A stretch of DNA of 63,887 nt. Origin: an uncultured Methylococcaceae bacterium (lineage in GTDB: Bacteria > Pseudomonadota > Gammaproteobacteria > Methylococcales > Methylomonadaceae). Of the stretch, positions 1-63,887 are shown piece by piece (the first letter of the stretch is position 1; each line of letters opens with the position of its first letter). The stretch spans positions 1-63,887 of the forward strand of contig CAIOMN010000097.1 of NCBI GenBank assembly GCA_903859415.1, written 5' to 3'. Both the position numbers and the translations under genes were made by a program. Under the pieces are notes generated by a model. The model did no database searches and was not told the DNA's origin. It saw only the letters and a list, made by a program, of their open reading frames with translations.

Positions 1-1905
1 GATTTTAAGATCCCGGATACGCCGCGTTGCTTCTAGCCCATCCATAACCGGCATTTGTATGTCCATCAGAATCAAATCGTAGTGTTCGTTCTCAATCTTT
101 ACCAGTGCTTCGCCACCATGATTGGCAATTTCTACCTTCAGACCGAAGCTTTCCAGTAGTTCTCTGGACAGGGCTTGATTGATTTCATTATCTTCAACCA
201 GCAAAATTTGTACATCTCTGCGTAAGCAGACGTTGTGTATTATCTTTTCATCGGGTTGCAAATCCTGCGCATTACCTCGCTTCAAGTGCACCGTAACCCA
301 GAAAGTGCTGCCTTGGCCGGGTGCGCTAACCACGCCAGTATCGCCGCTCATCAGATGTGCCAATTGTTTAGAAATAACCAGCCCCAAACCGGTACCACCA
401 TATCTGCGGATGCTGGAGTCTTCCACTTGCTCAAAGGCTGTAAATAACTTACTTTGTTGTGCCTCGCTAATGCCGATGCCGGTATCTTGTACTTCGAATT
501 TTAATTTAACCCGCTCGCTGTCTTCGACAAGCATTTCGGCACGCAGCGTTATGCTACCCTGATCGGTGAATTTGGTGGCGTTGCTCAGGTAGTTCATCAA
601 AATCTGAGTAATACGCATCGTATCTCCTTTCACAATCAGATTTTGTAAACGCGGATCAATGTCTTCAATGAAGCCAAGTCCTTTTTGGGCAATGCGATCA
701 GCCATCATGCTGTAGACATGATCAAGGGTCGCAGAGAGAAAGAAAGTGGTTTCGTTGAGCGTCATCCGTCCTGCATCGATTTTGGACAAATCCAGAATGT
801 CGCTGATCAGACTCAATAAGTGTTTGCCAGCTGCGATGACACGATTGAGCTTGATTTTTTGGTCTTCGTCCTGGATTTGTGCGCGTAACAGTTGAGCGTA
901 ACCGATGACAGCGTTCATGGGTGTACGGATCTCATGACTCATGTTGGCCAGGAAGGCGCTCTTTGACTGATTGGCCAACTCGGCATCGAGTTTGGCGGCG
1001 AGCAACTCTGTGGTTCTTTCGGTTACCAGTTCTTGCAGATGGTTGCGATGCCGTAATATTTCGTCTTCGGACACTTTACGTTGAGTAATATCATTGTACA
1101 GGACGGCAATTTGTTTTCTCTCAGCCTGGTCGAAGCGAAAGGCGTAAACGTCAAACCAACTATTTAATTTGGTAGCGTGATTTTCAAAACGCGCCGACTT
1201 CCCTGATTGCGCAATGTCCCCAAAAGTCTGAAGCGAAAATGCCTGGGGTTCTGAAGTGAGTGCTGTAATTGTTTTTCCTACCGCACCGATCAACCCCGTC
1301 ATTTTCTCAAATGCCGGATTAACTTCCAGAAAACGGTAATCGATAGCCGTCATGTTGTTGTCTAAAATCACTTCGACAATACAGAATCCTTCATCAATCT
1401 CATTAAATAGTGCTTTGTAACGAGCTTCAGCACTCTTGCGGTAGATCATTTCCTGTTCAAGCTTAAAAGAATCCTCCCTGAGTTGTGACTCTATTTGATG
1501 ACGTCGACGGATTTCAGCATTCAGTTCGTCGATTTTCTGATTCAGGGCATTAAACTCGACAGCCCGGTATAGTTGGATGCAGACCAAGGGAGCTCGATCA
1601 TCTGTTGGCCTCTGCAACAGGCACCCTCGACAAGGAAATTCGACCTCATCCCCGTTAAACTTACGCAACGTCATGTGGCTAATCATGAAATCAGTGCTAC
1701 CGAAAAACAAATTTAGGGTATTCGAAGTCTTTTCGGCGGAATCTGTAGTAAGACTAGCTAAGGGCTGACCGATCAACCCACTTTTATCCTGCTCCAATAA
1801 CTGACACAGAAGCGGGTTGGAAAAAACAATCTTCCCCGTATTGTCGACGACCAGGAGAGGAACGGGTATTAATCGAAGCAGGTGAGCTGCTTCTTTGTCG
1901 ATCAT
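1..1905 (-). CDS. Hybrid sensor histidine kinase (PAS-PAS-HisKA-HATPase-REC), cut by the window edge
   Basis: I translated the minus strand from the ATG at 1905 and the frame stays open for 635 codons to base 1. It reads as a PAS-like domain (about residues 5-115), a charged coiled-coil linker (118-160), a second PAS (165-290), a HisKA dimerisation domain with the phospho-acceptor H-box NMSHEIRTPMN, a HATPase domain with the N-box (MNYLSNATKFTD) and G-box (DTGIGI, GGTGLGL), and the first half of a receiver domain with the phospho-acceptor Asp in LILMDIQMPVMDG. No membrane segment is visible, so it is probably cytoplasmic. It overlaps the upstream MOD1 gene by four bases (ATGA), implying translational coupling and a shared signalling job. 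Its kinase core is closely similar to the one at 48357, suggesting paralogy. More receiver or HPt domains may lie beyond the window. Confidence 0.93.
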   Translation of the reverse strand, partial: MIDKEAAHLLRLIPVPLLVVDNTGKIVFSNPLLCQLLEQDKSGLIGQPLASLTTDSAEKTSNTLNLFFGSTDFMISHMTLRKFNGDEVEFPCRGCLLQRPTDDRAPLVCIQLYRAVEFNALNQKIDELNAEIRRRHQIESQLREDSFKLEQEMIYRKSAEARYKALFNEIDEGFCIVEVILDNNMTAIDYRFLEVNPAFEKMTGLIGAVGKTITALTSEPQAFSLQTFGDIAQSGKSARFENHATKLNSWFDVYAFRFDQAERKQIAVLYNDITQRKVSEDEILRHRNHLQELVTERTTELLAAKLDAELANQSKSAFLANMSHEIRTPMNAVIGYAQLLRAQIQDEDQKIKLNRVIAAGKHLLSLISDILDLSKIDAGRMTLNETTFFLSATLDHVYSMMADRIAQKGLGFIEDIDPRLQNLIVKGDTMRITQILMNYLSNATKFTDQGSITLRAEMLVEDSERVKLKFEVQDTGIGISEAQQSKLFTAFEQVEDSSIRRYGGTGLGLVISKQLAHLMSGDTGVVSAPGQGSTFWVTVHLKRGNAQDLQPDEKIIHNVCLRRDVQILLVEDNEINQALSRELLESFGLKVEIANHGGEALVKIENEHYDLILMDIQMPVMDGLEATRRIRDLKI

Positions 1906-2447
1906 TCCACCGTACTCTTGAAATATTCCCTACCCTCCACAGCATCCGCTTCGTCGCTAGTCTTTAAATAAACCACGACACGGCATTCAGGACGCCCTTC
2001 AGCAATGGTTTCCTTGAGGTGTACTTTGGCATAGCCCAGGTTATTGGCGGCAATACTTCCGAACACGTTGGAGTTCATCATGCACATCGACTTCTGGCCG
2101 ATAACCTTTTCTGCAAATGGACATGAACGACTGCCGAATACGATCTTCTCGTCATCTTGCTCAATGACATAAAAATCACCCTGGATACGTTGCTTCAAGT
2201 CCACCAGTACTTCTGCCACCTGCTCCCGATCCAGGGACGACAGATTGAGTGCTTGACGGTACTGGTTGTCCATCTGCTTACCCATTACCTGACCTACCAC
2301 GCTGATAAAACCTGACGCTTGATCAGAACCAACCACTTTCTGCAAAGTATTAGATAGCTCCCGTATCAAGGTGCGCATAAAGACATCTCGCTCCAGTGGG
2401 ATATCAAGGTTTGAAACTTGTTTTGCAAGGCTTGTTAAATCATTCAT
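1902..2447 (-). CDS. Methanogen output domain 1 (MOD1)-containing protein
   Basis: This 181-residue protein carries the conserved block of the MOD1 family: SCPFAEKVIGQKSMCMM, followed by NVFGSIAANNLGYAKV, a TIAEG turn and GRPECRVVVYL. Cysteines at 109, 122 and 155 sit in these motifs and could bind a metal or small ligand; that is inference. The N-terminal 90 residues look helical. MOD1 domains are known as output or sensory modules attached to, or next to, two-component proteins, and this one overlaps the hybrid kinase start by four bases. It probably supplies sensory input to that kinase or receives its output. The ligand is unknown. Confidence 0.8.
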   Translation of the reverse strand: MNDLTSLAKQVSNLDIPLERDVFMRTLIRELSNTLQKVVGSDQASGFISVVGQVMGKQMDNQYRQALNLSSLDREQVAEVLVDLKQRIQGDFYVIEQDDEKIVFGSRSCPFAEKVIGQKSMCMMNSNVFGSIAANNLGYAKVHLKETIAEGRPECRVVVYLKTSDEADAVEGREYFKSTVE

Positions 2448-2540
2448 AATTTATTCTCGGTTAGTTCTGTCGACAATTCGTCTAAGCCATAAAAGCACCG
2501 AGGTAAACCGAAAGCATCCTCATGTAATTAGTGGCTTTTT

Positions 2541-2717
2541 TTAACGGGTAGCGATTCTGCTAGTGTGCTTGAGTTTACTGAACAGATATTCAACAGCCAT
2601 GTCACTCCGTATTTTCATATAATGCCAGTAATCACAATCAATTTCTACTTTTCGATTTGATTTTGGTGGAATGACTGCTTGTTTTAGGAATGATTGTTGT
2701 TTTAGGTCGATTGGGTT
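2541..2717 (-). pseudogene. IS5-family transposase, C-terminal remnant
   Basis: Minus-strand translation gives 58 residues containing AVIPPKSNRKVEID, then DYWHYMKIR and YLFSKLKHTSRIATR before a TAA. This matches the end of IS5-type DDE transposases (IPPKSNR, then an ER/VE-x-F-x-KLK-x-RRIATR block holding the last catalytic Glu, here in AVEY). Upstream the frame is broken by stops, and neighbouring frames to about 2800 hold further short transposase-like pieces. No intact terminal inverted repeats are visible. It marks a past insertion at the left edge of the accessory island. The rest of 2448-2936 shows nothing else I can support. Confidence 0.7.
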
Positions 2718-2936
2718 CCTTCACTTTTGACAGAGCAAGTTGTGCCAATTTCTGCCGGTCGCGACTGCTGCTTTATGGCAATGAATATTACAGAATGTAA
2801 TTAGTTCGGCAATGTGTCATTCAGAGACAACCCCTAGTTTTCAGTGAACGGCAGGTAAACCTTTAAACTATCCATTCATCGGGTACACTGGCCGAAAATC
2901 GGTCGAACAAACGACAAGCTCACTTGATTTTCGCGG

Positions 2937-3653
2937 TCAAGTGGAGTGTTTAGTTAAGCACTTTAATTTCTCTAAGTATTCAACTAAATCATGAACATTT
3001 GTACTTGGATTTATATCCCCACTAATTTTTGAATTTTCAAAGATTCTTTTAGAGTGCGCTTTAGCTCCATGAATAAGATTATTATCTATTGAATATTTGT
3101 AGATTCCTTTTTGTTTTTTTTCGTAATTAGGGAGATAAATCTTCAAGTTGTCAATCACTTGATCTCCTACGCTTTTAGTTCCTAAAGGAGAATAAGGTTT
3201 TGTCGAAGGCGTGAAATGCAGCAAAAACCAATATTCAAAAGCGGGTATTGATCGAATTGCCATAAAAACAACTTCTTCGGAACATTCTTCTTTTCTTAAT
3301 TCATCATTGATTGCGTTTATTTTACCTAAGGCATAGTCAAAAGTTTCATGTTGATCTCTATCAAAAACACAAAACACGCGGTCATAATTTCCTGCTTTGA
3401 CTCTTTCTTTATTAAATAGCTCTTGAGCATACTCTACAACACTTTTTGGACTTGAATCACAACTGCCATCAATTTTAATATTGGCAGAGTCAAGGTCTAA
3501 ATGAACCCTCATTTCTTCAAAATAAAAAGGTTCTGTTTTTTCACCCTCACAAACAATAAGGACATGATCATAGGGCTTACGATTTGCATTGCGTCGAACG
3601 CTATCTTGTTGTTTTTTCGCTTTTCGTTTATGAAACAAATCTTCACTACCCAA
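2937..3653 (-). CDS. RloB-like / AbiLii-type Toprim-fold protein
   Basis: The 238-residue protein matches the RloB family. It has a Toprim-like first motif VLIVCEGEKTEPFYF (Glu36), an acidic motif VFCVFDRDQ (Asp98, Asp100) and the family block IRSIPAFEYWFLLHF (residues 133-147). Toprim proteins of this kind cut nucleic acid using metal held by the Glu and the DxD. The start is TTG, three bases after the stop of the upstream ATPase, so the two are co-translated. RloA/RloB (AbiL-type) pairs are known phage-defence modules in which a phage trigger acts through the ATPase on the Toprim effector. That role is inferred here from family and pairing. The DNA is noticeably AT-richer than the core genes. 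Confidence 0.82.
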   Translation of the reverse strand: MGSEDLFHKRKAKKQQDSVRRNANRKPYDHVLIVCEGEKTEPFYFEEMRVHLDLDSANIKIDGSCDSSPKSVVEYAQELFNKERVKAGNYDRVFCVFDRDQHETFDYALGKINAINDELRKEECSEEVVFMAIRSIPAFEYWFLLHFTPSTKPYSPLGTKSVGDQVIDNLKIYLPNYEKKQKGIYKYSIDNNLIHGAKAHSKRIFENSKISGDINPSTNVHDLVEYLEKLKCLTKHST

Positions 3654-3656
3654 AAC

Positions 3657-4931
3657 TTACTCTCCAAGTAGTTCTAATGTACTCACTACAGGTAACGCAC
3701 TATATCTGCCCGATAGATAGGATTTTTCAAGATTCTCAACACCCTTCCTAGGACTAAAATCTGATAATGGGTAAATTTCTGTTGTCTGATCTGTTTCTTT
3801 TTTACAAAACCAAATTTGATCACGCCTAAAAACATCTTGATCCAAAATCGATGTTTCATGAGTCGTAAAAATTAACTGAGCATTTTTGGGGTTAGTTTTT
3901 TTGCTATGAAAAAGATCTACCAAAAATTTAACAATATGGGGATGTAAGCTATCATGCAATTCATCTATAAATAAAACTTTGCCGTTTCTCAATGTGTCAA
4001 TCCATGGGCCTGCAAATGAGAAAATTTTTCTTGTACCGTCAGATTCATCATCGAGCTCAAATAAAACGTCTTTTCCTTGTGCTGTTGTGTGAACGGTTTT
4101 GATATCTACAAATTCCTCACCTTCAAGATCTTTAAGTAAGCGCTCTTTTAATTCTGCAGGCATGTCATCAGGTAAAACAGAAATATCAAACTTTTTTGAC
4201 TCTAGTTTCAAATCATTAATATCTAAATCAGCCGCATTAAGAAATTTTAAAACATCTTTTTTGCCGTCCGCTTCAGTGCAAAGCTCAGCCGTATAATTAC
4301 TACGCCATCCATCAATACCTGCAACTTTAAGTGTTTTGGTAAACCAGTCATAGACTGGTTTAAGCTGTTCACTATTAAGCATTACAGCGGTGGAAAGAAA
4401 CAAGGAATTGTTCCGGGTAGAGTCTTTCCATGTTTGTTTTTTACCCGTTAGAAATGAGCTAAAATCCCACTCGTATTCATTTTTAGCTTCATCAAATGCT
4501 CTTATAAACCAGCGTTGCGGTCTTGATTTTGGAAACGCGTACAACCATTCTTCCATTACTCTTTCAGATGTTGCGGAAAAGCCATATTGATACTTGATAC
4601 CTTCAGCAATAAAAATAACCTCAAACTCTGTTGGTTTTCCAACTGTTGAATCGCATAATTTGAAATAAGTAATAGGTAACTTGTCACCACGTTGAATGTT
4701 TTTTGCTGAATTAGCCACTATTTCTCTTATCACTTTTACAGCCTTGATGAAATTAGATTTACCAGCCGCATTAGCACCATAAATTACAACTGACCGAAGT
4801 AGTGGAGAAGCGTTAAGAACATTGGGATCAAAAGTATTTCCGACTAACTCATCAGAATTAGATTTGGTAAGGCTAAATGTTTGCCTTGTTTTGATGGATC
4901 GGAAATTCTCTACAGATAACTCAATAATCAT
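3657..4931 (-). CDS. RloA-like / AbiLi-type AAA (ABC-like) ATPase
   Basis: The 424-residue protein starts MIIELSVENFRS, typical of overcoming-lysogenisation-defect (OLD)-like and RecF-like ATPases. It has Walker A GANAAGKSN (52-60), a signature-like SDGTRKIFSFAG, Walker B VLFIDELHDSLHPH (from residue 319, catalytic Asp323-Glu324) and a switch His in FTTHETS (about 358). It is the first gene of a two-gene unit with the RloB-like Toprim protein three bases downstream. In family terms it is the sensor/NTPase half of an AbiL-type abortive-infection module. A PARIS AriA assignment was considered, but the partner is RloB-like rather than AriB-like. A very AT-rich 200-bp stretch upstream probably carries the promoter. 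Confidence 0.82.
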   Translation of the reverse strand: MIIELSVENFRSIKTRQTFSLTKSNSDELVGNTFDPNVLNASPLLRSVVIYGANAAGKSNFIKAVKVIREIVANSAKNIQRGDKLPITYFKLCDSTVGKPTEFEVIFIAEGIKYQYGFSATSERVMEEWLYAFPKSRPQRWFIRAFDEAKNEYEWDFSSFLTGKKQTWKDSTRNNSLFLSTAVMLNSEQLKPVYDWFTKTLKVAGIDGWRSNYTAELCTEADGKKDVLKFLNAADLDINDLKLESKKFDISVLPDDMPAELKERLLKDLEGEEFVDIKTVHTTAQGKDVLFELDDESDGTRKIFSFAGPWIDTLRNGKVLFIDELHDSLHPHIVKFLVDLFHSKKTNPKNAQLIFTTHETSILDQDVFRRDQIWFCKKETDQTTEIYPLSDFSPRKGVENLEKSYLSGRYSALPVVSTLELLGE

Positions 4932-5154
4932 AAAATATCAATTTAATGTTAATTTTTGACAATTATAGTCAAAATATAATATTAAATATACATTTATGTT
5001 AAATGAGGTGCTTATATATAAAAGTAATTATATGGCTTCTGCCTACTATCTCCGATTACAAGAGCCTATGCAAAAAACTCAGTAAAGTTGATCGGATATC
5101 TAACTATATACCTTATAGGTAAGATAAGATGCAATTTTGCTCAGTTGATGTTTT

Positions 5155-6699
5155 TTATTTTGGAAGGTTCAGTTGCTGCATGACACCATTAACATAGCCA
5201 TGGGCTGCGCCATGAGTTTGGATATTTCGAGAATTTGCAAACATAGCCGCACTGTGATCACCTTGTCCACCCGCGAGATCTGATTCAGTCTTGGCCACAG
5301 TAAATAGAAAACCCGGTAGATTTCCACCATCGATTGCCTTGTCTGGATGAGTAGCCACCACTGGTGCAGCAATCCTTGCGGTCGGTGCAGAAGCAGCCTC
5401 TGCTGGACTGGGTAGCACTTCTGGAGTATCCAAACGGGGTGTAGCCAATGACAGTAATGAGGTCAGATTATTGGCATGAGCATCCCTGTCTGTCAACGAT
5501 GACAAACCCGTCAAGGCTTCCAGAGTAGCGGGTATTGATGAATGATCATAAACCCGGTGATCAACGATATTCTTGGGAATATAGGGGGATACGATAACAG
5601 CTGGCACCCGCACACCCAGCCGCTCAAAATTAAAGTTATTCACCGAATATTCGGTGGAATCACCTGGCGCTACTGTAGTCGGTGGCGTAACATGATCATA
5701 AAAACCACCGTGCTCATCATAGGTAATAATCAACACACTATTTTCCCATAATGATGATTTGCGAATAGTTTCATATACCTCCTTGATTAATGCCTCCCCA
5801 TTTCTAACATCATCCAAGGGGTGCTGAGATTGACCGTCCATATAAGAATTGTTGGTTATATGCCCATAGTTGGGTTCGATAAATGTGTAGAAATAAGGAT
5901 AATCACCGCTTATATCCTCTGCAAATCTATCAAATCCATGCCAATCTTCTACATTGATATTGTGCAATGCAGCAACACACGGGATAGACCCTGATAAGGG
6001 GTCACACTTACCGCCATAAATTCGCCAAGGCTGATCAAGCCCAGCTTTATCTGAGAGCGCATCAAAAATGCTGCCGTTATCATAACGAAAACCGTATAAA
6101 CCCTCCCATAACGCCATGTGCTCGGTAGTAGGGCTATCGTCCAAGCCATTTGAAGAGGCGCCGTGGACAAAAAAACGATTAGGCCACGTTGGCCCAGGCA
6201 ATGAGGAGAACCATTGATCACAAACCGCAAACTCTTTTGCTAAGGTATATAACACGGGTAATTGCGTGGCGGTATCGTAACATTTCATCACTTCGCCAAA
6301 ATTACTGGTTGCCTTACCTTCTCCGGTACTGGGAGAAATAACATAATCCAGTACAAATCCAGAGTTATCGATAGGAGGGTAAACACCACCAGCACCGTAG
6401 GCATTTTTGCCCTGTTCTCCACACAGCTGATAAAGTACATCTACAAACTCATGTCCGGGGCCTACCGGCATCGACCAATCGGCGGGCTTTATGGTGGGGT
6501 AAGAAACACCTGCATAGCGGTTACTATGAATAGGGTCAAGACCGTCTATAACCGTTGGCTTTCCATGCTCTGCATCAGTACCGGTAATCGCCGAAAAACC
6601 TAGCATATGGTCGAAGGATCGGTTTTCTAACATCAAAACAAAAACATGTTTGATGGCTGCTTTTGGATTGGCTTCATTGAGTGGGATAGTATTGGTCAT
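5155..6699 (-). CDS. Phospholipase C / acid phosphatase-type phosphoesterase
   Basis: This 514-residue member of the alkaline-phosphatase superfamily (phosphoesterase family, PF04185 type) has the N-terminal metal and nucleophile block FVLMLENRSFDHMLG, the conserved SLPGPTWPNRFFVHGASS and the metal-binding YDEHGGFYDHV. These are the signatures of bacterial phospholipase C and AcpA-like phosphatases, which hydrolyse phosphodiesters or phosphomonoesters. No signal peptide or Tat motif is visible, because the catalytic domain begins about 17 residues in; many relatives are exported, so this is unusual. It sits between the RloAB pair and the lipoprotein pair, all on the minus strand. Substrate is unknown. 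Confidence 0.9.
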   Translation of the reverse strand: MTNTIPLNEANPKAAIKHVFVLMLENRSFDHMLGFSAITGTDAEHGKPTVIDGLDPIHSNRYAGVSYPTIKPADWSMPVGPGHEFVDVLYQLCGEQGKNAYGAGGVYPPIDNSGFVLDYVISPSTGEGKATSNFGEVMKCYDTATQLPVLYTLAKEFAVCDQWFSSLPGPTWPNRFFVHGASSNGLDDSPTTEHMALWEGLYGFRYDNGSIFDALSDKAGLDQPWRIYGGKCDPLSGSIPCVAALHNINVEDWHGFDRFAEDISGDYPYFYTFIEPNYGHITNNSYMDGQSQHPLDDVRNGEALIKEVYETIRKSSLWENSVLIITYDEHGGFYDHVTPPTTVAPGDSTEYSVNNFNFERLGVRVPAVIVSPYIPKNIVDHRVYDHSSIPATLEALTGLSSLTDRDAHANNLTSLLSLATPRLDTPEVLPSPAEAASAPTARIAAPVVATHPDKAIDGGNLPGFLFTVAKTESDLAGGQGDHSAAMFANSRNIQTHGAAHGYVNGVMQQLNLPK

Positions 6700-6804
6700 C
6701 GATTTAACTCGCTTTGGTTAAAAATCTATTAAGGTGAATGACAATGTTTCTCAGCTTTTAACTGTCCGTGTTGGTCGTGATGGTTTAGGACCCCTGCTCT
6801 TTTT

Positions 6805-7230
6805 CTACGCCTGAGTTGAATTTTCTGGAACTGTTGTATCCGCTGTATCCGTTGAATCTTCTGTATCTGTTGGATTTGTTGGGCTTATAAAACCTGAAAT
6901 ATTTGTAATTAAATCCGAAACATTTGAAATCAACGCTGCAGTTTTATTGTTTTTAGACATAATTGAATCCATCTGAGTATTTATTTTACCCAAAGTCTCT
7001 GCAGCCCTTTTTAGTTCAGCATCATCGCCCACAGTATCTTGGGTGTGTAACGAATTCTTGAGTGCTTTAAGTTCTGAACCTAATGCTGACAACTTCATTA
7101 CATTATCAACATCACCCGCCTGTTGTGCTTTTTCAATCGATTCCTGAATTTTTTTGTCTATCACATCAAGATTTGCTTCAGCCTTGCTGATTTGTGTTTG
7201 GAAACTTTTAATAGTATCTGGGGATAGCAT
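6805..7230 (-). CDS. Uncharacterised helical (coiled-coil) protein
   Basis: I do not recognise a family. The 141-residue product starts MLSPDTIKSF and is rich in Ala, Lys, Asp and Gln, with long predicted helices (residues 10-90), a hydrophobic stretch near 100-120 and a Thr/Asp-rich acidic tail. An in-frame ATG at 7248 would overlap the upstream lipoprotein gene by 17 bases. I prefer the ATG at 7230, which follows an AAAAGG ribosome-binding site and starts just after the lipoprotein stop. It is probably co-transcribed with the lipoprotein and may work with it at the envelope. Confidence 0.6.
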   Translation of the reverse strand: MLSPDTIKSFQTQISKAEANLDVIDKKIQESIEKAQQAGDVDNVMKLSALGSELKALKNSLHTQDTVGDDAELKRAAETLGKINTQMDSIMSKNNKTAALISNVSDLITNISGFISPTNPTDTEDSTDTADTTVPENSTQA

Positions 7231-7231
7231 T

Positions 7232-8182
7232 TTAATTACCTTTTTCAATAGTCATTAAGGTGGACGCTTGCGCAGCAAAGTCTGAAGCCGTGCTGATGGC
7301 ATCTTCAAAATTAATATCTGGCTTCTTAAGGCTTTTCAATAAATCAGCGTGTGACGACTTCATTTTGACCAAGGCGCCTCCAATACCATTAGAAGCGGTT
7401 TTATCATAGGCAATCGCATCATTGACGACATTTTGAGCCGCTGTATTAATATCCGAATAACTGCCGTTACTTTTACTAAGCAGTGTAACTTGCGCCATCT
7501 CACTATAAATAATGTACTGCTGATCATTTAAAATTTCAGCTTGAAGATGCTCGGCTGATTTCTGTAATAGAGAAGTCTCTTTTTGAATGACTGGATCGGC
7601 CTGCTCTACAATGGCTGCCAGTGTCTTGAGGCGTTCTGCATCCGCTATTTCTCCAAACAACCAGGCAAAACCGGTTGTTATGATATTGACTGCAGTTCCA
7701 GAACCTGGCATGGCTACCGATGAAACCGTGGATATTGCAGATCCGGCTTTTGCTACTGCCGCTTTTAAGGCTGCAACATCCTGAGCACTACTAATGGCAA
7801 CAAGACCCTGACCGTAGGCATCCAATGCTGAAATAAAGGCCAGTGATTGGGCCTCGTGATTTTTTACATTTGCAGCTACTTTATTACCGCCTGGGTAATG
7901 AATAGACCAGGAACAATCGCCTGGTTTTGCTTCTCTGGGAGGGTTATCGGTTATTGGACAGCCTGTCGGTAGACTCAGGAAGGTGCCCTGAAGTTTTAAA
8001 CTATTTGCTAAATTGTTAATAGCCGCATTATCTCTTGTTACTTTTAGAGCATTAAAAGCCGCATTGAGGTCAGATACACCTTGAGAGAATTGGGTAATTG
8101 GCTGCTGATAATTTAAAGTTGAACAAGCTCCAACTCCGCTTAGCAGCAAAGCCACAATAAACCTGGATCGGTATTGCATCAT
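7232..8182 (-). CDS. Uncharacterised lipoprotein
   Basis: The 316-residue product has a signal peptide with a lipobox-like end, SGVGAC, giving a lipid-modified cysteine at about residue 20, so it should be anchored to a membrane. The mature part is mostly helical, with a cysteine pair (around GCPITDNPPREAKPGDC) and a Gly/Ala-rich hydrophobic stretch (GSGTAVNIITTGFAWLFG) that could touch or cross a membrane. It is followed directly by a small helical protein gene. An AGGAGA ribosome-binding site precedes the ATG. I do not recognise the family and do not assign a function. Confidence 0.65.
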   Translation of the reverse strand: MMQYRSRFIVALLLSGVGACSTLNYQQPITQFSQGVSDLNAAFNALKVTRDNAAINNLANSLKLQGTFLSLPTGCPITDNPPREAKPGDCSWSIHYPGGNKVAANVKNHEAQSLAFISALDAYGQGLVAISSAQDVAALKAAVAKAGSAISTVSSVAMPGSGTAVNIITTGFAWLFGEIADAERLKTLAAIVEQADPVIQKETSLLQKSAEHLQAEILNDQQYIIYSEMAQVTLLSKSNGSYSDINTAAQNVVNDAIAYDKTASNGIGGALVKMKSSHADLLKSLKKPDINFEDAISTASDFAAQASTLMTIEKGN

Positions 8183-8395
8183 TAAAGTCTCCTATCGCCA
8201 CAGGGAATTAGTTGACAGAGTGCTTGCGGTTCAAGGAGGAGAAATCCGTATTGTCCGTATTGAGGGAACCACTCTTCGGACTTTAATATAAAATCTTTCC
8301 AAAGAGTTTGTCAATCAGTTGTTGATAAATTATTAACCAATAATTAACCTATGGGAACTTCGATTTCACCTATCAGCAATAGCATGTTTATAGCG

Positions 8396-9100
8396 TTAAC
8401 TAGTGGTCGGCATCCCTTTCAGCAACCAGCTAATAAAGTTTTCACGGTTACGTGAACAAATAACGACTTTACCTCTGCCAGAAAACTTTAATACCATGCC
8501 TTCACCACTGGTGACGCTATTGACGATTTGACCTAAAAAGCCACTGGATTGTTGGGTTGCCACAGAGATTTCATGATGCAATGCACTGTCCCAGGCAACC
8601 ACATGGGCATTATCGATAATAATATCCTTACCGGGTTCAACGTCCAGCACAAAACTGGAGCCGAAACCCGACACAGCCAGTTTGCCAAAGCCCGTCGCTT
8701 CGCAAATAAAAAATCCGCCGGTTTGACCAAACATCGCAGACCCTAAACTTTGGGTACGCACATTTAAGCTAACCCCACTTTCAGCCGCTACAAAAGCGCC
8801 ATCGGTTATTTTATAACTGGTTGTACCGACCTCCAGTACTTGTATAGCACCCGGGAGAGTCGGTGATAATAAGCAATCCCCATCCCCACTGACTGCCTCA
8901 ATATGTTGCTGAAAAAAGGATTCTCCATTAGCAAAGCGGCGCATTAACGCGCTGCCGATACCGCCGGTCATTTTCCCTTTTAACTCTAAAGCACTTTCCA
9001 TCATCACCATGGCGTTAGATTCACAATAAATCTTTTCACCACGGACTAAACTGATATGCAAAAAGGGATCAATCTCACCCGTCACTGTAAATTGTGCCAT
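8396..9100 (-). CDS. AIM24 / TIGR00266 family protein
   Basis: The 234-residue protein has the repeated beta-rich pattern of the AIM24 family: an N-terminal VRGEKIYCESNAMVMM block, a central FICEATGFGKLAVSGFG block and the glycine-rich C-terminal region before VICSRN. Family members form trefoil-like all-beta proteins; in yeast the homologue supports mitochondrial cristae, and the bacterial role is not established. No signal peptide is seen. Its promoter and 5' leader lie inside the left copy of the 85-bp direct repeat that brackets the Septu-like genes, and an AAGGAAA ribosome-binding site precedes the ATG. Confidence 0.85.
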   Translation of the reverse strand: MAQFTVTGEIDPFLHISLVRGEKIYCESNAMVMMESALELKGKMTGGIGSALMRRFANGESFFQQHIEAVSGDGDCLLSPTLPGAIQVLEVGTTSYKITDGAFVAAESGVSLNVRTQSLGSAMFGQTGGFFICEATGFGKLAVSGFGSSFVLDVEPGKDIIIDNAHVVAWDSALHHEISVATQQSSGFLGQIVNSVTSGEGMVLKFSGRGKVVICSRNRENFISWLLKGMPTTS

Positions 9101-9118
9101 TGTTATCGCCTATTTTCC

Positions 9119-9203
9119 TTGTAAAAGTCCAGATGAAAATGAATAAGGTAAAGTCATACAGTTACCCACAAATACTTATTGAGGGATTGTTATTATTATG
9201 TTA
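9119..9203. repeat. 85-bp direct repeat, left copy
   Basis: This stretch recurs in the same orientation at 11312-11396 with only two mismatches in 85 bases (at 9127 and 9196), an offset of 2,193 bases. It lies in the 5' region of the AIM24-family gene and just beyond the end of the PtuB-like gene. The two copies bracket the whole Septu-like module. Confidence 0.95.
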
Positions 9204-9247
9204 ATCGATCATGTAGATTATCTCAAACGAAGTATGCAGTTTCGAGA

Positions 9248-9913
9248 TCAATTGTCGAATGGTAAGGACATGGCCTGTTCAAACAAGCTAGGGAAATTGT
9301 TTTTTAGATGCCAGCGCAGCATTCCTGCAAAAGCACTTTTGTCAGATATGCAGTCCTTAATAGCATCTAAGTCTTGCTTACCAATGGCTTTAGAGAGTTG
9401 ATTATAAGCACGTAGCATTTTCTTTCGGAGGTTAGCCGCCTCGTCTTTCTTCATAGGCGTTGCATCTTTCCCGGTAAGAATCTTATTCAAGAGTTCAAGG
9501 GTGTTTTCGCCTTCCTGTATTTTTGTACATGCCGAACTGAGCTGAACATTAACAGTAGCCTTAGGATATGCTTCGAAACAGATTTCAATAGACTCCCATA
9601 CTTGATCGCCGGCATCAGTGCAGTTTAGAAGTGGCCAGAAGCTTGCGCCTTTAATATTGTTACAGTGCCCGCAAGAATAAAAGATATTATTCCAATCATA
9701 TTTTTTGGTCATATCATTCTTGTGAGGTTCGAAGTGCTCAATCTGAATAGAAGTCACTTCATTATCCTCACAGAGATAGCATTTCTCATAGAAATCAGTC
9801 TTAATTTGCTCGTAGACTGGTCCTGTTCGATACACCGCTTCATTATCCTTACTTTTGGCAGTCTCAAGCATAGATTTCAAGTGTACTCCTTCGCTTTTTT
9901 TGACATAAATCAC
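9248..9913 (-). CDS. ptuB: HNH endonuclease, PtuB-like (Septu)
   Basis: The 221-residue protein has a textbook HNH centre: CYLC (Cys45, Cys48), IEHFEPH (His60), WNNIFYSCGHCNNIKG (Asn75/76, Cys81, Cys84). The two cysteine pairs hold a structural zinc, and the His/Asn residues form the beta-beta-alpha metal nuclease site. It follows the ATPase gene with a four-base overlap (9910-9913). The ATPase plus HNH arrangement matches Septu, where PtuB cleaves DNA under control of PtuA. Defence activity is inferred from family and operon structure. No reverse transcriptase or msr/msd is nearby, so a retron-linked PtuAB is not supported. Confidence 0.85.
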   Translation of the reverse strand: MIYVKKSEGVHLKSMLETAKSKDNEAVYRTGPVYEQIKTDFYEKCYLCEDNEVTSIQIEHFEPHKNDMTKKYDWNNIFYSCGHCNNIKGASFWPLLNCTDAGDQVWESIEICFEAYPKATVNVQLSSACTKIQEGENTLELLNKILTGKDATPMKKDEAANLRKKMLRAYNQLSKAIGKQDLDAIKDCISDKSAFAGMLRWHLKNNFPSLFEQAMSLPFDN

Positions 9914-11193
9914 TGTTGTGATTCCTTCGCCTTGATGGAGTTATAATGAGCAACGAGTTCGGGAGCATCTTCATATTTGATTGCTTCTAACTCAGTATGG
10001 ATTTGGCTATATTCTTTATTTTCGTCATCAGAGCGTGAGGTTGATCGGGCAAGCTCATCATATCTATTGATCATGCGTGTTATCTCGTTGGAATAAAGAT
10101 CCAAATCAAAGTATTCTTCCACCACGGTGCTCGCGGACATGGGAGCCATATTCTCCCAGCGCGATTTAGATTCAAGGTCGAATACCACAGCATCATTCAG
10201 CGAAGTCAGCACAAAAGGCGAATGTGTTGTTACGATGAACTGGATATTGGGGAAGAAATCAGTCAAAAACGGCAAAATAGCCTTTTGCAACTTAATATGC
10301 AGATGGGTTTCGATTTCATCGATGAGAACAATGCCTGGAACCTCATAGCTACCCGCAGTGACTGCCTCCATGCGTAGTAGTAATTCGGATACGAGTTGAA
10401 GTACCGAAGAGAAGCCGTCGGATAATTGATTGTCTACCAAACGAAAGGGTTTGCGGCCAGGTATATTAATAGTGAAATCGAAGTTATCAATATCGTATTC
10501 GAGTGTCAGTTCATCGCTCTGAAAAAGCTCCCGGAATTTGGCTGTGATTTTATTCATCCATGTTTGTACTGCATTAACGCCTGCTTGATCACCCTTTCGG
10601 AGAAGCAATGCGGCTCTATTTTCCTGATTGACCAAAAACTGAAGGAACTTAGAACCCACGGATTGAGGATTGATGCAGATAGGATTTATCTTCGGTAGAT
10701 CAAGTTTTTGTGCCCCATTTACGGCCTGGATTTCAGAGGAGCGTTTAGCCTCAAAAAAGCTAATTAAGAACTCGCCTCTATGGTAAAGCTCTATCATTTC
10801 TGTCAGATTGGATACGGAGGGCTTTAGGCTATTGAATTTGGCGATCTGTTGATTCCAAAGGTGAATATTGTTATCCGACTTTGAAATTTGCCCATTAATT
10901 TGGTCTTTTTGCTGCTCTGATATCCCTGAATCTAACTGTGTTTTTAAGGATAAATTTTGTTGTTCCGTGTTAATAATAGCTCTTTTAAAATTTTCTATAT
11001 TGAGCAATTCCCTATTGGGAATGCCTTCAAGGTAATCCTTGAGAAAACGGAGTAAAGATGTCTTGCCGCACCCATTGGGGCCAGTGAGAATTAAATGTCG
11101 AGGCCTCGACTCATCAATGAGAATGGAAACATCTTGAAGGTGACGAACATTATTGATCTGTATAGATTTGATGAATGGTTGCGTGTTGTTCAA
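9910..11193 (-). CDS. ptuA: SMC/ABC-like ATPase, PtuA-like (Septu)
   Basis: The 427-residue protein has Walker A GPNGCGKT (38-45), a Q-rich coiled-coil insertion (about residues 65-130, containing SEQQKDQINGQIS), the ABC signature LSDGFSS, Walker B IVLIDEIETHLH (Asp292-Glu293) and the switch His in IVTTHSP (about 324). This fits the ATPase of Septu systems and related overcoming-phage ATPases. The ATPase probably assembles with PtuB and holds the nuclease in check until phage infection depletes ATP or triggers it; that is family knowledge, not shown here. The module is enclosed by 85-bp direct repeats. Confidence 0.83.
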   Translation of the reverse strand: MNNTQPFIKSIQINNVRHLQDVSILIDESRPRHLILTGPNGCGKTSLLRFLKDYLEGIPNRELLNIENFKRAIINTEQQNLSLKTQLDSGISEQQKDQINGQISKSDNNIHLWNQQIAKFNSLKPSVSNLTEMIELYHRGEFLISFFEAKRSSEIQAVNGAQKLDLPKINPICINPQSVGSKFLQFLVNQENRAALLLRKGDQAGVNAVQTWMNKITAKFRELFQSDELTLEYDIDNFDFTINIPGRKPFRLVDNQLSDGFSSVLQLVSELLLRMEAVTAGSYEVPGIVLIDEIETHLHIKLQKAILPFLTDFFPNIQFIVTTHSPFVLTSLNDAVVFDLESKSRWENMAPMSASTVVEEYFDLDLYSNEITRMINRYDELARSTSRSDDENKEYSQIHTELEAIKYEDAPELVAHYNSIKAKESQQ

Positions 11194-11311
11194 ATGTTAT
11201 CCTCGCGTCTTGATATGCTTTATGAAAGCGCTATTGTAAGCTATATTCTTAATCAAGGCTGATGATCCCCTAATCGTCACTGATTCCATAAAGAGTACTG
11301 GCTTTACTACA

Positions 11312-11396
11312 TTGTAAAATTCCAGATGAAAATGAATAAGGTAAAGTCATACAGTTACCCACAAATACTTATTGAGGGATTGTTATTAGTATGTTA
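11312..11396. repeat. 85-bp direct repeat, right copy
   Basis: This is the second copy of the repeat at 9119-9203, 83 of 85 bases identical and in the same orientation. It lies upstream of the PtuA-like gene, so recombination between copies would remove exactly the Septu-like module as a 2,193-bp circle and leave one intact repeat in front of the AIM24 gene. Confidence 0.95.
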
Positions 11397-11542
11397 CCAC
11401 AATTAAAGCGAAAAACTCATCCCGAATATTACAAAATAAGATATAACTCATTGATTTATAATTAACTTAACAAACTGTATAAGGATTAGACAATCTAACT
11501 AATTTTAATGAAAATTAGACAGTTAGAGGGTTACTCAACCGG

Positions 11543-11580
11543 TAATCCACAAAGTTATCCACAGGCTCTGGGGATAACTT
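11543..11580. promoter_or_regulatory. DnaA-box-like cluster within an inverted repeat
   Basis: A perfect DnaA consensus box TTATCCACA lies at 11555-11563, with a one-mismatch box TAATCCACA at 11543-11551 and an opposite-strand box-like element at about 11570-11578. The 9-bp arms AAGTTATCC (11552-11560) and GGATAACTT (11572-11580) form a perfect inverted repeat with an 11-base spacer. Such clusters occur at replication origins and in regulatory regions. No replication initiator gene is present, so an origin relic is only one possibility. Confidence 0.5.
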
Positions 11581-11702
11581 ATAAAAGACTGAAAGGGCAA
11601 ATAATGCCAGTATTATTTATTTTGGCACAACAGACTATTTTGAATAATAAAAAGATGTAATGATAAGATGATAGATGTTTATGTGCTTATGAGGATAAAA
11701 CA

Positions 11703-11984
11703 ATGCCAACACCCAATACTAACCAAACCAGATGGACAGTTTCAGTTTCAAAAGAAACAGATATTGCCTTACGTTGTTTCTTGGCACAGCGCGGGTTGAA
11801 GAAAGGCGATATGTCCAAATTTATTGAGGAGTCAGTTAGGTGGCGAGTATTCGATAAGAGCATAACAGAGGCGCGTTCAAAGTTTACTGATGTTTCAACA
11901 AACGACTTACAAGCCTTGATTGACGAAGCCACACAAACTATAAAGAATGAGGTACGCCAAGAGCTTTCAGGTAATATTGGTTGA
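11703..11984 (+). CDS. Ribbon-helix-helix antitoxin-like protein
   Basis: The 93-residue product has the ribbon-helix-helix pattern: a beta strand RWTVSVSKETD, then helices around ALRCFLAQRG and GDMSKFIEESVRWRVFD, and a variable acidic/polar C-terminal tail that would wrap a toxin. RHH antitoxins bind their own promoter and neutralise a PIN-domain RNase. The next gene (overlapping by one base, TGATG) is a damaged PIN toxin, so this antitoxin has probably lost its partner. A GAGG ribosome-binding site precedes the ATG. Confidence 0.7.
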   Translation: MPTPNTNQTRWTVSVSKETDIALRCFLAQRGLKKGDMSKFIEESVRWRVFDKSITEARSKFTDVSTNDLQALIDEATQTIKNEVRQELSGNIG

Positions 11985-12338
11985 TGTTGGTTGTACTTGA
12001 TACCAACATCCTTATCAGTGCCTTACTGGTAGAAACGTCACAACCTGCCAGATTAATTGAATTGTGTAACTCGATATCCAAAAATTCGTGATCGCCTGAA
12101 TCCAGTTCTTGCAGGACGACTAATAAACGAGTTACGAGGCTTGGCAAGCATCGTAAATGAATTACCTTTTGTTGATGTCTCACCAGACCCGTATGACAAC
12201 TATTTGCTTTCAATCAGTAGTGGCGGGTTAGCAGATTATCTGGTTACAGGTGACAAACTGGACTTACTTGCGATCAAGAAATTAGATGGAACAGCAATAG
12301 TATCAGTCGCTGAATTTTTTAAACAAACCAGATTTTGA
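11984..12338 (+). pseudogene. PIN-domain toxin (VapC-like, COG1569 type), frameshifted and internally deleted
   Basis: The frame from the ATG at 11984 encodes the PIN start MLVVLDTNILISALL and then RLIELCN before a stop at 12089-12091. A different frame from about 12057 to 12338 encodes the remainder: RYPKIRDRL, then DPYDNYLLSISSGG with the conserved PIN acidic residues, and LVTGDKLDLL. Compared with intact family members of about 140 residues, roughly 20-30 residues between the two halves are missing and the frame has shifted. The catalytic Asp set is split across two frames, so no active toxin is expected. It is paired with the intact RHH antitoxin upstream. Confidence 0.78.
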
Positions 12339-12519
12339 GTATTTTGAAGAAACAAAGACACTGGCAGAAGCATTAATTTCTTGCATTGATAGTAGTATAT
12401 CGAACATCAGCTAACCAAAGCTGTCGTAAGACACTCTCGATAACAGTCCGTAATCAAACTTCAAGCTGTCATTGAATGTGAGTAATTAACTAAGTGAAAT
12501 CAAAAGTTAGGAGATAACA

Positions 12520-12681
12520 ATGACGTTGCAGTGGTGGGAAATAGTTATTATCCCAACAACGATTCAAAACGCTATTAATGTTTATATGGCCGCCTTAATC
12601 AAGTCTAAAGATGGTACTAAAGAAGACACAGCGAATAAAAATGCGACTCGTCGAGTGCTAGAAAACCTTCTTAACAGCTAA
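12520..12681 (+). CDS. Small unrecognised ORF (53 aa)
   Basis: A good ribosome-binding site (TTAGGAG, about 12507-12513) precedes an ATG opening 53 codons that begin MTLQWWEIVIIPTTIQNAI. The start is hydrophobic and aromatic, and the second half is polar and charged. After the TAA at 12679-12681 the same frame continues open for 31 codons to a TAA at 12775-12777, ending GIYNFSDPVEKFVP. The original gene may therefore have been about 85 residues with a nonsense mutation. I do not recognise it. The remaining DNA between 12339 and 12859 shows only a short open stretch (to about 12413) that I cannot assign. Confidence 0.4.
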   Translation: MTLQWWEIVIIPTTIQNAINVYMAALIKSKDGTKEDTANKNATRRVLENLLNS

Positions 12682-12807
12682 GGCGGTCACGTTAATCAAG
12701 TTTCAGCAACCAGTGCAGAAGCCAATAAAATGGGTATCTATAATTTCTCCGATCCCGTTGAGAAGTTTGTTCCGTAAGCTTAAAACGTCAAAAATAGATG
12801 TTGCGCT

Positions 12808-12851
12808 CCCCCTAAGTGTGGACTACACTTTGGTCTTCTAAGCTTGGGGGG
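12808..12851 (+). promoter_or_regulatory. Hairpin that can pair with the ribosome-binding site of the UPF0175 antitoxin gene
   Basis: CCCCCTAAG (12808-12816) can pair with CTTGGGGGG (12843-12851) with one G-U wobble; the latter includes the G-run that serves as Shine-Dalgarno sequence for the ATG at 12860. Inside lies a second palindrome, AGTGT-ggact-ACACT (12815-12829). The layout fits an operator or a translational control element for the toxin-antitoxin pair. Function is inference. Confidence 0.5.
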
Positions 12852-12859
12852 ATTAATTT

Positions 12860-13195
12860 ATGTATGCAACAAATGTTAGGAACTTAAAGCGCAACCCCTC
12901 AGAAGCATTAAGACATGCTGAACTAGAACCCGTGTTGATTTTAAAAGGCAATCAACCGAATGCCTTGTTATTAAACTTAAAAACCACATTGGGCGAATTT
13001 GATGATCAATTAAAGCCCGCCTTAGCAGCCAGTTTATTTAAAGATAGGGTTATGTCATTAGGCGCCGCTGCAAAAATCAGCGGCTTAAGTTTGTCTGAAT
13101 TTATTGATCATTTAGCGCAGTTAGATATTGATTTGGTCTTACCCGATCAGCAAACCGCCAAGGAAATAGATATTTTAGATGCATGGTTGTCGTAA
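12860..13195 (+). CDS. UPF0175-family antitoxin
   Basis: The 111-residue protein combines a Phd/YefM-like N-terminal half (RNLKRNPSEALRHAE, VLILKGNQPNALLL) with a UPF0175-type C-terminal helix-turn-helix (SLGAAAKISGLSLSEFIDHL). UPF0175 proteins are antitoxins paired with DUF3368 PIN-like toxins, exactly as here: the toxin ATG at 13183 overlaps this gene by 13 bases. The protein probably represses its own promoter and binds the toxin through its C-terminus. A long G-run just upstream acts as ribosome-binding site and may be sequestered in a hairpin. Confidence 0.8.
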   Translation: MYATNVRNLKRNPSEALRHAELEPVLILKGNQPNALLLNLKTTLGEFDDQLKPALAASLFKDRVMSLGAAAKISGLSLSEFIDHLAQLDIDLVLPDQQTAKEIDILDAWLS

Positions 13196-13665
13196 TTGCA
13201 GATGCGGGGCCGTTAATCGCACTGGCTAAAATCAAACACCTGCATCTATTAGAGTCTCTTTTTTCTGAAATATTAATCACACAAGCAGTCACAGACGAAT
13301 GTTTGTGTGCCCAATCGGATGATACAATTTTAATCAAGCAGGCTTTGGATTCTGGCTGGTTAAAATGCGTTGATAATACCGTTTTTAAACATGCTTTATC
13401 AAGAAGTTTAGGGATGGGTGAGCAATCCAGCATTGAATATGCTTTGCAATCAGACTGCAACACCCTACTAATTCTGGATGATGCTTTGGCGCGAAAACAC
13501 GCATTACGTAAGCAATTAGTTATAGTTGGCACCGCTTCAGTGTTGTTTACCTCGCAACGAAAAGCATTAATAACTGATGCTGAGACTGTTATCGCAGAAC
13601 TGAATCAAGTAGGTTATCGTATTTCAACGTCTGTAGTGTCTCAACTTAAAAAATCTATTAAATGA
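13183..13665 (+). CDS. DUF3368 PIN-like toxin
   Basis: The 160-residue protein has the PIN-type start VVIADAGPLIALAKI, a central acidic residue in LGMGEQSSIEYAL and the second acidic motif LLILDDALARK, followed by the family's VGTASVLF block. These features match DUF3368 (COG2405-type) predicted RNases of toxin-antitoxin pairs. All expected acidic positions are present, so it may be active. It is translationally coupled to the UPF0175 antitoxin (13-base overlap). Confidence 0.82.
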   Translation: MVVVIADAGPLIALAKIKHLHLLESLFSEILITQAVTDECLCAQSDDTILIKQALDSGWLKCVDNTVFKHALSRSLGMGEQSSIEYALQSDCNTLLILDDALARKHALRKQLVIVGTASVLFTSQRKALITDAETVIAELNQVGYRISTSVVSQLKKSIK

Positions 13666-13724
13666 ATCTATAGTTAATCGAAATTTTCTGAAAATCAATT
13701 TTTTAAAAAAAGGAATAACGAATT

Positions 13725-14027
13725 ATGACGGGTGTAAAGCATAATCCTATAGCAGATATAGGATTAATTTCAGATAATTTACGTGATCGTTATAAAACGG
13801 GCTTTCCAATTCTTAAAGAAATTATCCAGAATGCTGATGATGCCGGTGCAACACATTTAAGCTTTGGTTATAGCTCAGGATTATTAAATTCAGAACATGA
13901 ATTATTAAAAGGCTCTGCGGTTTTTTTTATAAATGATGGCCCGCTAAGATCATCAGATGCCGATGCAATTTTATCAATTGCTTTGGGATCTAAGGCCAAG
14001 GCAATACAAAAGAAACGCCTGAAATAG
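13725..14027 (+). pseudogene. Sacsin-like Hsp90-type ATPase, N-terminal fragment
   Basis: The 100 residues match the start of large proteins with a sacsin N-terminal (GHKL/Hsp90-like) ATP-binding domain: RYKTGFPILKEIIQNADDAGATH holds the Mg-ATP Glu/Asn residues and VFFINDGPLRSSDADAI the next motif. Full-length relatives usually exceed 1,000 residues. Here the frame stops after GSKAKAIQKKRLK, before the glycine-rich FGLG loop. A neighbouring frame continues briefly as ETPEIGVV, suggesting a one-base shift followed by loss of the rest. The comEC stop is only about 25 bases away, so this is a truncation at the island/core junction. Such ATPases are common in defence islands. Confidence 0.78.
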
Positions 14028-14052
14028 GTGTTGTGTTCACTCTCATACCGTT

Positions 14053-16314
14053 TTACTCATTATTCCAATATTTACCGTCTGTGTCACGCAGTGACTGCAC
14101 TAGCCAACGACCGTCTTTTGCACTCAGCGTAATGGCCCCTTTATCGGCTGTATTAAGCCACTGACTATGATTATGCTTATACCTCGACAGAATGTCTTGA
14201 TGAGGATGTCCAAACTGATTTTTATACCCCGCAGATATTAAGACCATCTCCGGTTGAACCGCTCGAAGAAAATCAACCGTCGATGAGGTTTTACTACCAT
14301 GATGCGGAGCAATCAAAACATCTGCTTTAAGCTGATCACCATAAGTCTCAATTAACCAGGCTTCTGCTGAAGTCTCTATATCGCTGGGCAGTAAGACAAT
14401 CCCCTGCTCCGTTTGAATCTTTAACACACAGGCATTGTTGTTGTCAGAAACAAACGCATGCTGGGGTGACAAAAGAGTAAAGTTCACCTTATCCCACTCC
14501 CAAGTCTGTCCTGCTGCGCATTTAACCGGTGCATAATCCTTTAATTGTTCCATAGCACTGGTTAATACCAGCTGTACGGGTAAGCCCTTCATTAAAGAAA
14601 CGGCTCCACCAATATGATCATTATCACCATGACTAATGATTAATTTATCGATGCTCTCAGCACCTTGCTGTCGTAAAAAGGGTAACAAGATACTTTTACC
14701 CATATCACTTTCACCCGAAAACTTGGCTCCCGTATCATAAACCAGCCAATGATTTTGCGTCTGCACGACTAACGATAAAGCTTGTCCGACATCCAGCAGG
14801 GTCATTTTAATACTTCCAAGTACGGGCTTTTCTGGCTGTGTAAATATCAACGGTAAAAATAAGACGACACTTAACCATCGGACAGGCATACCCCGTGGAG
14901 CAAGCAATAATAAAATACCGGGAATCGCAAAGATTAATGACCACACTGAAGGCAGAGAATGATTAATCGTTGCGAAGGGCAGTTCTGCCATATAGCTTAA
15001 AACGGTTACCAAACCTTGTAAGCTAAGGTCCACTATAAAAAACAGTTTTGCGGCTATTAGTGGCAAGACAAACATCAACACTACACCCACTAATGCGAAA
15101 GGAACGGCTATAAAACTAATGATGGGCACGGCGATAAAATTGGCGATAGGCGCTATCAATGAGACTTGTTGAAAAAACAACAATAACAATGGCGCTAAGC
15201 CTATAGAAGTTGCCCAATTGATCTTGATCATTTCCACCCAATAACCTGCGGTACCTATGCGTCCAGAAACAACATAAACAATCAGGCTCACCGCCAGAAA
15301 TGACAACCAGAAACCAGCGGATAAAACGGACAAGGGATCAAAGACCAATACGGCAAATAATGCAACTGCGAGAACATTAAACGGACGACTATTACGTTGT
15401 AGAATCGTTGCCAGCATCACCACACTTAACATCACCATCGACCGCTGTGTAGGCACTGAAAAGCCCGCTAATCCTGAGTAAAAGGCACCAACCAGTATCG
15501 CAACAAACGCTGAAACCTTGTACGGCGCCCAGCGAATCAAACCGAATCTGACCCAGACTTTAAATACTAAAAAATAAGCGAGTCCGGCAATTAACCCCAC
15601 ATGTGACCCAGAGATAACGACTAAATGTGTGGTACCTGTTTTCCGAAAAATATCCCATTCATTGGGTGAGATCCCACTACCATCTCCAATCGTCAAGGCT
15701 TTGATTAAGCCTAAACTAGCACTATCAGATAATCTATCAGACAATTCATCCGAAATACTTTGCCGCCAAACTGCAATACTGCTCCAAGCGGATTCGCGGT
15801 TCAATAATTTGGGTTTTGGGCTCGGTCTAACATAACCTGTTGCCCCTATATTTTGAATTAATAGCCAGCGTTCATAATCGAAACCACCAGGATTCAAACT
15901 CCCATGCGGACGCTTTAATTTAACAACAAATGACCAATGTTGGCCTGACTTAATGGCTTGATCGGGAAAATACCAGCTTAATCTTAATTTAGAGGGTAAT
16001 GGTACAGTGGACTTAAGGATCTTAAAATCAAAGCGCGTTTGCCTTTCATTCTGTTCAGGTAAATCAATAACAATTCCAGTCACGGGGATATCAAAACCTT
16101 CTAATGATTCTGGCAAACGCTCCGCTAGTCGTGACATGGCAAACAATACTGCCCACAGCAAACCTGTAATAAAAAACACCCATCGCCAATAGCGCAAGCA
16201 TGCCATAATAACGGCACTGGTTGTTAGCATGAATAGCCATTGACTACCGGGCAAGACGGCAAACTGTTGTACAACTAAAAGTCCGGCCAGAAAGCACAAG
16301 GCGGATACAATCAT
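14053..16314 (-). CDS. comEC: ComEC/Rec2 DNA-uptake channel
   Basis: This 753-residue membrane protein forms the inner-membrane channel for single-stranded DNA during natural transformation. It has an N-terminal hydrophobic region with a DUF4131-like soluble insert, a Competence domain with multiple membrane segments (starting near GLIKALTIGDGSGIS and THLVVISGSHVGLIAG), and a C-terminal metallo-beta-lactamase-like domain with LLDVGQALSLVVQ, the SHGDNDHIGG metal motif and LIAPHHGSKTSS. Length and order are normal for the family. The gene is alone on the minus strand. The truncated ATPase fragment converges on it at the right edge of the accessory island. Confidence 0.95.
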   Translation of the reverse strand: MIVSALCFLAGLLVVQQFAVLPGSQWLFMLTTSAVIMACLRYWRWVFFITGLLWAVLFAMSRLAERLPESLEGFDIPVTGIVIDLPEQNERQTRFDFKILKSTVPLPSKLRLSWYFPDQAIKSGQHWSFVVKLKRPHGSLNPGGFDYERWLLIQNIGATGYVRPSPKPKLLNRESAWSSIAVWRQSISDELSDRLSDSASLGLIKALTIGDGSGISPNEWDIFRKTGTTHLVVISGSHVGLIAGLAYFLVFKVWVRFGLIRWAPYKVSAFVAILVGAFYSGLAGFSVPTQRSMVMLSVVMLATILQRNSRPFNVLAVALFAVLVFDPLSVLSAGFWLSFLAVSLIVYVVSGRIGTAGYWVEMIKINWATSIGLAPLLLLFFQQVSLIAPIANFIAVPIISFIAVPFALVGVVLMFVLPLIAAKLFFIVDLSLQGLVTVLSYMAELPFATINHSLPSVWSLIFAIPGILLLLAPRGMPVRWLSVVLFLPLIFTQPEKPVLGSIKMTLLDVGQALSLVVQTQNHWLVYDTGAKFSGESDMGKSILLPFLRQQGAESIDKLIISHGDNDHIGGAVSLMKGLPVQLVLTSAMEQLKDYAPVKCAAGQTWEWDKVNFTLLSPQHAFVSDNNNACVLKIQTEQGIVLLPSDIETSAEAWLIETYGDQLKADVLIAPHHGSKTSSTVDFLRAVQPEMVLISAGYKNQFGHPHQDILSRYKHNHSQWLNTADKGAITLSAKDGRWLVQSLRDTDGKYWNNE

Positions 16315-16388
16315 TGATTTCCTTTGTGTTTTTAGGCTAACAAAAACCTGATTAACTGAGTTATAAACTACCTGGAGATTTAAGAGCC

Positions 16389-16952
16389 ATGGCCAAAGAA
16401 GTTATAAAAAAACTGCTGAATAAACTGGTACCCGACCTTAACATCATTAAAGACCATAAAAGTCTTCAGTTTCTGGGTAATAGGCTACATGATCCCAACC
16501 TTTGGCACCTGAATCGTAGCTCAGTCTCTATTGCTTTTGCTGTAGGCTTGTTTGTAGCCTGGATTCCTACGCCTGGACAAATGGCAATTGCTGCAATAGG
16601 CGCACTTTATTTCAGAGGAAACCTACCTATTTCAGTAGTCTTAGTTTGGATAACAAACCCACTGACAATGCCTCCCTTATTCTATTTCGGCTATTTAGTC
16701 GGACTTTCAGTCTTAAATCTACCCGAAGCTACTTTTTCTTTATCCTCAGTTCTTTCTGGGGATATTTTGTTACCGTTTTTAACGGGGTGTCTGATTGTTG
16801 GAAGCTTAAGCTCAATACTGGGTTATTTTGGAATAAACTTATTCTGGCGTTACCGCACTTCAATAAAATGGGATTTAAGAAAGCAAAAATCCATCTTTAA
16901 TAAAGCGGCCAAAAAGAATCCGTTTAAAGCGACTGATTTTACTTTCAAATAA
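16389..16952 (+). CDS. DUF2062 membrane protein
   Basis: The 187-residue protein shows the DUF2062 signature: a HDPNLWHLNRSSVSIAFAVG start, FVAWIPTPGQMAIAA, and WITNPLTMPPLFYFGY, with about three membrane segments. Family function is not established; members are small inner-membrane proteins frequently found near comEC or lol genes in gammaproteobacteria. A GGAG ribosome-binding site lies just before the ATG. It is divergent from comEC and convergent with lolD. Confidence 0.88.
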   Translation: MAKEVIKKLLNKLVPDLNIIKDHKSLQFLGNRLHDPNLWHLNRSSVSIAFAVGLFVAWIPTPGQMAIAAIGALYFRGNLPISVVLVWITNPLTMPPLFYFGYLVGLSVLNLPEATFSLSSVLSGDILLPFLTGCLIVGSLSSILGYFGINLFWRYRTSIKWDLRKQKSIFNKAAKKNPFKATDFTFK

Positions 16953-16970
16953 AATTCAAAGAAGTAGCGC

Positions 16971-17651
16971 TTAACTAACGATCAATCCGTCTTCCATATG
17001 CAAAACTTTACCCAAACGTGCAGCTAAGTCATGATCATGAGTGACGACCAAAAAACTAACATTCAACTCTTGATTCAGCTCTAGCATCAACTGATACACT
17101 TGATCCGCTGTCTTACTATCGAGGTTTCCAGTGGGTTCATCGGCAAGAACCAGGCAAGGCTTATTAATTAAAGCTCTTGCGACTGCTGCACGTTGTCTTT
17201 CACCCCCTGATAACTCACCGGGTTTGTGCTCAATACGATGCCCTAAACCCACTCGTTTTAGTAATTCAGTCGCTCGAACACTGGCCTGCTTTACCGACTC
17301 TCCAGCAATTAACAAAGGCATGGCTACATTTTCGAGCACGGTAAACTCGCCTAACAAATGATGTGACTGGTAGATAAAACCGAGTGACTTGTTTCTTAAT
17401 TTAGCCAATTTAGAACTGCTAACTGTGTTAATGTTAACGCCATCCAAAATGACTTCACCACTACTGGCTTTTTCTAAGCCGCCCAACAAATGCAGCAAGG
17501 TACTTTTACCCGAACCCGAAGCACCCATAATTGCTACACGTTCGCCCACACTGATATTGAGATTAACGCCTTTCAGCACCTCGACATCCAGGCCGCCTTG
17601 GTCATAACGTTTAGTCAACTGCCGACAATTCAAAATACTGGTGTTATTCAT
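16971..17651 (-). CDS. lolD: Lipoprotein-releasing ABC transporter ATPase LolD
   Basis: This 226-residue ABC ATPase drives extraction of lipoproteins from the inner membrane by LolCDE. It has Walker A GASGSGKST (43-51), the Q-loop in IYQSHHLLGEF, signature LSGGERQR, Walker B VLADEPTGNLD and switch His in VVTHDHD. The ELNQELNVSFLV region and overall length fit LolD rather than FtsE or MacB. It overlaps the upstream lolC-type gene by eight bases, forming an operon. Confidence 0.95.
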   Translation of the reverse strand: MNNTSILNCRQLTKRYDQGGLDVEVLKGVNLNISVGERVAIMGASGSGKSTLLHLLGGLEKASSGEVILDGVNINTVSSSKLAKLRNKSLGFIYQSHHLLGEFTVLENVAMPLLIAGESVKQASVRATELLKRVGLGHRIEHKPGELSGGERQRAAVARALINKPCLVLADEPTGNLDSKTADQVYQLMLELNQELNVSFLVVTHDHDLAARLGKVLHMEDGLIVS

Positions 17652-18891
17652 ATCTAAGCACTTCCGCCGGATTTATTCTGGATGCCTGCCAGGCAGGATA
17701 AATCGTTGCCAACAAGGATAAAAAGAAGGCCATACCAGCAATTGCATAGACGTCTGACCATACCAGCTTGGAGGGTAACTCGCTAATATAATAAACATCG
17801 GCAGCCAGAAACTGAACCTGAAATAACTTTTCAATCGCGGGCACGATGGTTTCAACATTTAACGCTAACAAAACCCCACCGAATGTTCCCAGAGCGGTTC
17901 CAACGATACCGATAATAGAACCTAACACCATAAAAATACCCATGATTGATCCTGAGGTCAATCCTTGCGTTTTAAGAATAGCAATATCGCCTCGCTTATC
18001 AGTCACTACCATGACCAATGTAGAAACAATATTAAAAGCCGCAACGGCAACAATCAGTAACAGAATGATAAACATCACCCGTTTTTCTGTCTGAATGGCT
18101 TTAAAGAAATTATTGTGCGCTAAAGTCCAATCACTCACTTGATATTCATCAGAGAGAGCGGTTGCTAAACCATGAGTAATTCTGGGCGCATTAAATAAAT
18201 CATCCAATTTTATGCGTAACCCTGAAACAGCGTTATCCATTCGAAATAGCTTAGCGGCATCATCAATATGAATCAGCGCCATATTTCGATCGTATTCATA
18301 CATGCCCACTTGAAAAACACCAACCACCGTAAATCGGCGCATTCTAGGCACAACCCCTGCTGGGGTAGAATTAATCTGTGGACTGATGACGGTAATTTTA
18401 TCGCCCAAAGTAACCCCTAAATAATTCGCTAATTCAACGCCTAACACAATGCCATATTCACCGGGCACCAAATCAGAAAGCTGGCCTAGCTTCATTTTAT
18501 TGGCAACGTCTGATACTCTGGATTCATACTCGGGTAAGATGCCATTCAGCATAGTCCCACTGACCCGCCGATCGGCATTGATCATCACTTGTCCGGTGAT
18601 AAAAGGCGCAGCGCCTTCAACATGCGGATAATTTTTAAGCTTCTGATCCAGTTCTTGCCAATTATCTAACTGCCCAAATTTACCCGTGGCCGTGGCATGC
18701 GAGGTCATACCCAGAATGCGTTCACGCAACTCTGCTTCAAACCCATTCATAACGGATAGCACCGTAATTAAGGCTGTAACCCCCAAAGCAATACCTAGTA
18801 CTGAGGTTAAGGTTATAAAAGAAATAAACTGAGTACGACGTTTAGCCCGCGTATAACGCAAGCCAATATAAAAAATTAAAGGTTTAAACAT
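17644..18891 (-). CDS. lolC: Lipoprotein-releasing ABC transporter permease LolC/E
   Basis: The 415-residue permease has the LolC/E N-terminus (FYIGLRYTRAKRRTQFISFI), an N-terminal membrane helix, a large periplasmic MacB-PCD-like domain (about 50-250) and three C-terminal membrane helices in an FtsX domain ending with PAWQASRINPAEVLRYE. With LolD it moves lipoproteins to LolA. Only one permease is present here, so the complex may be a homodimeric LolF-type arrangement or the second permease may be elsewhere. It starts 15 bases downstream of the fur stop and may share its transcript. Confidence 0.93.
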   Translation of the reverse strand: MFKPLIFYIGLRYTRAKRRTQFISFITLTSVLGIALGVTALITVLSVMNGFEAELRERILGMTSHATATGKFGQLDNWQELDQKLKNYPHVEGAAPFITGQVMINADRRVSGTMLNGILPEYESRVSDVANKMKLGQLSDLVPGEYGIVLGVELANYLGVTLGDKITVISPQINSTPAGVVPRMRRFTVVGVFQVGMYEYDRNMALIHIDDAAKLFRMDNAVSGLRIKLDDLFNAPRITHGLATALSDEYQVSDWTLAHNNFFKAIQTEKRVMFIILLLIVAVAAFNIVSTLVMVVTDKRGDIAILKTQGLTSGSIMGIFMVLGSIIGIVGTALGTFGGVLLALNVETIVPAIEKLFQVQFLAADVYYISELPSKLVWSDVYAIAGMAFFLSLLATIYPAWQASRINPAEVLRYE

Positions 18892-18905
18892 GAAATCTAT
18901 TAAGA

Positions 18906-19364
18906 TTAAAGAATGTTGGATGACTTACACTTCGGGCAAAACCCATATAAATAAAGACCATGATCTGTGAGTTCATAGCCCAATTTTAAGGCGACTTCTT
19001 TTTGTCTGGCTTCAATGAGTTCATCGGTAAACTCATCTACTTTTCCACATTTCATACAGAGAATATGATCATGATGGTCCCCGGTATCTAATTCAAATAT
19101 CGAATTTCCACCTTCAAAGTGATGTCTTGTAACTAATCCAGCGGCTTCGAACTGCGTTAACACTCTATAAACTGTCGCTAAACCAATTTCTTCGCCTTCA
19201 CTCAACAGAATTTTATAAACCATCTCGGCCGTTAAATGCCGCTCATTAACTTGTTTTTCTAGAATCTGCAGTATTTTAACCCGAGGTAAGGTAACCTTCA
19301 GGCCTGCACTCCTTAAATCATCATTTTCCAACATTAATCTCCGGTTAAAGCATCGTGTGGGCAT
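18906..19364 (-). CDS. fur: Ferric uptake regulator Fur
   Basis: The 152-residue regulator has the winged-helix region (LRSAGLKVTLPRVKIL, GLATVYRVLTQFEAAGLV), the metal-binding block HHFEGGNSIFELDTGDHHDHI, and two CxxC pairs (CMKCG, CPKC) for structural zinc. Fur represses iron-uptake genes when Fe(II) is bound. The divergent neighbour is bamE/omlA, an arrangement conserved in many gammaproteobacteria. The ATG at 19364 gives a short N-terminal extension; MLENDDLRSAGL, about ten residues in, is an equally plausible start. Confidence 0.95.
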   Translation of the reverse strand: MPTRCFNRRLMLENDDLRSAGLKVTLPRVKILQILEKQVNERHLTAEMVYKILLSEGEEIGLATVYRVLTQFEAAGLVTRHHFEGGNSIFELDTGDHHDHILCMKCGKVDEFTDELIEARQKEVALKLGYELTDHGLYLYGFCPKCKSSNIL

Positions 19365-19481
19365 TCAAATACTTAATTTTGGTTATTGTAGCCTTTTTAA
19401 TAGTCAAGAGCATGACAGTTTTATAGGATAATTATTTAACATCCTGTATGATTTGACATTTAAACACTTCCGCAGCCCGAA

Positions 19482-20000
19482 ATGAGAAAGTCGCTTTTTT
19501 CTTTAAGTCTATTAACCAGCCTGACCTTGGTCTCTTGCTCAACTATCCTGAACCATTTACCAGGCGTCTACAGCATCGATATCCAACAAGGTAATATTAT
19601 TGAGCAGAGTATGATTGATCAACTCCGCCCCGGCATGAATAAACGTCAAGTCCAGTTTATTATGGGATCACCCATGATGGATGACATATACCATAAAAAC
19701 CGTTGGGATTACCTGCACTCAAATCAACCCAGTGGCGAAGACAGGCAACAAAAACAAGTTTCTCTGTTCTTTGAAAATGATCAAATAGTTGGAATCCAGG
19801 GTGATTTTAAACCCGGCGCTATTACGCAGATTAAAGCTTCAAACGAAACGACGGTTGATGTACCTCCACGTGACCTTGATAAAACGCTATGGGAAAAAAT
19901 TACTGGGCTTTTTGGTTTTCTTGACTCTAATACTACGACTAAGACCACTAAATCTGAAGTAAAACCGGATCAATCAATCCTCGACAAGCTGCCATTCTAA
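19482..20000 (+). CDS. bamE: Outer-membrane assembly lipoprotein BamE/OmlA
   Basis: This 172-residue lipoprotein has a signal peptide ending in the lipobox LVSC (Cys19) and the SmpA/OmlA domain ([33 protein letters not shown]). BamE is an accessory subunit of the BAM complex that inserts beta-barrel proteins. The C-terminal third (after about 120) is a longer, low-complexity Thr/Lys-rich tail than in E. coli. It is divergent from fur and is followed by a hairpin at 20015-20047. Confidence 0.92.
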
Positions 20001-20014
20001 ATCTATAAAGGCGA

Positions 20015-20047
20015 CGATGGATAGACTAAACTCATATCTATCCATCG
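20015..20047. terminator. Hairpin between convergent bamE and rnfH
   Basis: Perfect 10-bp arms CGATGGATAG (20015-20024) and CTATCCATCG (20038-20047) enclose a 13-base loop in the short gap between two convergent genes. There is no clear T-run, so termination on either strand is likely but not certain. Confidence 0.55.
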
Positions 20048-20068
20048 ATTAATCTGAGTCCGACTTAA

Positions 20069-20353
20069 TTAACGCTTCGTAGCTCGTTGTCTTCTGGCAT
20101 CTTTAGGATCATGAATTAAGGGTCGATAAACTTCTATTCGATCCCCTTCCCTTATTAACTGCTCCAGCTTACACACACATCCAAAAATACCCACGTTTAA
20201 ATTGTTTGCATCTATCTCAGGAAACCGCTCAAGTAACCCCGATGCCTCAATAGCTTGTTCAACCGTGATATCTTCGGTCATTTCTAAGGGAATTATGACT
20301 TGATGATCTGGCTTAGCGTAAGCAACTTCTATCGCAATCAATTTCTCAACCAT
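20069..20353 (-). CDS. rnfH: RnfH-family (UPF0125) ubiquitin-like protein
   Basis: The 94-residue protein has the RnfH pattern IAIEVAYAKPDHQVIIPLEM, VGIFGCVC and GDRIEVYRPLIHDPKDARRQRA. It has a beta-grasp fold, and the physiological role is unsettled. It overlaps the end of ratA by eight bases, and the ratA-rnfH pairing is a known conserved operon. Confidence 0.92.
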   Translation of the reverse strand: MVEKLIAIEVAYAKPDHQVIIPLEMTEDITVEQAIEASGLLERFPEIDANNLNVGIFGCVCKLEQLIREGDRIEVYRPLIHDPKDARRQRATKR

Positions 20354-20777
20354 AAACCTGTTTAGCTCGACTGGTGAATGAACTCACCATGGTATTGCAT
20401 ATCTGATTAAAAACAACGCCGAAGGCAAGGCTAGCCAACTTACCTGACATTTCAAATTCTAAATCCAGTGAAATTTTACTAGCATCTTCACGTAAAGGCA
20501 TAAAGTTCCAAACACCTTCCAAATAAGAAAAAGGACCATCCAAGAGGGATACCGTTATTTTGCCGCCCTGGTCTATTCTATTGCGGGTTGAAAAAGTTTT
20601 TTTAAAGCCACCTTTCGATATATGCAATTCCGCCTCAACAAAACCCTCTTCACGCTTAATAATCCGACTGCCGCTACACCAAGGCAAAAACAGTGGATAC
20701 GCCTCAATATTATTCACTAAGTCAAACATTTGATGCGCTGAAAACTTAACCAAAGCACTTTTTTGGATAACTGTCAT
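20346..20777 (-). CDS. ratA: RatA-type START-domain protein (ubiquinone-binding / ribosome association)
   Basis: This 143-residue protein matches the RatA/COQ10 family: VKFSAHQMFDLVNNIEAYPLFLPWC, ISKGGFKKTFSTRN, and FNQICNTMVSSFTSRAKQVYG. Relatives bind coenzyme Q-like lipids; in E. coli RatA was described as a toxin that blocks 70S subunit association. It begins immediately after the NSS transporter stop and overlaps rnfH, so the three genes are probably co-transcribed. Confidence 0.92.
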   Translation of the reverse strand: MTVIQKSALVKFSAHQMFDLVNNIEAYPLFLPWCSGSRIIKREEGFVEAELHISKGGFKKTFSTRNRIDQGGKITVSLLDGPFSYLEGVWNFMPLREDASKISLDLEFEMSGKLASLAFGVVFNQICNTMVSSFTSRAKQVYG

Positions 20778-22139
20778 TTAGAGCACTCCAATAACATGCA
20801 GAAACACTAAAAATACTGACCCTGGAGCTACATAACTGATTAATAGCTTCCATATTTGATAGCTGGTCTCGTTCGGCATATTAAGCTCTTGTTCGCTATG
20901 ATGCTTTTTCATAATCCAACCTGAAAAAACGGCAATACAAAAACCACCAATGGGTAGCATTAAATTAGCCGTCAAATAATCCAGCAATTGAAAAATGCTT
21001 CTGTCAAAGAATTTAACGTTCGACCAAATATTAAATGAGAACACGGTACCCAAACCTAATGCCCAAGTGACCAATCCTGACCATACACAGGCTTTTTCCC
21101 GAGTGAAATCTTTATTCTCAACTAACCAAGCAACGGCTGGCTCAATTAGAGAAATAGCTGAGGTTAAAGCGGCGACAGCTAACATCACAAAAAACAATAT
21201 CCCCATCAACCAACCACCGGTCATAGAACCAAAAGCAATAGGCAACGTTTCAAATATAAGTCCTGGCCCGGAGTTTGGATGCAGGTTATTAGCAAAAACA
21301 ATAGGGAAAATTGCGATACCTGCCAATAATGCGACAATCGTATCTGCCCCCGCAATTAAAAAGGCAGTTTTGGCAATCGATATATTTTTAGATAAATAAG
21401 AGCCGTACACCATAATCGCTCCCATACCTAAACTGAGGGTAAAAAAAGCATGCCCCATCGCAGTCAATACAGAGTTACTGGTTAATTTACTAAAATCGGG
21501 CATAAACAAGAAATGCAGCCCTTGAAAATAACTATCGGTCGTCATGGCATAACCCACTAAGGCAAAGATCAGCACAAATAAGCTTGGCATTAAATACTGA
21601 GCCGCTTTTTCTAGTCCGTTATTAACACCACGCACTACAATTAGCATAGTCGCTAGCATGAATAGCGAATGCCAAAAAATCAGCTGAATGGGGCTAGCCA
21701 CAAAATCATCAAAAATCTTTTTTATAGTAAGCGCATCTGCATCCAGGAAGCTTCCGGTAAAAGCCTTCAGGATATAAGCCGAAGCCCAACCTGCAATGAC
21801 GCTGTAATAGGATAAAATCAACAACCCCGCTATCACACCCATCCAACCTAAATAATGCCAGTTATGATCAGCGCCTGCCTCATCTGTCAAAACCTCCATA
21901 GCCTCAATGGGATTTTTTTGACTGCGTCGCCCCAGCATGGTTTCGGCAATCATAATAGGTATACCAATTAACAACACGCACAACAGATAAACAATAACAA
22001 ACGCACCGCCACCATTTTCACCGGTAATGTACGGAAACTTCCAGATATTACCTAAACCAACTGCTGAACCAGTTGCTGCCAGAATAAATGCGAAGCGTGA
22101 TGACCATGCACCATGAACTGTTTTTTTTGTGTCCGTCAT
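20778..22139 (-). CDS. Neurotransmitter:sodium symporter (NSS) family transporter
   Basis: The 453-residue protein has the NSS first helix with the unwound sodium site (FILAATGSAVGLGNIWKFPY, NGGGAF), about 12 membrane segments, and the TM8 serine-rich site LTSAISLIEPAVAW. Bacterial members (LeuT, MhsT and relatives) take up amino acids with Na+. The substrate cannot be read from the sequence. It heads a minus-strand unit with ratA and rnfH and diverges from smpB. Confidence 0.93.
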   Translation of the reverse strand: MTDTKKTVHGAWSSRFAFILAATGSAVGLGNIWKFPYITGENGGGAFVIVYLLCVLLIGIPIMIAETMLGRRSQKNPIEAMEVLTDEAGADHNWHYLGWMGVIAGLLILSYYSVIAGWASAYILKAFTGSFLDADALTIKKIFDDFVASPIQLIFWHSLFMLATMLIVVRGVNNGLEKAAQYLMPSLFVLIFALVGYAMTTDSYFQGLHFLFMPDFSKLTSNSVLTAMGHAFFTLSLGMGAIMVYGSYLSKNISIAKTAFLIAGADTIVALLAGIAIFPIVFANNLHPNSGPGLIFETLPIAFGSMTGGWLMGILFFVMLAVAALTSAISLIEPAVAWLVENKDFTREKACVWSGLVTWALGLGTVFSFNIWSNVKFFDRSIFQLLDYLTANLMLPIGGFCIAVFSGWIMKKHHSEQELNMPNETSYQIWKLLISYVAPGSVFLVFLHVIGVL

Positions 22140-22237
22140 ATTGAGCGCCTATTAAAAACTCACTTTATTAATAATATCGGGTAAAATAGCAAAAATATTC
22201 CGTTACGTCAGTTTAAAATTCAAAAAACCTTCCTACT

Positions 22238-22723
22238 ATGGCAGATAAAAAGGCCCAAAAAAATAAATCTCAGCTAAATGCAACCATTGCCGTTAATCGT
22301 CAAGCCAAGCATGAGTATTTTATTGAGGAGCGTTTTGAAGCAGGTATTGTTTTAGAAGGCTGGGAAGTTAAAAGCCTACGAGAAGGACGCGTTCAGCTCA
22401 AAGAAAGCTATGTGGTATTAAAGCGAGGCGAAGCGTGGTTGTCAGGCGCACATATTTCCGCCCTGCTCTCTGCCTCTACGCATATCAAACCCGACGCCAT
22501 TCGTTCTAAAAAACTTCTGTTAAACCGTCACGAACTTAATAAACTCATTGGCTCGGTTGAACGAAAAGGTTACACGTTAATTCCTCTCTCAATGTATTGG
22601 AAAAGTGGTCGCGCTAAACTGGAAATTGGCTTGGCAAAAGGCAAACAATTACACGATAAGCGCGCTACGTCTAAAGATCGTGACTGGGAACGTGAAAGAG
22701 CCAGAATCATGAAAAAGGGTTAA
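22238..22723 (+). CDS. smpB: SsrA-binding protein SmpB
   Basis: The 161-residue protein carries the SmpB motifs [33 protein letters not shown], and the C-terminal [18 protein letters not shown] tail that mimics an anticodon stem. It delivers tmRNA to stalled ribosomes. The tmRNA gene itself is not in the window. Confidence 0.97.
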
Positions 22724-22773
22724 ATAACCCACTATAAACTTAAAGCATTCCTATTTTTCTTGGTCCTTAACTT

Positions 22774-23133
22774 ATGTCCCTTACTGCATTTCTTGAAAGA
22801 GTAAATAATAACGCTGTCATCAGTTTTAATGAAACAATTGACGTTATTACACAAAACTATCACTATCAACCAACAGAATTTAGTAACGGTTTGGGAAAAC
22901 ACCGCTTAATTAATAAAGCAGGCAGTAATGAGGGTTCATGCAAAATCTTTTGTTTTGCTAAAATTAATCAGCTTAATGAGCAACAAACGTTAAACCTGTT
23001 TGGCGATTTTTACCGACACGATGTTTTAAATAACCCGACCGGAACAGACCACCAAAATATCAGAAATTTTATACAATACGGTTGGGCGGGTGTTTCGTTT
23101 CCATCCCCTTCGTTAACAGCACTTCAACCATAA
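22774..23133 (+). CDS. HopJ-type III effector family protein
   Basis: The 119-residue protein matches the HopJ family: FNETIDVITQNYHYQPTEFSNGL, NEGSCKIFCFAKINQL, and HQNIRNFIQYGWAGVSF. Despite the name, members are widespread small cytosolic proteins in non-pathogenic gammaproteobacteria and no type III secretion system is seen here. Function is unknown. It follows smpB on the same strand. Confidence 0.85.
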   Translation: MSLTAFLERVNNNAVISFNETIDVITQNYHYQPTEFSNGLGKHRLINKAGSNEGSCKIFCFAKINQLNEQQTLNLFGDFYRHDVLNNPTGTDHQNIRNFIQYGWAGVSFPSPSLTALQP

Positions 23134-23237
23134 ATTCAGCGTAGAAACACCGAAACAATAGATACCTTAGTCTGGCTCATTGTTATCATTCAGCTTCGGA
23201 TCTTTACTGTCTATAAAACTTTAGGATTAATTGACGT

Positions 23238-23978
23238 ATGACTCCAGAAAATCGCTCTATACGCCGTCGAGGCATTTATTTATTACCTAATTTATTTACA
23301 ACCGGCGCTTTATTCTCTGGCTTCTACGCCATTACATCCGCTATGGATGGACGTTTTGAAACTGCAGCAATTTCAATTTTTGTGGCAATGATTTTAGATG
23401 GAATGGATGGACGGGTCGCTCGCTTAACTAATACACAAAGTGAATTTGGCGCCCAATACGACAGTTTATCTGACATGGTTTCTTTTGGTGCTGCGCCCGC
23501 ATTGGTTATGTACCTTTGGTCATTTACCAGCTTAGGTAAATTAGGACTTTTTGCCGCTTTTGTGCATATGGCAGGTGGCGCGTTAAGATTAGCACGCTTT
23601 AATACCCAATTAACCTCTGCTGATAAACGTTATTTCCAAGGCTTACCCAGTCCTGCCGCTGCAGCGATTCTCGCGGGGTTTATTTGGATATCTCTTGAAC
23701 ACGATTATCCCGTTGAAATATCTAAATACATAGGTATAGCGCTAACCATAAGCACTGGCTTATTGATGGTCAGTAATTTTAGGTATTCAAGTTTTAAAGA
23801 AATAGATTTAAAAGGTAAGGTTCCCTTTTTTGTCGCTATAGCCGTTATGTTGGGAATTGCTTTTATCATGGCACAACCGCAAACAATGCTGTTTTTATTG
23901 TTCCTGGCCTATGCGATATCCGGCCCTGTGGTCACTTTGGTTATGCGTAGACGCCGATTACAGGGACGTAAACCATAA
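23238..23978 (+). CDS. pssA: CDP-diacylglycerol-serine O-phosphatidyltransferase
   Basis: This 246-residue membrane enzyme makes phosphatidylserine from CDP-diacylglycerol and serine, leading to phosphatidylethanolamine. It has the CDP-alcohol phosphotransferase motif D-G-(x)2-A-R-(x)8-G-(x)3-D-(x)3-D (DGMDGRVARL then GAQYDSLSD) and about six to eight membrane helices. It is of the small membrane-embedded type II class. The order pssA-leuA is common in proteobacteria. Confidence 0.94.
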   Translation: MTPENRSIRRRGIYLLPNLFTTGALFSGFYAITSAMDGRFETAAISIFVAMILDGMDGRVARLTNTQSEFGAQYDSLSDMVSFGAAPALVMYLWSFTSLGKLGLFAAFVHMAGGALRLARFNTQLTSADKRYFQGLPSPAAAAILAGFIWISLEHDYPVEISKYIGIALTISTGLLMVSNFRYSSFKEIDLKGKVPFFVAIAVMLGIAFIMAQPQTMLFLLFLAYAISGPVVTLVMRRRRLQGRKP

Positions 23979-24221
23979 AATATTCTTGAGAGCCTTTTAT
24001 CAATAGCGTATAGTCATCACTATGATTATAAGACACCCGTTAATTCTTACTAAAAAGCCAATGCCTGCAATCCTTACTCAAGGTCAATTGCATGTAGTGC
24101 TTTGCCTAAATTTAAGACTATTGCCCTAATGGGCACATATATACTTTTCATCTCTTAGTTACCCCCCCATTATCAATTACATCAACCAGACCGTTGATAT
24201 AACTCTTTGAATTGAGTTTTT

Positions 24222-25766
24222 ATGAAAGACAAATTAATTATATTTGATACAACCTTGCGTGATGGTGAACAAAGCCCAGGCGCATCAATGACACGCGAAG
24301 AGAAAATTAGAATAGCAAGAGCGCTCGAACGCCTTAAAGTTGATGTTATCGAAGCCGGTTTTCCAGCCGCCAGTACAGGTGACTTTGAATCTGTACTGGC
24401 CGTTGCGAATGTCATCAAAGACAGCGTAGTCTGTGGCTTGGCAAGAGCTCTGGATAAAGACATCGATAGTGCCGGAACCGCACTTAAAGGCGCTGCCCGG
24501 TCGCGTATCCATACGTTTATCGCAACCTCGCCGATCCATATGCAAATGAAATTGCAAATGTCGCCTGAGCAAGTCATCGAATACGCTGTTAAGGCTGTTA
24601 AGCGTGCTCGACAATACACAGACGACGTGGAGTTTTCCCCGGAAGATGCGGGTCGTTCTGACGAAGACTTTTTATGCCGCATCCTTGAGGCTGTCATTGA
24701 TGCAGGCGCAAGAACACTGAATATACCCGATACGGTCGGCTATAGTGTGCCTCAACAGTTTGGTGCGACTATTGCGAATTTAATGAATCGCATACCCAAT
24801 TCGGATAAGGCGATCTTTTCCGTACATTGTCACAATGATTTGGGGCTTGCAGTAGCCAATTCATTATCAGCCGTTATGAATGGTGCTCGCCAGGTTGAAT
24901 GTACTATTAATGGTCTTGGAGAGCGTGCAGGTAATGCATCTCTTGAAGAAGTCGTAATGGCGGTACGTACCCGTCATGATGTCTTCCATTGCCAAACAGG
25001 CATTGATACGCGTGAGATTTTAACCTGTTCGAAACTGGTTTCATCTATTACAGGCTTTCCCGTACAACCTAACAAAGCGATTGTCGGCGCCAATGCATTT
25101 GCCCACGAAGCAGGCATTCATCAAGACGGCGTATTAAAAAGCCGTGAGACTTATGAAATCATGCGTGCAGAAGACGTTGGCTGGACGACCAACCGTATGG
25201 TACTGGGTAAACATTCTGGAAGAAATGCCTTCAAAAGTCGAATGACAGAATTAGGTTTTGAATTTACTTCAGAGAAAGAACTAAACGATGCTTTCTCGCG
25301 CTTTAAGCAGTTAGCCGATAAGAAGCATGAGATTTTTGATGAAGACTTACAAGCTTTGATTTCTGAAGCTGGTTTTGAATCAGAAGAAGAGTATGTCAAA
25401 CTGGTCGCTTTAAAAGTTTGCTCAGAAACCGGTGAAACGCCGAATGCAACAGTCACTATCCGCATAGACAATAAAGAAGTATCTGGCAATTCTGAGGGCG
25501 GTGGCGCAGTAGACGCCAGCTTAAAAGCCATTGAAAAACTGGTAAATTCCAAGGCTTCTTTAGAGCTATATTCAGTAAATAACATCACCAATGGCACTGA
25601 TGCCCAAGGTGAAGTCACGGTTCGTCTTGAAAAAGAAGGCAGAATCGTTAACGGCCTCGGTGCTGACACTGATATAGTTATTGCTTCTGCAAAAGCCTAT
25701 ATCAACGCTGTCAATAAGCTCAACAGCCCTAACCAACGTAGGCATCCTCAAAAAGGCGAAGTTTAA
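24222..25766 (+). CDS. leuA: 2-isopropylmalate synthase
   Basis: This 514-residue enzyme condenses acetyl-CoA with 2-ketoisovalerate, the first step of leucine synthesis. It has the HMGL-like catalytic TIM-barrel start [16 protein letters not shown], the metal-binding [28 protein letters not shown] and a C-terminal LeuA regulatory domain (about residues 390-500) that binds leucine. Length fits the long LeuA class. The 240 bases upstream show no clear leader peptide or attenuator. Confidence 0.97.
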
Positions 25767-25817
25767 CGTATTAAGCAACTATGATTTCTTTGTTTGAATA
25801 TAAAACGGAGATGAGTT

Positions 25818-26522
25818 GTGGATAATGAGCTTCGCTTACACTACCTAGAAGCCATGGGTATTGATGTCTGGCTATCCAGAACATCAATGCCCAACGCTTT
25901 CGAATCACCTTCCGAAGCAGTCATCGATAACATTAACTTAACGCCATCATCTGATAACTGGACTCTTTTAGAAGCCGAAGTCGCGAACTGTCAAAAATGT
26001 ACTTTATGTACTACCCGAAAAAATACCGTCTTTGGCTCAGGTAATCAACATGCGGACTGGATGATAGTCGGAGAAGGTCCGGGGCAAAACGAAGACGAGC
26101 AAGGCCTGCCTTTTGTGGGTAACGCTGGCGGATTATTAACCGAGATGTTACGGGCAATTGGCTTAACAAGGGAAGAAGTCTATATTGCAAATATTATAAA
26201 GTGCCGCCCGCCTAATAATCGTGATCCACATACTGACGAAATAGAGCGCTGTAGCGACTATTTATACAGGCAACATCAACTCATTAAACCAAAGATTATC
26301 CTGGCGCTGGGCCGGATTGCGGCACAAACCTTATTAAAAACAAATGAACCTTTAGCCAAACTCAGAGGCAAAGTACATAACTTTAATAATACGCCCGTTG
26401 TAGTAGTTTATCATCCGGCGTATTTACTCAGGTTTTTACCTGAAAAAAGTAAAGCCTGGCTGGATTTATCATATGCGTTACAAACATTTATAAAAATAGA
26501 AGGTGGCTTATGCGGGGACTAA
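25818..26522 (+). CDS. Family-4 type uracil-DNA glycosylase
   Basis: The 234-residue protein has a variable N-terminal 55 residues, then the Fe-S/UDG4 domain: paired cysteines in CQKCTLC, the motif GEGPGQNEDEQG, FVGNAGGLLTEML, further cysteines in IIKCRPPNNRDP and ERCSDY, and the VYHPAYLLR motif. It removes uracil from DNA. The start is GTG at 25818 with a CGGAG ribosome-binding site seven bases upstream. Its end overlaps the rimI start by 13 bases. Confidence 0.92.
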   Translation: MDNELRLHYLEAMGIDVWLSRTSMPNAFESPSEAVIDNINLTPSSDNWTLLEAEVANCQKCTLCTTRKNTVFGSGNQHADWMIVGEGPGQNEDEQGLPFVGNAGGLLTEMLRAIGLTREEVYIANIIKCRPPNNRDPHTDEIERCSDYLYRQHQLIKPKIILALGRIAAQTLLKTNEPLAKLRGKVHNFNNTPVVVVYHPAYLLRFLPEKSKAWLDLSYALQTFIKIEGGLCGD

Positions 26523-27049
26523 TGGACAAAATAAAAAACTTAGTAGTTTATGATGCTGATAAGGAATTCTATGCCAAGGTATTCCCGGATTCTGTCTCAA
26601 AAAAAGATTTGCTGAGATTAAGAACCATGACGCATGCAGATTTAACCCGTGTCCTTGAAATAGAAAGAATCAACTATCAATTCCCTTGGGAAGAAGACAT
26701 CTTCACTGATTGCTTTAAAGCGGGTTACAGCTGCTGGGTCTGTGAATATGAAACCATGGTAGTTGGCTACAGTCTCCTATCAATTGCTGTTGGTGAAGCC
26801 CATATTCTTAACATATCTGTAGATCCAGCCGAACAAAAACAAGGCATTGGTCGTAAAATGCTGGAACACTTAATCGAACATGCTAGAGGCCGAGCAGAAA
26901 CAATCTTTTTAGAGGTCAGACCTAGTAATACTCACGCTATTGCATTGTATGAGGACGTTGGCTTTAATGAGATTGGCATTAGAAAAGGCTATTATCCTGC
27001 CGAGAATGGCCGTGAAGATGCGATTATGCTTGCACTAGAGCTATTCTAA
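26510..27049 (+). CDS. rimI: Ribosomal-protein-alanine N-acetyltransferase RimI
   Basis: The GNAT domain spans about residues 38-175: DLTRVLEIERINYQFPW, ILNISVDPAEQKQGIGRKML (acetyl-CoA loop) and FLEVRPSNTHAIALYEDVGF, all typical of RimI, which acetylates ribosomal protein S18. The N-terminal 37 residues are extra compared with E. coli RimI. The ATG at 26510 has an AAGG site and overlaps the glycosylase gene; ATGs at 26522 and 26627 are alternatives. Confidence 0.9.
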   Translation: MRGLMDKIKNLVVYDADKEFYAKVFPDSVSKKDLLRLRTMTHADLTRVLEIERINYQFPWEEDIFTDCFKAGYSCWVCEYETMVVGYSLLSIAVGEAHILNISVDPAEQKQGIGRKMLEHLIEHARGRAETIFLEVRPSNTHAIALYEDVGFNEIGIRKGYYPAENGREDAIMLALELF

Positions 27050-27068
27050 GGGAAAGACCCTATCGTGA

Positions 27069-27105
27069 CACCCAGACATCCACATGACTCGCAGATGTCT
27101 AGGTG
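27069..27105. terminator. Hairpin between convergent rimI and suhB
   Basis: CACCCAGACATC (27069-27080) pairs with GATGTCTAGGTG (27094-27105), 11 of 12 positions, with a 13-base loop, in the short gap between convergent genes. It is a plausible bidirectional terminator without a strong T-tract. Confidence 0.55.
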
Positions 27106-27118
27106 AGCATCAAACTAT

Positions 27119-27913
27119 TTACTTCAAATTTTCAGTGACATGAGGTTCGATCAGTTGATACATCAACTGATGCATTTTGGGGCTACCCACAATCACATTG
27201 CCGGATTCCATATATTTATCATTAAAGGAAAAATCGGTTGCAACCCCACCCGCCTCTTTAATCAATAAGATGCCAGCAGCCATATCCCATTCCATGATGC
27301 CAATCTCCCAATAGCCATCCAATCGACCTGCTGCAACGTAAGCCAGGTCCAGAGCTGCAGACCCAGCTCTACGGATGCCTGCACACTCTGTTGTTAAAGC
27401 CTTAAACATGCCTACATAGGCTTCAAGATGTTTATCGGTTTTAAAAGGAAATCCGGTGCCTAATAAAGCACCTTTCAAACTGTTTTGATTAGTTACCCTA
27501 AGTCGACGATTATTTAACATAGCTCCACCGCCACGCTTAGCCGTAAATAATTCATCTCTTAAGGGATCATAAATTACGCCAACTTCTAATCTGCCTTTAT
27601 GTTTTAAAGCAATAGAAACTGCATATTGTGGAAACCCATGTAAAAAATTCGTCGTTCCATCAAGAGGATCAATGACCCAGACAAAATCATTACCTTTGTG
27701 CTCACCACTTTCCTCTGCCAAGATAGCGTGTTCAGGATAAGCTGCCTTAATGATATTAATAATTTCGCGTTCTGCCATGCGATCAACTTCACTGGCATAA
27801 TCATTTTTGCCCTTTTGATCAATAGACAAACGACTGACATTATCAGCTGAACGAAGGATTAAGTCACCCGCGCTTCTAGCGGCACGAATGGCAATATTTA
27901 ACATGGGTTGCAT
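27119..27913 (-). CDS. suhB: Inositol-1-monophosphatase SuhB
   Basis: The enzyme has the Mg-dependent FIG-family motifs: the EESG metal Glu, WVIDPLDGTTNFLHGFPQY and the second metal motif WEIGIMEWDMAAGILLIKEAGG. It hydrolyses inositol phosphate and in enterics also binds RNA polymerase in rRNA antitermination complexes. I start it at the ATG at 27913 (MQPMLNIAIRAARSAG, 264 aa), the normal family start. An open frame extends to 28009 but would add 32 atypical residues and overlap trmJ. It is divergent from trmJ. Confidence 0.95.
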   Translation of the reverse strand: MQPMLNIAIRAARSAGDLILRSADNVSRLSIDQKGKNDYASEVDRMAEREIINIIKAAYPEHAILAEESGEHKGNDFVWVIDPLDGTTNFLHGFPQYAVSIALKHKGRLEVGVIYDPLRDELFTAKRGGGAMLNNRRLRVTNQNSLKGALLGTGFPFKTDKHLEAYVGMFKALTTECAGIRRAGSAALDLAYVAAGRLDGYWEIGIMEWDMAAGILLIKEAGGVATDFSFNDKYMESGNVIVGSPKMHQLMYQLIEPHVTENLK

Positions 27914-27999
27914 AGACAAATTTACAATGAGCAGATAAAACGTCAATGATAACAAATCTTTTGGTAAACTTGGCTTATTTTTAACAAAGGACGACACCC

Positions 28000-28728
28000 T
28001 TGCTGTCACATATTAAAATAATTCTAGTCGAAACAAGTCATCCCGGTAATATTGGTGCTGTGGCTCGCGCCATGAAAAACATGTGTATGACCGAACTACG
28101 CTTAGTTTCACCTAAGATATTCCCCAGCGCTGAGGCCACATCACGTGCCTCAGGTGCAGATGATATCCTGGCAAAAGCAACCGTATTCTCAAGCTTGCAG
28201 GAAGCCATTAGTGACTGCGAGCTTGTCCTGGGAGCCAGTGCCAGATGCAGGACCATTAGCTGGCCAGAAATGACGCCAAGAGAATGCGCTGAAAAAATTG
28301 CGAAACCGGATACGCTACAGAAAACAGCTATTATTTTCGGTCGTGAAAACTCAGGCTTAAAAAACCATGAATTAGACTTATGCCACTTTCTGCTACGAAT
28401 ACCTTGCAATAGTGAATACAGCTCGCTAAATATCGCTGCTGCAGTGCAAGTCGTTTGTTACGAGTTATTTGTTAGTGCTGGAGAACAAACCCCCATCACC
28501 ATTGGGGATAGAGGAAAAACACCCAAAGCGACTACATTACAAATGGAATCTTTTTATAGCCATATGTATGAGACCTTAACTGATATTGGATTTATACATC
28601 CCGACAAATCAAAATCCATCATGCGCCGATTACGACGAGTTTATAATCGAGTCCATTTAGATGTCAAGGAACTGGACATTCTAAGAGGAATATTAAGAAT
28701 GTCACAAGCTAATCAAAAGCACAAATAA
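28000..28728 (+). CDS. trmJ: tRNA (cytidine/uridine-32-2'-O-)-methyltransferase TrmJ
   Basis: The 242-residue SPOUT methyltransferase has IILVETSHPGNIGAVARAMKNM, IIFGRENSGLKNHEL and the knotted SAM site SEYSSLNIAAAVQVVCYE, diagnostic of TrmJ. It methylates position 32 of tRNAs. The start is TTG at 28000 with an AAAGGA ribosome-binding site. The order suhB<>trmJ followed by iscR is conserved in gammaproteobacteria. Confidence 0.94.
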   Translation: MLSHIKIILVETSHPGNIGAVARAMKNMCMTELRLVSPKIFPSAEATSRASGADDILAKATVFSSLQEAISDCELVLGASARCRTISWPEMTPRECAEKIAKPDTLQKTAIIFGRENSGLKNHELDLCHFLLRIPCNSEYSSLNIAAAVQVVCYELFVSAGEQTPITIGDRGKTPKATTLQMESFYSHMYETLTDIGFIHPDKSKSIMRRLRRVYNRVHLDVKELDILRGILRMSQANQKHK

Positions 28729-28812
28729 TAGTCCACCAGCGACACACCTTCTCCCCCTATATCCTGCCTGTACATACCGAAAAGAGCATTCATACGAGCA
28801 CGCTAAAAAAAA

Positions 28813-28844
28813 ATAGTTGACTATTTAACTAGGTTAAGTATATT
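28813..28844 (+). promoter_or_regulatory. iscR promoter with IscR type-1-like operator
   Basis: The first half of 28813-28837 (ATAGTTGACTATTT) matches the type-1 IscR site consensus perfectly and the second half partly. A -35 box TTGACT (28817-28822) lies within it, with a -10 TATATT (28839-28844) at 16-base spacing. This predicts that [2Fe-2S]-IscR represses its own operon, as in E. coli. Confidence 0.65.
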
Positions 28845-28880
28845 TATGCTAATATACTTAATTTTTTGAGGGATAATCTC

Positions 28881-29381
28881 ATGCGTTTAACAACAAAAGG
28901 TCGTTATGCAGTCACTGCCATGCTTGATTTGGCATTTCATAGTCAAATTAAACCCGTTACTTTAACGGATATTGCGGCAAGACAAACTATCTCCCTGTCT
29001 TACCTTGAACAATTGTTTGCACGTCTACGCCGTGCAAACATGGTAAAAGGTATTCGTGGTCCAGGCGGAGGCTATACACTTTCAGGTAGTGGAGTTAACA
29101 TCAATATAGCCGATATTATTGCGGCAGTCGATGAACCCATTGATGCAACCAAATGTGGCGGTGAAGCCAATTGCCTAAATGAAAAAGGGTGTTTAACCCA
29201 TGATCTTTGGATGGGCTTAAGTGATCAAATCAGAGAATATTTAAAAAGTATTACGCTGGGTCAATTACTTGATAAGCATGATATGCAAGAGGCAGCTAAA
29301 AAACAAGAACTGGAATCAGCTCAGGTCATTGAAATTCATCGCAATGCAAATTTAAAAACTGCTGTGAATGATCTATTTTGA
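28881..29381 (+). CDS. iscR: Fe-S cluster assembly regulator IscR
   Basis: The Rrf2-type winged-helix regulator starts MRLTTKGRYAVTAMLDLA and has DNA-binding residues in SLSYLEQLFARLRRA and RGPGGGY. Cluster ligands Cys92, Cys98, Cys104 and His107 fall at the same positions as in E. coli IscR. I chose the ATG at 28881 behind a GAGGGA site rather than the TTG 15 bases upstream. The end overlaps the cysteine desulfurase gene by 14 bases. A matching operator lies in the promoter. Confidence 0.96.
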   Translation: MRLTTKGRYAVTAMLDLAFHSQIKPVTLTDIAARQTISLSYLEQLFARLRRANMVKGIRGPGGGYTLSGSGVNINIADIIAAVDEPIDATKCGGEANCLNEKGCLTHDLWMGLSDQIREYLKSITLGQLLDKHDMQEAAKKQELESAQVIEIHRNANLKTAVNDLF

Positions 29382-30477
29382 TTACAATGCAACAACACCT
29401 ATCGATGCCGATGTTTTGGAAGCAATGCTGCCTTTTTTAAAGGTTTTTTATGGCAACCCTTCCTCTTTATCCAGACCCGGTAGAATTGTTCACAGTGCAA
29501 TTAATACTGCACGTGAACAAGTTGCAGCACTCGTTGATGTAGCTCCATCACAAGTTATTTTTACCAGTGGCGGTACTGAAGCCAATAATATGGCATTGGC
29601 CTCATTACCTCTCCAAGCAAAACTGGCAATTTCGGGTATAGAACATCCTTCTATTTCCGAACCCGCGCTTCGCTTGAAAGACTCTGGCACCCCATTGGAC
29701 TTAATTAGCGTAGATCAAAGTGGCGTTATTACGCCACTTGCGCTTAATGAGGCCATCAAAAACAAGCCCAACATGGTTTCAATCATATTGGCAAACAATG
29801 AAACGGGGGTTATTCAAGACATTGCTTCACTCACTCAGACGTTAAAAGAAAATAACATTACCGTCCATACCGATGCCGTGCAAGCTTTGGGGAAAATCCC
29901 CGTATCTTTTCGTCAACTGGGTGTTGATTTAATGTCATTATCTAGCCATAAGATCTATGGACCCAAAGGTTGTGGAGCATTGATATTTGATAAAAACACC
30001 CCAATAAGACCTATCTTGTTGGGTGGGGGACAAGAACAAAATCTTAGAGCAGGCACTGAAAACGTGGCCGCAATAGTCGGTTTTGGAAAAGCCGCTGAAC
30101 TCGCTAAAAATGAACTTTCCAAGCGACATGATCACTTAGCAAGTTTAAAGAAAATACTGGAAGCAGGTTTAATGTCTATTCCTGATTTAACTATTTTTGC
30201 TCGGCATGCTATGAGATTACCCAACACGACTCAATTTGGTATTCAAGGCATTGATGGGGAAATGCTGTTAATGAAGCTGGATAAAAAAGGCTTTGCTGTG
30301 TCTAGTGGATCAGCCTGTGCTAGTGGCTCTGAAAGCTTTAGCCCTGTCCTGAACGCCATGAAAGTTGAAGAAAGCCTGGCTAAAAGTGCAATCCGTATTA
30401 GCCTGGGTATTCACAATACTAAAAAAGAAATTATTGAATTTATAGACCAACTAAAAATAGTGGTTAACCAATTATAA
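29368..30477 (+). CDS. Cysteine desulfurase (NifS/IscS type)
   Basis: The 369-residue PLP enzyme supplies sulfur from cysteine for Fe-S clusters. It has YFDYNATTPID, FTSGGTEANNMAL, the PLP lysine in SLSSHKIYGPKGCG, and the catalytic cysteine loop SSGSACASGSE. The loop is NifS-like and the protein is about 35 residues shorter than E. coli IscS, so I withhold the symbol iscS. It is translated from within the end of iscR and followed nine bases later by iscA. No iscU, hscA, hscB or fdx follows. Confidence 0.93.
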   Translation: MIYFDYNATTPIDADVLEAMLPFLKVFYGNPSSLSRPGRIVHSAINTAREQVAALVDVAPSQVIFTSGGTEANNMALASLPLQAKLAISGIEHPSISEPALRLKDSGTPLDLISVDQSGVITPLALNEAIKNKPNMVSIILANNETGVIQDIASLTQTLKENNITVHTDAVQALGKIPVSFRQLGVDLMSLSSHKIYGPKGCGALIFDKNTPIRPILLGGGQEQNLRAGTENVAAIVGFGKAAELAKNELSKRHDHLASLKKILEAGLMSIPDLTIFARHAMRLPNTTQFGIQGIDGEMLLMKLDKKGFAVSSGSACASGSESFSPVLNAMKVEESLAKSAIRISLGIHNTKKEIIEFIDQLKIVVNQL

Positions 30478-30486
30478 AGGAGTGTT

Positions 30487-30810
30487 ATGTCTGTCTCATT
30501 AACTGAAAATGCAGCGCGTCAAATCAAAAAACAGTTAGAAAAGCGTGGCAAAGGTATCGGCTTAAAACTAGGCGTTAAAAAATCAGGCTGTTCTGGTTAT
30601 GCTTACGTACTGGATTATGCAGACACATTGAATGAAGATGATGCTGTATTTGAAAAATACGACGTTAAACTGATCGTACCCAATAATGATCTCGAATTCG
30701 TTAACGGAATAGAATTAGATTATCGAAGAGAAGGGATTAATGAAGCGTTTAAATTCAACAATCCTAATGTAAAAGGAACTTGTGGGTGTGGAGAAAGCTT
30801 TTCAGTATAA
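30487..30810 (+). CDS. iscA: Fe-S cluster assembly A-type carrier IscA
   Basis: The 107-residue protein has the A-type carrier cysteines: KSGCSGYAY (one Cys) and GTCGCGES (two), and the [13 protein letters not shown] start. It carries or inserts Fe-S clusters. It is the last gene of the short isc operon and is followed by a strong hairpin at 30828-30877. An AAAGGAG ribosome-binding site precedes the ATG. Confidence 0.94.
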
Positions 30811-30827
30811 AGTAAGCCACTACTAGT

Positions 30828-30877
30828 TTAGTCTGTTTCAAACCTGATGCACCAGCAAAAGGTTTAAAACAGACTAA
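30828..30877. terminator. Bidirectional terminator-like hairpin between iscA and secA
   Basis: The 18-base arms at 30828-30845 and 30860-30877 pair at 17 of 18 positions around a 14-base loop. It lies exactly between the convergent stops of iscA and secA. Confidence 0.75.
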
Positions 30878-30890
30878 TCTTACCTACAGT

Positions 30891-33614
30891 TTAATCCAGC
30901 TTGCCGTGGCAATGCTTGTATTTCTTTCCAGAACCACATGTACAGGGATCATTTCTTCCCACCTTTTCAGTGAGTCTAACAAAGGGCTGCTCTGAAGCCA
31001 CTTTCTCTTCAGAACTGGCCGGTGGAACTTCATTATCAAAGTTATCCAAAGCCGGTGCTGCCGCATGCTCAAAGTGCATTTCTCTTGGGGCCTGCATCTG
31101 TTCATCAATTGCCTGAACATCCTCCTCTTCACGAACTTGAACCTTAAATAGAATCCCAATCACCTCATATTTAATATGCTCTAACAAGCTAGTAAACATT
31201 TCAAAGGCTTCACGCTTATACTCTTGCTTAGGGTCTTTTTGCGCATAGCCCCTAAAATGTATGCCCTGACGTAAATAATCCATTGCTGCCAAGTGCTCTT
31301 TCCAACTCGTATCTAACACTTGCAACATGACCGATTTTTCAAAATGCTGTAGGACATCTTTAGTGATCTGCACTTCTTTTTCTTTGTGGTTTTGTTCCAA
31401 TAAATCAACTATCCGATCGCGTAAAGACGTTTCTTGGAGGCTATGATCTTCGTCAAGCATTTTCATAACTGGAATATGAACATTAAACTCATGCTGTAAA
31501 TGCTCTTCCAGTCCGGCTATATCCCATTGCTCAGCCATTGTTTTAGCTGGGATATACTGGGTAATTACATCATTAACGACATCTTTTCGAATCGCGGTGA
31601 TGATCTCAGAAATCTCTTGAGCAGCCATTAACTCATTGCGCTGCGCATAGATAACTTTTCGTTGATCATTAGCGACGTCGTCATACGCTAAAATTTCTTT
31701 ACGAATGTCAAAGTTACGACCTTCGACCTTACGCTGCGCATTTTCAATAGACCGTGTCACCCATGGGTGTTCTATCGCTTCACCATCACCCATACCCAGT
31801 TTTTTCATCAACCCTGCGACACGATCAGATGCAAAAATGCGCATCAAATCATCTTGCAAAGATAAATAAAAGCGAGTTGAACCTGGATCACCTTGACGAC
31901 CTGAACGCCCTCTTAATTGATTATCGATACGACGTGATTCGTGACGCTCAGAGCCAATAACATGTAAACCACCACTAGCTAGTACTTGGTTATGCCTTTC
32001 TAACCAGACTCCTCTCACCCTATCTTTGTCATCTTGATTGGCGTCTTCACCTAATAACCTTAATTCTGCATCTAAATTACCACCCAAAACAATATCGGTA
32101 CCACGACCGGCCATATTGGTCGCAATTGTAACCGCGCCCGGCATACCGGCTTGCTCGATAATATGGGCTTCTCGCTCATGCTGTTTTGCATTAAGCACTT
32201 CGTGAGGAATACCTTGTTTCTTCAATAATGCAGAAAGTCGCTCAGAATTCTCAATAGAAGTGGTACCCACTAAAACGGGCTGTCCACGGCTCACACAGTC
32301 TTTAATATCCTTGGAAACAGCAATATACTTTTCATCAGTGGTCAAATAAACCAAGTCACCTAAATCTTTACGTATTAGAGGGCGATGGGTAGGAATCACC
32401 ACCACTTCAAGACCATAAATCTTGTTTAACTCAAATGCTTCGGTATCAGCGGTTCCGGTCATCCCCGATAATTTATCGTATAAACGGAAATAATTCTGGA
32501 AGGTAATAGAGGCTAAAGTCTGATTCTCACTGTTAATGGCCACGCCTTCTTTGGCTTCAATGGCTTGATGTAAGCCTTCTGACCATCGACGCCCCGGCAT
32601 AATTCGCCCCGTAAATTCATCAACAATGATAACTTCATTATCAGCGACAATATAATCAACATCTTTCTTGAATAAGACGTGTCCACGTAAAGACGCATTA
32701 AGATAATGCATCAAACGGATATTTGCCGCATCATAAAGGCTAGTTCCTTCAGGCATCAAACCACGCTCAAGCATTAAGCGTTCAATGCGCTCATGACCCG
32801 CTTCGGTCAAATAGACCTGTCGTATTTTTTCATCGACCGTATAGTCACCCGGTTGATCATCACTTTCTTGTTTGATCAGATAAGGAATAACTTCGTTGGC
32901 TTTAATATAGATATCAGTACTTTCTTCGGTCGGACCAGAAATAATCAATGGTGTTCTAGCTTCATCGATCAAAATAGAATCGACTTCGTCGACAATTGCA
33001 AAACTTAAGTCGCGCTGAACTTTTTGCTCCAGGCTAAAAGCCATGTTGTCGCGAAGATAATCGAAGCCAAATTCGTTATTAGTACCGTAGGTAATATCCG
33101 CAGCATACGCTTCACGTCTAGCGGCTTGCTCCATCTGACTAACAATAACGCCAGTGGTCATCCCTAGAAATCCATAAAGCCGACCCATCCATTCAGAGTC
33201 ACGCTTGGCCAGATAATCATTCACGGTAACGACATGCACGCCACGACCCGGCAAAGCGTTTAGATAAGCGGCTAAGGTAGCCATCAAAGTCTTACCTTCT
33301 CCCGTCTTCATTTCGGCAATTTTACCGTCATGAAGCATCATGCCGCCAATCAACTGTACGTCAAAATGACGCATACCAAAAACTCGAGAAGAGGCTTCTC
33401 TAACGGCAGCAAAAGCGTCTGGAATCAAATGATCCAGTTTCTCACCTTCTGCAAGACGATTACGAAACTCCTGAGTTTTTGCTCTTAAGGCATCATCAGA
33501 TAATTTTTCGTATTCCGAAGCCAAAGCATTGATCTTCTTGACCTGCTTCTTTTTCTTCTTTACCAGCCTATCGTTACGGCTCCCTACAACAAATTTAACT
33601 AGCTTACCCAGCAT
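30891..33614 (-). CDS. secA: Preprotein translocase ATPase SecA
   Basis: The 907-residue motor drives Sec-dependent export. It has DEAD-like motor motifs ([56 protein letters not shown]), the preprotein cross-linking domain, a helical scaffold, and the C-terminal zinc finger [17 protein letters not shown] that contacts SecB. Length is normal. It is a single gene, convergent with iscA and upstream of lptG on the same strand. Confidence 0.98.
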
Positions 33615-33766
33615 GCTTTTTTCCGGTGTGAATTTAGTAAAAGATTAACTCAAAGCGTTCGATTATATACCGTCTATTTATTAAGTTACAGATAAAAACA
33701 CCGAGCTCTATTTATTTATTGTGTTCAAGCGACCGATAATGGCGACAAAGAGAAACCTACCAAGCA

Positions 33767-34831
33767 CTACTGAAGCTTCAAAATCGCAAAAACCGCAATG
33801 GCAAGCATAGCCATGCTAGGAATAAATGCAATTAATGATGGACTTAAACTATAAATCAAACCTAAATGCCCGACAATTTTATCAAAAATATTAAAGCTCA
33901 TTCCTATAACAACGCCAATCATCATCCTTTCACCCACACTGACTCCTCTTTTAACACCTATCACAAAGGGAGCTGATATCAGTAACATGATGAAAGTCAC
34001 TAATGGATTAACGATTCGCCCCCAAAATGCCTGCTCAAAGGCATGGGATTTTTGATGATTTTTCTTTAAGAAATTAACATAGTCGGCTAAATCTAATAAC
34101 GACAAATTATTTGGACTCACTGCAACAATCTTCAATAAGTTGGGTGCGATTGTCGATGTCCATAATTGACTTTCTGCGGTATTGGACGCCATCTGTTGGG
34201 TTGAAATATCAGATGTCTTAATATGGCTGAGAGTCCATTGCTGGTTACCATTAAATGTCGCCTGATCAGCATGCAAAGCCTGGTGTAAATGCTGTTGATC
34301 ATCTAATTCATAAATTCGAACATCCGCTAAATGACCATCATCAACAACCTGCCTGACATTAATAAACCGCTTACCTTCACGCAACCATAAGCCGTATTTG
34401 AAATCCATATGAAATTGTTCTCCCTGAGCAGTTATTCTAACCATTTGAGCCATTCGCTGTGTAACTGGCGCAACGAACTCACCCACTAGCACTGAAATAA
34501 AAGCCAAAATTGCACCGGATATCATAACTGCCCGAATAATTCCAAGTACTGACAAACCAGCTGCACGCATAGCAATCAGCTCATGATTATTACCCATAGC
34601 CCCCAGGATAAATAAACTACCCAGTAAGGCGGAGGCCGGCACTAACTCATAAAAAACACTGGGTGAGGTTAGCGCGAGATAATAAAAGATTTCTTTTAAA
34701 CCATAACCGCCCCCCATATCTTTTAACTCATCACTGAACGTAAATAAATTAAATAACGTCAGCAGCAATATCAATGCGACTAATGAACCTTTTAATACTT
34801 CCTTGACGATATAAACTGTTAATACATACAC
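33767..34831 (-). CDS. lptG: Lipopolysaccharide export permease LptG
   Basis: The 354-residue YjgP/YjgQ-family permease has three N-terminal and three C-terminal membrane helices around a periplasmic beta-jellyroll. FKYGLWLREGKRFINVRQV and the final VGHLGLIYSLSPSLIAFIPS helix are typical of LptG. With LptF and LptB it extracts LPS. The start is GTG at 34831, directly abutting the lptF stop. Confidence 0.94.
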   Translation of the reverse strand: MYVLTVYIVKEVLKGSLVALILLLTLFNLFTFSDELKDMGGGYGLKEIFYYLALTSPSVFYELVPASALLGSLFILGAMGNNHELIAMRAAGLSVLGIIRAVMISGAILAFISVLVGEFVAPVTQRMAQMVRITAQGEQFHMDFKYGLWLREGKRFINVRQVVDDGHLADVRIYELDDQQHLHQALHADQATFNGNQQWTLSHIKTSDISTQQMASNTAESQLWTSTIAPNLLKIVAVSPNNLSLLDLADYVNFLKKNHQKSHAFEQAFWGRIVNPLVTFIMLLISAPFVIGVKRGVSVGERMMIGVVIGMSFNIFDKIVGHLGLIYSLSPSLIAFIPSMAMLAIAVFAILKLQ

Positions 34832-35899
34832 TTAAAACACCCATCCTTTCGCTTTTATTAACAACCATTGCCATCCATACAATCTTGCTAACATAAAACC
34901 ACCAACCAATAGCAACAAAAGATCAACACCCACTGCCCCAAGCCAGGGCGGAATAGTCTGATTTATCACCCACCCTTCACTAACACGAATAAGATTTCCG
35001 TAACTAAAATAAATTAAAAAACCCACCAACATATTGCCATAAACGCCCCCGCGTGGAGAAATTTGCGCTAAAGGTACAGCAATAAAACTTAACAACAAAG
35101 CGCCTAGAGGAATAGAAAATCGACGTTGTAACTCCGCTATATAAACCCTGTCTTTAGAATCCCATAGCAACTCAACATTAAGCGATTGTCGATGAATAAT
35201 TGCAGCAGACACTTTAGCTTCTATTCTTACCGCGTATTCAGCAAACCGCTCAATCACATAATTTAATGTACCAGGGAGTCCTTTTACTTGCTCCCCATTT
35301 TCAAAAAAAATATAACGCCCATCAGTCAAGTCCTTGAATTGAGCGACTTCGGCATTAATAACAGCCAGGTTACCATGCTGACTATTTTGCACGAATACTT
35401 TATGCATCTTTTTGTCTGCATCGATTTTTTCAACATAAAAAATCAAATCCCCTTGACTAAATTCGGTAAATTTTCCTTCAGCAATACCTCTTTGATCAGC
35501 CGACTCCTCACTCTTTTGCATTAACTTATCAACTTCTGACTCAGCCCAAGGCGCAACATAAAGAGATAAACCGACAATCATTAGAGTCAAGGGAAAAACC
35601 AGTAAAAATAAGCCTCGATAAAGTATTCCAGCACCCCCACCCGCTGAAAAAACGGCGGACATTTCATGATCCCTATACATCTTACCCATTACCATTAAAA
35701 CAGCCATGAATAAAGCTACCGGTAAAAACTCTACCGCAGCAACAATTGTCTTTAGGCCTAATATACTTAATAGGGTATCGTTAGAAACCTGACCAGAAAT
35801 AGCATCATCCAAAATTCTAATAAATTTTCGACTGACAATAATAACGACGATGACCATCAAAACCGACAACAATGTCTTGATTAAATCTTTGATAATCAT
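34832..35899 (-). CDS. lptF: Lipopolysaccharide export permease LptF
   Basis: The permease has six membrane helices and a jellyroll domain (about 90-240), with GKFTEFSQGDLIFYVEKID, RIEAKVSAAIIHRQ and IPLGALLLSFIAVPLAQISPRGG, matching LptF. I start it at the ATG at 35899 (MIIKDLIKTLLS, 355 aa), the usual family start; the frame stays open to an ATG at 35965. It is the first gene of lptF-lptG. The 35900-36278 gap separates it from the divergent SulP genes and holds AT-rich DNA in which I see no gene. Confidence 0.94.
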   Translation of the reverse strand: MIIKDLIKTLLSVLMVIVVIIVSRKFIRILDDAISGQVSNDTLLSILGLKTIVAAVEFLPVALFMAVLMVMGKMYRDHEMSAVFSAGGGAGILYRGLFLLVFPLTLMIVGLSLYVAPWAESEVDKLMQKSEESADQRGIAEGKFTEFSQGDLIFYVEKIDADKKMHKVFVQNSQHGNLAVINAEVAQFKDLTDGRYIFFENGEQVKGLPGTLNYVIERFAEYAVRIEAKVSAAIIHRQSLNVELLWDSKDRVYIAELQRRFSIPLGALLLSFIAVPLAQISPRGGVYGNMLVGFLIYFSYGNLIRVSEGWVINQTIPPWLGAVGVDLLLLLVGGFMLARLYGWQWLLIKAKGWVF

Positions 35900-36278
35900 T
35901 TTATCTAAAACAGTAATAAACTTACGCTGTCCTAATTTATAACCTTTTGGCCAATCAGCTTCCAAGCGCGCCTCCCCCCGTATTAAGTCAGTAGACTTTT
36001 AATGTAACCAAAACTTATGTTCTTGTGCAATTTTATCACAACAACAAAACACAAAACCTATTAAGAAAATAAAACAGAGGGATTTATTAATCAAGGTGCA
36101 AATAAACCAGTAACAGGTTCATTTACACCAATCACCGCCATTCAAATTTTTATCCCAATAACAATGTTTTCCATTTAATACAAGATAATCATAGCATTAA
36201 AGACTTTGTAAATATTGGCATAGTAATCGCTTGTTTATTTGTAATTTTTAAATACTATTGTCAATACCGAGGATTTTT

Positions 36279-37925
36279 ATGAGTAAAGCTTCATTATCTA
36301 CGTTACCTAAAACAGGTTTCGATGGATTAAAAGAAAACTGGCGCAGTGATTTATTATCAGGATTTCTGGTTTTTCTAATCGCTTTGCCTTTGTGTCTTGG
36401 TATATCAATGGCATCGGGGTTCCCGCCCTCTGCTGGTATCATCACGGCTATTATTGGCGGCATGTTAGTTTCTCGCATTAACGGTTCATTTATAACCATC
36501 AATGGTCCTGCTGCGGGTTTAATTGTGGTCGTACTGGGCGCAGTTCAAGAACTTGGCGAAGGCGATGCCATGGCAGGTTATCGTTATGCCTTGGCTGCTA
36601 TAGTCGTTGCCAGTGCCATACAAGTTTTAATGGGGGTATTTAAAGCCGGTCGATTAAGTTCATTTTTTCCGGCCTCTGTTGTACATGGTATGTTAGCAGC
36701 TATTGGTATCATTATTATGGCTAAACAAATCCATGTCATGCTGGGAACAACGCCAGAAAAAGGCAGCAGTTTATTTTCCACAATTGCTCAGATTCCACAC
36801 AGCTTATTAAATCTTAACTATGAAATTGCTATTATTGGCTTCACGGGCTTAGCCATTTTAATTGTTTGGTCTTTTATAAAAAACTCCACCTTGAAGATGA
36901 TTCCAGCGCCTTTGGTTGTGGTATTAGTCGGTATTGGTCTGGCTAAATACTTTGACTTAGACCATGAACACATGTACTTATTTCTGCCGGATGCGGCCAT
37001 TCTACCCCATCATGAACAAACAGTAGGGCCGAGATTCTTAGTCGCTATCTCAGAAAACTTCATGTCCAGCTTCTATTTTCCTGATTTCTCAAAACTACCA
37101 ACACTGGAATTCTGGGAAGCCGTCATCAGCATCAGCCTGGTCGGTAGTTTAGAAAGCTTACTCAGCGCCATGGCTGTTGATAAATTAGACCCTTATAAAC
37201 GTCACTCCAATCTGGATCGTGACTTAACTGCTGTCGGGGTCGGTAATCTTGTATCAGGATTAATCGGAGGTTTACCCATGATCGCCGAAATTGTCCGTAG
37301 CTCTGCTAACGTCAATAATGGTGCAAAAACTCAATGGGCTAATTTCTTCCACGGCACTTTTTTACTGTTGTTTGTCGTCCTGTTTCCTCGCCTTATCCAC
37401 AGCATTCCTTTAGCAGCACTTGCCTCTCTATTGGTTTTCACTGGTTTTCGTTTAGCATCACCCTCCTCGTTTGCTCATGTCATGGGTATTGGCAAAGAAC
37501 AGTTATTTATGTTCGTTGTGACCATTATCGGGGTGTTGGCAACTGACCTATTAATAGGCGTTGCAATAGGCATTCTAACCAAACTGATTATTCATATAAT
37601 TCGCGGTGTTAAATTAAACAATTTATTTAAAATTAGCTTTGTAATAGAAAATAAAGATCCCAATACGATTATTGTCAGTGTCGATGGAGCCGCTATTTTT
37701 TCTAACTTTATAGCACTTAAAACTGGCTTAGCCAATGTAGCTAAAGGCAAGTCAATTATTTTTCAAATGAATAATACCTATCTGATTGATCATACGGTTA
37801 TGGAGTATTTTCATGACTTTCAGCACAATTATGAGGAAAGCGGTGGCTCCGTCACTTTTGTTGGAATGGATAAACACGAGGCATTCTCAAAACATCCTCT
37901 GGCTGTTCGTAGAATAAAATCCTAA
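36279..37925 (+). CDS. SulP-family anion transporter (copy 1)
   Basis: The 548-residue transporter has the SulP membrane core (GFLVFLIALPLCLGISMASG, the TM3 GSFITINGPAAGLI site, and DLTAVGVGNLVSGLIGGLPM) and a C-terminal STAS domain (about 440-545). SulP proteins move sulfate, bicarbonate or other anions. I start at the ATG at 36279 behind a GAGG site; an upstream TTG at 36258 is less likely. A second, clearly homologous SulP gene follows, then a Hyf-like operon. GLKENWRSDLLSGFLVFLIA is nearly identical to copy 2, so they arose by duplication. Confidence 0.93.
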   Translation: MSKASLSTLPKTGFDGLKENWRSDLLSGFLVFLIALPLCLGISMASGFPPSAGIITAIIGGMLVSRINGSFITINGPAAGLIVVVLGAVQELGEGDAMAGYRYALAAIVVASAIQVLMGVFKAGRLSSFFPASVVHGMLAAIGIIIMAKQIHVMLGTTPEKGSSLFSTIAQIPHSLLNLNYEIAIIGFTGLAILIVWSFIKNSTLKMIPAPLVVVLVGIGLAKYFDLDHEHMYLFLPDAAILPHHEQTVGPRFLVAISENFMSSFYFPDFSKLPTLEFWEAVISISLVGSLESLLSAMAVDKLDPYKRHSNLDRDLTAVGVGNLVSGLIGGLPMIAEIVRSSANVNNGAKTQWANFFHGTFLLLFVVLFPRLIHSIPLAALASLLVFTGFRLASPSSFAHVMGIGKEQLFMFVVTIIGVLATDLLIGVAIGILTKLIIHIIRGVKLNNLFKISFVIENKDPNTIIVSVDGAAIFSNFIALKTGLANVAKGKSIIFQMNNTYLIDHTVMEYFHDFQHNYEESGGSVTFVGMDKHEAFSKHPLAVRRIKS

Positions 37926-38016
37926 CTCGTATTAATTGCATAACCGTTTCTAGTGATATAGTTGCGATTTAAACATCTTTCCGAGCCGCACTACATGACT
38001 ATGAATAAGGAACTTT

Positions 38017-39612
38017 ATGTATAAACCATCTCTTCCAATGACACCCAAAACTGGCCTGGAAGGGCTAAAAGAAAATTGGAGCTATGACTTATTATCCGGG
38101 TTTATGGTTTTTCTTGTTGCCTTGCCTCTCTCTCTGGGTATATCTGTCGCGTCTGGGTTTCCACCTTCGGCAGGTATTATCACTGCTATCATCGGAGGCT
38201 TATTAGTATCTCGAATCAATGGCTCTTTCCTAACAATCAATGGCCCTGCTGCGGGCCTGATTGTAGTGATTTTAGCCTCTGTCCAAACATTGGGCGAAGG
38301 CGATGCAATGGCCGGCTATCGATACACCTTAGCGGCCATCGTAGTAGCCAGCATCATACAAGTCATATTAGGAATAACTAAAATGGGGCAGCTTAGCTCA
38401 TTTTTTCCTACTTCGGTGGCTCATGGAATGCTTGCAGCCATTGGGATTATTATTATAATCACACAAACTCATGTCATGTTAGGAGCCAACGTAGAATCTC
38501 GAAACCTGTTTTCAAATATCTCGCAGATTCCGCATAGCTTAATTCACATGAAGCCCGACATCATTCTAATCAGTTTTTTAAGCTTACTTATATTGACTAT
38601 TTGGCCTTTAATTAATAGCCGCATACCCAGTGCAGTTATCGTTATTCTGATAGGTATCCTCTTTGCCGAGCATTTTAATTTAACTCAAAGTACTGATGTC
38701 AGCCCAGTTAACTATTTAGTTGCAATTCCAGACAATTTTCTTGCCAACTTTTACTTTCCAGATTTTACAAAAATCACCCGCTTATCTTTTTGGGGATCCG
38801 TCCTTAGCATAAGCCTAATAGGCAGCCTCGAAACTATTTTAGTAACCTCCGCAGTAGACAAGCTTGATCCTTATAGAAGAAACTCTAATTTGGATAGAGA
38901 TTTAACAGCCATAGGAATTGGCAACATAGTCGCAGGTTTGTTGGGTGGCTTACCGATGATTGCTGAGATTATACGTAGTTCGACTAATATAAATAACGGC
39001 GCTAAAACAGCTTGGTCTAACTTTTTTCATGGCTTGATTTTGTTATTTTTCGTCGTATTTCTAAGCAGCTTTATACAAAAAATCCCTTTAGCTTGCTTAG
39101 CAGCACTGCTTGTATACACTGGATATCGCCTAACCTCCCCTAAGACATTTGACAATATTAAAAAAATCGGAAAAGATCAACTGTTATCCTTTGTTGCCAC
39201 CATCATAGGCGTCTTAGCAACCGACTTATTAACTGGCGTCGCCATTGGTATTTTTGTTGAACTTGTTATCAACTTGACAAGAGGTGTCTGGCCGTCTAAT
39301 TTGTTTAAAATTCACTTTACCATTAGCCAGCAAGCCAATAATACTTTTGTTATTAAGTTATTAGGTTCAGCTCTATTTTCAAATATTTTGCCCTTGAAAA
39401 CAGCACTGGCCAAACTATCACCTGGAGATAAAATAATCTTCGATCTCACAGACGGTTATTTAGTTGACCATAGCGTAATGGAATTTCTTGCTAATTTTAA
39501 AAGACAACTTGAAGAACAAGGCGGGCAGTATCAACAAGTAGGCAACACCATTAAAACATTTTCAGATCATACATTAGCTGCCAGATTAATGACTGCAGAC
39601 GAAAGAAAATGA
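38017..39612 (+). CDS. SulP-family anion transporter (copy 2)
   Basis: The 531-residue paralogue of the preceding gene has the same architecture: a 14-helix-type core with SFLTINGPAAGLIVV and RDLTAIGIGNIVAGLLGGLPM, and a STAS domain (about 430-520) with DLTDGYLVDHSVMEF. The two copies differ most in the 160-240 region and the STAS domain, which suggests divergent regulation or substrate. An AAGGAA site precedes the ATG. It lies 96 bases before hyfB, so it may belong to the same transcription unit. Confidence 0.92.
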   Translation: MYKPSLPMTPKTGLEGLKENWSYDLLSGFMVFLVALPLSLGISVASGFPPSAGIITAIIGGLLVSRINGSFLTINGPAAGLIVVILASVQTLGEGDAMAGYRYTLAAIVVASIIQVILGITKMGQLSSFFPTSVAHGMLAAIGIIIIITQTHVMLGANVESRNLFSNISQIPHSLIHMKPDIILISFLSLLILTIWPLINSRIPSAVIVILIGILFAEHFNLTQSTDVSPVNYLVAIPDNFLANFYFPDFTKITRLSFWGSVLSISLIGSLETILVTSAVDKLDPYRRNSNLDRDLTAIGIGNIVAGLLGGLPMIAEIIRSSTNINNGAKTAWSNFFHGLILLFFVVFLSSFIQKIPLACLAALLVYTGYRLTSPKTFDNIKKIGKDQLLSFVATIIGVLATDLLTGVAIGIFVELVINLTRGVWPSNLFKIHFTISQQANNTFVIKLLGSALFSNILPLKTALAKLSPGDKIIFDLTDGYLVDHSVMEFLANFKRQLEEQGGQYQQVGNTIKTFSDHTLAARLMTADERK

Positions 39613-39708
39613 TGACGATGGATGTAATCCAACCTAACTTATTCTTAAACTATATTGTTCAACCACTATGACTTTAATTTTCAGATTTAATAACTCAGTG
39701 AGACAATC

Positions 39709-41835
39709 ATGATCTTATTTTCAGCTTATCTCGCAGTACTACTAAGCTTTGCCTCAGGTTTGTTAGCTCTAATCGTTAATCAAAGGCATCTATTACAATC
39801 ATTAAGTGATTATAGCTTTAACAAATTATTTAAAAACCAACCCCAACCTCAGGCTTGGGTTAATATGAACCTTGAAATACAGCATTTCCCTGCATTTCTG
39901 AGACAAGCAGTATTTATTCTACTCGGTTTATCAGGTTTATTTGCTGTTATTGCTGGGCTGGCAGTACTGATAAGTAATCAAGTCATTACTGACCAAATTC
40001 CTTTAGGCTTACCTTGGCTACCTTGGCATATACGTTTTGACTGCTTATCTGGTTTCTTTTTTCTGATTATAGGCATTGGTGTTTTTGCTGTCAGCCTCTA
40101 TGGCCCAGGCTATGTACGATCTTATAAAGAAAACCAACACCCTTTTGCCAGCTTGGGATTATTTACCGGCTTATTTGTCGCTGGAATGTTATTAGTGCTC
40201 TTAGCTGACGACGCCTTTATGTTCATGATCGCGTGGGAGCTCATGTCTGTCGCAAGTTATTTTCTCGTCGCATTTCAACATGAGCACGCAGCTAATCGCC
40301 GAGCTGCCTTCCTCTATTTGTTAATGGCTGAAGTCGGTGCCTTAGCGATTATTCTTGCGTTTGGCGTATTGGCAAGCTTTTCCGATGGCTTCACTTTTGA
40401 TGCCTTACGAGAGTCCAGGCTATCGGTGACGTGGTCCAGCATTGCGTTCGTACTGGCCCTTTTAGGGTTCGGCATGAAAGCCGGTATAGCTCCCATTCAT
40501 GTTTGGTTACCCGAAGCTCATCCAGTGGCTCCTTCCCATATTTCGGCATTAATGAGCGGTGTTATGCTCAAAGTGGCTATCTATGGTTTGATTCGTTTTT
40601 GCTTTGATTTACTCAGTGAAGTTCAGTGGCAATGGGGAGTCGTGTTAATCATACTGGGTACCGTCTCGGCACTAGCCGGTATTCTGTATGCCATGATGCA
40701 ACCTAACCTTAAACGACTTTTAGCCTACAGTTCTGTTGAAAATATTGGCATTATTTTTATGGTGCTGGGTTTGACAATGATTTTTATGGCAACAGGTCAC
40801 CCTCAGTTAGCGGCTTTAGGTTTACTGGCGGCTTTATTTCATGCCTTTAATCACGCTCTATTTAAGAACCTACTGTTTTTAGGTGCAGGTATTCTTCAAC
40901 ACCAAACCCATGAACTCAATATTGACATGATGGGCGGACTCATTAAGAAAATGCCCCAAACGAGTCTATTGTTTTTAGTGGGCTGCATGAGTATTTCATC
41001 GTTACCTCTATTTAACGGCTTTGTCTCCGAGTGGTTAGCTTTTCAAACTGCCCTACAGGTTGATGTCCTGGATAACGGCGTATTACGCAGCTTAATTCCA
41101 GTAGCAGCAGCCGCCTTGGCTTTAACAGCCGCCTTGGCTGCTGCCTGTTTTGTCAAAGTGTTTGGGCTTATTTTCTTGGGCCAACCCCGTTCACATCATA
41201 GTGAAAAGGCCCATGAGGTACAAAATAAATTCATGTTGGCAGGGCCTGCCTTACTCGCTGGCTTATGTTTTTTTATTGGTATATTTCCCAGTACCATTAT
41301 TTATCTAATCAATAATGCGTCTGGTCAACTACTTGGACAAACCTTACCAAATAACAACCTGCTTAGCTGGCTATGGCTTGCGCCTGTTTCAGCTCATCAA
41401 GCCTCTTATTCTCCACCCTTGGTGCTTATCGCTGCCCTCATAGCGGCAGGCATTTGCTATAGTTATTTTCGTCGGAATCCTTTAACGACCGTCCGTAGAG
41501 CTGAAACATGGGATTGTGGCTTTGGTGGTCTGACACCCCGTATGCAATATACATCCAGTTCTTTTACCATGCCGTTTCGTCGAATTTTCGAAAAGGTATG
41601 GATTATTGATGAACAAATCCATAAAGATATGAAAGGAGCCATGAATCAGGACGTTTCTGCGGTGCATTATCAACTTCATATTCATGACCATAGTTGGCCA
41701 CACATATACTCTCCCATTGCTCAGGCTGTTAATGATCTGGCAAGGCAAGTAGGCCGCATACAAACAGGTAATATCCGAACTTATCTGGGTTATTCCTTTG
41801 CCACGCTGTTGATTTTATTATGGTTGATCAGTTGA
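39709..41835 (+). CDS. hyfB: Hydrogenase-4 component B-like antiporter subunit (HyfB/NuoL-like)
   Basis: The 708-residue, about 16-helix protein belongs to the Mrp/NuoL proton-pump family: FMIAWELMSVASYFL, GFGMKAGIAPIHVWLPEAHP (key Lys and His), LLAYSSVENIGIIF, and FHAFNHALFKNLLFLGAG. The C-terminal extension ending with WDCGFGGLTPRMQYTSSSF is specific to HyfB/HycC. It should translocate protons or sodium. It leads the six-gene complex. Confidence 0.9.
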   Translation: MILFSAYLAVLLSFASGLLALIVNQRHLLQSLSDYSFNKLFKNQPQPQAWVNMNLEIQHFPAFLRQAVFILLGLSGLFAVIAGLAVLISNQVITDQIPLGLPWLPWHIRFDCLSGFFFLIIGIGVFAVSLYGPGYVRSYKENQHPFASLGLFTGLFVAGMLLVLLADDAFMFMIAWELMSVASYFLVAFQHEHAANRRAAFLYLLMAEVGALAIILAFGVLASFSDGFTFDALRESRLSVTWSSIAFVLALLGFGMKAGIAPIHVWLPEAHPVAPSHISALMSGVMLKVAIYGLIRFCFDLLSEVQWQWGVVLIILGTVSALAGILYAMMQPNLKRLLAYSSVENIGIIFMVLGLTMIFMATGHPQLAALGLLAALFHAFNHALFKNLLFLGAGILQHQTHELNIDMMGGLIKKMPQTSLLFLVGCMSISSLPLFNGFVSEWLAFQTALQVDVLDNGVLRSLIPVAAAALALTAALAAACFVKVFGLIFLGQPRSHHSEKAHEVQNKFMLAGPALLAGLCFFIGIFPSTIIYLINNASGQLLGQTLPNNNLLSWLWLAPVSAHQASYSPPLVLIAALIAAGICYSYFRRNPLTTVRRAETWDCGFGGLTPRMQYTSSSFTMPFRRIFEKVWIIDEQIHKDMKGAMNQDVSAVHYQLHIHDHSWPHIYSPIAQAVNDLARQVGRIQTGNIRTYLGYSFATLLILLWLIS

Positions 41836-41896
41836 TGAATAATAAAACAACAATGACAAAGATTATTCAAATACCCCTAAATGAGGGAGAAATAAT

Positions 41897-42841
41897 ATGA
41901 ACTGGTTAATCGCCATTTTGCAAGGTGCGTTATTTATCATCCTCGCTCCCTTGTTAGCCGGTTGGCTCAAGTACTGTAAATGTCATTTACAAAATCGTAA
42001 AGCACCATCATTACTTCAGCCTTATCGGGATTTAATCAAATTATCCAATAAACAACCCGTAGTTTCGGATCAAGCCTCCTGGTTATTTATTACAGCACCC
42101 TATCTTATATTCTCTGCCACAGCTCTGGCAGCAACCGTTGTTCCGTTGGTTGTTGTAGATCTCCCCACCTCAGCTAGTGCGGATGTAATTGTGATGGTGG
42201 GTTTTTTTGCATTCGCCCGATTTTTTCTGGCTTTAGCCGGTTTAGACATTGGCACCGCATTCGGAGGCATGGGTTCATCCAGAGAAATGACCATCTCTTC
42301 ATTAGCCGAGCCAGCCATGTTGATGGCCATTTTTACTCTGACTATGACCGCCTCGACAACTAATCTATCGGGTGCTATCGCTCATGTTTTAAATGAGGGG
42401 CTAGTGTTGCGACCCTCTTTCGTATTTGCACTCTTTGCACTTATCCTGGTTGCTGTTGCTGAAACTGGACGCATTCCCGTAGATAACCCATCAACGCATC
42501 TAGAATTAACCATGATTCATGAAGCAATGATCCTGGAATACAGCGGGCGCTATTTAGCGCTGATTGAATGGGCGAGCCAACTTAAGCTCATGTTATACGG
42601 TGTATTAATCGCAAATATCTTTTTTCCCTGGGGAATTTCGGAAACCCTTAACCCTAAAGACCTTGGCTATGGACTACTTGCCATTTTAGGAAAGCTAGCC
42701 TTACTCGCTATATTTCTCGCCATTGCAGAAACCCTGGTTGCAAAAATGCGTTTATTTCGAGTACAGGAGTATCTTAGTTTTGCCTATTTATTAGGCCTGC
42801 TAGGTATGTTGAGTCACATCATTTTAGAGGCATCTCGCTAA
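41897..42841 (+). CDS. hyfC: HyfC/NuoH-like membrane subunit
   Basis: The 314-residue protein has eight predicted membrane helices and the NuoH/HyfC markers PSLLQPYRDLIKLSNKQPV, GGMGSSREMTISSLAEPAML and VAVAETGRIPVDNPSTHLELTM with the conserved Glu residues that line the quinone or proton path. It joins the membrane arm to the soluble subunits. A GAGGGAG site precedes the ATG, and its stop overlaps the hyfE start by one base (TAATG). Confidence 0.92.
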   Translation: MNWLIAILQGALFIILAPLLAGWLKYCKCHLQNRKAPSLLQPYRDLIKLSNKQPVVSDQASWLFITAPYLIFSATALAATVVPLVVVDLPTSASADVIVMVGFFAFARFFLALAGLDIGTAFGGMGSSREMTISSLAEPAMLMAIFTLTMTASTTNLSGAIAHVLNEGLVLRPSFVFALFALILVAVAETGRIPVDNPSTHLELTMIHEAMILEYSGRYLALIEWASQLKLMLYGVLIANIFFPWGISETLNPKDLGYGLLAILGKLALLAIFLAIAETLVAKMRLFRVQEYLSFAYLLGLLGMLSHIILEASR

Positions 42842-43518
42842 TGAATATCGAACAAACCGACTTTTATACACAGGCGATTTTATCGATAGCCGCTTTAATA
42901 GGGCTCATGTCATTTCTCATGCTCGGTCAAAGCCGCTTATTACGCTTAATCTTTGTGTTTGCTTTACAAGGTTTTTTATTAACTTTAACCACTTCATTAG
43001 CCGCTCACAGCTTACATAACCCTCATCTGTATATTTCAGCGGCACTTACTTTAATACTAAAAGTCATTTTTATTCCCTGGATGTTAAGACGAGAAGTTTT
43101 GCATATGAACATACATCGAGATGTTCAGACCTTAAAAAATAAAACCTTTATAATGCTTGGTGGTGCTAGCTTAATGGTATTCAGTTACTACGTGTTACAC
43201 CCGATAGTACAAACTACGGCACCCGTCATGCTAAATGCGCTAGCGGTTAGCCTTTCCGTTGTCTTATTAGGTATGCTATTAATGATCTCACATCGCCAGG
43301 CGGTAGCTCATGTCGTCGGCTTTATGTCTATAGAAAATGGATTATTTTTTGCGGCAATCGTTGCGACTAAAGGCATGCCAATGGTTGTTGAATTAGGTAT
43401 TGCCTTTGATGTTTTAGTTGCAGCCGTACTGTTTGGTATATTTTTCTTACATATAAGAAGCAGCATCGACTCATTAGATGTCGACTTACTAAACCGTTTA
43501 AACGAGATTGAAAAATGA
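42841..43518 (+). CDS. hyfE: HyfE-like membrane subunit (NuoK-related)
   Basis: The 225-residue protein has about six to seven membrane helices and the HyfE pattern QSRLLRLIFVFALQGFLL, LKVIFIPWMLRR and VVGFMSIENGLFFAA with the NuoK-like buried Glu. It overlaps both neighbours (one base with hyfC, four bases with hyfF). Confidence 0.88.
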   Translation: MNIEQTDFYTQAILSIAALIGLMSFLMLGQSRLLRLIFVFALQGFLLTLTTSLAAHSLHNPHLYISAALTLILKVIFIPWMLRREVLHMNIHRDVQTLKNKTFIMLGGASLMVFSYYVLHPIVQTTAPVMLNALAVSLSVVLLGMLLMISHRQAVAHVVGFMSIENGLFFAAIVATKGMPMVVELGIAFDVLVAAVLFGIFFLHIRSSIDSLDVDLLNRLNEIEK

Positions 43519-44978
43519 TTGCCGCCTATTTTGTATTATTAATTCCATTGGCTGGAATTATTTTTTTCGCGATTGCTAACTCAAAAATGGACATGGGTAA
43601 GATCAATGTCTATTTTAATGCAATCTGTTTATTGGCAACCTTATGGTTAGCGATTAATGTTCTAAACCAGGGTACTATTTTATCGACTAGTAAAGCCTTT
43701 TTAGTTGACTCTTTTAATGTCTATTTAATTGTTCTTACCGCTTTTATTGGGCTGACAACCTCGATTTTTTCTGCACCTTATATGGCGCATGAAAAAGAAA
43801 TAGGCAAGCTAACCGATAGGCGCTTAAAGCTTTATTACACCATGTATCAAGGCTTTATGCTGGCCATGTACCTGGTATTAACCACCAACAATCTAGGAAT
43901 CATGTGGGTTGCTATGGAGGGTGCAACGCTAGCGACTGTTTTATTAGTGAGTTTATATCGTACTCCAGAATCGATTGAAGCCGCCTGGAAATATTTTATT
44001 CTTTGTGGTGTTGGTATTGCTCAAGCCTTATTCGGCACTATCTTGCTGTATTACGCTGCCATGCAGATTGGAGATGGAAGTAATGCCTTACTCTGGTCAG
44101 TTCTTTATGAAAATGCCCAGCAATTAAATCCTGAAATACTTGAAATTGCCTTTGTGTTTCTTCTTATTGGCTATGGCACCAAAATTGGCCTGGTTCCTCT
44201 TCACAACTGGTTACCTGATGCGCATTCAGAAGGCCCAACACCGATGTCAGCCGTTTTATCAGGCCTATTATTAAATGATGCCTTATATGCTGTGGTAAGA
44301 AATAAAATGTTAGTTGATGGGACAACTCACAGTAACATTGCCGGCTATTTAATGATGGGCTTTGGCTTACTGTCATTCTTGGTCGGTGCATTATTTTTAC
44401 ATCGGCAAAAAGACATTAAACGCCTTTTCAGTTATTCTTCAATTGAGCATATGGGAATGATGACGTTTGCCTTTGGCATCGGTGGATCTCTTGCAACTTA
44501 CGCCGCACTACTGCACATGACCGTTCATTCCTTAACCAAATCGGCTATTTTTGTAACTGTGGGCCATGCTGCACAAATTGCAGGCACTCAACGCATTGAA
44601 AAAATCCGCGGACTCATAAGAACCCAACCCCAAGTTGGTTGGGGCTTATTAATAGGTACGCTTGCCATCGCGGGTTTTCCACCTTTTGGCGTATTTACCA
44701 GTGAATTCCTTGTACTATTAGCAACCATGCATAGCTATCCGTGGTTAGCACCTTTAGTACTGCTAGGTATCGGCATTGCTTTCGCTGGACTATTCCGACA
44801 TATACAGCCCATTGTTTATGGTGAAAGACCGGAGGGACAATTACCTGTAAAAGCCAACTTATGGCCAGTTATCATTCATTTAGGCCTGGTATTATGGCTA
44901 GGTCTTTCAATACCGGGATTTCTAGCTCACTGGTTTTCTCAGGCAACCGTGTTAATTTCAGGGAGTGCGCCTTTATGA
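43515..44978 (+). CDS. hyfF: HyfF-like antiporter subunit (NuoN/M-like)
   Basis: The 487-residue membrane protein is a second Mrp-type pump: NNLGIMWVAMEGATLATVLL, GYGTKIGLVPLHNWLPDAHS (pump Lys/His), and RLFSYSSIEHMGMMTFAFG. It is the HyfF counterpart. Starting with an ATGA overlap at hyfE and ending with an ATGA overlap with hyfG, it shows tight translational coupling of the operon. Confidence 0.9.
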   Translation: MIAAYFVLLIPLAGIIFFAIANSKMDMGKINVYFNAICLLATLWLAINVLNQGTILSTSKAFLVDSFNVYLIVLTAFIGLTTSIFSAPYMAHEKEIGKLTDRRLKLYYTMYQGFMLAMYLVLTTNNLGIMWVAMEGATLATVLLVSLYRTPESIEAAWKYFILCGVGIAQALFGTILLYYAAMQIGDGSNALLWSVLYENAQQLNPEILEIAFVFLLIGYGTKIGLVPLHNWLPDAHSEGPTPMSAVLSGLLLNDALYAVVRNKMLVDGTTHSNIAGYLMMGFGLLSFLVGALFLHRQKDIKRLFSYSSIEHMGMMTFAFGIGGSLATYAALLHMTVHSLTKSAIFVTVGHAAQIAGTQRIEKIRGLIRTQPQVGWGLLIGTLAIAGFPPFGVFTSEFLVLLATMHSYPWLAPLVLLGIGIAFAGLFRHIQPIVYGERPEGQLPVKANLWPVIIHLGLVLWLGLSIPGFLAHWFSQATVLISGSAPL

Positions 44979-46561
44979 GTTCTTCAAATTGGACATCGGA
45001 CTTTTTAAATCAGCTGAAAAACGCTAATATATCTATCGTTATCTCGCCGCTTAATCAAAAAAGCCATAGTGAGCAATGGCAAATCAAGAGTCCGCATTGG
45101 AATGAATTTAGTACACTAGCTGTTGAACAGCAACTTCGCTGGGTTTCTGGTTGGGCAGAACATAAAGATAAGCAGTTTTTTATCAATGCCTGTTTTGAAA
45201 AAGCCGGTTTTTATATCGTGTTACGTACTCAAATCAATACGGACAATCCCGAGCTACCTTCTCAAGCGAGTGTGTATCCAGCCGCTAATCGGAGTGAACG
45301 CCACACTCAAGATATGTTTGGCATTCGCTTTATTGGACACCCCGATAACCGCCGCTGGACGCGACATCAGGCTTGGGGCAAACACAGTTACCCTTTACGT
45401 AAAGATTTTTCAGTAGACGGTGAACCAGAAGCCATTACACCCGCCGATAAAGACTACCCTTTCATTAAAGCTCATGGAGCTGGGGTTTATGAAATTCCTG
45501 TCGGGCCTGTTCATGCTGGCATTATCGAACCCGGTCATTTTCGCTTTTTAGCAGTCGGTGAATTGATCTTAAATTTAGAAGAGCGCTTAGGCTATGTCCA
45601 TAAAGGCATTGAAAAAATTGCTGAAGGTCGTTCACCCGAGTCTTTAGCCCGTTTAGCTGGCCGAATTTCGGGGGATACAACCGTCGGACACACGTGGGCA
45701 GCCTGCATGGCTATGGAACAGGCCGCCAATATCGAGATCCCAATACGAGCCGCAGTAATCCGTGGCGTTTTAGCAGAACGCGAACGAATAGCCAATCATC
45801 TAGGTGATATGGGAGCCATATGTAACGACGTTGCCTTTGTCTTTGCGCAAATGCAATTTACCCGTTTACGTGAAAATTGGTTACGCTCGAACGTGCTGGT
45901 CTTTGGCCATCGCCTATTAATGGACATTATTGTGCCTGGTGGTGTCAAAAGTGACCTGTCAGCGGCTTCAATAGCTTTAACTAAAAAAGATATTACCCAG
46001 TTAAAAGTAGAGCTTAATGAAATTATGCCCATCATAGACCTTAATTCATCTCTTGAAGATCGACTTTACACGGCAGGGTATTTATCCCCTGAGATAGCTG
46101 CGGCTTTTGGTACCTTAGGCTATGTCGGTCGGGCAAGTGACCAGGATTATGATGTTCGCCGTGATGCTGCTTATCCTCCTTATGACCAAGTAGAATTTAA
46201 AGTTGCATTAGAAAATCAAGGTGATATTGCATCAAGATTCTGGGTGCGTTACAAGGAAATCCTATCATCTTTAAAACTGATGAATCAATTGTTATCCCAA
46301 CTAACCGATGGGGAGATCTTAACTGAATGGCAACCGCCCCAAAATGACTCAGAAGGCTTAGGTATTGTTGAAGGCTGGCGGGGCGAGATTACAACCTATG
46401 TTCGTTTCGAGGCCGATAACAAAATCACTCGTTTTTATCCACGAGACCCCAGTATTATCAACTGGCCAGCTTTGGAAAAATTAACACTTAACAACATTGT
46501 GCCAGATTTTCCCGTCTGTAATAAATCTTTAAATGGCTCTTACTCAGGCAACGATTTATAG
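44975..46561 (+). CDS. hyfG: HyfG-like large subunit (NuoCD-type) lacking NiFe ligands
   Basis: Starting at the ATG at 44975 the protein has 528 residues: a NuoC-like domain (about 55-150, with RSERHTQDMFGIRFIGHPD) and a NuoD/hydrogenase-large-subunit domain (165-528, with EIPVGPVHAGIIEPGHFRF). True group-4 hydrogenases carry an L1 CxxC here and an L2 DPCxxC near the C-terminus. This protein has SGDT (232-235) and DPSIINW (491-497), so the NiFe centre cannot be bound. That places it with the Ehr-type complexes rather than active hydrogenases. Confidence 0.92.
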   Translation: MSSSNWTSDFLNQLKNANISIVISPLNQKSHSEQWQIKSPHWNEFSTLAVEQQLRWVSGWAEHKDKQFFINACFEKAGFYIVLRTQINTDNPELPSQASVYPAANRSERHTQDMFGIRFIGHPDNRRWTRHQAWGKHSYPLRKDFSVDGEPEAITPADKDYPFIKAHGAGVYEIPVGPVHAGIIEPGHFRFLAVGELILNLEERLGYVHKGIEKIAEGRSPESLARLAGRISGDTTVGHTWAACMAMEQAANIEIPIRAAVIRGVLAERERIANHLGDMGAICNDVAFVFAQMQFTRLRENWLRSNVLVFGHRLLMDIIVPGGVKSDLSAASIALTKKDITQLKVELNEIMPIIDLNSSLEDRLYTAGYLSPEIAAAFGTLGYVGRASDQDYDVRRDAAYPPYDQVEFKVALENQGDIASRFWVRYKEILSSLKLMNQLLSQLTDGEILTEWQPPQNDSEGLGIVEGWRGEITTYVRFEADNKITRFYPRDPSIINWPALEKLTLNNIVPDFPVCNKSLNGSYSGNDL

Positions 46562-46570
46562 GATTCGGAC

Positions 46571-47095
46571 ATGCTAAAACTTTTATTTAAATCTCTAAAA
46601 ACCGGCATTGCTACTGAACGTTGTAAAGTACCTAAAGATAACGAGCTGGAAGCTTTAGGTATAGAAATTAAACGTCACATCGATAAAAAGTTTTCTGGCA
46701 GCATTGCCATCAGGCAAGTTGATGCGGGTTCCTGCAATGGCTGTGAACTTGAAATACATGCTCTCAACAATCCTTATTATGATATTGAGCGCTTTGGTAT
46801 TCACTTTGTGGCATCACCTCGACATGCTGATGTTTTATTAGTGACTGGCCCCGTATCCCGTCACATGCAAACGGCTTTATTGCGTACTTATGAATCAACA
46901 CCTGACCCCAAATGGGTTATTGCGGTGGGTGATTGCGCGACCTGTGGCGGAGAATTTGGCGTTTCTTACGCCAGTTGCGGTGCTGTTTCAAACGTCATTC
47001 CGGTTGACATGACCATTGCAGGTTGCCCACCCACCCCAATAGCGTTAATGAAAGGTTTACTTGGATTGATTAACTTGCCAAAAGGAAAGGTTTAA
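46571..47095 (+). CDS. hyfI: HyfI-like small subunit (NuoB-type)
   Basis: The 174-residue protein keeps four cluster ligands of the proximal [4Fe-4S] cluster: Cys55 and Cys58 (SCNGCELE), Cys122 (GDCATCGG) and Cys152 (AGCPPTP). It would pass electrons to or from the large subunit. The N-terminal 40 residues are a HyfI-like extension. It is the last gene of the complex; no HyfA- or HyfH-type ferredoxin subunit accompanies it. Confidence 0.92.
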   Translation: MLKLLFKSLKTGIATERCKVPKDNELEALGIEIKRHIDKKFSGSIAIRQVDAGSCNGCELEIHALNNPYYDIERFGIHFVASPRHADVLLVTGPVSRHMQTALLRTYESTPDPKWVIAVGDCATCGGEFGVSYASCGAVSNVIPVDMTIAGCPPTPIALMKGLLGLINLPKGKV

Positions 47096-47142
47096 AGTAA
47101 AACTGTTAGCCTAAACTTTTTGTTGTAAGCGGACATCAATTA

Positions 47143-48087
47143 ATGGCTAACCATCAGCACGCTCATTGTGAACATCACCACCCGACACCTCATCAGCAAG
47201 GACGCACGTTTGGCATCGCCATTTTTCTAAACCTTAGCTACGTCGTGGTTGAATTTTGCTATGGTTTGATAACCAACTCGACTGCTCTCATTGCCGATGC
47301 GGGCCACAATATCTCGGATGTTTTAGGCTTATTATTATCTTGGGGCGCCATCGTTATGGCCCGTAAGAAACCCAGTGAACGCTATACCTATGGCTTACGC
47401 AGCACCTCTATTCTGGCGGCACTCGCCAACAGCATGCTGTTACTGGTTGCTTGTGGAGCCATTGCTTGGGAAGCGGCACACCGTTTTGCAGCGCCGCCTG
47501 AAATAGCTGGATTAACCGTATCAATCATTGCCGGCATAGGTATTTTTATCAATGGACTGTCCGCACTGCTATTAATGAAAGGCAGTAAAAGTGATTTAAA
47601 CCTACGAAGTGCTTATTTGCACATGGCAGCTGATACCGCAGTATCAGCCGCTGTCGTTCTCGCTGGCTTTGCCATGCTGTACGACAACTGGTATTGGTTA
47701 GACCCTGTGATGAGTCTGATGATTGTAACTGTCATTGTCATCGGTACTTGGAGCTTATTACGTGAAGCATTAAAGCTCGCCTTAAGTGCAGTCCCAACAC
47801 ACATTAATTTATCTGAAATTAATACCTATTTAAGTCAATTAACGGGAGTTACCGAGGTTCATGACTTACATATCTGGGGATTAAGCACCACAGAAAACGC
47901 GCTCACTGCGCACCTGGTCATTCCCAGCGGCCACCCTGGTGATCAATTTCTTGATGAGATTGTATTAACCTTAAAAGACCATTACGCCGTTCATCACAGT
48001 ACCTTACAAATTGAATTAGAGTCTACAAATCATACGTGTGCATTAATTCACAGTCATCCTACAGCTCATTCTCACCATCATCATTAG
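47143..48087 (+). CDS. Cation diffusion facilitator transporter (CzcD/ZitB type)
   Basis: The 314-residue CDF exporter has six membrane helices, the zinc site residues in ALIADAGHNISDVLGL and HMAADTAVSAAVV, a C-terminal domain with VHDLHIWGLS, and histidine-rich ends (HQHAHCEHHHP at the N-terminus, SHPTAHSHHHH at the C-terminus). It probably exports Zn(II), Co(II) or Cd(II) with proton exchange. It lies 47 bases after hyfI on the same strand, but functional linkage to the complex is not implied. Confidence 0.93.
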   Translation: MANHQHAHCEHHHPTPHQQGRTFGIAIFLNLSYVVVEFCYGLITNSTALIADAGHNISDVLGLLLSWGAIVMARKKPSERYTYGLRSTSILAALANSMLLLVACGAIAWEAAHRFAAPPEIAGLTVSIIAGIGIFINGLSALLLMKGSKSDLNLRSAYLHMAADTAVSAAVVLAGFAMLYDNWYWLDPVMSLMIVTVIVIGTWSLLREALKLALSAVPTHINLSEINTYLSQLTGVTEVHDLHIWGLSTTENALTAHLVIPSGHPGDQFLDEIVLTLKDHYAVHHSTLQIELESTNHTCALIHSHPTAHSHHHH

Positions 48088-48097
48088 TCTTTAGCCG

Positions 48098-48360
48098 ATG
48101 TCTCGTTATGGAAATACCTTAAGCCAAATTCCAAAGAGTATTTGGGTATTAGGCTTCGTTAGCTTGTTGATGGATGTCTCTTCCGATGTTAATAGCGGCT
48201 GATATCGTTTTGGCAAATAGTCAGCACTGGAATATGCTATTATTCGGCATCTTACATCGGTGCAGCTTTTTGTGTACTCACCTTAGCCTGCTTACTTTGG
48301 TCAGGTCACCATAAAAATATAGTCAGACAAGGAGGATTAAACCTTGAAGAACATCAATGA
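48098..48360 (+). pseudogene. MFS transporter reduced to its two ends
   Basis: The first frame (48098-48202) encodes the family start IPKSIWVLGFVSLLMDVSSD before a stop. A second frame ending at 48358-48360 encodes YYSASYIGAAFCVLTLACLL, typical of the last helix and tail of MFS transporters. Almost 350 residues between them are missing. Its final TGA overlaps the ATG of the next kinase gene. No function is expected. Confidence 0.65.
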
Positions 48361-51300
48361 ATAGTCGGGGTGGTACGGGTTCGGAAACAACGTTACGTAA
48401 ACAGGCAGAGGACATTCTTCAGGGAAAGTCAGTGCAGTTATCGGAACAACTGAAGGCGTTGTCGCCCGAAGCAACCGAAGAACTCTTTCACGAGTTGCAT
48501 GTACATCAAATCGAACTGGAGTTACAGAACGAGGAGCTGCGCCAAATTCAGAGTGAACTCGATATTGCGAAGACACGTTTTTTTGGGCTTTATGATTTAG
48601 TGCCAGTTGCTTATCTCACGCTTTCCCATAACGGTTTGATTAAACAAGCCAATCATGCTGCAGCGACGCTACTGGGATTATCTCGGCGTAAGCTACTGAA
48701 TAAGCCGTTCTCCAAATTTATTCTCAATGCTGATCTAGCGCTTTACTACCCCTTCTATAAACTACTGCTTGAATCCAGAGAACAGCAGGTGCTTGATGTG
48801 CGGATGTTGAGCAACGATGGCATCCCATTATGGGTGCGTATGGAGGCTATTACAGCACAGGATGAAGTTGATGTGCCGAGCTTACGGATAACATTGACCA
48901 ATATTTCTGAGTTGATCATGACTGAAAAACGTTCGTTAAGACTCAATCATTTATATAGGGCCCTCGCGAATATCAATGAACAGATACTTCATGGTACTGA
49001 TGAGCAGCATATACTGGATTTTCTCTGTCGGATACCCATTGAAAGCGGGTTGATGAACATGGCCTGGATTGGTGTCGAAGACCAAGAATTTCATCGCATT
49101 ATACCCATTATTAAGTATGGACAAGGCCTTGACTATCTGGATTGCATCACTATTTCTACCGATGCAGATAGTCCAGAGAATCATTTGGCGGGGCAGGTTT
49201 ATCGTGAGAAAAAACACCTGGTTATTAATGACATTATCAACAGCCCTATTATGATCTCCTGGCGAAAACGGGCATTGCATCATGATTGGAACTCCACGGC
49301 CTGTTTCCCTGTTTTTCGGAATGGTGAGATCTATGTGGTTTTTAGTCTGTACCATTCAGACGTCAATTTCTTTGATGAGGAAGTGATCTCCTTAATCATT
49401 ACCTTGACCAACAATGTGTCTTATGCATTAAACAAGCTAGAGGCTACCCAAAATTTGATCCGTAGTGAAGCGCATAATCGATTGTTGTTGGAGTCTTCTC
49501 CTGCAGGTATTTTTGGGTTAGATACGCAGGGCAAAACTACTTTCGTTAATCCGGTCGCAGCAAATATGCTGGGTTATAATCCATCAGAATTGATGGGGAT
49601 CTCAATTTATGAAATGGTTCACCATAGCCATGCAGATGGTAGCCTCTACCCGATGGACACGTGCCCTATGTATGCCACCTTTCACGATGGTGTGATGAGA
49701 CATATCGACAATGATGTCCTCTGGCGTAAGGATGGCAGTCGCTTTTCCGTTGAATATACAACCCATCCCATTTACCAGAAAAATGCTTTATTAGGAGCCG
49801 TAATCGTTTTTCAGGACATCACTAAACGTGTACAGTCAGAGTTGGAGCTCAATGATTACCGCCTGCACCTTGAGCAACTGGTTGAAGCACGCACAACCGA
49901 GCTTGTAAAAGCGAAAATTGATGCTGAGTTTGCTAACCAATCCAAAAGCCTATTTCTAGCTAATATGAGCCATGAAATTCGCACCCCAATGAATGGTATT
50001 ATCGGGCTTGCCCATTTATTACAAGCACAGCTCGAACAACCCTCACACAAAGTCCAACTCAACAAGATCATGAGTTTGAGTAAACACCTGTTGGGCATAA
50101 TTGATGATATTCTCGACTTATCCAAAATCGAGGCCAATCACCTCGCGCTAGAAGAAAATAACTTTCTTATTTCCACAACCTTGAGTCAGCTCCTTAACAT
50201 CATTGCTAATCGTTTTAACGAGAAAGGCTTAACCCTCATCAAAGAAATCGATCCACGCCTGGACAAATTACCTTTGTTAGGTGATTCATTACGACTTAAC
50301 CAGATTCTGCTTAACCTCTTAAGTAACGCAATCAAGTTTACAGATCAAGGAAGCATTATTCTTCGTGCGACTCTATTTTCTGAAAATCAGAAGCTAGTAA
50401 CTTTACGCTTCGAGGTGCAAGATAACGGTATTGGGATTAACGAAGCCCAACAAAGCAAATTGTTTAATAACTTTGAACAGGCAGAAGCCTCAACGACCCG
50501 AAAATATGGCGGTACCGGCCTTGGGCTTGCGATTTCCAAGAAACTCACGAACATGATGGGTGGTGAAATTGGAGTGATTAGCCGTCTTGGAGAAGGCAGC
50601 ACTTTTTGGTTTACCGCCCTATTGAAACACGGTGATATGAGTCTATTGCCACAGGAGGTATTCATTTCTGAAGAAACAAAGTTAAAAATGGGAGCTTCTG
50701 TCCTTTTAGTAGAAGACAATGAAATTAACCAGGAGGTAGCTTTGGGAATTTTGGAAAGTTACGGAATAAAGGTTGATATAGCCATACATGGTGGCGAAGC
50801 CTTGGCAATGATTGTGCAAAAACAGTATGATCTGGTTCTGATGGACTTGCAGATGCCCGTTATGGATGGACTGGAAGCAACCCGCAAAATAAGACAGTTA
50901 CCTATTGGCCAAAATGTTCCTATTATAGCTATGACGGCCAATGCCTTTAAAGAAGACCGCTGGCACTGCATAGAAGCAGGGATGAATGATTTTGTTTCAA
51001 AGCCAGTCAATCCTGAACGGCTGTATGCTGTACTGGCACGCTGGCTCCCCCAAAATGGCTTAGACCTTCCTGATGAGACGAAGCCTCCAGATGCTCCTCC
51101 CCTTACCCAAGATACGAGCCTCTGTCTAATTGACCAAACAACTGGACTGAAATTTCTGAATGGTAATCTTGTTAGCTATCGGCGCATACTGTCTAAGTTC
51201 GCTGAGACTCATCTGTCAGACATCGATAAAATACAAATTGCGTTAGAAAATGGCGACCAAGCCAATGCAGAACGAACCGCCCATTCCCTAAAAGGCATTT

Positions 51301-51461
51301 CTGCTACACTGGGGATGGAAGCACTCCGAGCACTCGCCTACACTCTCGAAAAAAAGCTTCATGAGGGTTTACCTGCTACCGAACTGGAGACTGACTTCAC
51401 CTCGCTACGCGAAATGCTAGAGGCTGTGGGTGCAGAAATCCAGGTTATTAAGTTAAGTTAA
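48357..51461 (+). CDS. Hybrid histidine kinase (PAS-GAF-PAS-HisKA-HATPase-REC-HPt)
   Basis: The 1034-residue protein lacks membrane helices. In order it has an N-terminal helical region with an EELFHELHVHQIELELQNEEL motif common to such kinases, PAS (about 75-190), GAF (205-365), PAS (375-495), coiled coil, HisKA with NMSHEIRTPMN, HATPase with GGTGLGLAISK, a receiver (775-890) with LVLMDLQMPVMDG, and an HPt domain with the phospho-His in ERTAHSLKGISATLG. It forms a full phosphorelay in one chain. The nearest similarity in the window is the kinase at 1-1905. Its ATG overlaps the stop of the MFS remnant. Confidence 0.93.
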   Translation: MNSRGGTGSETTLRKQAEDILQGKSVQLSEQLKALSPEATEELFHELHVHQIELELQNEELRQIQSELDIAKTRFFGLYDLVPVAYLTLSHNGLIKQANHAAATLLGLSRRKLLNKPFSKFILNADLALYYPFYKLLLESREQQVLDVRMLSNDGIPLWVRMEAITAQDEVDVPSLRITLTNISELIMTEKRSLRLNHLYRALANINEQILHGTDEQHILDFLCRIPIESGLMNMAWIGVEDQEFHRIIPIIKYGQGLDYLDCITISTDADSPENHLAGQVYREKKHLVINDIINSPIMISWRKRALHHDWNSTACFPVFRNGEIYVVFSLYHSDVNFFDEEVISLIITLTNNVSYALNKLEATQNLIRSEAHNRLLLESSPAGIFGLDTQGKTTFVNPVAANMLGYNPSELMGISIYEMVHHSHADGSLYPMDTCPMYATFHDGVMRHIDNDVLWRKDGSRFSVEYTTHPIYQKNALLGAVIVFQDITKRVQSELELNDYRLHLEQLVEARTTELVKAKIDAEFANQSKSLFLANMSHEIRTPMNGIIGLAHLLQAQLEQPSHKVQLNKIMSLSKHLLGIIDDILDLSKIEANHLALEENNFLISTTLSQLLNIIANRFNEKGLTLIKEIDPRLDKLPLLGDSLRLNQILLNLLSNAIKFTDQGSIILRATLFSENQKLVTLRFEVQDNGIGINEAQQSKLFNNFEQAEASTTRKYGGTGLGLAISKKLTNMMGGEIGVISRLGEGSTFWFTALLKHGDMSLLPQEVFISEETKLKMGASVLLVEDNEINQEVALGILESYGIKVDIAIHGGEALAMIVQKQYDLVLMDLQMPVMDGLEATRKIRQLPIGQNVPIIAMTANAFKEDRWHCIEAGMNDFVSKPVNPERLYAVLARWLPQNGLDLPDETKPPDAPPLTQDTSLCLIDQTTGLKFLNGNLVSYRRILSKFAETHLSDIDKIQIALENGDQANAERTAHSLKGISATLGMEALRALAYTLEKKLHEGLPATELETDFTSLREMLEAVGAEIQVIKLS

Positions 51462-51489
51462 ACATTTTAATAGAGATCATTAATCGTTT

Positions 51490-51867
51490 TTATTTTAGGT
51501 CTCGCTTTAAAACGACACATGAGTAACCCCAAAACACAGCAACGCCCAACAAGGCTCCTAAGACATTAGCAATAGCATCATTAATAGAAAACTGTCGATT
51601 TGTTGTAAACCAAAGCTGAATAAATTCAAATAATAAGCCTATAGATGAACAAAAAAGAAATGCTATGAGTGAACTCATTCGGGATGACTTTGTAATCCCA
51701 TACGCTAGCATAATCAAAAAAGACATCCCAGAATAAGCTATGGCATGTTCTAATTTATCCAATTCGATACCAACTAACATGCTAGATCCAGGAAGTATCC
51801 ATGGATTAAAAGTTAAAAACGCTAAAATAACAACATAAATTAATAAAATACTTCTACTCAGAGTCAC
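51490..51867 (-). CDS. VanZ-like membrane protein
   Basis: The 125-residue protein has four membrane helices and the VanZ-type pattern LDKLEHAIAYSGMSFLI and GLLFEFIQLWFTTNRQFSINDAIANVLGALLG. VanZ confers low teicoplanin resistance in enterococci, but chromosomal relatives have unknown roles. It is convergent with the kinase on the left and divergent from the MASE1 kinase on the right. Confidence 0.82.
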   Translation of the reverse strand: MTLSRSILLIYVVILAFLTFNPWILPGSSMLVGIELDKLEHAIAYSGMSFLIMLAYGITKSSRMSSLIAFLFCSSIGLLFEFIQLWFTTNRQFSINDAIANVLGALLGVAVFWGYSCVVLKRDLK

Positions 51868-52321
51868 TAAAACATCCCGGATTTTTTGTATGTATGAAAA
51901 TCATCACAAGTAAGCATCATTATGTCGCTCAGAAACCAAATAAAATTGTCGATCAGATTAACATTAAATTTAAGTTATAAGTCATAAATACTTCGAAATA
52001 TTTTTCTAACGCTCCTCTTTAGCAAAGCACTTAGCTTTGAAAAAGGGATAATGGGTTAAATCAATAATCTACTATATAATTGATGCAAAGGCACGCTGTC
52101 ATTAATTCTTCTGTCTCCAGAGAAGCAATAAACAGTCCGTAATTTTGATTATTGCCATAAACACTGTATACCTTATTATCAAGGGCTAAGTGGAAAAGAA
52201 TCACTAGCCTAAACTACCACTTTAAAACTTATAAAAATATCGAATAGTTAAGCCCTGACTTAGGACTATTTGTTCATTTTACCCTAGTCTCATGGAATCA
52301 ATATTAGTCAAAAAAGGTTGA
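51868..52321. other. Divergent intergenic region
   Basis: This 454-base AT-rich gap between the VanZ-like gene and the MASE1 kinase shows no credible gene, RNA or repeat. It should contain both promoters, but I cannot place them with confidence. Confidence 0.5.
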
Positions 52322-55300
52322 ATGAAACCCATAATTTTAAATATTTGTGTAGGCCTACTCTATTTCCTACTCAGTCGTGTCAGCTTGATGCTATCCTTAA
52401 CACCGGGCGCTGTTGCACTGATTTGGCCGCCCGCTGGACTAGCTCTTGCTGCATGTCTTATCTGGCGGGGATCACGTATTTGGCCTGGAATTTTAATCGG
52501 ATCTGCATTTAGTAACGCAGCTGCAGCGGATGGACAATTCGATCAAAGCTGGTTACCCTGGATTATCGCTTGTGGCTCAACACTGCAAGCATTTATAGCT
52601 GAGAAATTACTTCTCCGCTTTGCTCCATCATTCAAACTTACCCGACCAAACGATTTGCTCCATTGTTTTGCAATCGCTCTTGGAACCTGCACCATAGCCG
52701 CATTGAATGGCTCCACGGCATTATTCATCAAGCACTTAATTGATTCTGAACAATTCTCTCTGACTTTTATTAATTGGTGGCTTGGCGATACCTTAGGTAT
52801 TCTGATTTTCACGCCTCTCGTACTGGTAACATTCGACCAAAGCAAAATTTGGAATGGTCGTCGGTGGCACGTTGGAATTCCTTTACTTATTGGCATGCTG
52901 TTTTGTGTTGTTATCCAACACACTATGGAAGAAAGCGACGAACAAGAGTTGGTAACCCGTTTTCAAAGTGAAGCAATTTCTATGCTGAATAAGTTCAAAT
53001 TATTGGAACAAACCCAGACTCAGTCTTTAATTGACTTAACCGCACTATTCGACGCCAGCGAACATGTAACCGCCAAAGAGTTTAAAACTTTTAGTCAACG
53101 CATACTAAACAATAGAAACGTATTTCATGCTTGGGGATGGATTCCCTTAGTGAACCAGAAAGACGCTCACAATTACGCCATAACCAAATCGCTATCAAAT
53201 AATCACCCCATTGAAATAAGACCCATTAAAGACTGGTCTCCAAACTCGAACGGTTGGTCGGCCCCGGTTACATATATTGAACCACATGCATTAGAGGATC
53301 TAGAGCTTGATCTTGGCTTAGACCTTCTCTCAGAACCGATACGTGCTGATGCTATCGAGAGGGCCAGACAATCAGATCTTCCCTCGGTAACATCAAAAAT
53401 AACAAGATCCAATAAAACCAGTGACTTTGGAGGTGTGTTTGTTTTTGCTCCAGTTCATGATAATCATGGCAAGCTGAATGGATTCTGTGTTGGTGTGATC
53501 GATTTCAACCAACTAATTGCTAATATCAGCGATAACTCCAAGAATTTGTTCTGGCGAATTGAAGATATTAGCACCGGCGGACAGCTTTTATTAACGAATA
53601 CTCGAGAAATTTTGCCAAGAATTGTTAAATCGCCCTTTGTTGAACGTAAAGGGATACATTATCAGGCTACCATAAAACTAGCTGATCATGAGTGGCGTAT
53701 CATTTTATTTCAGCCTTTCTCTACTCTCGGCACTGAGCGAATCACCTCATCACTCCTCATATTTTTCTTAGCTCTCTTAATGTGCAGCGTTTTCGGTGCA
53801 ATCGCCCTTATCACCAGTGGCAATCAGAAGTATATTACTGGGGAGGTCATGAGAAAAACCCAAGAACTTTCCAATGAAATCAACCACCGCAGCCGCATCG
53901 AAACTCATTTACGCCAAAGTGATGACCGCTTTCGCCAATTATTTCATAGCTCCCCAATTCCTGTTGCCATCCATGACACAAAAGGCATAATTGTCAGCCT
54001 GAATGACCGCTTCATCAAAACCTTTGGTTACACACTGGATGACATTCCCGACCTAGATGCCTGGTGTTCTTTGGCTTATCCGAATGAACATCGTTTAACA
54101 AACCTTCAATTAATGTGGCCCGACTCGGATAAGTCTACTTCAATTTTAAATAATGAAATTATAACGCCTGAGATACGAATTGCTTGTAAGGATGGAACAA
54201 ATCGATGGGTTATCGCTCACTGCGTCTTTATTGGTGATGAACGGCTTGTAGCATTTAATGATATTACTACTCAAAAGCAAGATGCATTGCTGATTCACAA
54301 TAATGAGCAAAATCTGCTTAATATATTGAATGTTAGTCCTATTGCTGTGCGGATCGCCATCAGCCAAGGAAGCAAAGTAATTTTTTATAATCAGCGCTAT
54401 GCCGAGTTGATTAGAAACCCCAAACCCATGGAGGATAACCCCAATCACTATTATGCCAATCCAAAAGAATACCAAGAGATTCTTTCTGAACTCAAGCAAG
54501 GACATATTGTACTCAATCGGCAAATTGAATTGTGTATTCCTGACGATCATAACCGCACTGTATTAGCTTCTTACATGCCCATGCACTATCAAGGCAACGA
54601 CGCTATTTTAGGTTGGTTTTATGACATAACCGAACTTATAGACGCGCGCAAATTACTGGCCAAACAACTCAAACACCAATTACAGGTTGAAGAAACCTTG
54701 CGCATTGCCAATGCCGAAGAACATGCTATTTTTGATACAGCTACATCGGGCATCGTACTCATCAAAGAAGGTATCATCCTACGCTGTAATTGTAAGCTTG
54801 AAGCTATTTTTGGTTATGCTTCAGGTGAACTTAACGGCCAATCAACACGCATTTGGTATCCCGATGATTTGATCTATGAAACCGATGGCAGGCCCATGTA
54901 TAAAGCTATTGCTGATGGCAAATCTTGTCGTCTTGAGCAACAACTCATCCATAAAAATGGCACTGTTTTTTGGGCTAGACTCTCAGGAAAAGCTTTAGAT
55001 ACCTCAGACCAATCAAAGGGTTTAGTGGTTATTATCGATGACATTACCCAAGAGCACCAAGCTACACAGGCTTTACTAAAAGCCAAATTAATGGCTGAAG
55101 AAGCCACTCGGGTAAAATCTGAGTTTCTAGCCAATATGAGCCATGAAATCCGCACACCAATGAATGGTGTTTTAGGCATGTTGGATCTGCTGAGTGAAAC
55201 ACCCATGTCACCGACCCAATTAGATTGGGTTAAAACTGCCCATAGCTCAGGCCAAGCCTTACTGGAAATCATCAACGATATTCTGGATTTAACCAAATTA

Positions 55301-56662
55301 GAGGCCAATAAATTTGAAGTTGAACACGTTGACTTTAATCTGGTAGATTTAGTCGAAGATGTTTGCGCTTTATCGGCAAACCGCGCTAATTCTAAAGGTC
55401 TGGAGTTAAACTGTTTATTGCCCATTGCCATGCCTTTCCGCTGGCAGGGTGATCCTATGCGCATCCGGCAAGTGTTAACTAATTTAATCAGCAATGCTAT
55501 TAAATTTACTGAGCGAGGTGAAGTTTCTCTGAAAATCATCAAATCGTTTGAGGCAAATAATCCTGATCAATTGCGCTTTGAAGTACATGATACCGGAATA
55601 GGCATATCAGAAGACACCCTTTCTCGCTTATTCATGCCTTTCATTCAAGCAGAGAGTGCGACTTCGCGGCGTTTTGGGGGATCGGGATTAGGACTGTCTA
55701 TCAGCAAAAAATTAGTTGAACTTATGGGTGGTTCGATCGGTGTCAATAGCATCCTAGGAAAAGGCTCCTGCTTTTGGTTTACCTTGCCAATCACACAAAC
55801 CAATACCGAAGACGATAATATCTTGAGAGCATCCTATGATCTCTTAGGTAAACGAATCTTGATAGTGGACGATAATGCAACCAATCGTAGCATTCTGAAC
55901 AGTTATCTGACGAACTGGGGCTTGACGGTCAGTGAAACTGATAATGCTGGTTCTGCACTCTCGCAATTGCAGACTTCAACACTTCAAGGTGTTCGCTACG
56001 ATCTCATTTTGCTAGATATGCAAATGCCGATGATGGATGGTTTAACGCTTGCAAAATGTCTAAAACAAATTCCCGGTTTAGCTACCCTACCTATTATTTT
56101 ATTATCATCTGATAGCCGAATTGAACCGACCGATTATCAAGATACCTGTATTACCCAACGCCTATTAAAGCCGGTGAGACATAAGCAACTCTACGACGCC
56201 ATCATTGATGCCCTACAGCTTGGCGCGAATACTAACGTCGATTCACCCGCTCCAAGTATTAACCTGCCCAGTTATCAGCACAAAAAGGTACTCGTTGTTG
56301 AGGATAACAAAATCAATCAAAAAGTCATTGTTGCGAAGCTGAGTAAATTCAATATCGCTCCTGATGTGGTTGAGAATGGGCTGCTTGCTCTCGAAAAACT
56401 AGAGCTCTGCTCCTACGATTTGGTTTTCATGGATTGCCACATGCCAATTATGGATGGTTATACCGCGTCCCGTGAACTGCGTTTGCGGGAGACCCAGCAG
56501 AGCTTACCACATCATACAGTGATTGCACTTACGGCAAATGCGCTGGAAGGCGAACGGCAAAAATGCTTGGCCGCTGGAATGGATGACTACATAACCAAGC
56601 CTATCGCTTCTAAGCAACTATTGGATATATTAATTAAATATCTAGGGAATGGCCTCTCCTAG
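52322..56662 (+). CDS. MASE1-CHASE hybrid histidine kinase with three PAS and two receiver domains
   Basis: The 1446-residue membrane kinase has an N-terminal MASE1 region (about 1-200; LIWPPAGLALAACLIWRG, WWLGDTLGILIFTPLVL), a periplasmic CHASE domain (about 215-450; NRNVFHAWGWIPLV), a membrane helix near 480, three PAS domains (about 535-650, 665-770, 800-910), HisKA with NMSHEIRTPMNG, HATPase with GGSGLGLSISK, and two receivers (DLILLDMQMPMMDG and DLVFMDCHMPIMDGY). MASE1 and CHASE domains sense unknown extracellular ligands. No output regulator gene is adjacent. Confidence 0.93.
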   Translation: MKPIILNICVGLLYFLLSRVSLMLSLTPGAVALIWPPAGLALAACLIWRGSRIWPGILIGSAFSNAAAADGQFDQSWLPWIIACGSTLQAFIAEKLLLRFAPSFKLTRPNDLLHCFAIALGTCTIAALNGSTALFIKHLIDSEQFSLTFINWWLGDTLGILIFTPLVLVTFDQSKIWNGRRWHVGIPLLIGMLFCVVIQHTMEESDEQELVTRFQSEAISMLNKFKLLEQTQTQSLIDLTALFDASEHVTAKEFKTFSQRILNNRNVFHAWGWIPLVNQKDAHNYAITKSLSNNHPIEIRPIKDWSPNSNGWSAPVTYIEPHALEDLELDLGLDLLSEPIRADAIERARQSDLPSVTSKITRSNKTSDFGGVFVFAPVHDNHGKLNGFCVGVIDFNQLIANISDNSKNLFWRIEDISTGGQLLLTNTREILPRIVKSPFVERKGIHYQATIKLADHEWRIILFQPFSTLGTERITSSLLIFFLALLMCSVFGAIALITSGNQKYITGEVMRKTQELSNEINHRSRIETHLRQSDDRFRQLFHSSPIPVAIHDTKGIIVSLNDRFIKTFGYTLDDIPDLDAWCSLAYPNEHRLTNLQLMWPDSDKSTSILNNEIITPEIRIACKDGTNRWVIAHCVFIGDERLVAFNDITTQKQDALLIHNNEQNLLNILNVSPIAVRIAISQGSKVIFYNQRYAELIRNPKPMEDNPNHYYANPKEYQEILSELKQGHIVLNRQIELCIPDDHNRTVLASYMPMHYQGNDAILGWFYDITELIDARKLLAKQLKHQLQVEETLRIANAEEHAIFDTATSGIVLIKEGIILRCNCKLEAIFGYASGELNGQSTRIWYPDDLIYETDGRPMYKAIADGKSCRLEQQLIHKNGTVFWARLSGKALDTSDQSKGLVVIIDDITQEHQATQALLKAKLMAEEATRVKSEFLANMSHEIRTPMNGVLGMLDLLSETPMSPTQLDWVKTAHSSGQALLEIINDILDLTKLEANKFEVEHVDFNLVDLVEDVCALSANRANSKGLELNCLLPIAMPFRWQGDPMRIRQVLTNLISNAIKFTERGEVSLKIIKSFEANNPDQLRFEVHDTGIGISEDTLSRLFMPFIQAESATSRRFGGSGLGLSISKKLVELMGGSIGVNSILGKGSCFWFTLPITQTNTEDDNILRASYDLLGKRILIVDDNATNRSILNSYLTNWGLTVSETDNAGSALSQLQTSTLQGVRYDLILLDMQMPMMDGLTLAKCLKQIPGLATLPIILLSSDSRIEPTDYQDTCITQRLLKPVRHKQLYDAIIDALQLGANTNVDSPAPSINLPSYQHKKVLVVEDNKINQKVIVAKLSKFNIAPDVVENGLLALEKLELCSYDLVFMDCHMPIMDGYTASRELRLRETQQSLPHHTVIALTANALEGERQKCLAAGMDDYITKPIASKQLLDILIKYLGNGLS

Positions 56663-56680
56663 GATCAAATTGTACCTGTT

Positions 56681-57121
56681 TTAATAGCAATTTTTATAGC
56701 TTCTGGCTCTACAATCTCGAATCATTTTTTTAGCTTCTTTAAGCTGTTGTTTGGTCATTTGCTTTGCCAGGTCGTCTCGATGTTCTGCAGCATCTAACTC
56801 GCCCTGAGCAGCAGCAAAATATTTCCACACATAAGCTCGCATATTATTTTGGGCGACACCCTCACCTACATCGTACATATAGCCAAGGTTATTTTGTGCT
56901 TTAGGATAACCTTGCATTGCGGCTAACTGAGTCCACTTAAATGCTTTTCCATCGTCTTCTTGAACACCTTTACCGAATTGATACATAATGGCTAAAGAAT
57001 ATTGTGCTTCTGCATCTCCTTGTTTAGCTTTTTTCAAAACGGCTTTATAGTCTGCAAATGTGTAGCTTGAAAAAAATAAAACTACAATAAATAGCTGAGC
57101 TTTGGCAATTTTCATTATCAT
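56681..57121 (-). CDS. Secreted Sel1-repeat protein
   Basis: The 146-residue protein has a signal peptide (cleavage after YTFA, about residue 23) and two to three Sel1/TPR-like repeats (DAEAQYSLAIMYQFGKGVQED, PKAQNNLGYMYDVGEGV), then a basic tail with two cysteines (CRARSYKNC). Sel1 proteins are periplasmic interaction scaffolds. No partner is evident from context. Confidence 0.88.
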   Translation of the reverse strand: MIMKIAKAQLFIVVLFFSSYTFADYKAVLKKAKQGDAEAQYSLAIMYQFGKGVQEDDGKAFKWTQLAAMQGYPKAQNNLGYMYDVGEGVAQNNMRAYVWKYFAAAQGELDAAEHRDDLAKQMTKQQLKEAKKMIRDCRARSYKNCY

Positions 57122-57456
57122 GATGGGTTAAGTTAATATCATTAGTTACTAGACTCTTAATCAAAAAGAGGATGGAGATCTTATTTAGTTTGTAGAAAGA
57201 AGCTAGAGTTTCCTGCTTTCAGCCAATCACTGCTATAGATTCTACCCGATTTATTCCATTATTTCGACATTGCGAAAAAGGTCGTAACCGAATGTGAGAG
57301 GGGGGTGGGTATAGATAAGTGGATAAGCGCAGTTAGAATGCTTGTTGTCGAACAAGATCTTCGTTTCCGCCGGAGACGAAAACGAAGTTTACATCTGAAT
57401 CCCGGTACCTGTTAAAAAACAGTTACCGGGATGGGGGAACAGCTTAGTTAAATACA
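57122..57456. other. Intergenic region with hairpins
   Basis: No gene is visible. A nested hairpin (CTTCGTTT near 57358 with AAACGAAG near 57379) lies beside the stronger terminator-like hairpin listed separately, and a G-run sits near 57300. Confidence 0.45.
57398..57431 (-). terminator. Hairpin downstream of the secreted phosphoesterase gene
   Basis: The 15-base arms at 57398-57412 and 57417-57431 pair at 14 of 15 positions around a four-base loop, about 25 bases past the stop of the phosphoesterase gene. The downstream T-run is weak, but stem strength favours a terminator. Confidence 0.65.
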
Positions 57457-58605
57457 TTAGTTAAATAAATCAGTAATCAAATTAACGTTACTATCCGCTG
57501 CGTGGTTTAAGTATGGCAGATTAAAGCCTTGTTCCAGGGTTTTCAGCAAAGAGAAGTGATTATATGGCACTGAACTTTGTAAGCCTTTAGAGCCATAGTT
57601 GCTATCAACGATAGTAACAACCTGGTTAGGTAGTGAGCTATAGTCATTCTCGTCCCATACCACCACGATCACGTTGTTACCTTTTTGCCAAACTGGAGAT
57701 GCTTTGATGTCTGTCACTAATTGTTTCAAAGTCGCATCACCTTGTGCAATGGTGCCCGCATCAGATGAACAACCAGGACCCACTTCACCGGTACCACGGC
57801 CATGTTGATCATGACATTGGTTTGGTGCAATAAAAGAAAAATTTGGTACATTGCCGCTTTTTAGATCAGCATAGAGGCTTTCAAAGCCAACGATGTTATT
57901 TAAGCTGTTAAGCGGGTTAGTACCTGCTTGAATATTAGCAAAATAAGCAAAAGGATTGTGCTTAACTGCATATAAATGAGGCACGCCAGTAACAGGAACA
58001 GGAGTAGCGTTTGTTAACAAACCGTCACTCCAGTTAACATTGTCTGCACCGAAAGCAGGTAAGTTTTCTTGATAAGATTTCCAGCTTTTACCCACTGCAA
58101 CCAATTGGTCGGCAATAGTTATACCCCCTGTTTTAGCTGGGGCTAATGGATAGTTATAAATTGGAGCGGACAGGCTACCTTCGTTACTGGTATCCTTAGC
58201 TGGAGTTGCACCATCCAAACCCGAACCAGCGATTGGGCAGATATTAGGAGCACCTTCGAGAGCTGGCGTGTTTAAAATCAAATTCGATTTACAAGTGGTG
58301 TTATGCCAATCTGGAGAATTATCATTAATCACTCCAAAGTTAGAGCCGCCTACGATTTCCAGATAGTTGGTCAAACTTGGGTGACCAACACCGTAATAGT
58401 TAGTAGCCAAGTTGGCTTCATAGGCATAGGAATTAATGAATGGTGCATCATTATTACCAATAATTTGGTAATAATGATGATTTTCCATAACGATTACAAA
58501 TGCATGATCTAAATGAGGAATCGGTAGTTTGGGATTCACTTGACCGGCGGACGCAACACCATTCAGTAGAGCAGAAACTGCTAAAGTAATAGCTAATTTT
58601 TTCAT
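57457..58605 (-). CDS. Secreted phosphoesterase / acid phosphatase
   Basis: The 382-residue protein starts MKKLAITLAVSALLNGVASA, a clear signal peptide, at the ATG at 58605 behind an AGGAG site (an upstream ATG at 58635 is less likely). The catalytic part shows FVIVMENHHYYQIIG (metal and nucleophile region), GVGHPSLTNYLEIVGGSN and the metal motif VVVWDENDYSS. It belongs to the PF04185 phosphoesterase family, as does the unrelated-looking gene at 5155. It probably hydrolyses phosphate esters in the periplasm or outside the cell. Confidence 0.88.
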   Translation of the reverse strand: MKKLAITLAVSALLNGVASAGQVNPKLPIPHLDHAFVIVMENHHYYQIIGNNDAPFINSYAYEANLATNYYGVGHPSLTNYLEIVGGSNFGVINDNSPDWHNTTCKSNLILNTPALEGAPNICPIAGSGLDGATPAKDTSNEGSLSAPIYNYPLAPAKTGGITIADQLVAVGKSWKSYQENLPAFGADNVNWSDGLLTNATPVPVTGVPHLYAVKHNPFAYFANIQAGTNPLNSLNNIVGFESLYADLKSGNVPNFSFIAPNQCHDQHGRGTGEVGPGCSSDAGTIAQGDATLKQLVTDIKASPVWQKGNNVIVVVWDENDYSSLPNQVVTIVDSNYGSKGLQSSVPYNHFSLLKTLEQGFNLPYLNHAADSNVNLITDLFN

Positions 58606-58944
58606 AATGACTCCTATATAGTAAGTAAAACTCAATGCCTTCTTGAGACTTCTTTCATGGCCTGTGTAGGTCTAGGCTTAGCGGCTTTGCCATACCCAGT
58701 TATTCACTATACTGGTTACATATTAAGTTTTTATGACACTTAAATACTAACTATACTTTATTGAAGAAAAAACCAATGGATGAATACTAATAAGGGAGAA
58801 AATATTTTTAAAAATTAAATTAAATAGTTATATCAATTCTTTGATTAAAGGATTATTGTCTAACTGTAACAACCACAGGCGTTACTGATTTTTGCGACTC
58901 CGGTTATCAAACCTAAAGGCCACTTAAAGGTACATTAACCAGGG
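58606..58944. other. Gene-free region before the tandem repeat
   Basis: AT-rich DNA holding the leader of the phosphoesterase gene. I see no further gene, RNA or recognisable element. Confidence 0.4.
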
Positions 58945-59235
58945 CTTTTAACATTAAAACCCCACTTATTGATATATAAATCGGCGCTATTGATACCTAA
59001 ACCCCGCCTATTGATATCTAAACCGGCCTTATTGATATCTAAAACCCCCGATTTAATACAACAAGCAGACTTTTTGATACTAATCCCCTCCTTTTATGTA
59101 TCAAAAACTCCCGATTTAATACATAAAACCGGGTTATTGATATCATTAACGCTCTTCAAGGTATCAAAAACGCCCTTATTGACGCAACAAATCCCCGTTT
59201 TAATATCCAAAACTACCTTATTAATACCTTAAGCG
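58945..59235. repeat. Degenerate 21-bp tandem repeat, about 13-14 units
   Basis: The stretch is built from units of 21 bases resembling cttattgatatctaaaaccc, with no length change across the array. Read on the plus strand in one frame it stays open and gives heptads such as LLIPKPR, LLISKPA, LLISKTP, DLIQQAD, FYVSKTP, DLIHKTG, FKVSKTP and VLISKTT before a TAA at 59230-59232. There is no ATG, only a TTG at 58969, and no good ribosome-binding site. It may be a non-coding repeat with two-helical-turn spacing or the remains of a heptad-repeat protein. Confidence 0.75.
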
Positions 59236-59393
59236 GCGCTAATACATCGGATAAATACAAACTATTAAGTAGTAACACACATTTTAAATAATTAAACTGG
59301 GTTATATATAGGCTTAAGCCTCATGTAATGGCACAATACCCCCTTATAGCCACTACACACCTCCGCGTAACGCGATAATCTTAAAGGGACAGC

Positions 59394-59540
59394 ATGATAA
59401 CCGGTGAACTCAGAAGCCAAGTTGAAACTGGATTCGCATTTAAAAGCTCAGATTACTCAAGCAATAAAGATGACATTAATTTATGTGGTGGGTTGATTAT
59501 TACTCCATCTGGCATAGAGTGGGACAAATCAAATTATTGA
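59394..59540 (+). pseudogene. Type I restriction-modification remnant (HsdM start fused to HsdS piece)
   Basis: The 48-codon ORF begins MITGELRSQVE, the characteristic first residues of many HsdM methyltransferases, then jumps to TGFAFKSSDYSSNKDD and CGGLIITPSGIEWDK, which resemble a HsdS target-recognition domain. An AAGGGA site precedes the ATG. It looks like the scar of a deleted hsdMS unit. The HsdS part is less certain than the HsdM part. Confidence 0.5.
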
Positions 59541-59565
59541 CGACGTGATAAGCCATGAGCTCATA

Positions 59566-61737
59566 TTAAAAATTTAACGTTAAAGTAGCACGAACCATTC
59601 TCGGTTCAACGGGGTGTTTCATAATACCAGTCTGAGGTGAAGTACCGGCCGGGTAGGCGTATTGATAGGCATAGGCAATATCGTTAGCAGTTGAGTTGAA
59701 AATATTAAAGAGATCGACTTCCAGTTTATAGTCATGCTGTTTATAACCGGCGCCCAAATTGACGATACTGGTATTGCCAGCCCAGTAGGTACCGGATGCA
59801 TCCAACGGTACATCGCCGAAATGCCTCAAACGCAGGGTGCCAAACAAACCATTAGGGGCTACGATGGTCGCACCGGCACTGATAACCCTACCAACCGAGT
59901 TGGGCACATACGCATTAGTTTCTCCGCTTGGGTTTGCAACATAACGGGCAGAAGTTAACGCCAGGTCAGCATCCAGTGTCAGCCAATCGGTAGGCTTGTA
60001 GTAATTAGTCCATTCAATGCCGTAACGTTGAGACTTGCCATTAACAGTCGTTGTGCCATCATCTCCTGAGAACACCAGTTCTTGACTGCTTTGCAGCCAC
60101 CACAGTGCAAGCGTACTGTTCAGCTTAGGGATAAAGTTACTGCGTATTCCGAATTCTGCACCGTGGGTCCCAGCCATCAGCGTTACAGGGCTAATAGCGC
60201 TGCCATCACCGCTAATACGGGAGCCGTCAGCAGGATTCAGTTTAAGCATCGTGCCTCGGGCATCGTTAGAATGGAAGCCTTCACCGACATTAAAGAAATA
60301 TTCGGTATCGTACCAAGGGCCGAGGATAATGCTCAATTTGGGGCTTAGCATTGCCTTTGAGCGATTGCCGGAGTTGACCGCATTGATCAATGGATTATGT
60401 GTTGTGTTATCAAGTTGCGTAACCTCATTATTGATAAAGTCGACCCGTAACCCGGCAATGGTGCGTAACTTGTTCAGCCAATAGGTTTGATTCTTGAAAT
60501 AAATGCCCGCCGAGGTTTCGTTAACATTATTAAGACTGACGGTACTGAGATACTGCCTTTTAATAGTGTTATCTAGCCCTAAGCCCATGATTTGATCGTT
60601 ACGCACCTGCAATCCCAGGGTATTGTCCATGTCAACGTTAAATAAGCGGTTGTTGTGGGTATGTTCGATTGAACTGCCGGTCTGTACCCGATGTTCAAAC
60701 TGGTGTATCTGATCACCGCTAACGGGATTACTTAGATAGCCGGTAAAATTGGAAAACAAATTAACGTCATAGTACAAAGCATAGAGATTGGCCTCATTTT
60801 TCCAGTGATCGCCCTTGTTCCAGAGATGACTTGATAAGCTATAGCGGTTTGTGTTGCCACCGTCGCTTGGGTCCATCGTGCCGTATAGCCCCAGGCTACC
60901 ATTATCAATGGTTGCCTGTGGGATTTGATTGGTTGCGGTCCAACTGTTATTGTAGCCCTTGGCGTTAACGGACAGGCCCCAATTAGCTTCATTCAGGCTA
61001 TAGCGGACCATGCCGTTAAATTTCTTAGAGCTTTCGGGTTGTTGCCAGACACCATTATAAGCATTGAATTCACCCGCATAGAGCAAGTCGCCATGACCCA
61101 CCTTATTGGAATTAGCAACCAGCCCACGGTAATAACCAAACTCACCGCCCGTAAACTTTAAAATACCTTGAGGCAGTTTATCCATCGTAAACATTTTTGA
61201 ATACCCGGCTGCTGAGAAATCGCCGACCTCTGCATAATACGGCCCTTTACCGTATTCAATATGATTGACTAATTCGGGAATAACGCTATTGATATCCATA
61301 TAGCCTTGTCCGTGGGCATGAGTCGGCATATTCATCGGGATGCCATCGACATAAGTGGTAAAGTCTGTGCCATGATCGAGATTGTAACCACGTAAGAAAT
61401 ATTGATTAGCCTTACCAGAGCCACTGTGCTGGGTTGCTAATACTCCAGGTATTACTTCTACCAGTTCGCCGTTACGTGACAGTGGCCGATATTCAAATTG
61501 AGCCTGATCAACTTTGCCTTGTGACGCTGATCCCGTCATACCGAGAAGATTATCTTTTCGTCTATTACTTTTTACAGTTATCTCTTCAAGTTCTATCACA
61601 TCATCGGTATTAACTTTCTGCCTGGATTTTACTGTCGTCTTAGTGACTTCAGGGATGATGACTTCTGTTTCTTGAGCATTGACGTTACTGCCAATAAAAA
61701 AGGCAAAGAAAGCAACGATCAGGATATTTATCTCCAC
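59566..61737 (-). CDS. TonB-dependent outer-membrane receptor
   Basis: The receptor has a plug domain (about residues 40-170 of the mature protein; NQYFLRGYNLDHGTDFTTYVDGIPMNMPTHAHGQG) and a beta-barrel ending in MVRATLTLNF with terminal Phe. A TonB-box-like DDVIELEEITV lies near the N-terminus. I place the start at GTG 61737 (VEINILIVAFFAFFIGSNVNAQ, a signal peptide with no positive n-region). The frame is open to 61896 but that part is a HupE/UreJ remnant. The substrate is unknown; related receptors neighbour HupE/UreJ-type nickel/cobalt permeases. Confidence 0.88.
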   Translation of the reverse strand: MEINILIVAFFAFFIGSNVNAQETEVIIPEVTKTTVKSRQKVNTDDVIELEEITVKSNRRKDNLLGMTGSASQGKVDQAQFEYRPLSRNGELVEVIPGVLATQHSGSGKANQYFLRGYNLDHGTDFTTYVDGIPMNMPTHAHGQGYMDINSVIPELVNHIEYGKGPYYAEVGDFSAAGYSKMFTMDKLPQGILKFTGGEFGYYRGLVANSNKVGHGDLLYAGEFNAYNGVWQQPESSKKFNGMVRYSLNEANWGLSVNAKGYNNSWTATNQIPQATIDNGSLGLYGTMDPSDGGNTNRYSLSSHLWNKGDHWKNEANLYALYYDVNLFSNFTGYLSNPVSGDQIHQFEHRVQTGSSIEHTHNNRLFNVDMDNTLGLQVRNDQIMGLGLDNTIKRQYLSTVSLNNVNETSAGIYFKNQTYWLNKLRTIAGLRVDFINNEVTQLDNTTHNPLINAVNSGNRSKAMLSPKLSIILGPWYDTEYFFNVGEGFHSNDARGTMLKLNPADGSRISGDGSAISPVTLMAGTHGAEFGIRSNFIPKLNSTLALWWLQSSQELVFSGDDGTTTVNGKSQRYGIEWTNYYKPTDWLTLDADLALTSARYVANPSGETNAYVPNSVGRVISAGATIVAPNGLFGTLRLRHFGDVPLDASGTYWAGNTSIVNLGAGYKQHDYKLEVDLFNIFNSTANDIAYAYQYAYPAGTSPQTGIMKHPVEPRMVRATLTLNF

Positions 61738-61883
61738 ACTTGAGATAGCAAAGCTGGCCACACCCACTAGTCCTCCCAAACTCATGACACTCACAAACGT
61801 AAGCGGCAACAGCCAAAAGCTGAACCACGTAGCTGAGCGGCCCAGATACCAACCGCAATCAGGGTTAGAATATGATCCCATCC
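61735..61883 (-). pseudogene. HupE/UreJ family permease remnant
   Basis: Minus-strand translation gives GWDHILTLIAVGIWAAQLRG in one frame, then WLLPLTFVSVMSLGGLVGVA in the frame of the TonB receptor, together matching the core of HupE/UreJ proteins (the GxDHLLAMLAVGLWAAQ and WLLPL-FV-MALGG-LG blocks). A one-base frameshift lies near 61815. The part before GWDH and the last helices are missing. The left edge overlaps the end of the gamma-glutamylcyclotransferase gene. Confidence 0.62.
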
Positions 61884-62284
61884 CTAACAAAATCACCCGA
61901 ACACAACTTTTTCAGCTTATCGGTCGCTCGATTGTAAAGATAAACCCAGGCAAGAATAGTTTCACCACTTTCGAGCCGAATCGGCTGGACTAGTCGAACA
62001 AATTCTGTTGGAGCCTGAAACGCTGGGCCACACTCTTCATAATCATCTAATATCGAGAAAATAGAGTCTGCGGGCTTTATTCCATTTAATTGATAAAGTT
62101 CCCCGTACACCTGATCTGAAGGATTATCAGATGGCACTGCACCCGGGTAATAATCAACTTCATAGAGCTGTCCCTGATATTTTGCATAGCCGACAAAATC
62201 AGCGTGTTGTTCCAAAAAGTGACAAAGCTCATTATCAGAACCACGCTTTAATGTTCCGTATACAAATAAATAATCTGGATTCAT
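61865..62284 (-). CDS. AIG2-like gamma-glutamylcyclotransferase
   Basis: The 139-residue protein has the family start YLFVYGTLKRGSDNELCHFL, GQLYEVDYYPGAV, VYGELYQLNG and the catalytic Glu region LDDYEECGP. Such enzymes cyclise gamma-glutamyl groups to 5-oxoproline, or act on gamma-glutamylamines. It overlaps the upstream CapK-like gene by four bases and is probably co-translated. A combined role in a small biosynthetic or detoxifying pathway is inference. Confidence 0.9.
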   Translation of the reverse strand: MNPDYLFVYGTLKRGSDNELCHFLEQHADFVGYAKYQGQLYEVDYYPGAVPSDNPSDQVYGELYQLNGIKPADSIFSILDDYEECGPAFQAPTEFVRLVQPIRLESGETILAWVYLYNRATDKLKKLCSGDFVRDGIIF

Positions 62285-63789
62285 TTCCTTGTATAGCGAT
62301 GTTTAACACCTTGAGGAAAATACTCAGAATCGGCAAACGGACACAAGGTTATTAAAGGCAGTTGCCGTTCTAGCGGAGTGTAATTAGCAAACTCACTATT
62401 CAAACGTAATAACTGATCTCGAACAGAGATTGCAATAGCTGAAGTTAAAGAGACCTCGACCTTACTATTCGGTAATAACTCCACGATAATGTGTAAATAT
62501 TTATCACCCTTATCATCTTCTTGCGTTTCCAGAACAAACTTACCCGTTACCGACTGAATGATTTCAGCTTGCTCTAGACCCACCGTAACATTTTCTGGAT
62601 AAATATTGGCGCCATAATATGAGACTGTAAAGTCAGCCCGCCCGAACACATACACAAAAGGTAATGTCCGAGGTTTAAAACCCTCAGGCAGGCCCAACTC
62701 ATCAACAGATTTTAACCCCTGTTCAGTCAAAAATGCCCACATCTCATCAAAGCTCAACACGCCCCCTTTGTCGGCAATATGGTATCGCACCAAAGGCACT
62801 GTGTTTTCAGCAGAAACGACCAGCGTGCCTTCGTGGGTTTCAAAAAACCGGCTCACTGGATCATATTGCACCAAGGTAGGTAACCTTGATTCACCAAACA
62901 AAAGCCGCGCAGCTTTGGGATGTTTAGCCAACCAGCGCCGAATAGCAATACTATAAGGTGTCTCGATACCTAAAACTCCCCCATCTGCTGTTCCGTAAAG
63001 TGATGAAGAATCAAAACAGGGGGACTCAGACCCTATCCTTTGCCCTACCAGATTCCGCCATTCTTCACTAAAGACTTCACCGGCAAAGACTAACTTTGTT
63101 TGATATTGAGACCAATCAATGCCCTCAACCAGTCCAGTATCAATGACATCTTTTACAAAAGGAGGATAACCCAATAACACCGTCTGTTCAAAATGAGGCG
63201 ATAACTCACGCACTATCCGAAAGATTTCGGCTTTATTATTTCCGGGTGTTGCCACCATTAATGGATAACCCTTATTGGCTAAATGCCAACAACAGGAAGC
63301 CGTATACAGACCACCGACCCAATTACCTAACGCAAAGCACACCACAGCCAGCGTGCTTCGTTCATGAACATGAAAACTATCATAAAATACCTGTTCAAAG
63401 TAACGGGCAACATCCAGCTCATGTATAAAAGATCGCGGCCAAAACGTAGGGGTGCCCGTCGATCCAGAAGACACAGCGACGCGATCAGCACTGGCTAACG
63501 CGCCGCCTAAACAACGCTGAGGTAACGGATAAGCCTGCATATAATCAAGCTTATTCATTAAAGGGAGTGCCTGAAAAGCTGAAAATGTAGTAACTTCTTC
63601 CGACAGAATACCACGAGCGTCCAAAAACTGTCGATAAGCAGGCACTTCTCTCACACAACGATGAAAGTATGCCAAAACTTTATCTTCTGAATGGATCGCT
63701 TCATGCACTTCCAACACACTATTCAGTGAGGTGGAGATAAAATGAACAAAACTATCAATAGTGGCTTTAGATTTTAACAAGTTAGACAT
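62281..63789 (-). CDS. CapK / phenylacetate-CoA-ligase-like adenylating enzyme
   Basis: The 502-residue protein belongs to the AMP-forming adenylation superfamily in the CapK/coenzyme F390-synthetase branch: the phosphate loop VSSGSTGTPTFWPRS, SLYGTADGGVLGIETP, and YVFGRADFTVSYYGANIYPENV. It probably activates a carboxylic acid as acyl-AMP; the acid is unknown. It forms a two-gene unit with the gamma-glutamylcyclotransferase. The 98 bases upstream to the window end contain no other gene. Confidence 0.85.
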   Translation of the reverse strand: MSNLLKSKATIDSFVHFISTSLNSVLEVHEAIHSEDKVLAYFHRCVREVPAYRQFLDARGILSEEVTTFSAFQALPLMNKLDYMQAYPLPQRCLGGALASADRVAVSSGSTGTPTFWPRSFIHELDVARYFEQVFYDSFHVHERSTLAVVCFALGNWVGGLYTASCCWHLANKGYPLMVATPGNNKAEIFRIVRELSPHFEQTVLLGYPPFVKDVIDTGLVEGIDWSQYQTKLVFAGEVFSEEWRNLVGQRIGSESPCFDSSSLYGTADGGVLGIETPYSIAIRRWLAKHPKAARLLFGESRLPTLVQYDPVSRFFETHEGTLVVSAENTVPLVRYHIADKGGVLSFDEMWAFLTEQGLKSVDELGLPEGFKPRTLPFVYVFGRADFTVSYYGANIYPENVTVGLEQAEIIQSVTGKFVLETQEDDKGDKYLHIIVELLPNSKVEVSLTSAIAISVRDQLLRLNSEFANYTPLERQLPLITLCPFADSEYFPQGVKHRYTRK

Positions 63790-63887
63790 ATAAACCTGCC
63801 TGAAGGGTTAATATCAGTTATCAAACTAATGACTATGAAGCTGCTGCTCCTCATAGTCCCATAAAGTAACAGCCAGTATTAACACGC

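Follow-up and report, generated by a model that had tools for sequence, protein, structure and literature searches.

A SulP–Ehr locus in Methylomonadaceae as a candidate inorganic-carbon supply module

Results

Two genes for SulP anion transporters are followed by hyfB-C-E-F-G-I, all on the + strand, at 36279-47095 of the window, by which we mean the whole stretch of 63,887 nucleotides analysed here, from an uncultured Methylococcaceae bacterium. Open reading frames and matches to Pfam and NCBIfam confirmed this one-strand order and its tight overlaps, as the original prediction had it. The features are as follows.

36216..36231, + strand, sigma-54-like promoter element TGGCATAGTAATCGCT ahead of SulP1, with a single mismatch
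36279..37925, + strand, SulP1 anion transporter (PF00916, 212 bits)
38017..39612, + strand, SulP2 (PF00916, 203.5 bits; 61% identical to SulP1 in alignment)
39709..41835, + strand, HyfB, antiporter-like membrane subunit (PF00361; NF005086, 827 bits, above cut-off; Glu-Lys-Glu kept)
41897..42841, + strand, HyfC, NuoH-like membrane subunit (PF00146, 127 bits)
42841..43518, + strand, HyfE, membrane subunit (NF008556, 75.3 bits, under the cut-off of 136; position)
43515..44978, + strand, HyfF, antiporter-like membrane subunit (PF00361; NF005045, 768 bits, above cut-off; Glu-Lys-Glu kept)
44975..46561, + strand, HyfG, large subunit with 30-kDa and 49-kDa domains and without NiFe cysteines (PF00329, PF00346, PF00374; motif comparison)
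46571..47095, + strand, HyfI, small FeS subunit (PF01058, 110 bits; four cluster cysteines kept)
47143..48087, + strand, CDF cation exporter (PF01545, TIGR01297)

The SulP1 open reading frame spans 36258-37925 with its likely start at ATG 36279, and the start of HyfG was corrected from an upstream in-frame ATG (44861) to 44975, which overlaps HyfF as ATGA. HyfE has no Pfam family match, and its sole NCBIfam match is the hyfE model below cut-off. Overlaps are of 1 base (HyfC/E) and 4 bases (HyfE/F and HyfF/G), HyfG and HyfI are 9 bases apart, and wider gaps separate SulP1 from SulP2 (91 bases), SulP2 from HyfB (96) and HyfB from HyfC (61). Upstream of SulP1 lie secA and two minus-strand open reading frames that resemble LptG/LptF by eye. 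The downstream CDF exporter gene recurs in relatives L039, L042 and L043, and no + strand terminator-like pattern was found in the gaps from SulP1 to the end of this gene, which possibly shares the SulP-hyf transcript. A sigma-54 scan across the whole window was not above chance; the element before SulP1 is supported by its position and by close relatives L039 and L193, which carry the consensus TGGCATAATAATTGCT at the equivalent place.

At the level of sequence motifs, HyfBCEFGI is confirmed as an Ehr-type complex, as had been predicted, because HyfG has lost the NiFe site: S, T, S and G occupy the four places where E. coli HyfG has cysteines, and among 162 HyfG rows (the window's own included, from overlapping sets of loci) none has more than one cysteine there and three have one. 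The former pocket region is strongly conserved despite the loss of the metal. Glu-Lys-Glu is kept in HyfB at 146-147 of 148 loci and in HyfF at 157 of 158, and the four HyfI cluster cysteines (proximal FeS ligands) at 153-154 of 154, such that the complex combines a large subunit lacking NiFe cysteines with intact antiporter-like subunits and a small-subunit FeS cluster. The missing NiFe ligands rule out a functioning hydrogenase. The ferredoxin-type and maturation genes of a group 4 NiFe hydrogenase were likewise absent, as was formate dehydrogenase, from the annotated genes within or directly flanking SulP-hyf (36-48 kb), and this part of the original prediction stands.

Excerpts of three papers describe Ehr complexes as group-4-hydrogenase-like, with antiporter-like membrane parts and without NiFe ligands, and class the hyfBCEFGI cluster of Acidithiobacillus ferrooxidans, which has identical gene letters, as a non-hydrogenase (PMC6349859, PMC10284858, PMC7735108). 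The locus shares the group-4-like subunits, the antiporter-like parts and the missing NiFe ligands with both, but it has SulP genes 5' of the complex and no adjoining gene for a protein that would feed electrons in, for example formate dehydrogenase. Hydrogenase 4 (Hyf) and formate hydrogenlyase of E. coli have homologous B, C, E, F, G and I subunits in identical order, whereas the locus lacks counterparts of hyfA, hyfD, hyfH and hyfJ and the four NiFe cysteines. Methane oxidation passes through formate, and the solved structure closest to HyfG is formate hydrogenlyase subunit 5. Both points would suit a formate system in which SulP moves formate or swaps it for bicarbonate and Hyf takes electrons from formate in the manner of formate hydrogenlyase. 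We consider such a system very improbable, given the lost NiFe site, the lack of a formate dehydrogenase gene within or beside the locus, and DabAB as the alternative partner of SulP (below).

A SulP gene was found no further than 2.5 kb from hyf at 52 of 76 other loci of the family Methylomonadaceae (absent in 17, with contigs that end too soon in 7), but beyond Methylococcales at one of the 45 hyf loci that could be assessed, in a survey that covered 49 of 72 hits at the level of the phylum and 11 of 37 from other families of the order. The adjacency is conserved within the family and rare beyond the order; a gene order unique to the source genome, which would have refuted the original prediction, is not what was found, since the order is family-conserved with several origins. 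Conservation and repeated pairing rule out chance adjacency. SulP is no constant component of the Ehr complex, as follows from the single case among those 45 loci and from 19 partnerless loci among the 80 described next.

Among 80 named loci of the SulP subfamily, 25 adjoin hyf, 18 adjoin dabA/dabB, none adjoins both and 37 adjoin neither within the partner limit of 2.5 kb, of which 18 sit on short flanks and 19 have flanks of 4 kb or more on each side. Trees were made by a quick method with SH-aLRT only, and L248 and L257 are among the sequences whose long branches were flagged. The SulP tree gave at least seven Hyf/Dab label changes, and the HyfG tree put SulP on unrelated hyf lineages through nine changes, of which starred branches force at least eight. 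The two trees conflict for Methylocystis, Sulfurimonas and Kapaibacterium, which indicates that similar SulP genes repeatedly joined unrelated hyf clusters. Related SulPs in two Kapaibacterium genomes stand with dabAB (L245) and with hyf (L248), a SulP/carbonic-anhydrase pair adjoins SulP-hyf at L242, and dabA-dabB follows hyfI in G024 and G146, where DabA has its own DabB. L236 (a Mariprofundaceae MAG) and L257 (a Sulfurimonas MAG) have identical SulP and near-identical flanking open reading frames where both cover, so that they are probably one mis-binned population, to be counted once.

With DabA, DabB, RuBisCO and, as the one carbonic anhydrase, E. coli Can as queries, tblastn across 142 hyf loci detected DabA at two (both in genus g24) and RuBisCO at none; Can gave a single weak match (L055, 26% over 156 residues), and DabB matches under 350 bits were discarded because HyfB and HyfF are related to DabB. 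A carbon-gene link general to all hyf loci is ruled out by these results. DabA (PF10070) and DabB are not among the genes of the SulP-hyf locus, and the DabA loci of the source genome lie apart from it, on contigs C58 and C29.

DabAB (DAB1/DAB2), in which proton motive force drives CO2 hydration, adjoins the identical SulP subfamily and has an antiporter-like protein of complex-I type in DabB, but the locus has no DabA homologue and instead six subunits, including an FeS subunit that makes the complex probably redox-linked. An excerpt of a cryo-EM study presents DAB2 as a carbonic anhydrase coupled to proton motive force with a complex-I-like membrane subunit (PMC13144422); DabB is a complex-I-type subunit like HyfB/HyfF. 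An abstract on cyanobacterial NDH-1MS describes CO2 uptake served by a relative of complex I (PMC4786724), an idea common to the locus, although no Cup-type CO2-hydration subunit was recognised in the locus and the likeness is one of concept. Vectorial CO2 hydration of the DabAB or NDH-1MS sort might be carried out by the Ehr complex itself; the catalyst would be the emptied NiFe pocket or an unlinked carbonic anhydrase, and SulP would add bicarbonate uptake. Its occupation of DabAB's genomic place beside SulP and the conserved HyfG pocket point this way, as does the kinship of DabB; we nevertheless judge this improbable, since the six subunits contain no carbonic-anhydrase domain (Pfam) or DabA domain and most of the 142 hyf loci searched have no linked DabA or Can-like carbonic anhydrase.

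Both transporters belong to the SulP/SLC26 superfamily, above the PF00916 gathering score of 23.2. A profile of SulP1 relatives matched PDB 5da0 and 6ki1 (6ki1 at 6.7e-29, with the file name 'Low affinity sulfate transporter'), and we take 6ki1 to be BicA. BicA is a SulP-type bicarbonate transporter of the same superfamily, but the two SulPs, at 132 and 152 bits, fall far under the curated cut-off of its NCBIfam model (NF050096, 880). The SulP family also includes sulfate permeases, so SulP1 and SulP2 could serve sulfate uptake beside incidental neighbours; we regard this as very unlikely, because both are under the TIGR00815 sulfate-permease cut-off, the alternative partner is DabAB, and a CysT-type sulfate permease, which scores above its curated threshold and has an adjoining paralogue, is encoded separately in the source genome. 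Between the bicarbonate and sulfate movement originally proposed, the place of the subfamily beside hyf or dabAB and the CysT-type permease favour inorganic carbon as the likely substrate.

Across 151 family genomes, counted without phylogeny correction, SulP1 was present in 76 of 77 hyf-positive versus 56 of 74 hyf-negative genomes and in 95 of 98 DabA-positive versus 37 of 53 DabA-negative genomes, and it occurred without hyf or DabA in 13. Hyf and DabA were independent in these genomes (p = 0.5), so hyf is no simple genome-by-genome substitute for DabA, and the DabA of G024 and G146, with its own DabB, does not support such replacement either. RuBisCO matches were found in 5 of the 151 genomes and not in the source genome; autotrophy was therefore rejected as the reason for the locus, and any carbon imported in the source genome would feed other carboxylations.

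Among named loci, strict sigma-54 sites within 200 bases occurred at 3 of the 25 with Hyf, 1 of the 18 with Dab, and 4 of 19 and 2 of 18 others, compared with 1.5% of random windows, which gives no more than a hint of a promoter common to SulP genes linked to Hyf and to Dab. Neighbouring HK-NtrC and DUF2490 genes and sigma-54-like sites are shared among the loci, the sites being judged against a control that shuffles single letters only, with some HK labels weak (24-31% identity) and with overlap between the named and unnamed sets of loci (L198 and L058 are one contig by length and content). These shared features fit co-regulation of neighbours without coupling, in which SulP would be a self-sufficient bicarbonate carrier and Ehr a general redox proton pump or pH-balancer under like conditions, and so do the 44 of 45 assessable hyf loci outside Methylococcales without SulP and the 13 genomes with SulP1 only. 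We think this explanation unlikely, though the most serious of those weighed, since the SulP subfamily repeatedly joined unrelated hyf lineages, in Methylocaldum and its relatives even by inserting itself between hyfF and hyfG, and since SulP1 remains with hyfBCE in two genomes where the hyf operon is split, which suggests more than common regulation.

Discussion

Excerpts from the literature searched gave no established function for Ehr complexes, Mbx of Pyrococcus apart, and those from open-licence PMC papers included none linking hyf or Ehr with both SulP and DabAB. That such SulP genes elsewhere adjoin DabAB instead suggests that the Ehr complex may help cells to take up inorganic carbon. 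We give an even chance to the locus being an inorganic-carbon supply module, in which SulP bicarbonate import is joined to an Ehr complex acting as a redox-linked pump in DabAB's genomic place. SulP1 and its copy SulP2 would import bicarbonate, and HyfBCEFGI would be an Ehr-kind redox-linked pump for H+ (or Na+): a soluble donor would pass electrons to the FeS cluster of HyfI, from which they would travel to an acceptor, perhaps quinone, in what was once the NiFe pocket of HyfG, while HyfB/HyfF translocate ions. The complex would thereby energise or pH-balance bicarbonate accumulation, and expression would probably be under sigma-54 and an NtrC-type regulator. Inferred in this picture are the substrate, the ion moved, the donor and the acceptor of electrons, the coupling direction and physical contact.

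Support for the carbon module comes from the family linkage, the hyf or dab partners of SulP, never both at one named locus, the label changes in the trees, the L245/L248 and L242 pairs, dabA-dabB after hyfI, the retention of SulP1 with hyfBCE, SulP1 co-occurrence and the cryo-EM of DAB2. Against it stand the independence of hyf and DabA, the separate DabB in G024 and G146, the single linkage outside the order, DabA at two and RuBisCO at none of the 142 hyf loci searched, the SulP1-only genomes, the lack of a carbonic-anhydrase domain, and the rarity of RuBisCO in the family and its absence from the source genome.

More tentatively, and with somewhat less than even confidence, SulP with a six-subunit Ehr complex could form a further class of energised inorganic-carbon uptake besides NDH-1MS and DabAB, built around a redox pump of hydrogenase origin; its emptied NiFe pocket would hydrate CO2 vectorially or power bicarbonate import by SulP. 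Such a class would be common in gammaproteobacterial methanotrophs and independently assembled in Methylocystis, a Sulfurimonas-type genome and Kapaibacterium, and would give one Ehr group a function. With one SulP subfamily that stands next to an Ehr complex at some loci and next to DabAB at others, a function for Ehr becomes directly testable. If the proposal is true, methane oxidisers of a family in which few genomes have RuBisCO would possess a redox-linked route of inorganic-carbon supply, with bearing on CO2 recapture by methane oxidisers and on methanotroph biotechnology.

Results

Locus organization in the source genome

We examined the tandem SulP anion transporter genes and adjoining six-subunit Hyf complex in their source genome (3.72 Mb, 280 contigs; C97 is the window), where gene calls and family profiles bore out the one-strand order proposed in the original prediction.

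36279–47095, + strand: SulP1, SulP2, hyfB, hyfC, hyfE, hyfF, hyfG and hyfI, in that order
44975, + strand: start of hyfG, with a 4-base overlap with hyfF
48247, + strand: next terminator-like pattern after the CDF exporter gene
48357–56662: two large downstream ORFs (1034 and 1446 aa) that by eye resemble hybrid sensor kinases, with a kinase-like match within the second

All + strand terminator-like patterns from SulP1 to the end of the CDF exporter gene were intragenic, and since intergenic ones were absent before 48247, a single transcript spanning these genes is possible. The nearest named relatives of SulP1 in its tree were uncultured Methylococcaceae and Methylobacter MAGs. DabA, of the PMF-driven CO2-hydration system DabAB, was encoded elsewhere in the genome (contigs C58:74710–79025 and C29:6–3167), both times with complex-I-type partner genes and once interrupted by a contig end.

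Conservation of SulP–hyf linkage

HyfG matches occurred in 81 of 151 Methylomonadaceae genomes (E ≤ 1e-10); four (G027, G052, G054 and G121) were dropped as having distant matches only, probably NuoD-like, giving orthologues in 77/151, source genome counted. Among the 76 hyf regions examined from the other genomes, 52 had SulP within 2.5 kb: upstream on the hyf strand in 49, of which 12 had two SulP genes, and divergently in 3. Another 17 had no SulP within that distance, and 7 contigs ended too early. The adjacency was conserved in the family (52/76) but rare outside Methylococcales, with SulP at 1 of 45 loci (L161; 40 phylum-sample loci with adequate flank plus five plasmid loci, L116–L120). 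In the phylum sample HyfG matched 73/398 genomes, source genome counted, and we examined 49 of the 72 others, 20 of them from the single family f40; the 23 left out included the ten weakest. Among Methylococcales outside the family (11 of 37 genome matches plus one plasmid locus), SulP was present at six of 12 loci, absent at four, and two were too short. It lay between hyfF and hyfG in two of these six, and this position, instead of upstream of hyfB, was seen in L176 (G596), L177 (G590) and L252 (Methylocaldum sp. 14B).

Of the 17 SulP-less family regions, four contained hyfFGI alone, and in both of those genomes whose SulP contig was examined (G063 and G149) SulP1 was joined to hyfBCE. Among the other 13, six genomes had SulP1 within 2.5 kb of DabA, G024 had dabA-dabB after hyfI, and L078 showed only two short, weak SulP fragments upstream. 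Genome G146 had the order SulP-SulP-hyfBCEFGI-dabA-dabB-DUF2490.

Further arrangements were observed. L193 (9992–14647) carried secA, SulP1, SulP2 and the CDF exporter in the window's order, minus hyf, a hyf-free version of the locus. L215 (10001–18802) had SulP1 and, ~4 kb downstream, only a fragment of HyfI, with genes for a histidine kinase and NtrC after it; this resembles a hyf cluster in decay. Four f40 loci (L129, L132, L134 and L137) had a tandem HyfB-like gene pair ahead of hyfC, and on Rhizobium and Burkholderia plasmids a divergent 'YoaK family protein' gene preceded hyfB (L116, 5504–6256; L117, 5805–6587).

Alternative partners of SulP

Seven hyf-linked SulPs were aligned and used to search named genomes, and the best 80 of 554 relatives were retained. 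Within 2.5 kb, 25 of these 80 had hyf, 18 had dabA or dabB, and none had both; neither was present at the remaining 37, of which 19 had flanks of 4 kb or more on each side and 18 had shorter ones. DabAB-partnered hosts among the 80 were Bacteroidota, a Kapaibacterium, a Pirellulales MAG and Methylococcales, and hyf-partnered hosts were Methylococcales, Methylocystis, a Hyphomicrobiales MAG, a Sulfurimonas MAG and another Kapaibacterium. A contig nearly identical to that of the Sulfurimonas MAG (L257) was found in a Mariprofundaceae MAG (L236); their SulP sequences were identical, which is probably a binning error.

Hyf/Dab labels required at least seven changes on a quick-method SulP tree of 104 rows, or twenty with 'none' as a third state. 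The HyfG tree (89 rows) needed nine SulP-label changes, and starred branches forced eight or more of them. Methylocystis HyfG shared a starred group with Rhizobium and Azospirillum (25 rows, 19 without SulP), unlike Methylocystis SulP, which clustered with Methylococcales SulPs. Sulfurimonas SulP fell in a group with SulPs from a methanotrophic symbiont of Bathymodiolus and relatives, the Sulfurimonas HyfG lying far out, and SulP of the Kapaibacterium locus L248 was inside a mainly DabAB-linked clade; HyfG positions of L248 and L257 are unsure because their branches are long.

Across the 151 genomes, with phylogeny ignored, SulP1 (called in 132 at E ≤ 1e-120) occurred in 76/77 hyf+ versus 56/74 hyf− genomes and in 95/98 DabA+ versus 37/53 DabA− genomes, and hyf and DabA were independent of each other. 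SulP1 lay within 2.5 kb of DabA in at least 24 genomes.

Nature of the Hyf complex

The best match of HyfG among solved structures was 7z0s, 'Formate hydrogenlyase subunit 5' (8.9e-66). E. coli HyfG, the comparison row, has all four NiFe cysteines; in 162 HyfG rows (window counted in, locus sets overlapping) none had more than one and three had one, confirming the predicted loss of the NiFe site. Displayed rows shared a recurrent signature, GP(V/I)HAG(I/V/L)IEPGHF, mostly SGD(T/S), and C-terminal NKS...SYxGxD(L/I), partly variable in Kapaibacterium and Sulfurimonas members. Across the loci compared, the Glu-Lys-Glu series was nearly invariant in both HyfB and HyfF, as were the four cysteines of HyfI. 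By these sequence features the complex is of the energy-converting hydrogenase-related (Ehr) type; its pump and proximal FeS cluster look intact, and it has no hydrogenase site. No electron-input subunit was recognised in the window's complex; in HyfI of L248 (9243–10010) a 4Fe-4S ferredoxin-like domain is fused at the N-terminus and is a possible entry point for electrons.

Regulation

Histidine kinase matches occurred at 24 and DUF2490 relatives at 34 of the 76 family loci; both also flanked SulP-DabAB in L226, and in G146 DUF2490 stands after dabB. The kinase-adjacent regulator carries a sigma-54 activator domain, and in the source genome the kinase–regulator pair was on contig C229. Sigma-54-like sites upstream of SulP1 were found at 23/45 loci with a kinase or NtrC match (1.5 expected) and 18/94 remaining loci (3.1 expected), where expectations come from single-letter shuffles only, locus sets overlap and some kinase labels are weak matches. 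The window's site had one mismatch; those of L039 and L193 were consensus.

Discussion

Bicarbonate and sulfate had both been proposed as the ion moved. The alternative DabAB partners, the two hyf-dabAB loci and a carbonic-anhydrase/SulP pair adjoining SulP-hyf in L242 point to inorganic carbon, and sulfate is less likely because the source genome has a CysT-type permease. Support in the literature is thin: a hyf cluster adjoining a beta-carbonic-anhydrase gene in Acidithiobacillus caldus is interpreted as a hydrogenase (PMC3826726), the A. ferrooxidans hyfBCEFGI cluster is classed as non-hydrogenase (PMC7735108), and SulP is proposed for bicarbonate import in Methylococcus, in passages mentioning neither hyf nor Dab (PMC11423575). 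A domain search found no carbonic-anhydrase domain in the six window subunits, so any CO2 hydration by the Hyf complex itself would proceed in an undescribed way, and the simpler reading is that the complex powers SulP, a coupling that we infer. The interpretation of the locus as an ion- or redox-powered anion uptake system is partly supported, and is sharpened to uptake of inorganic carbon.
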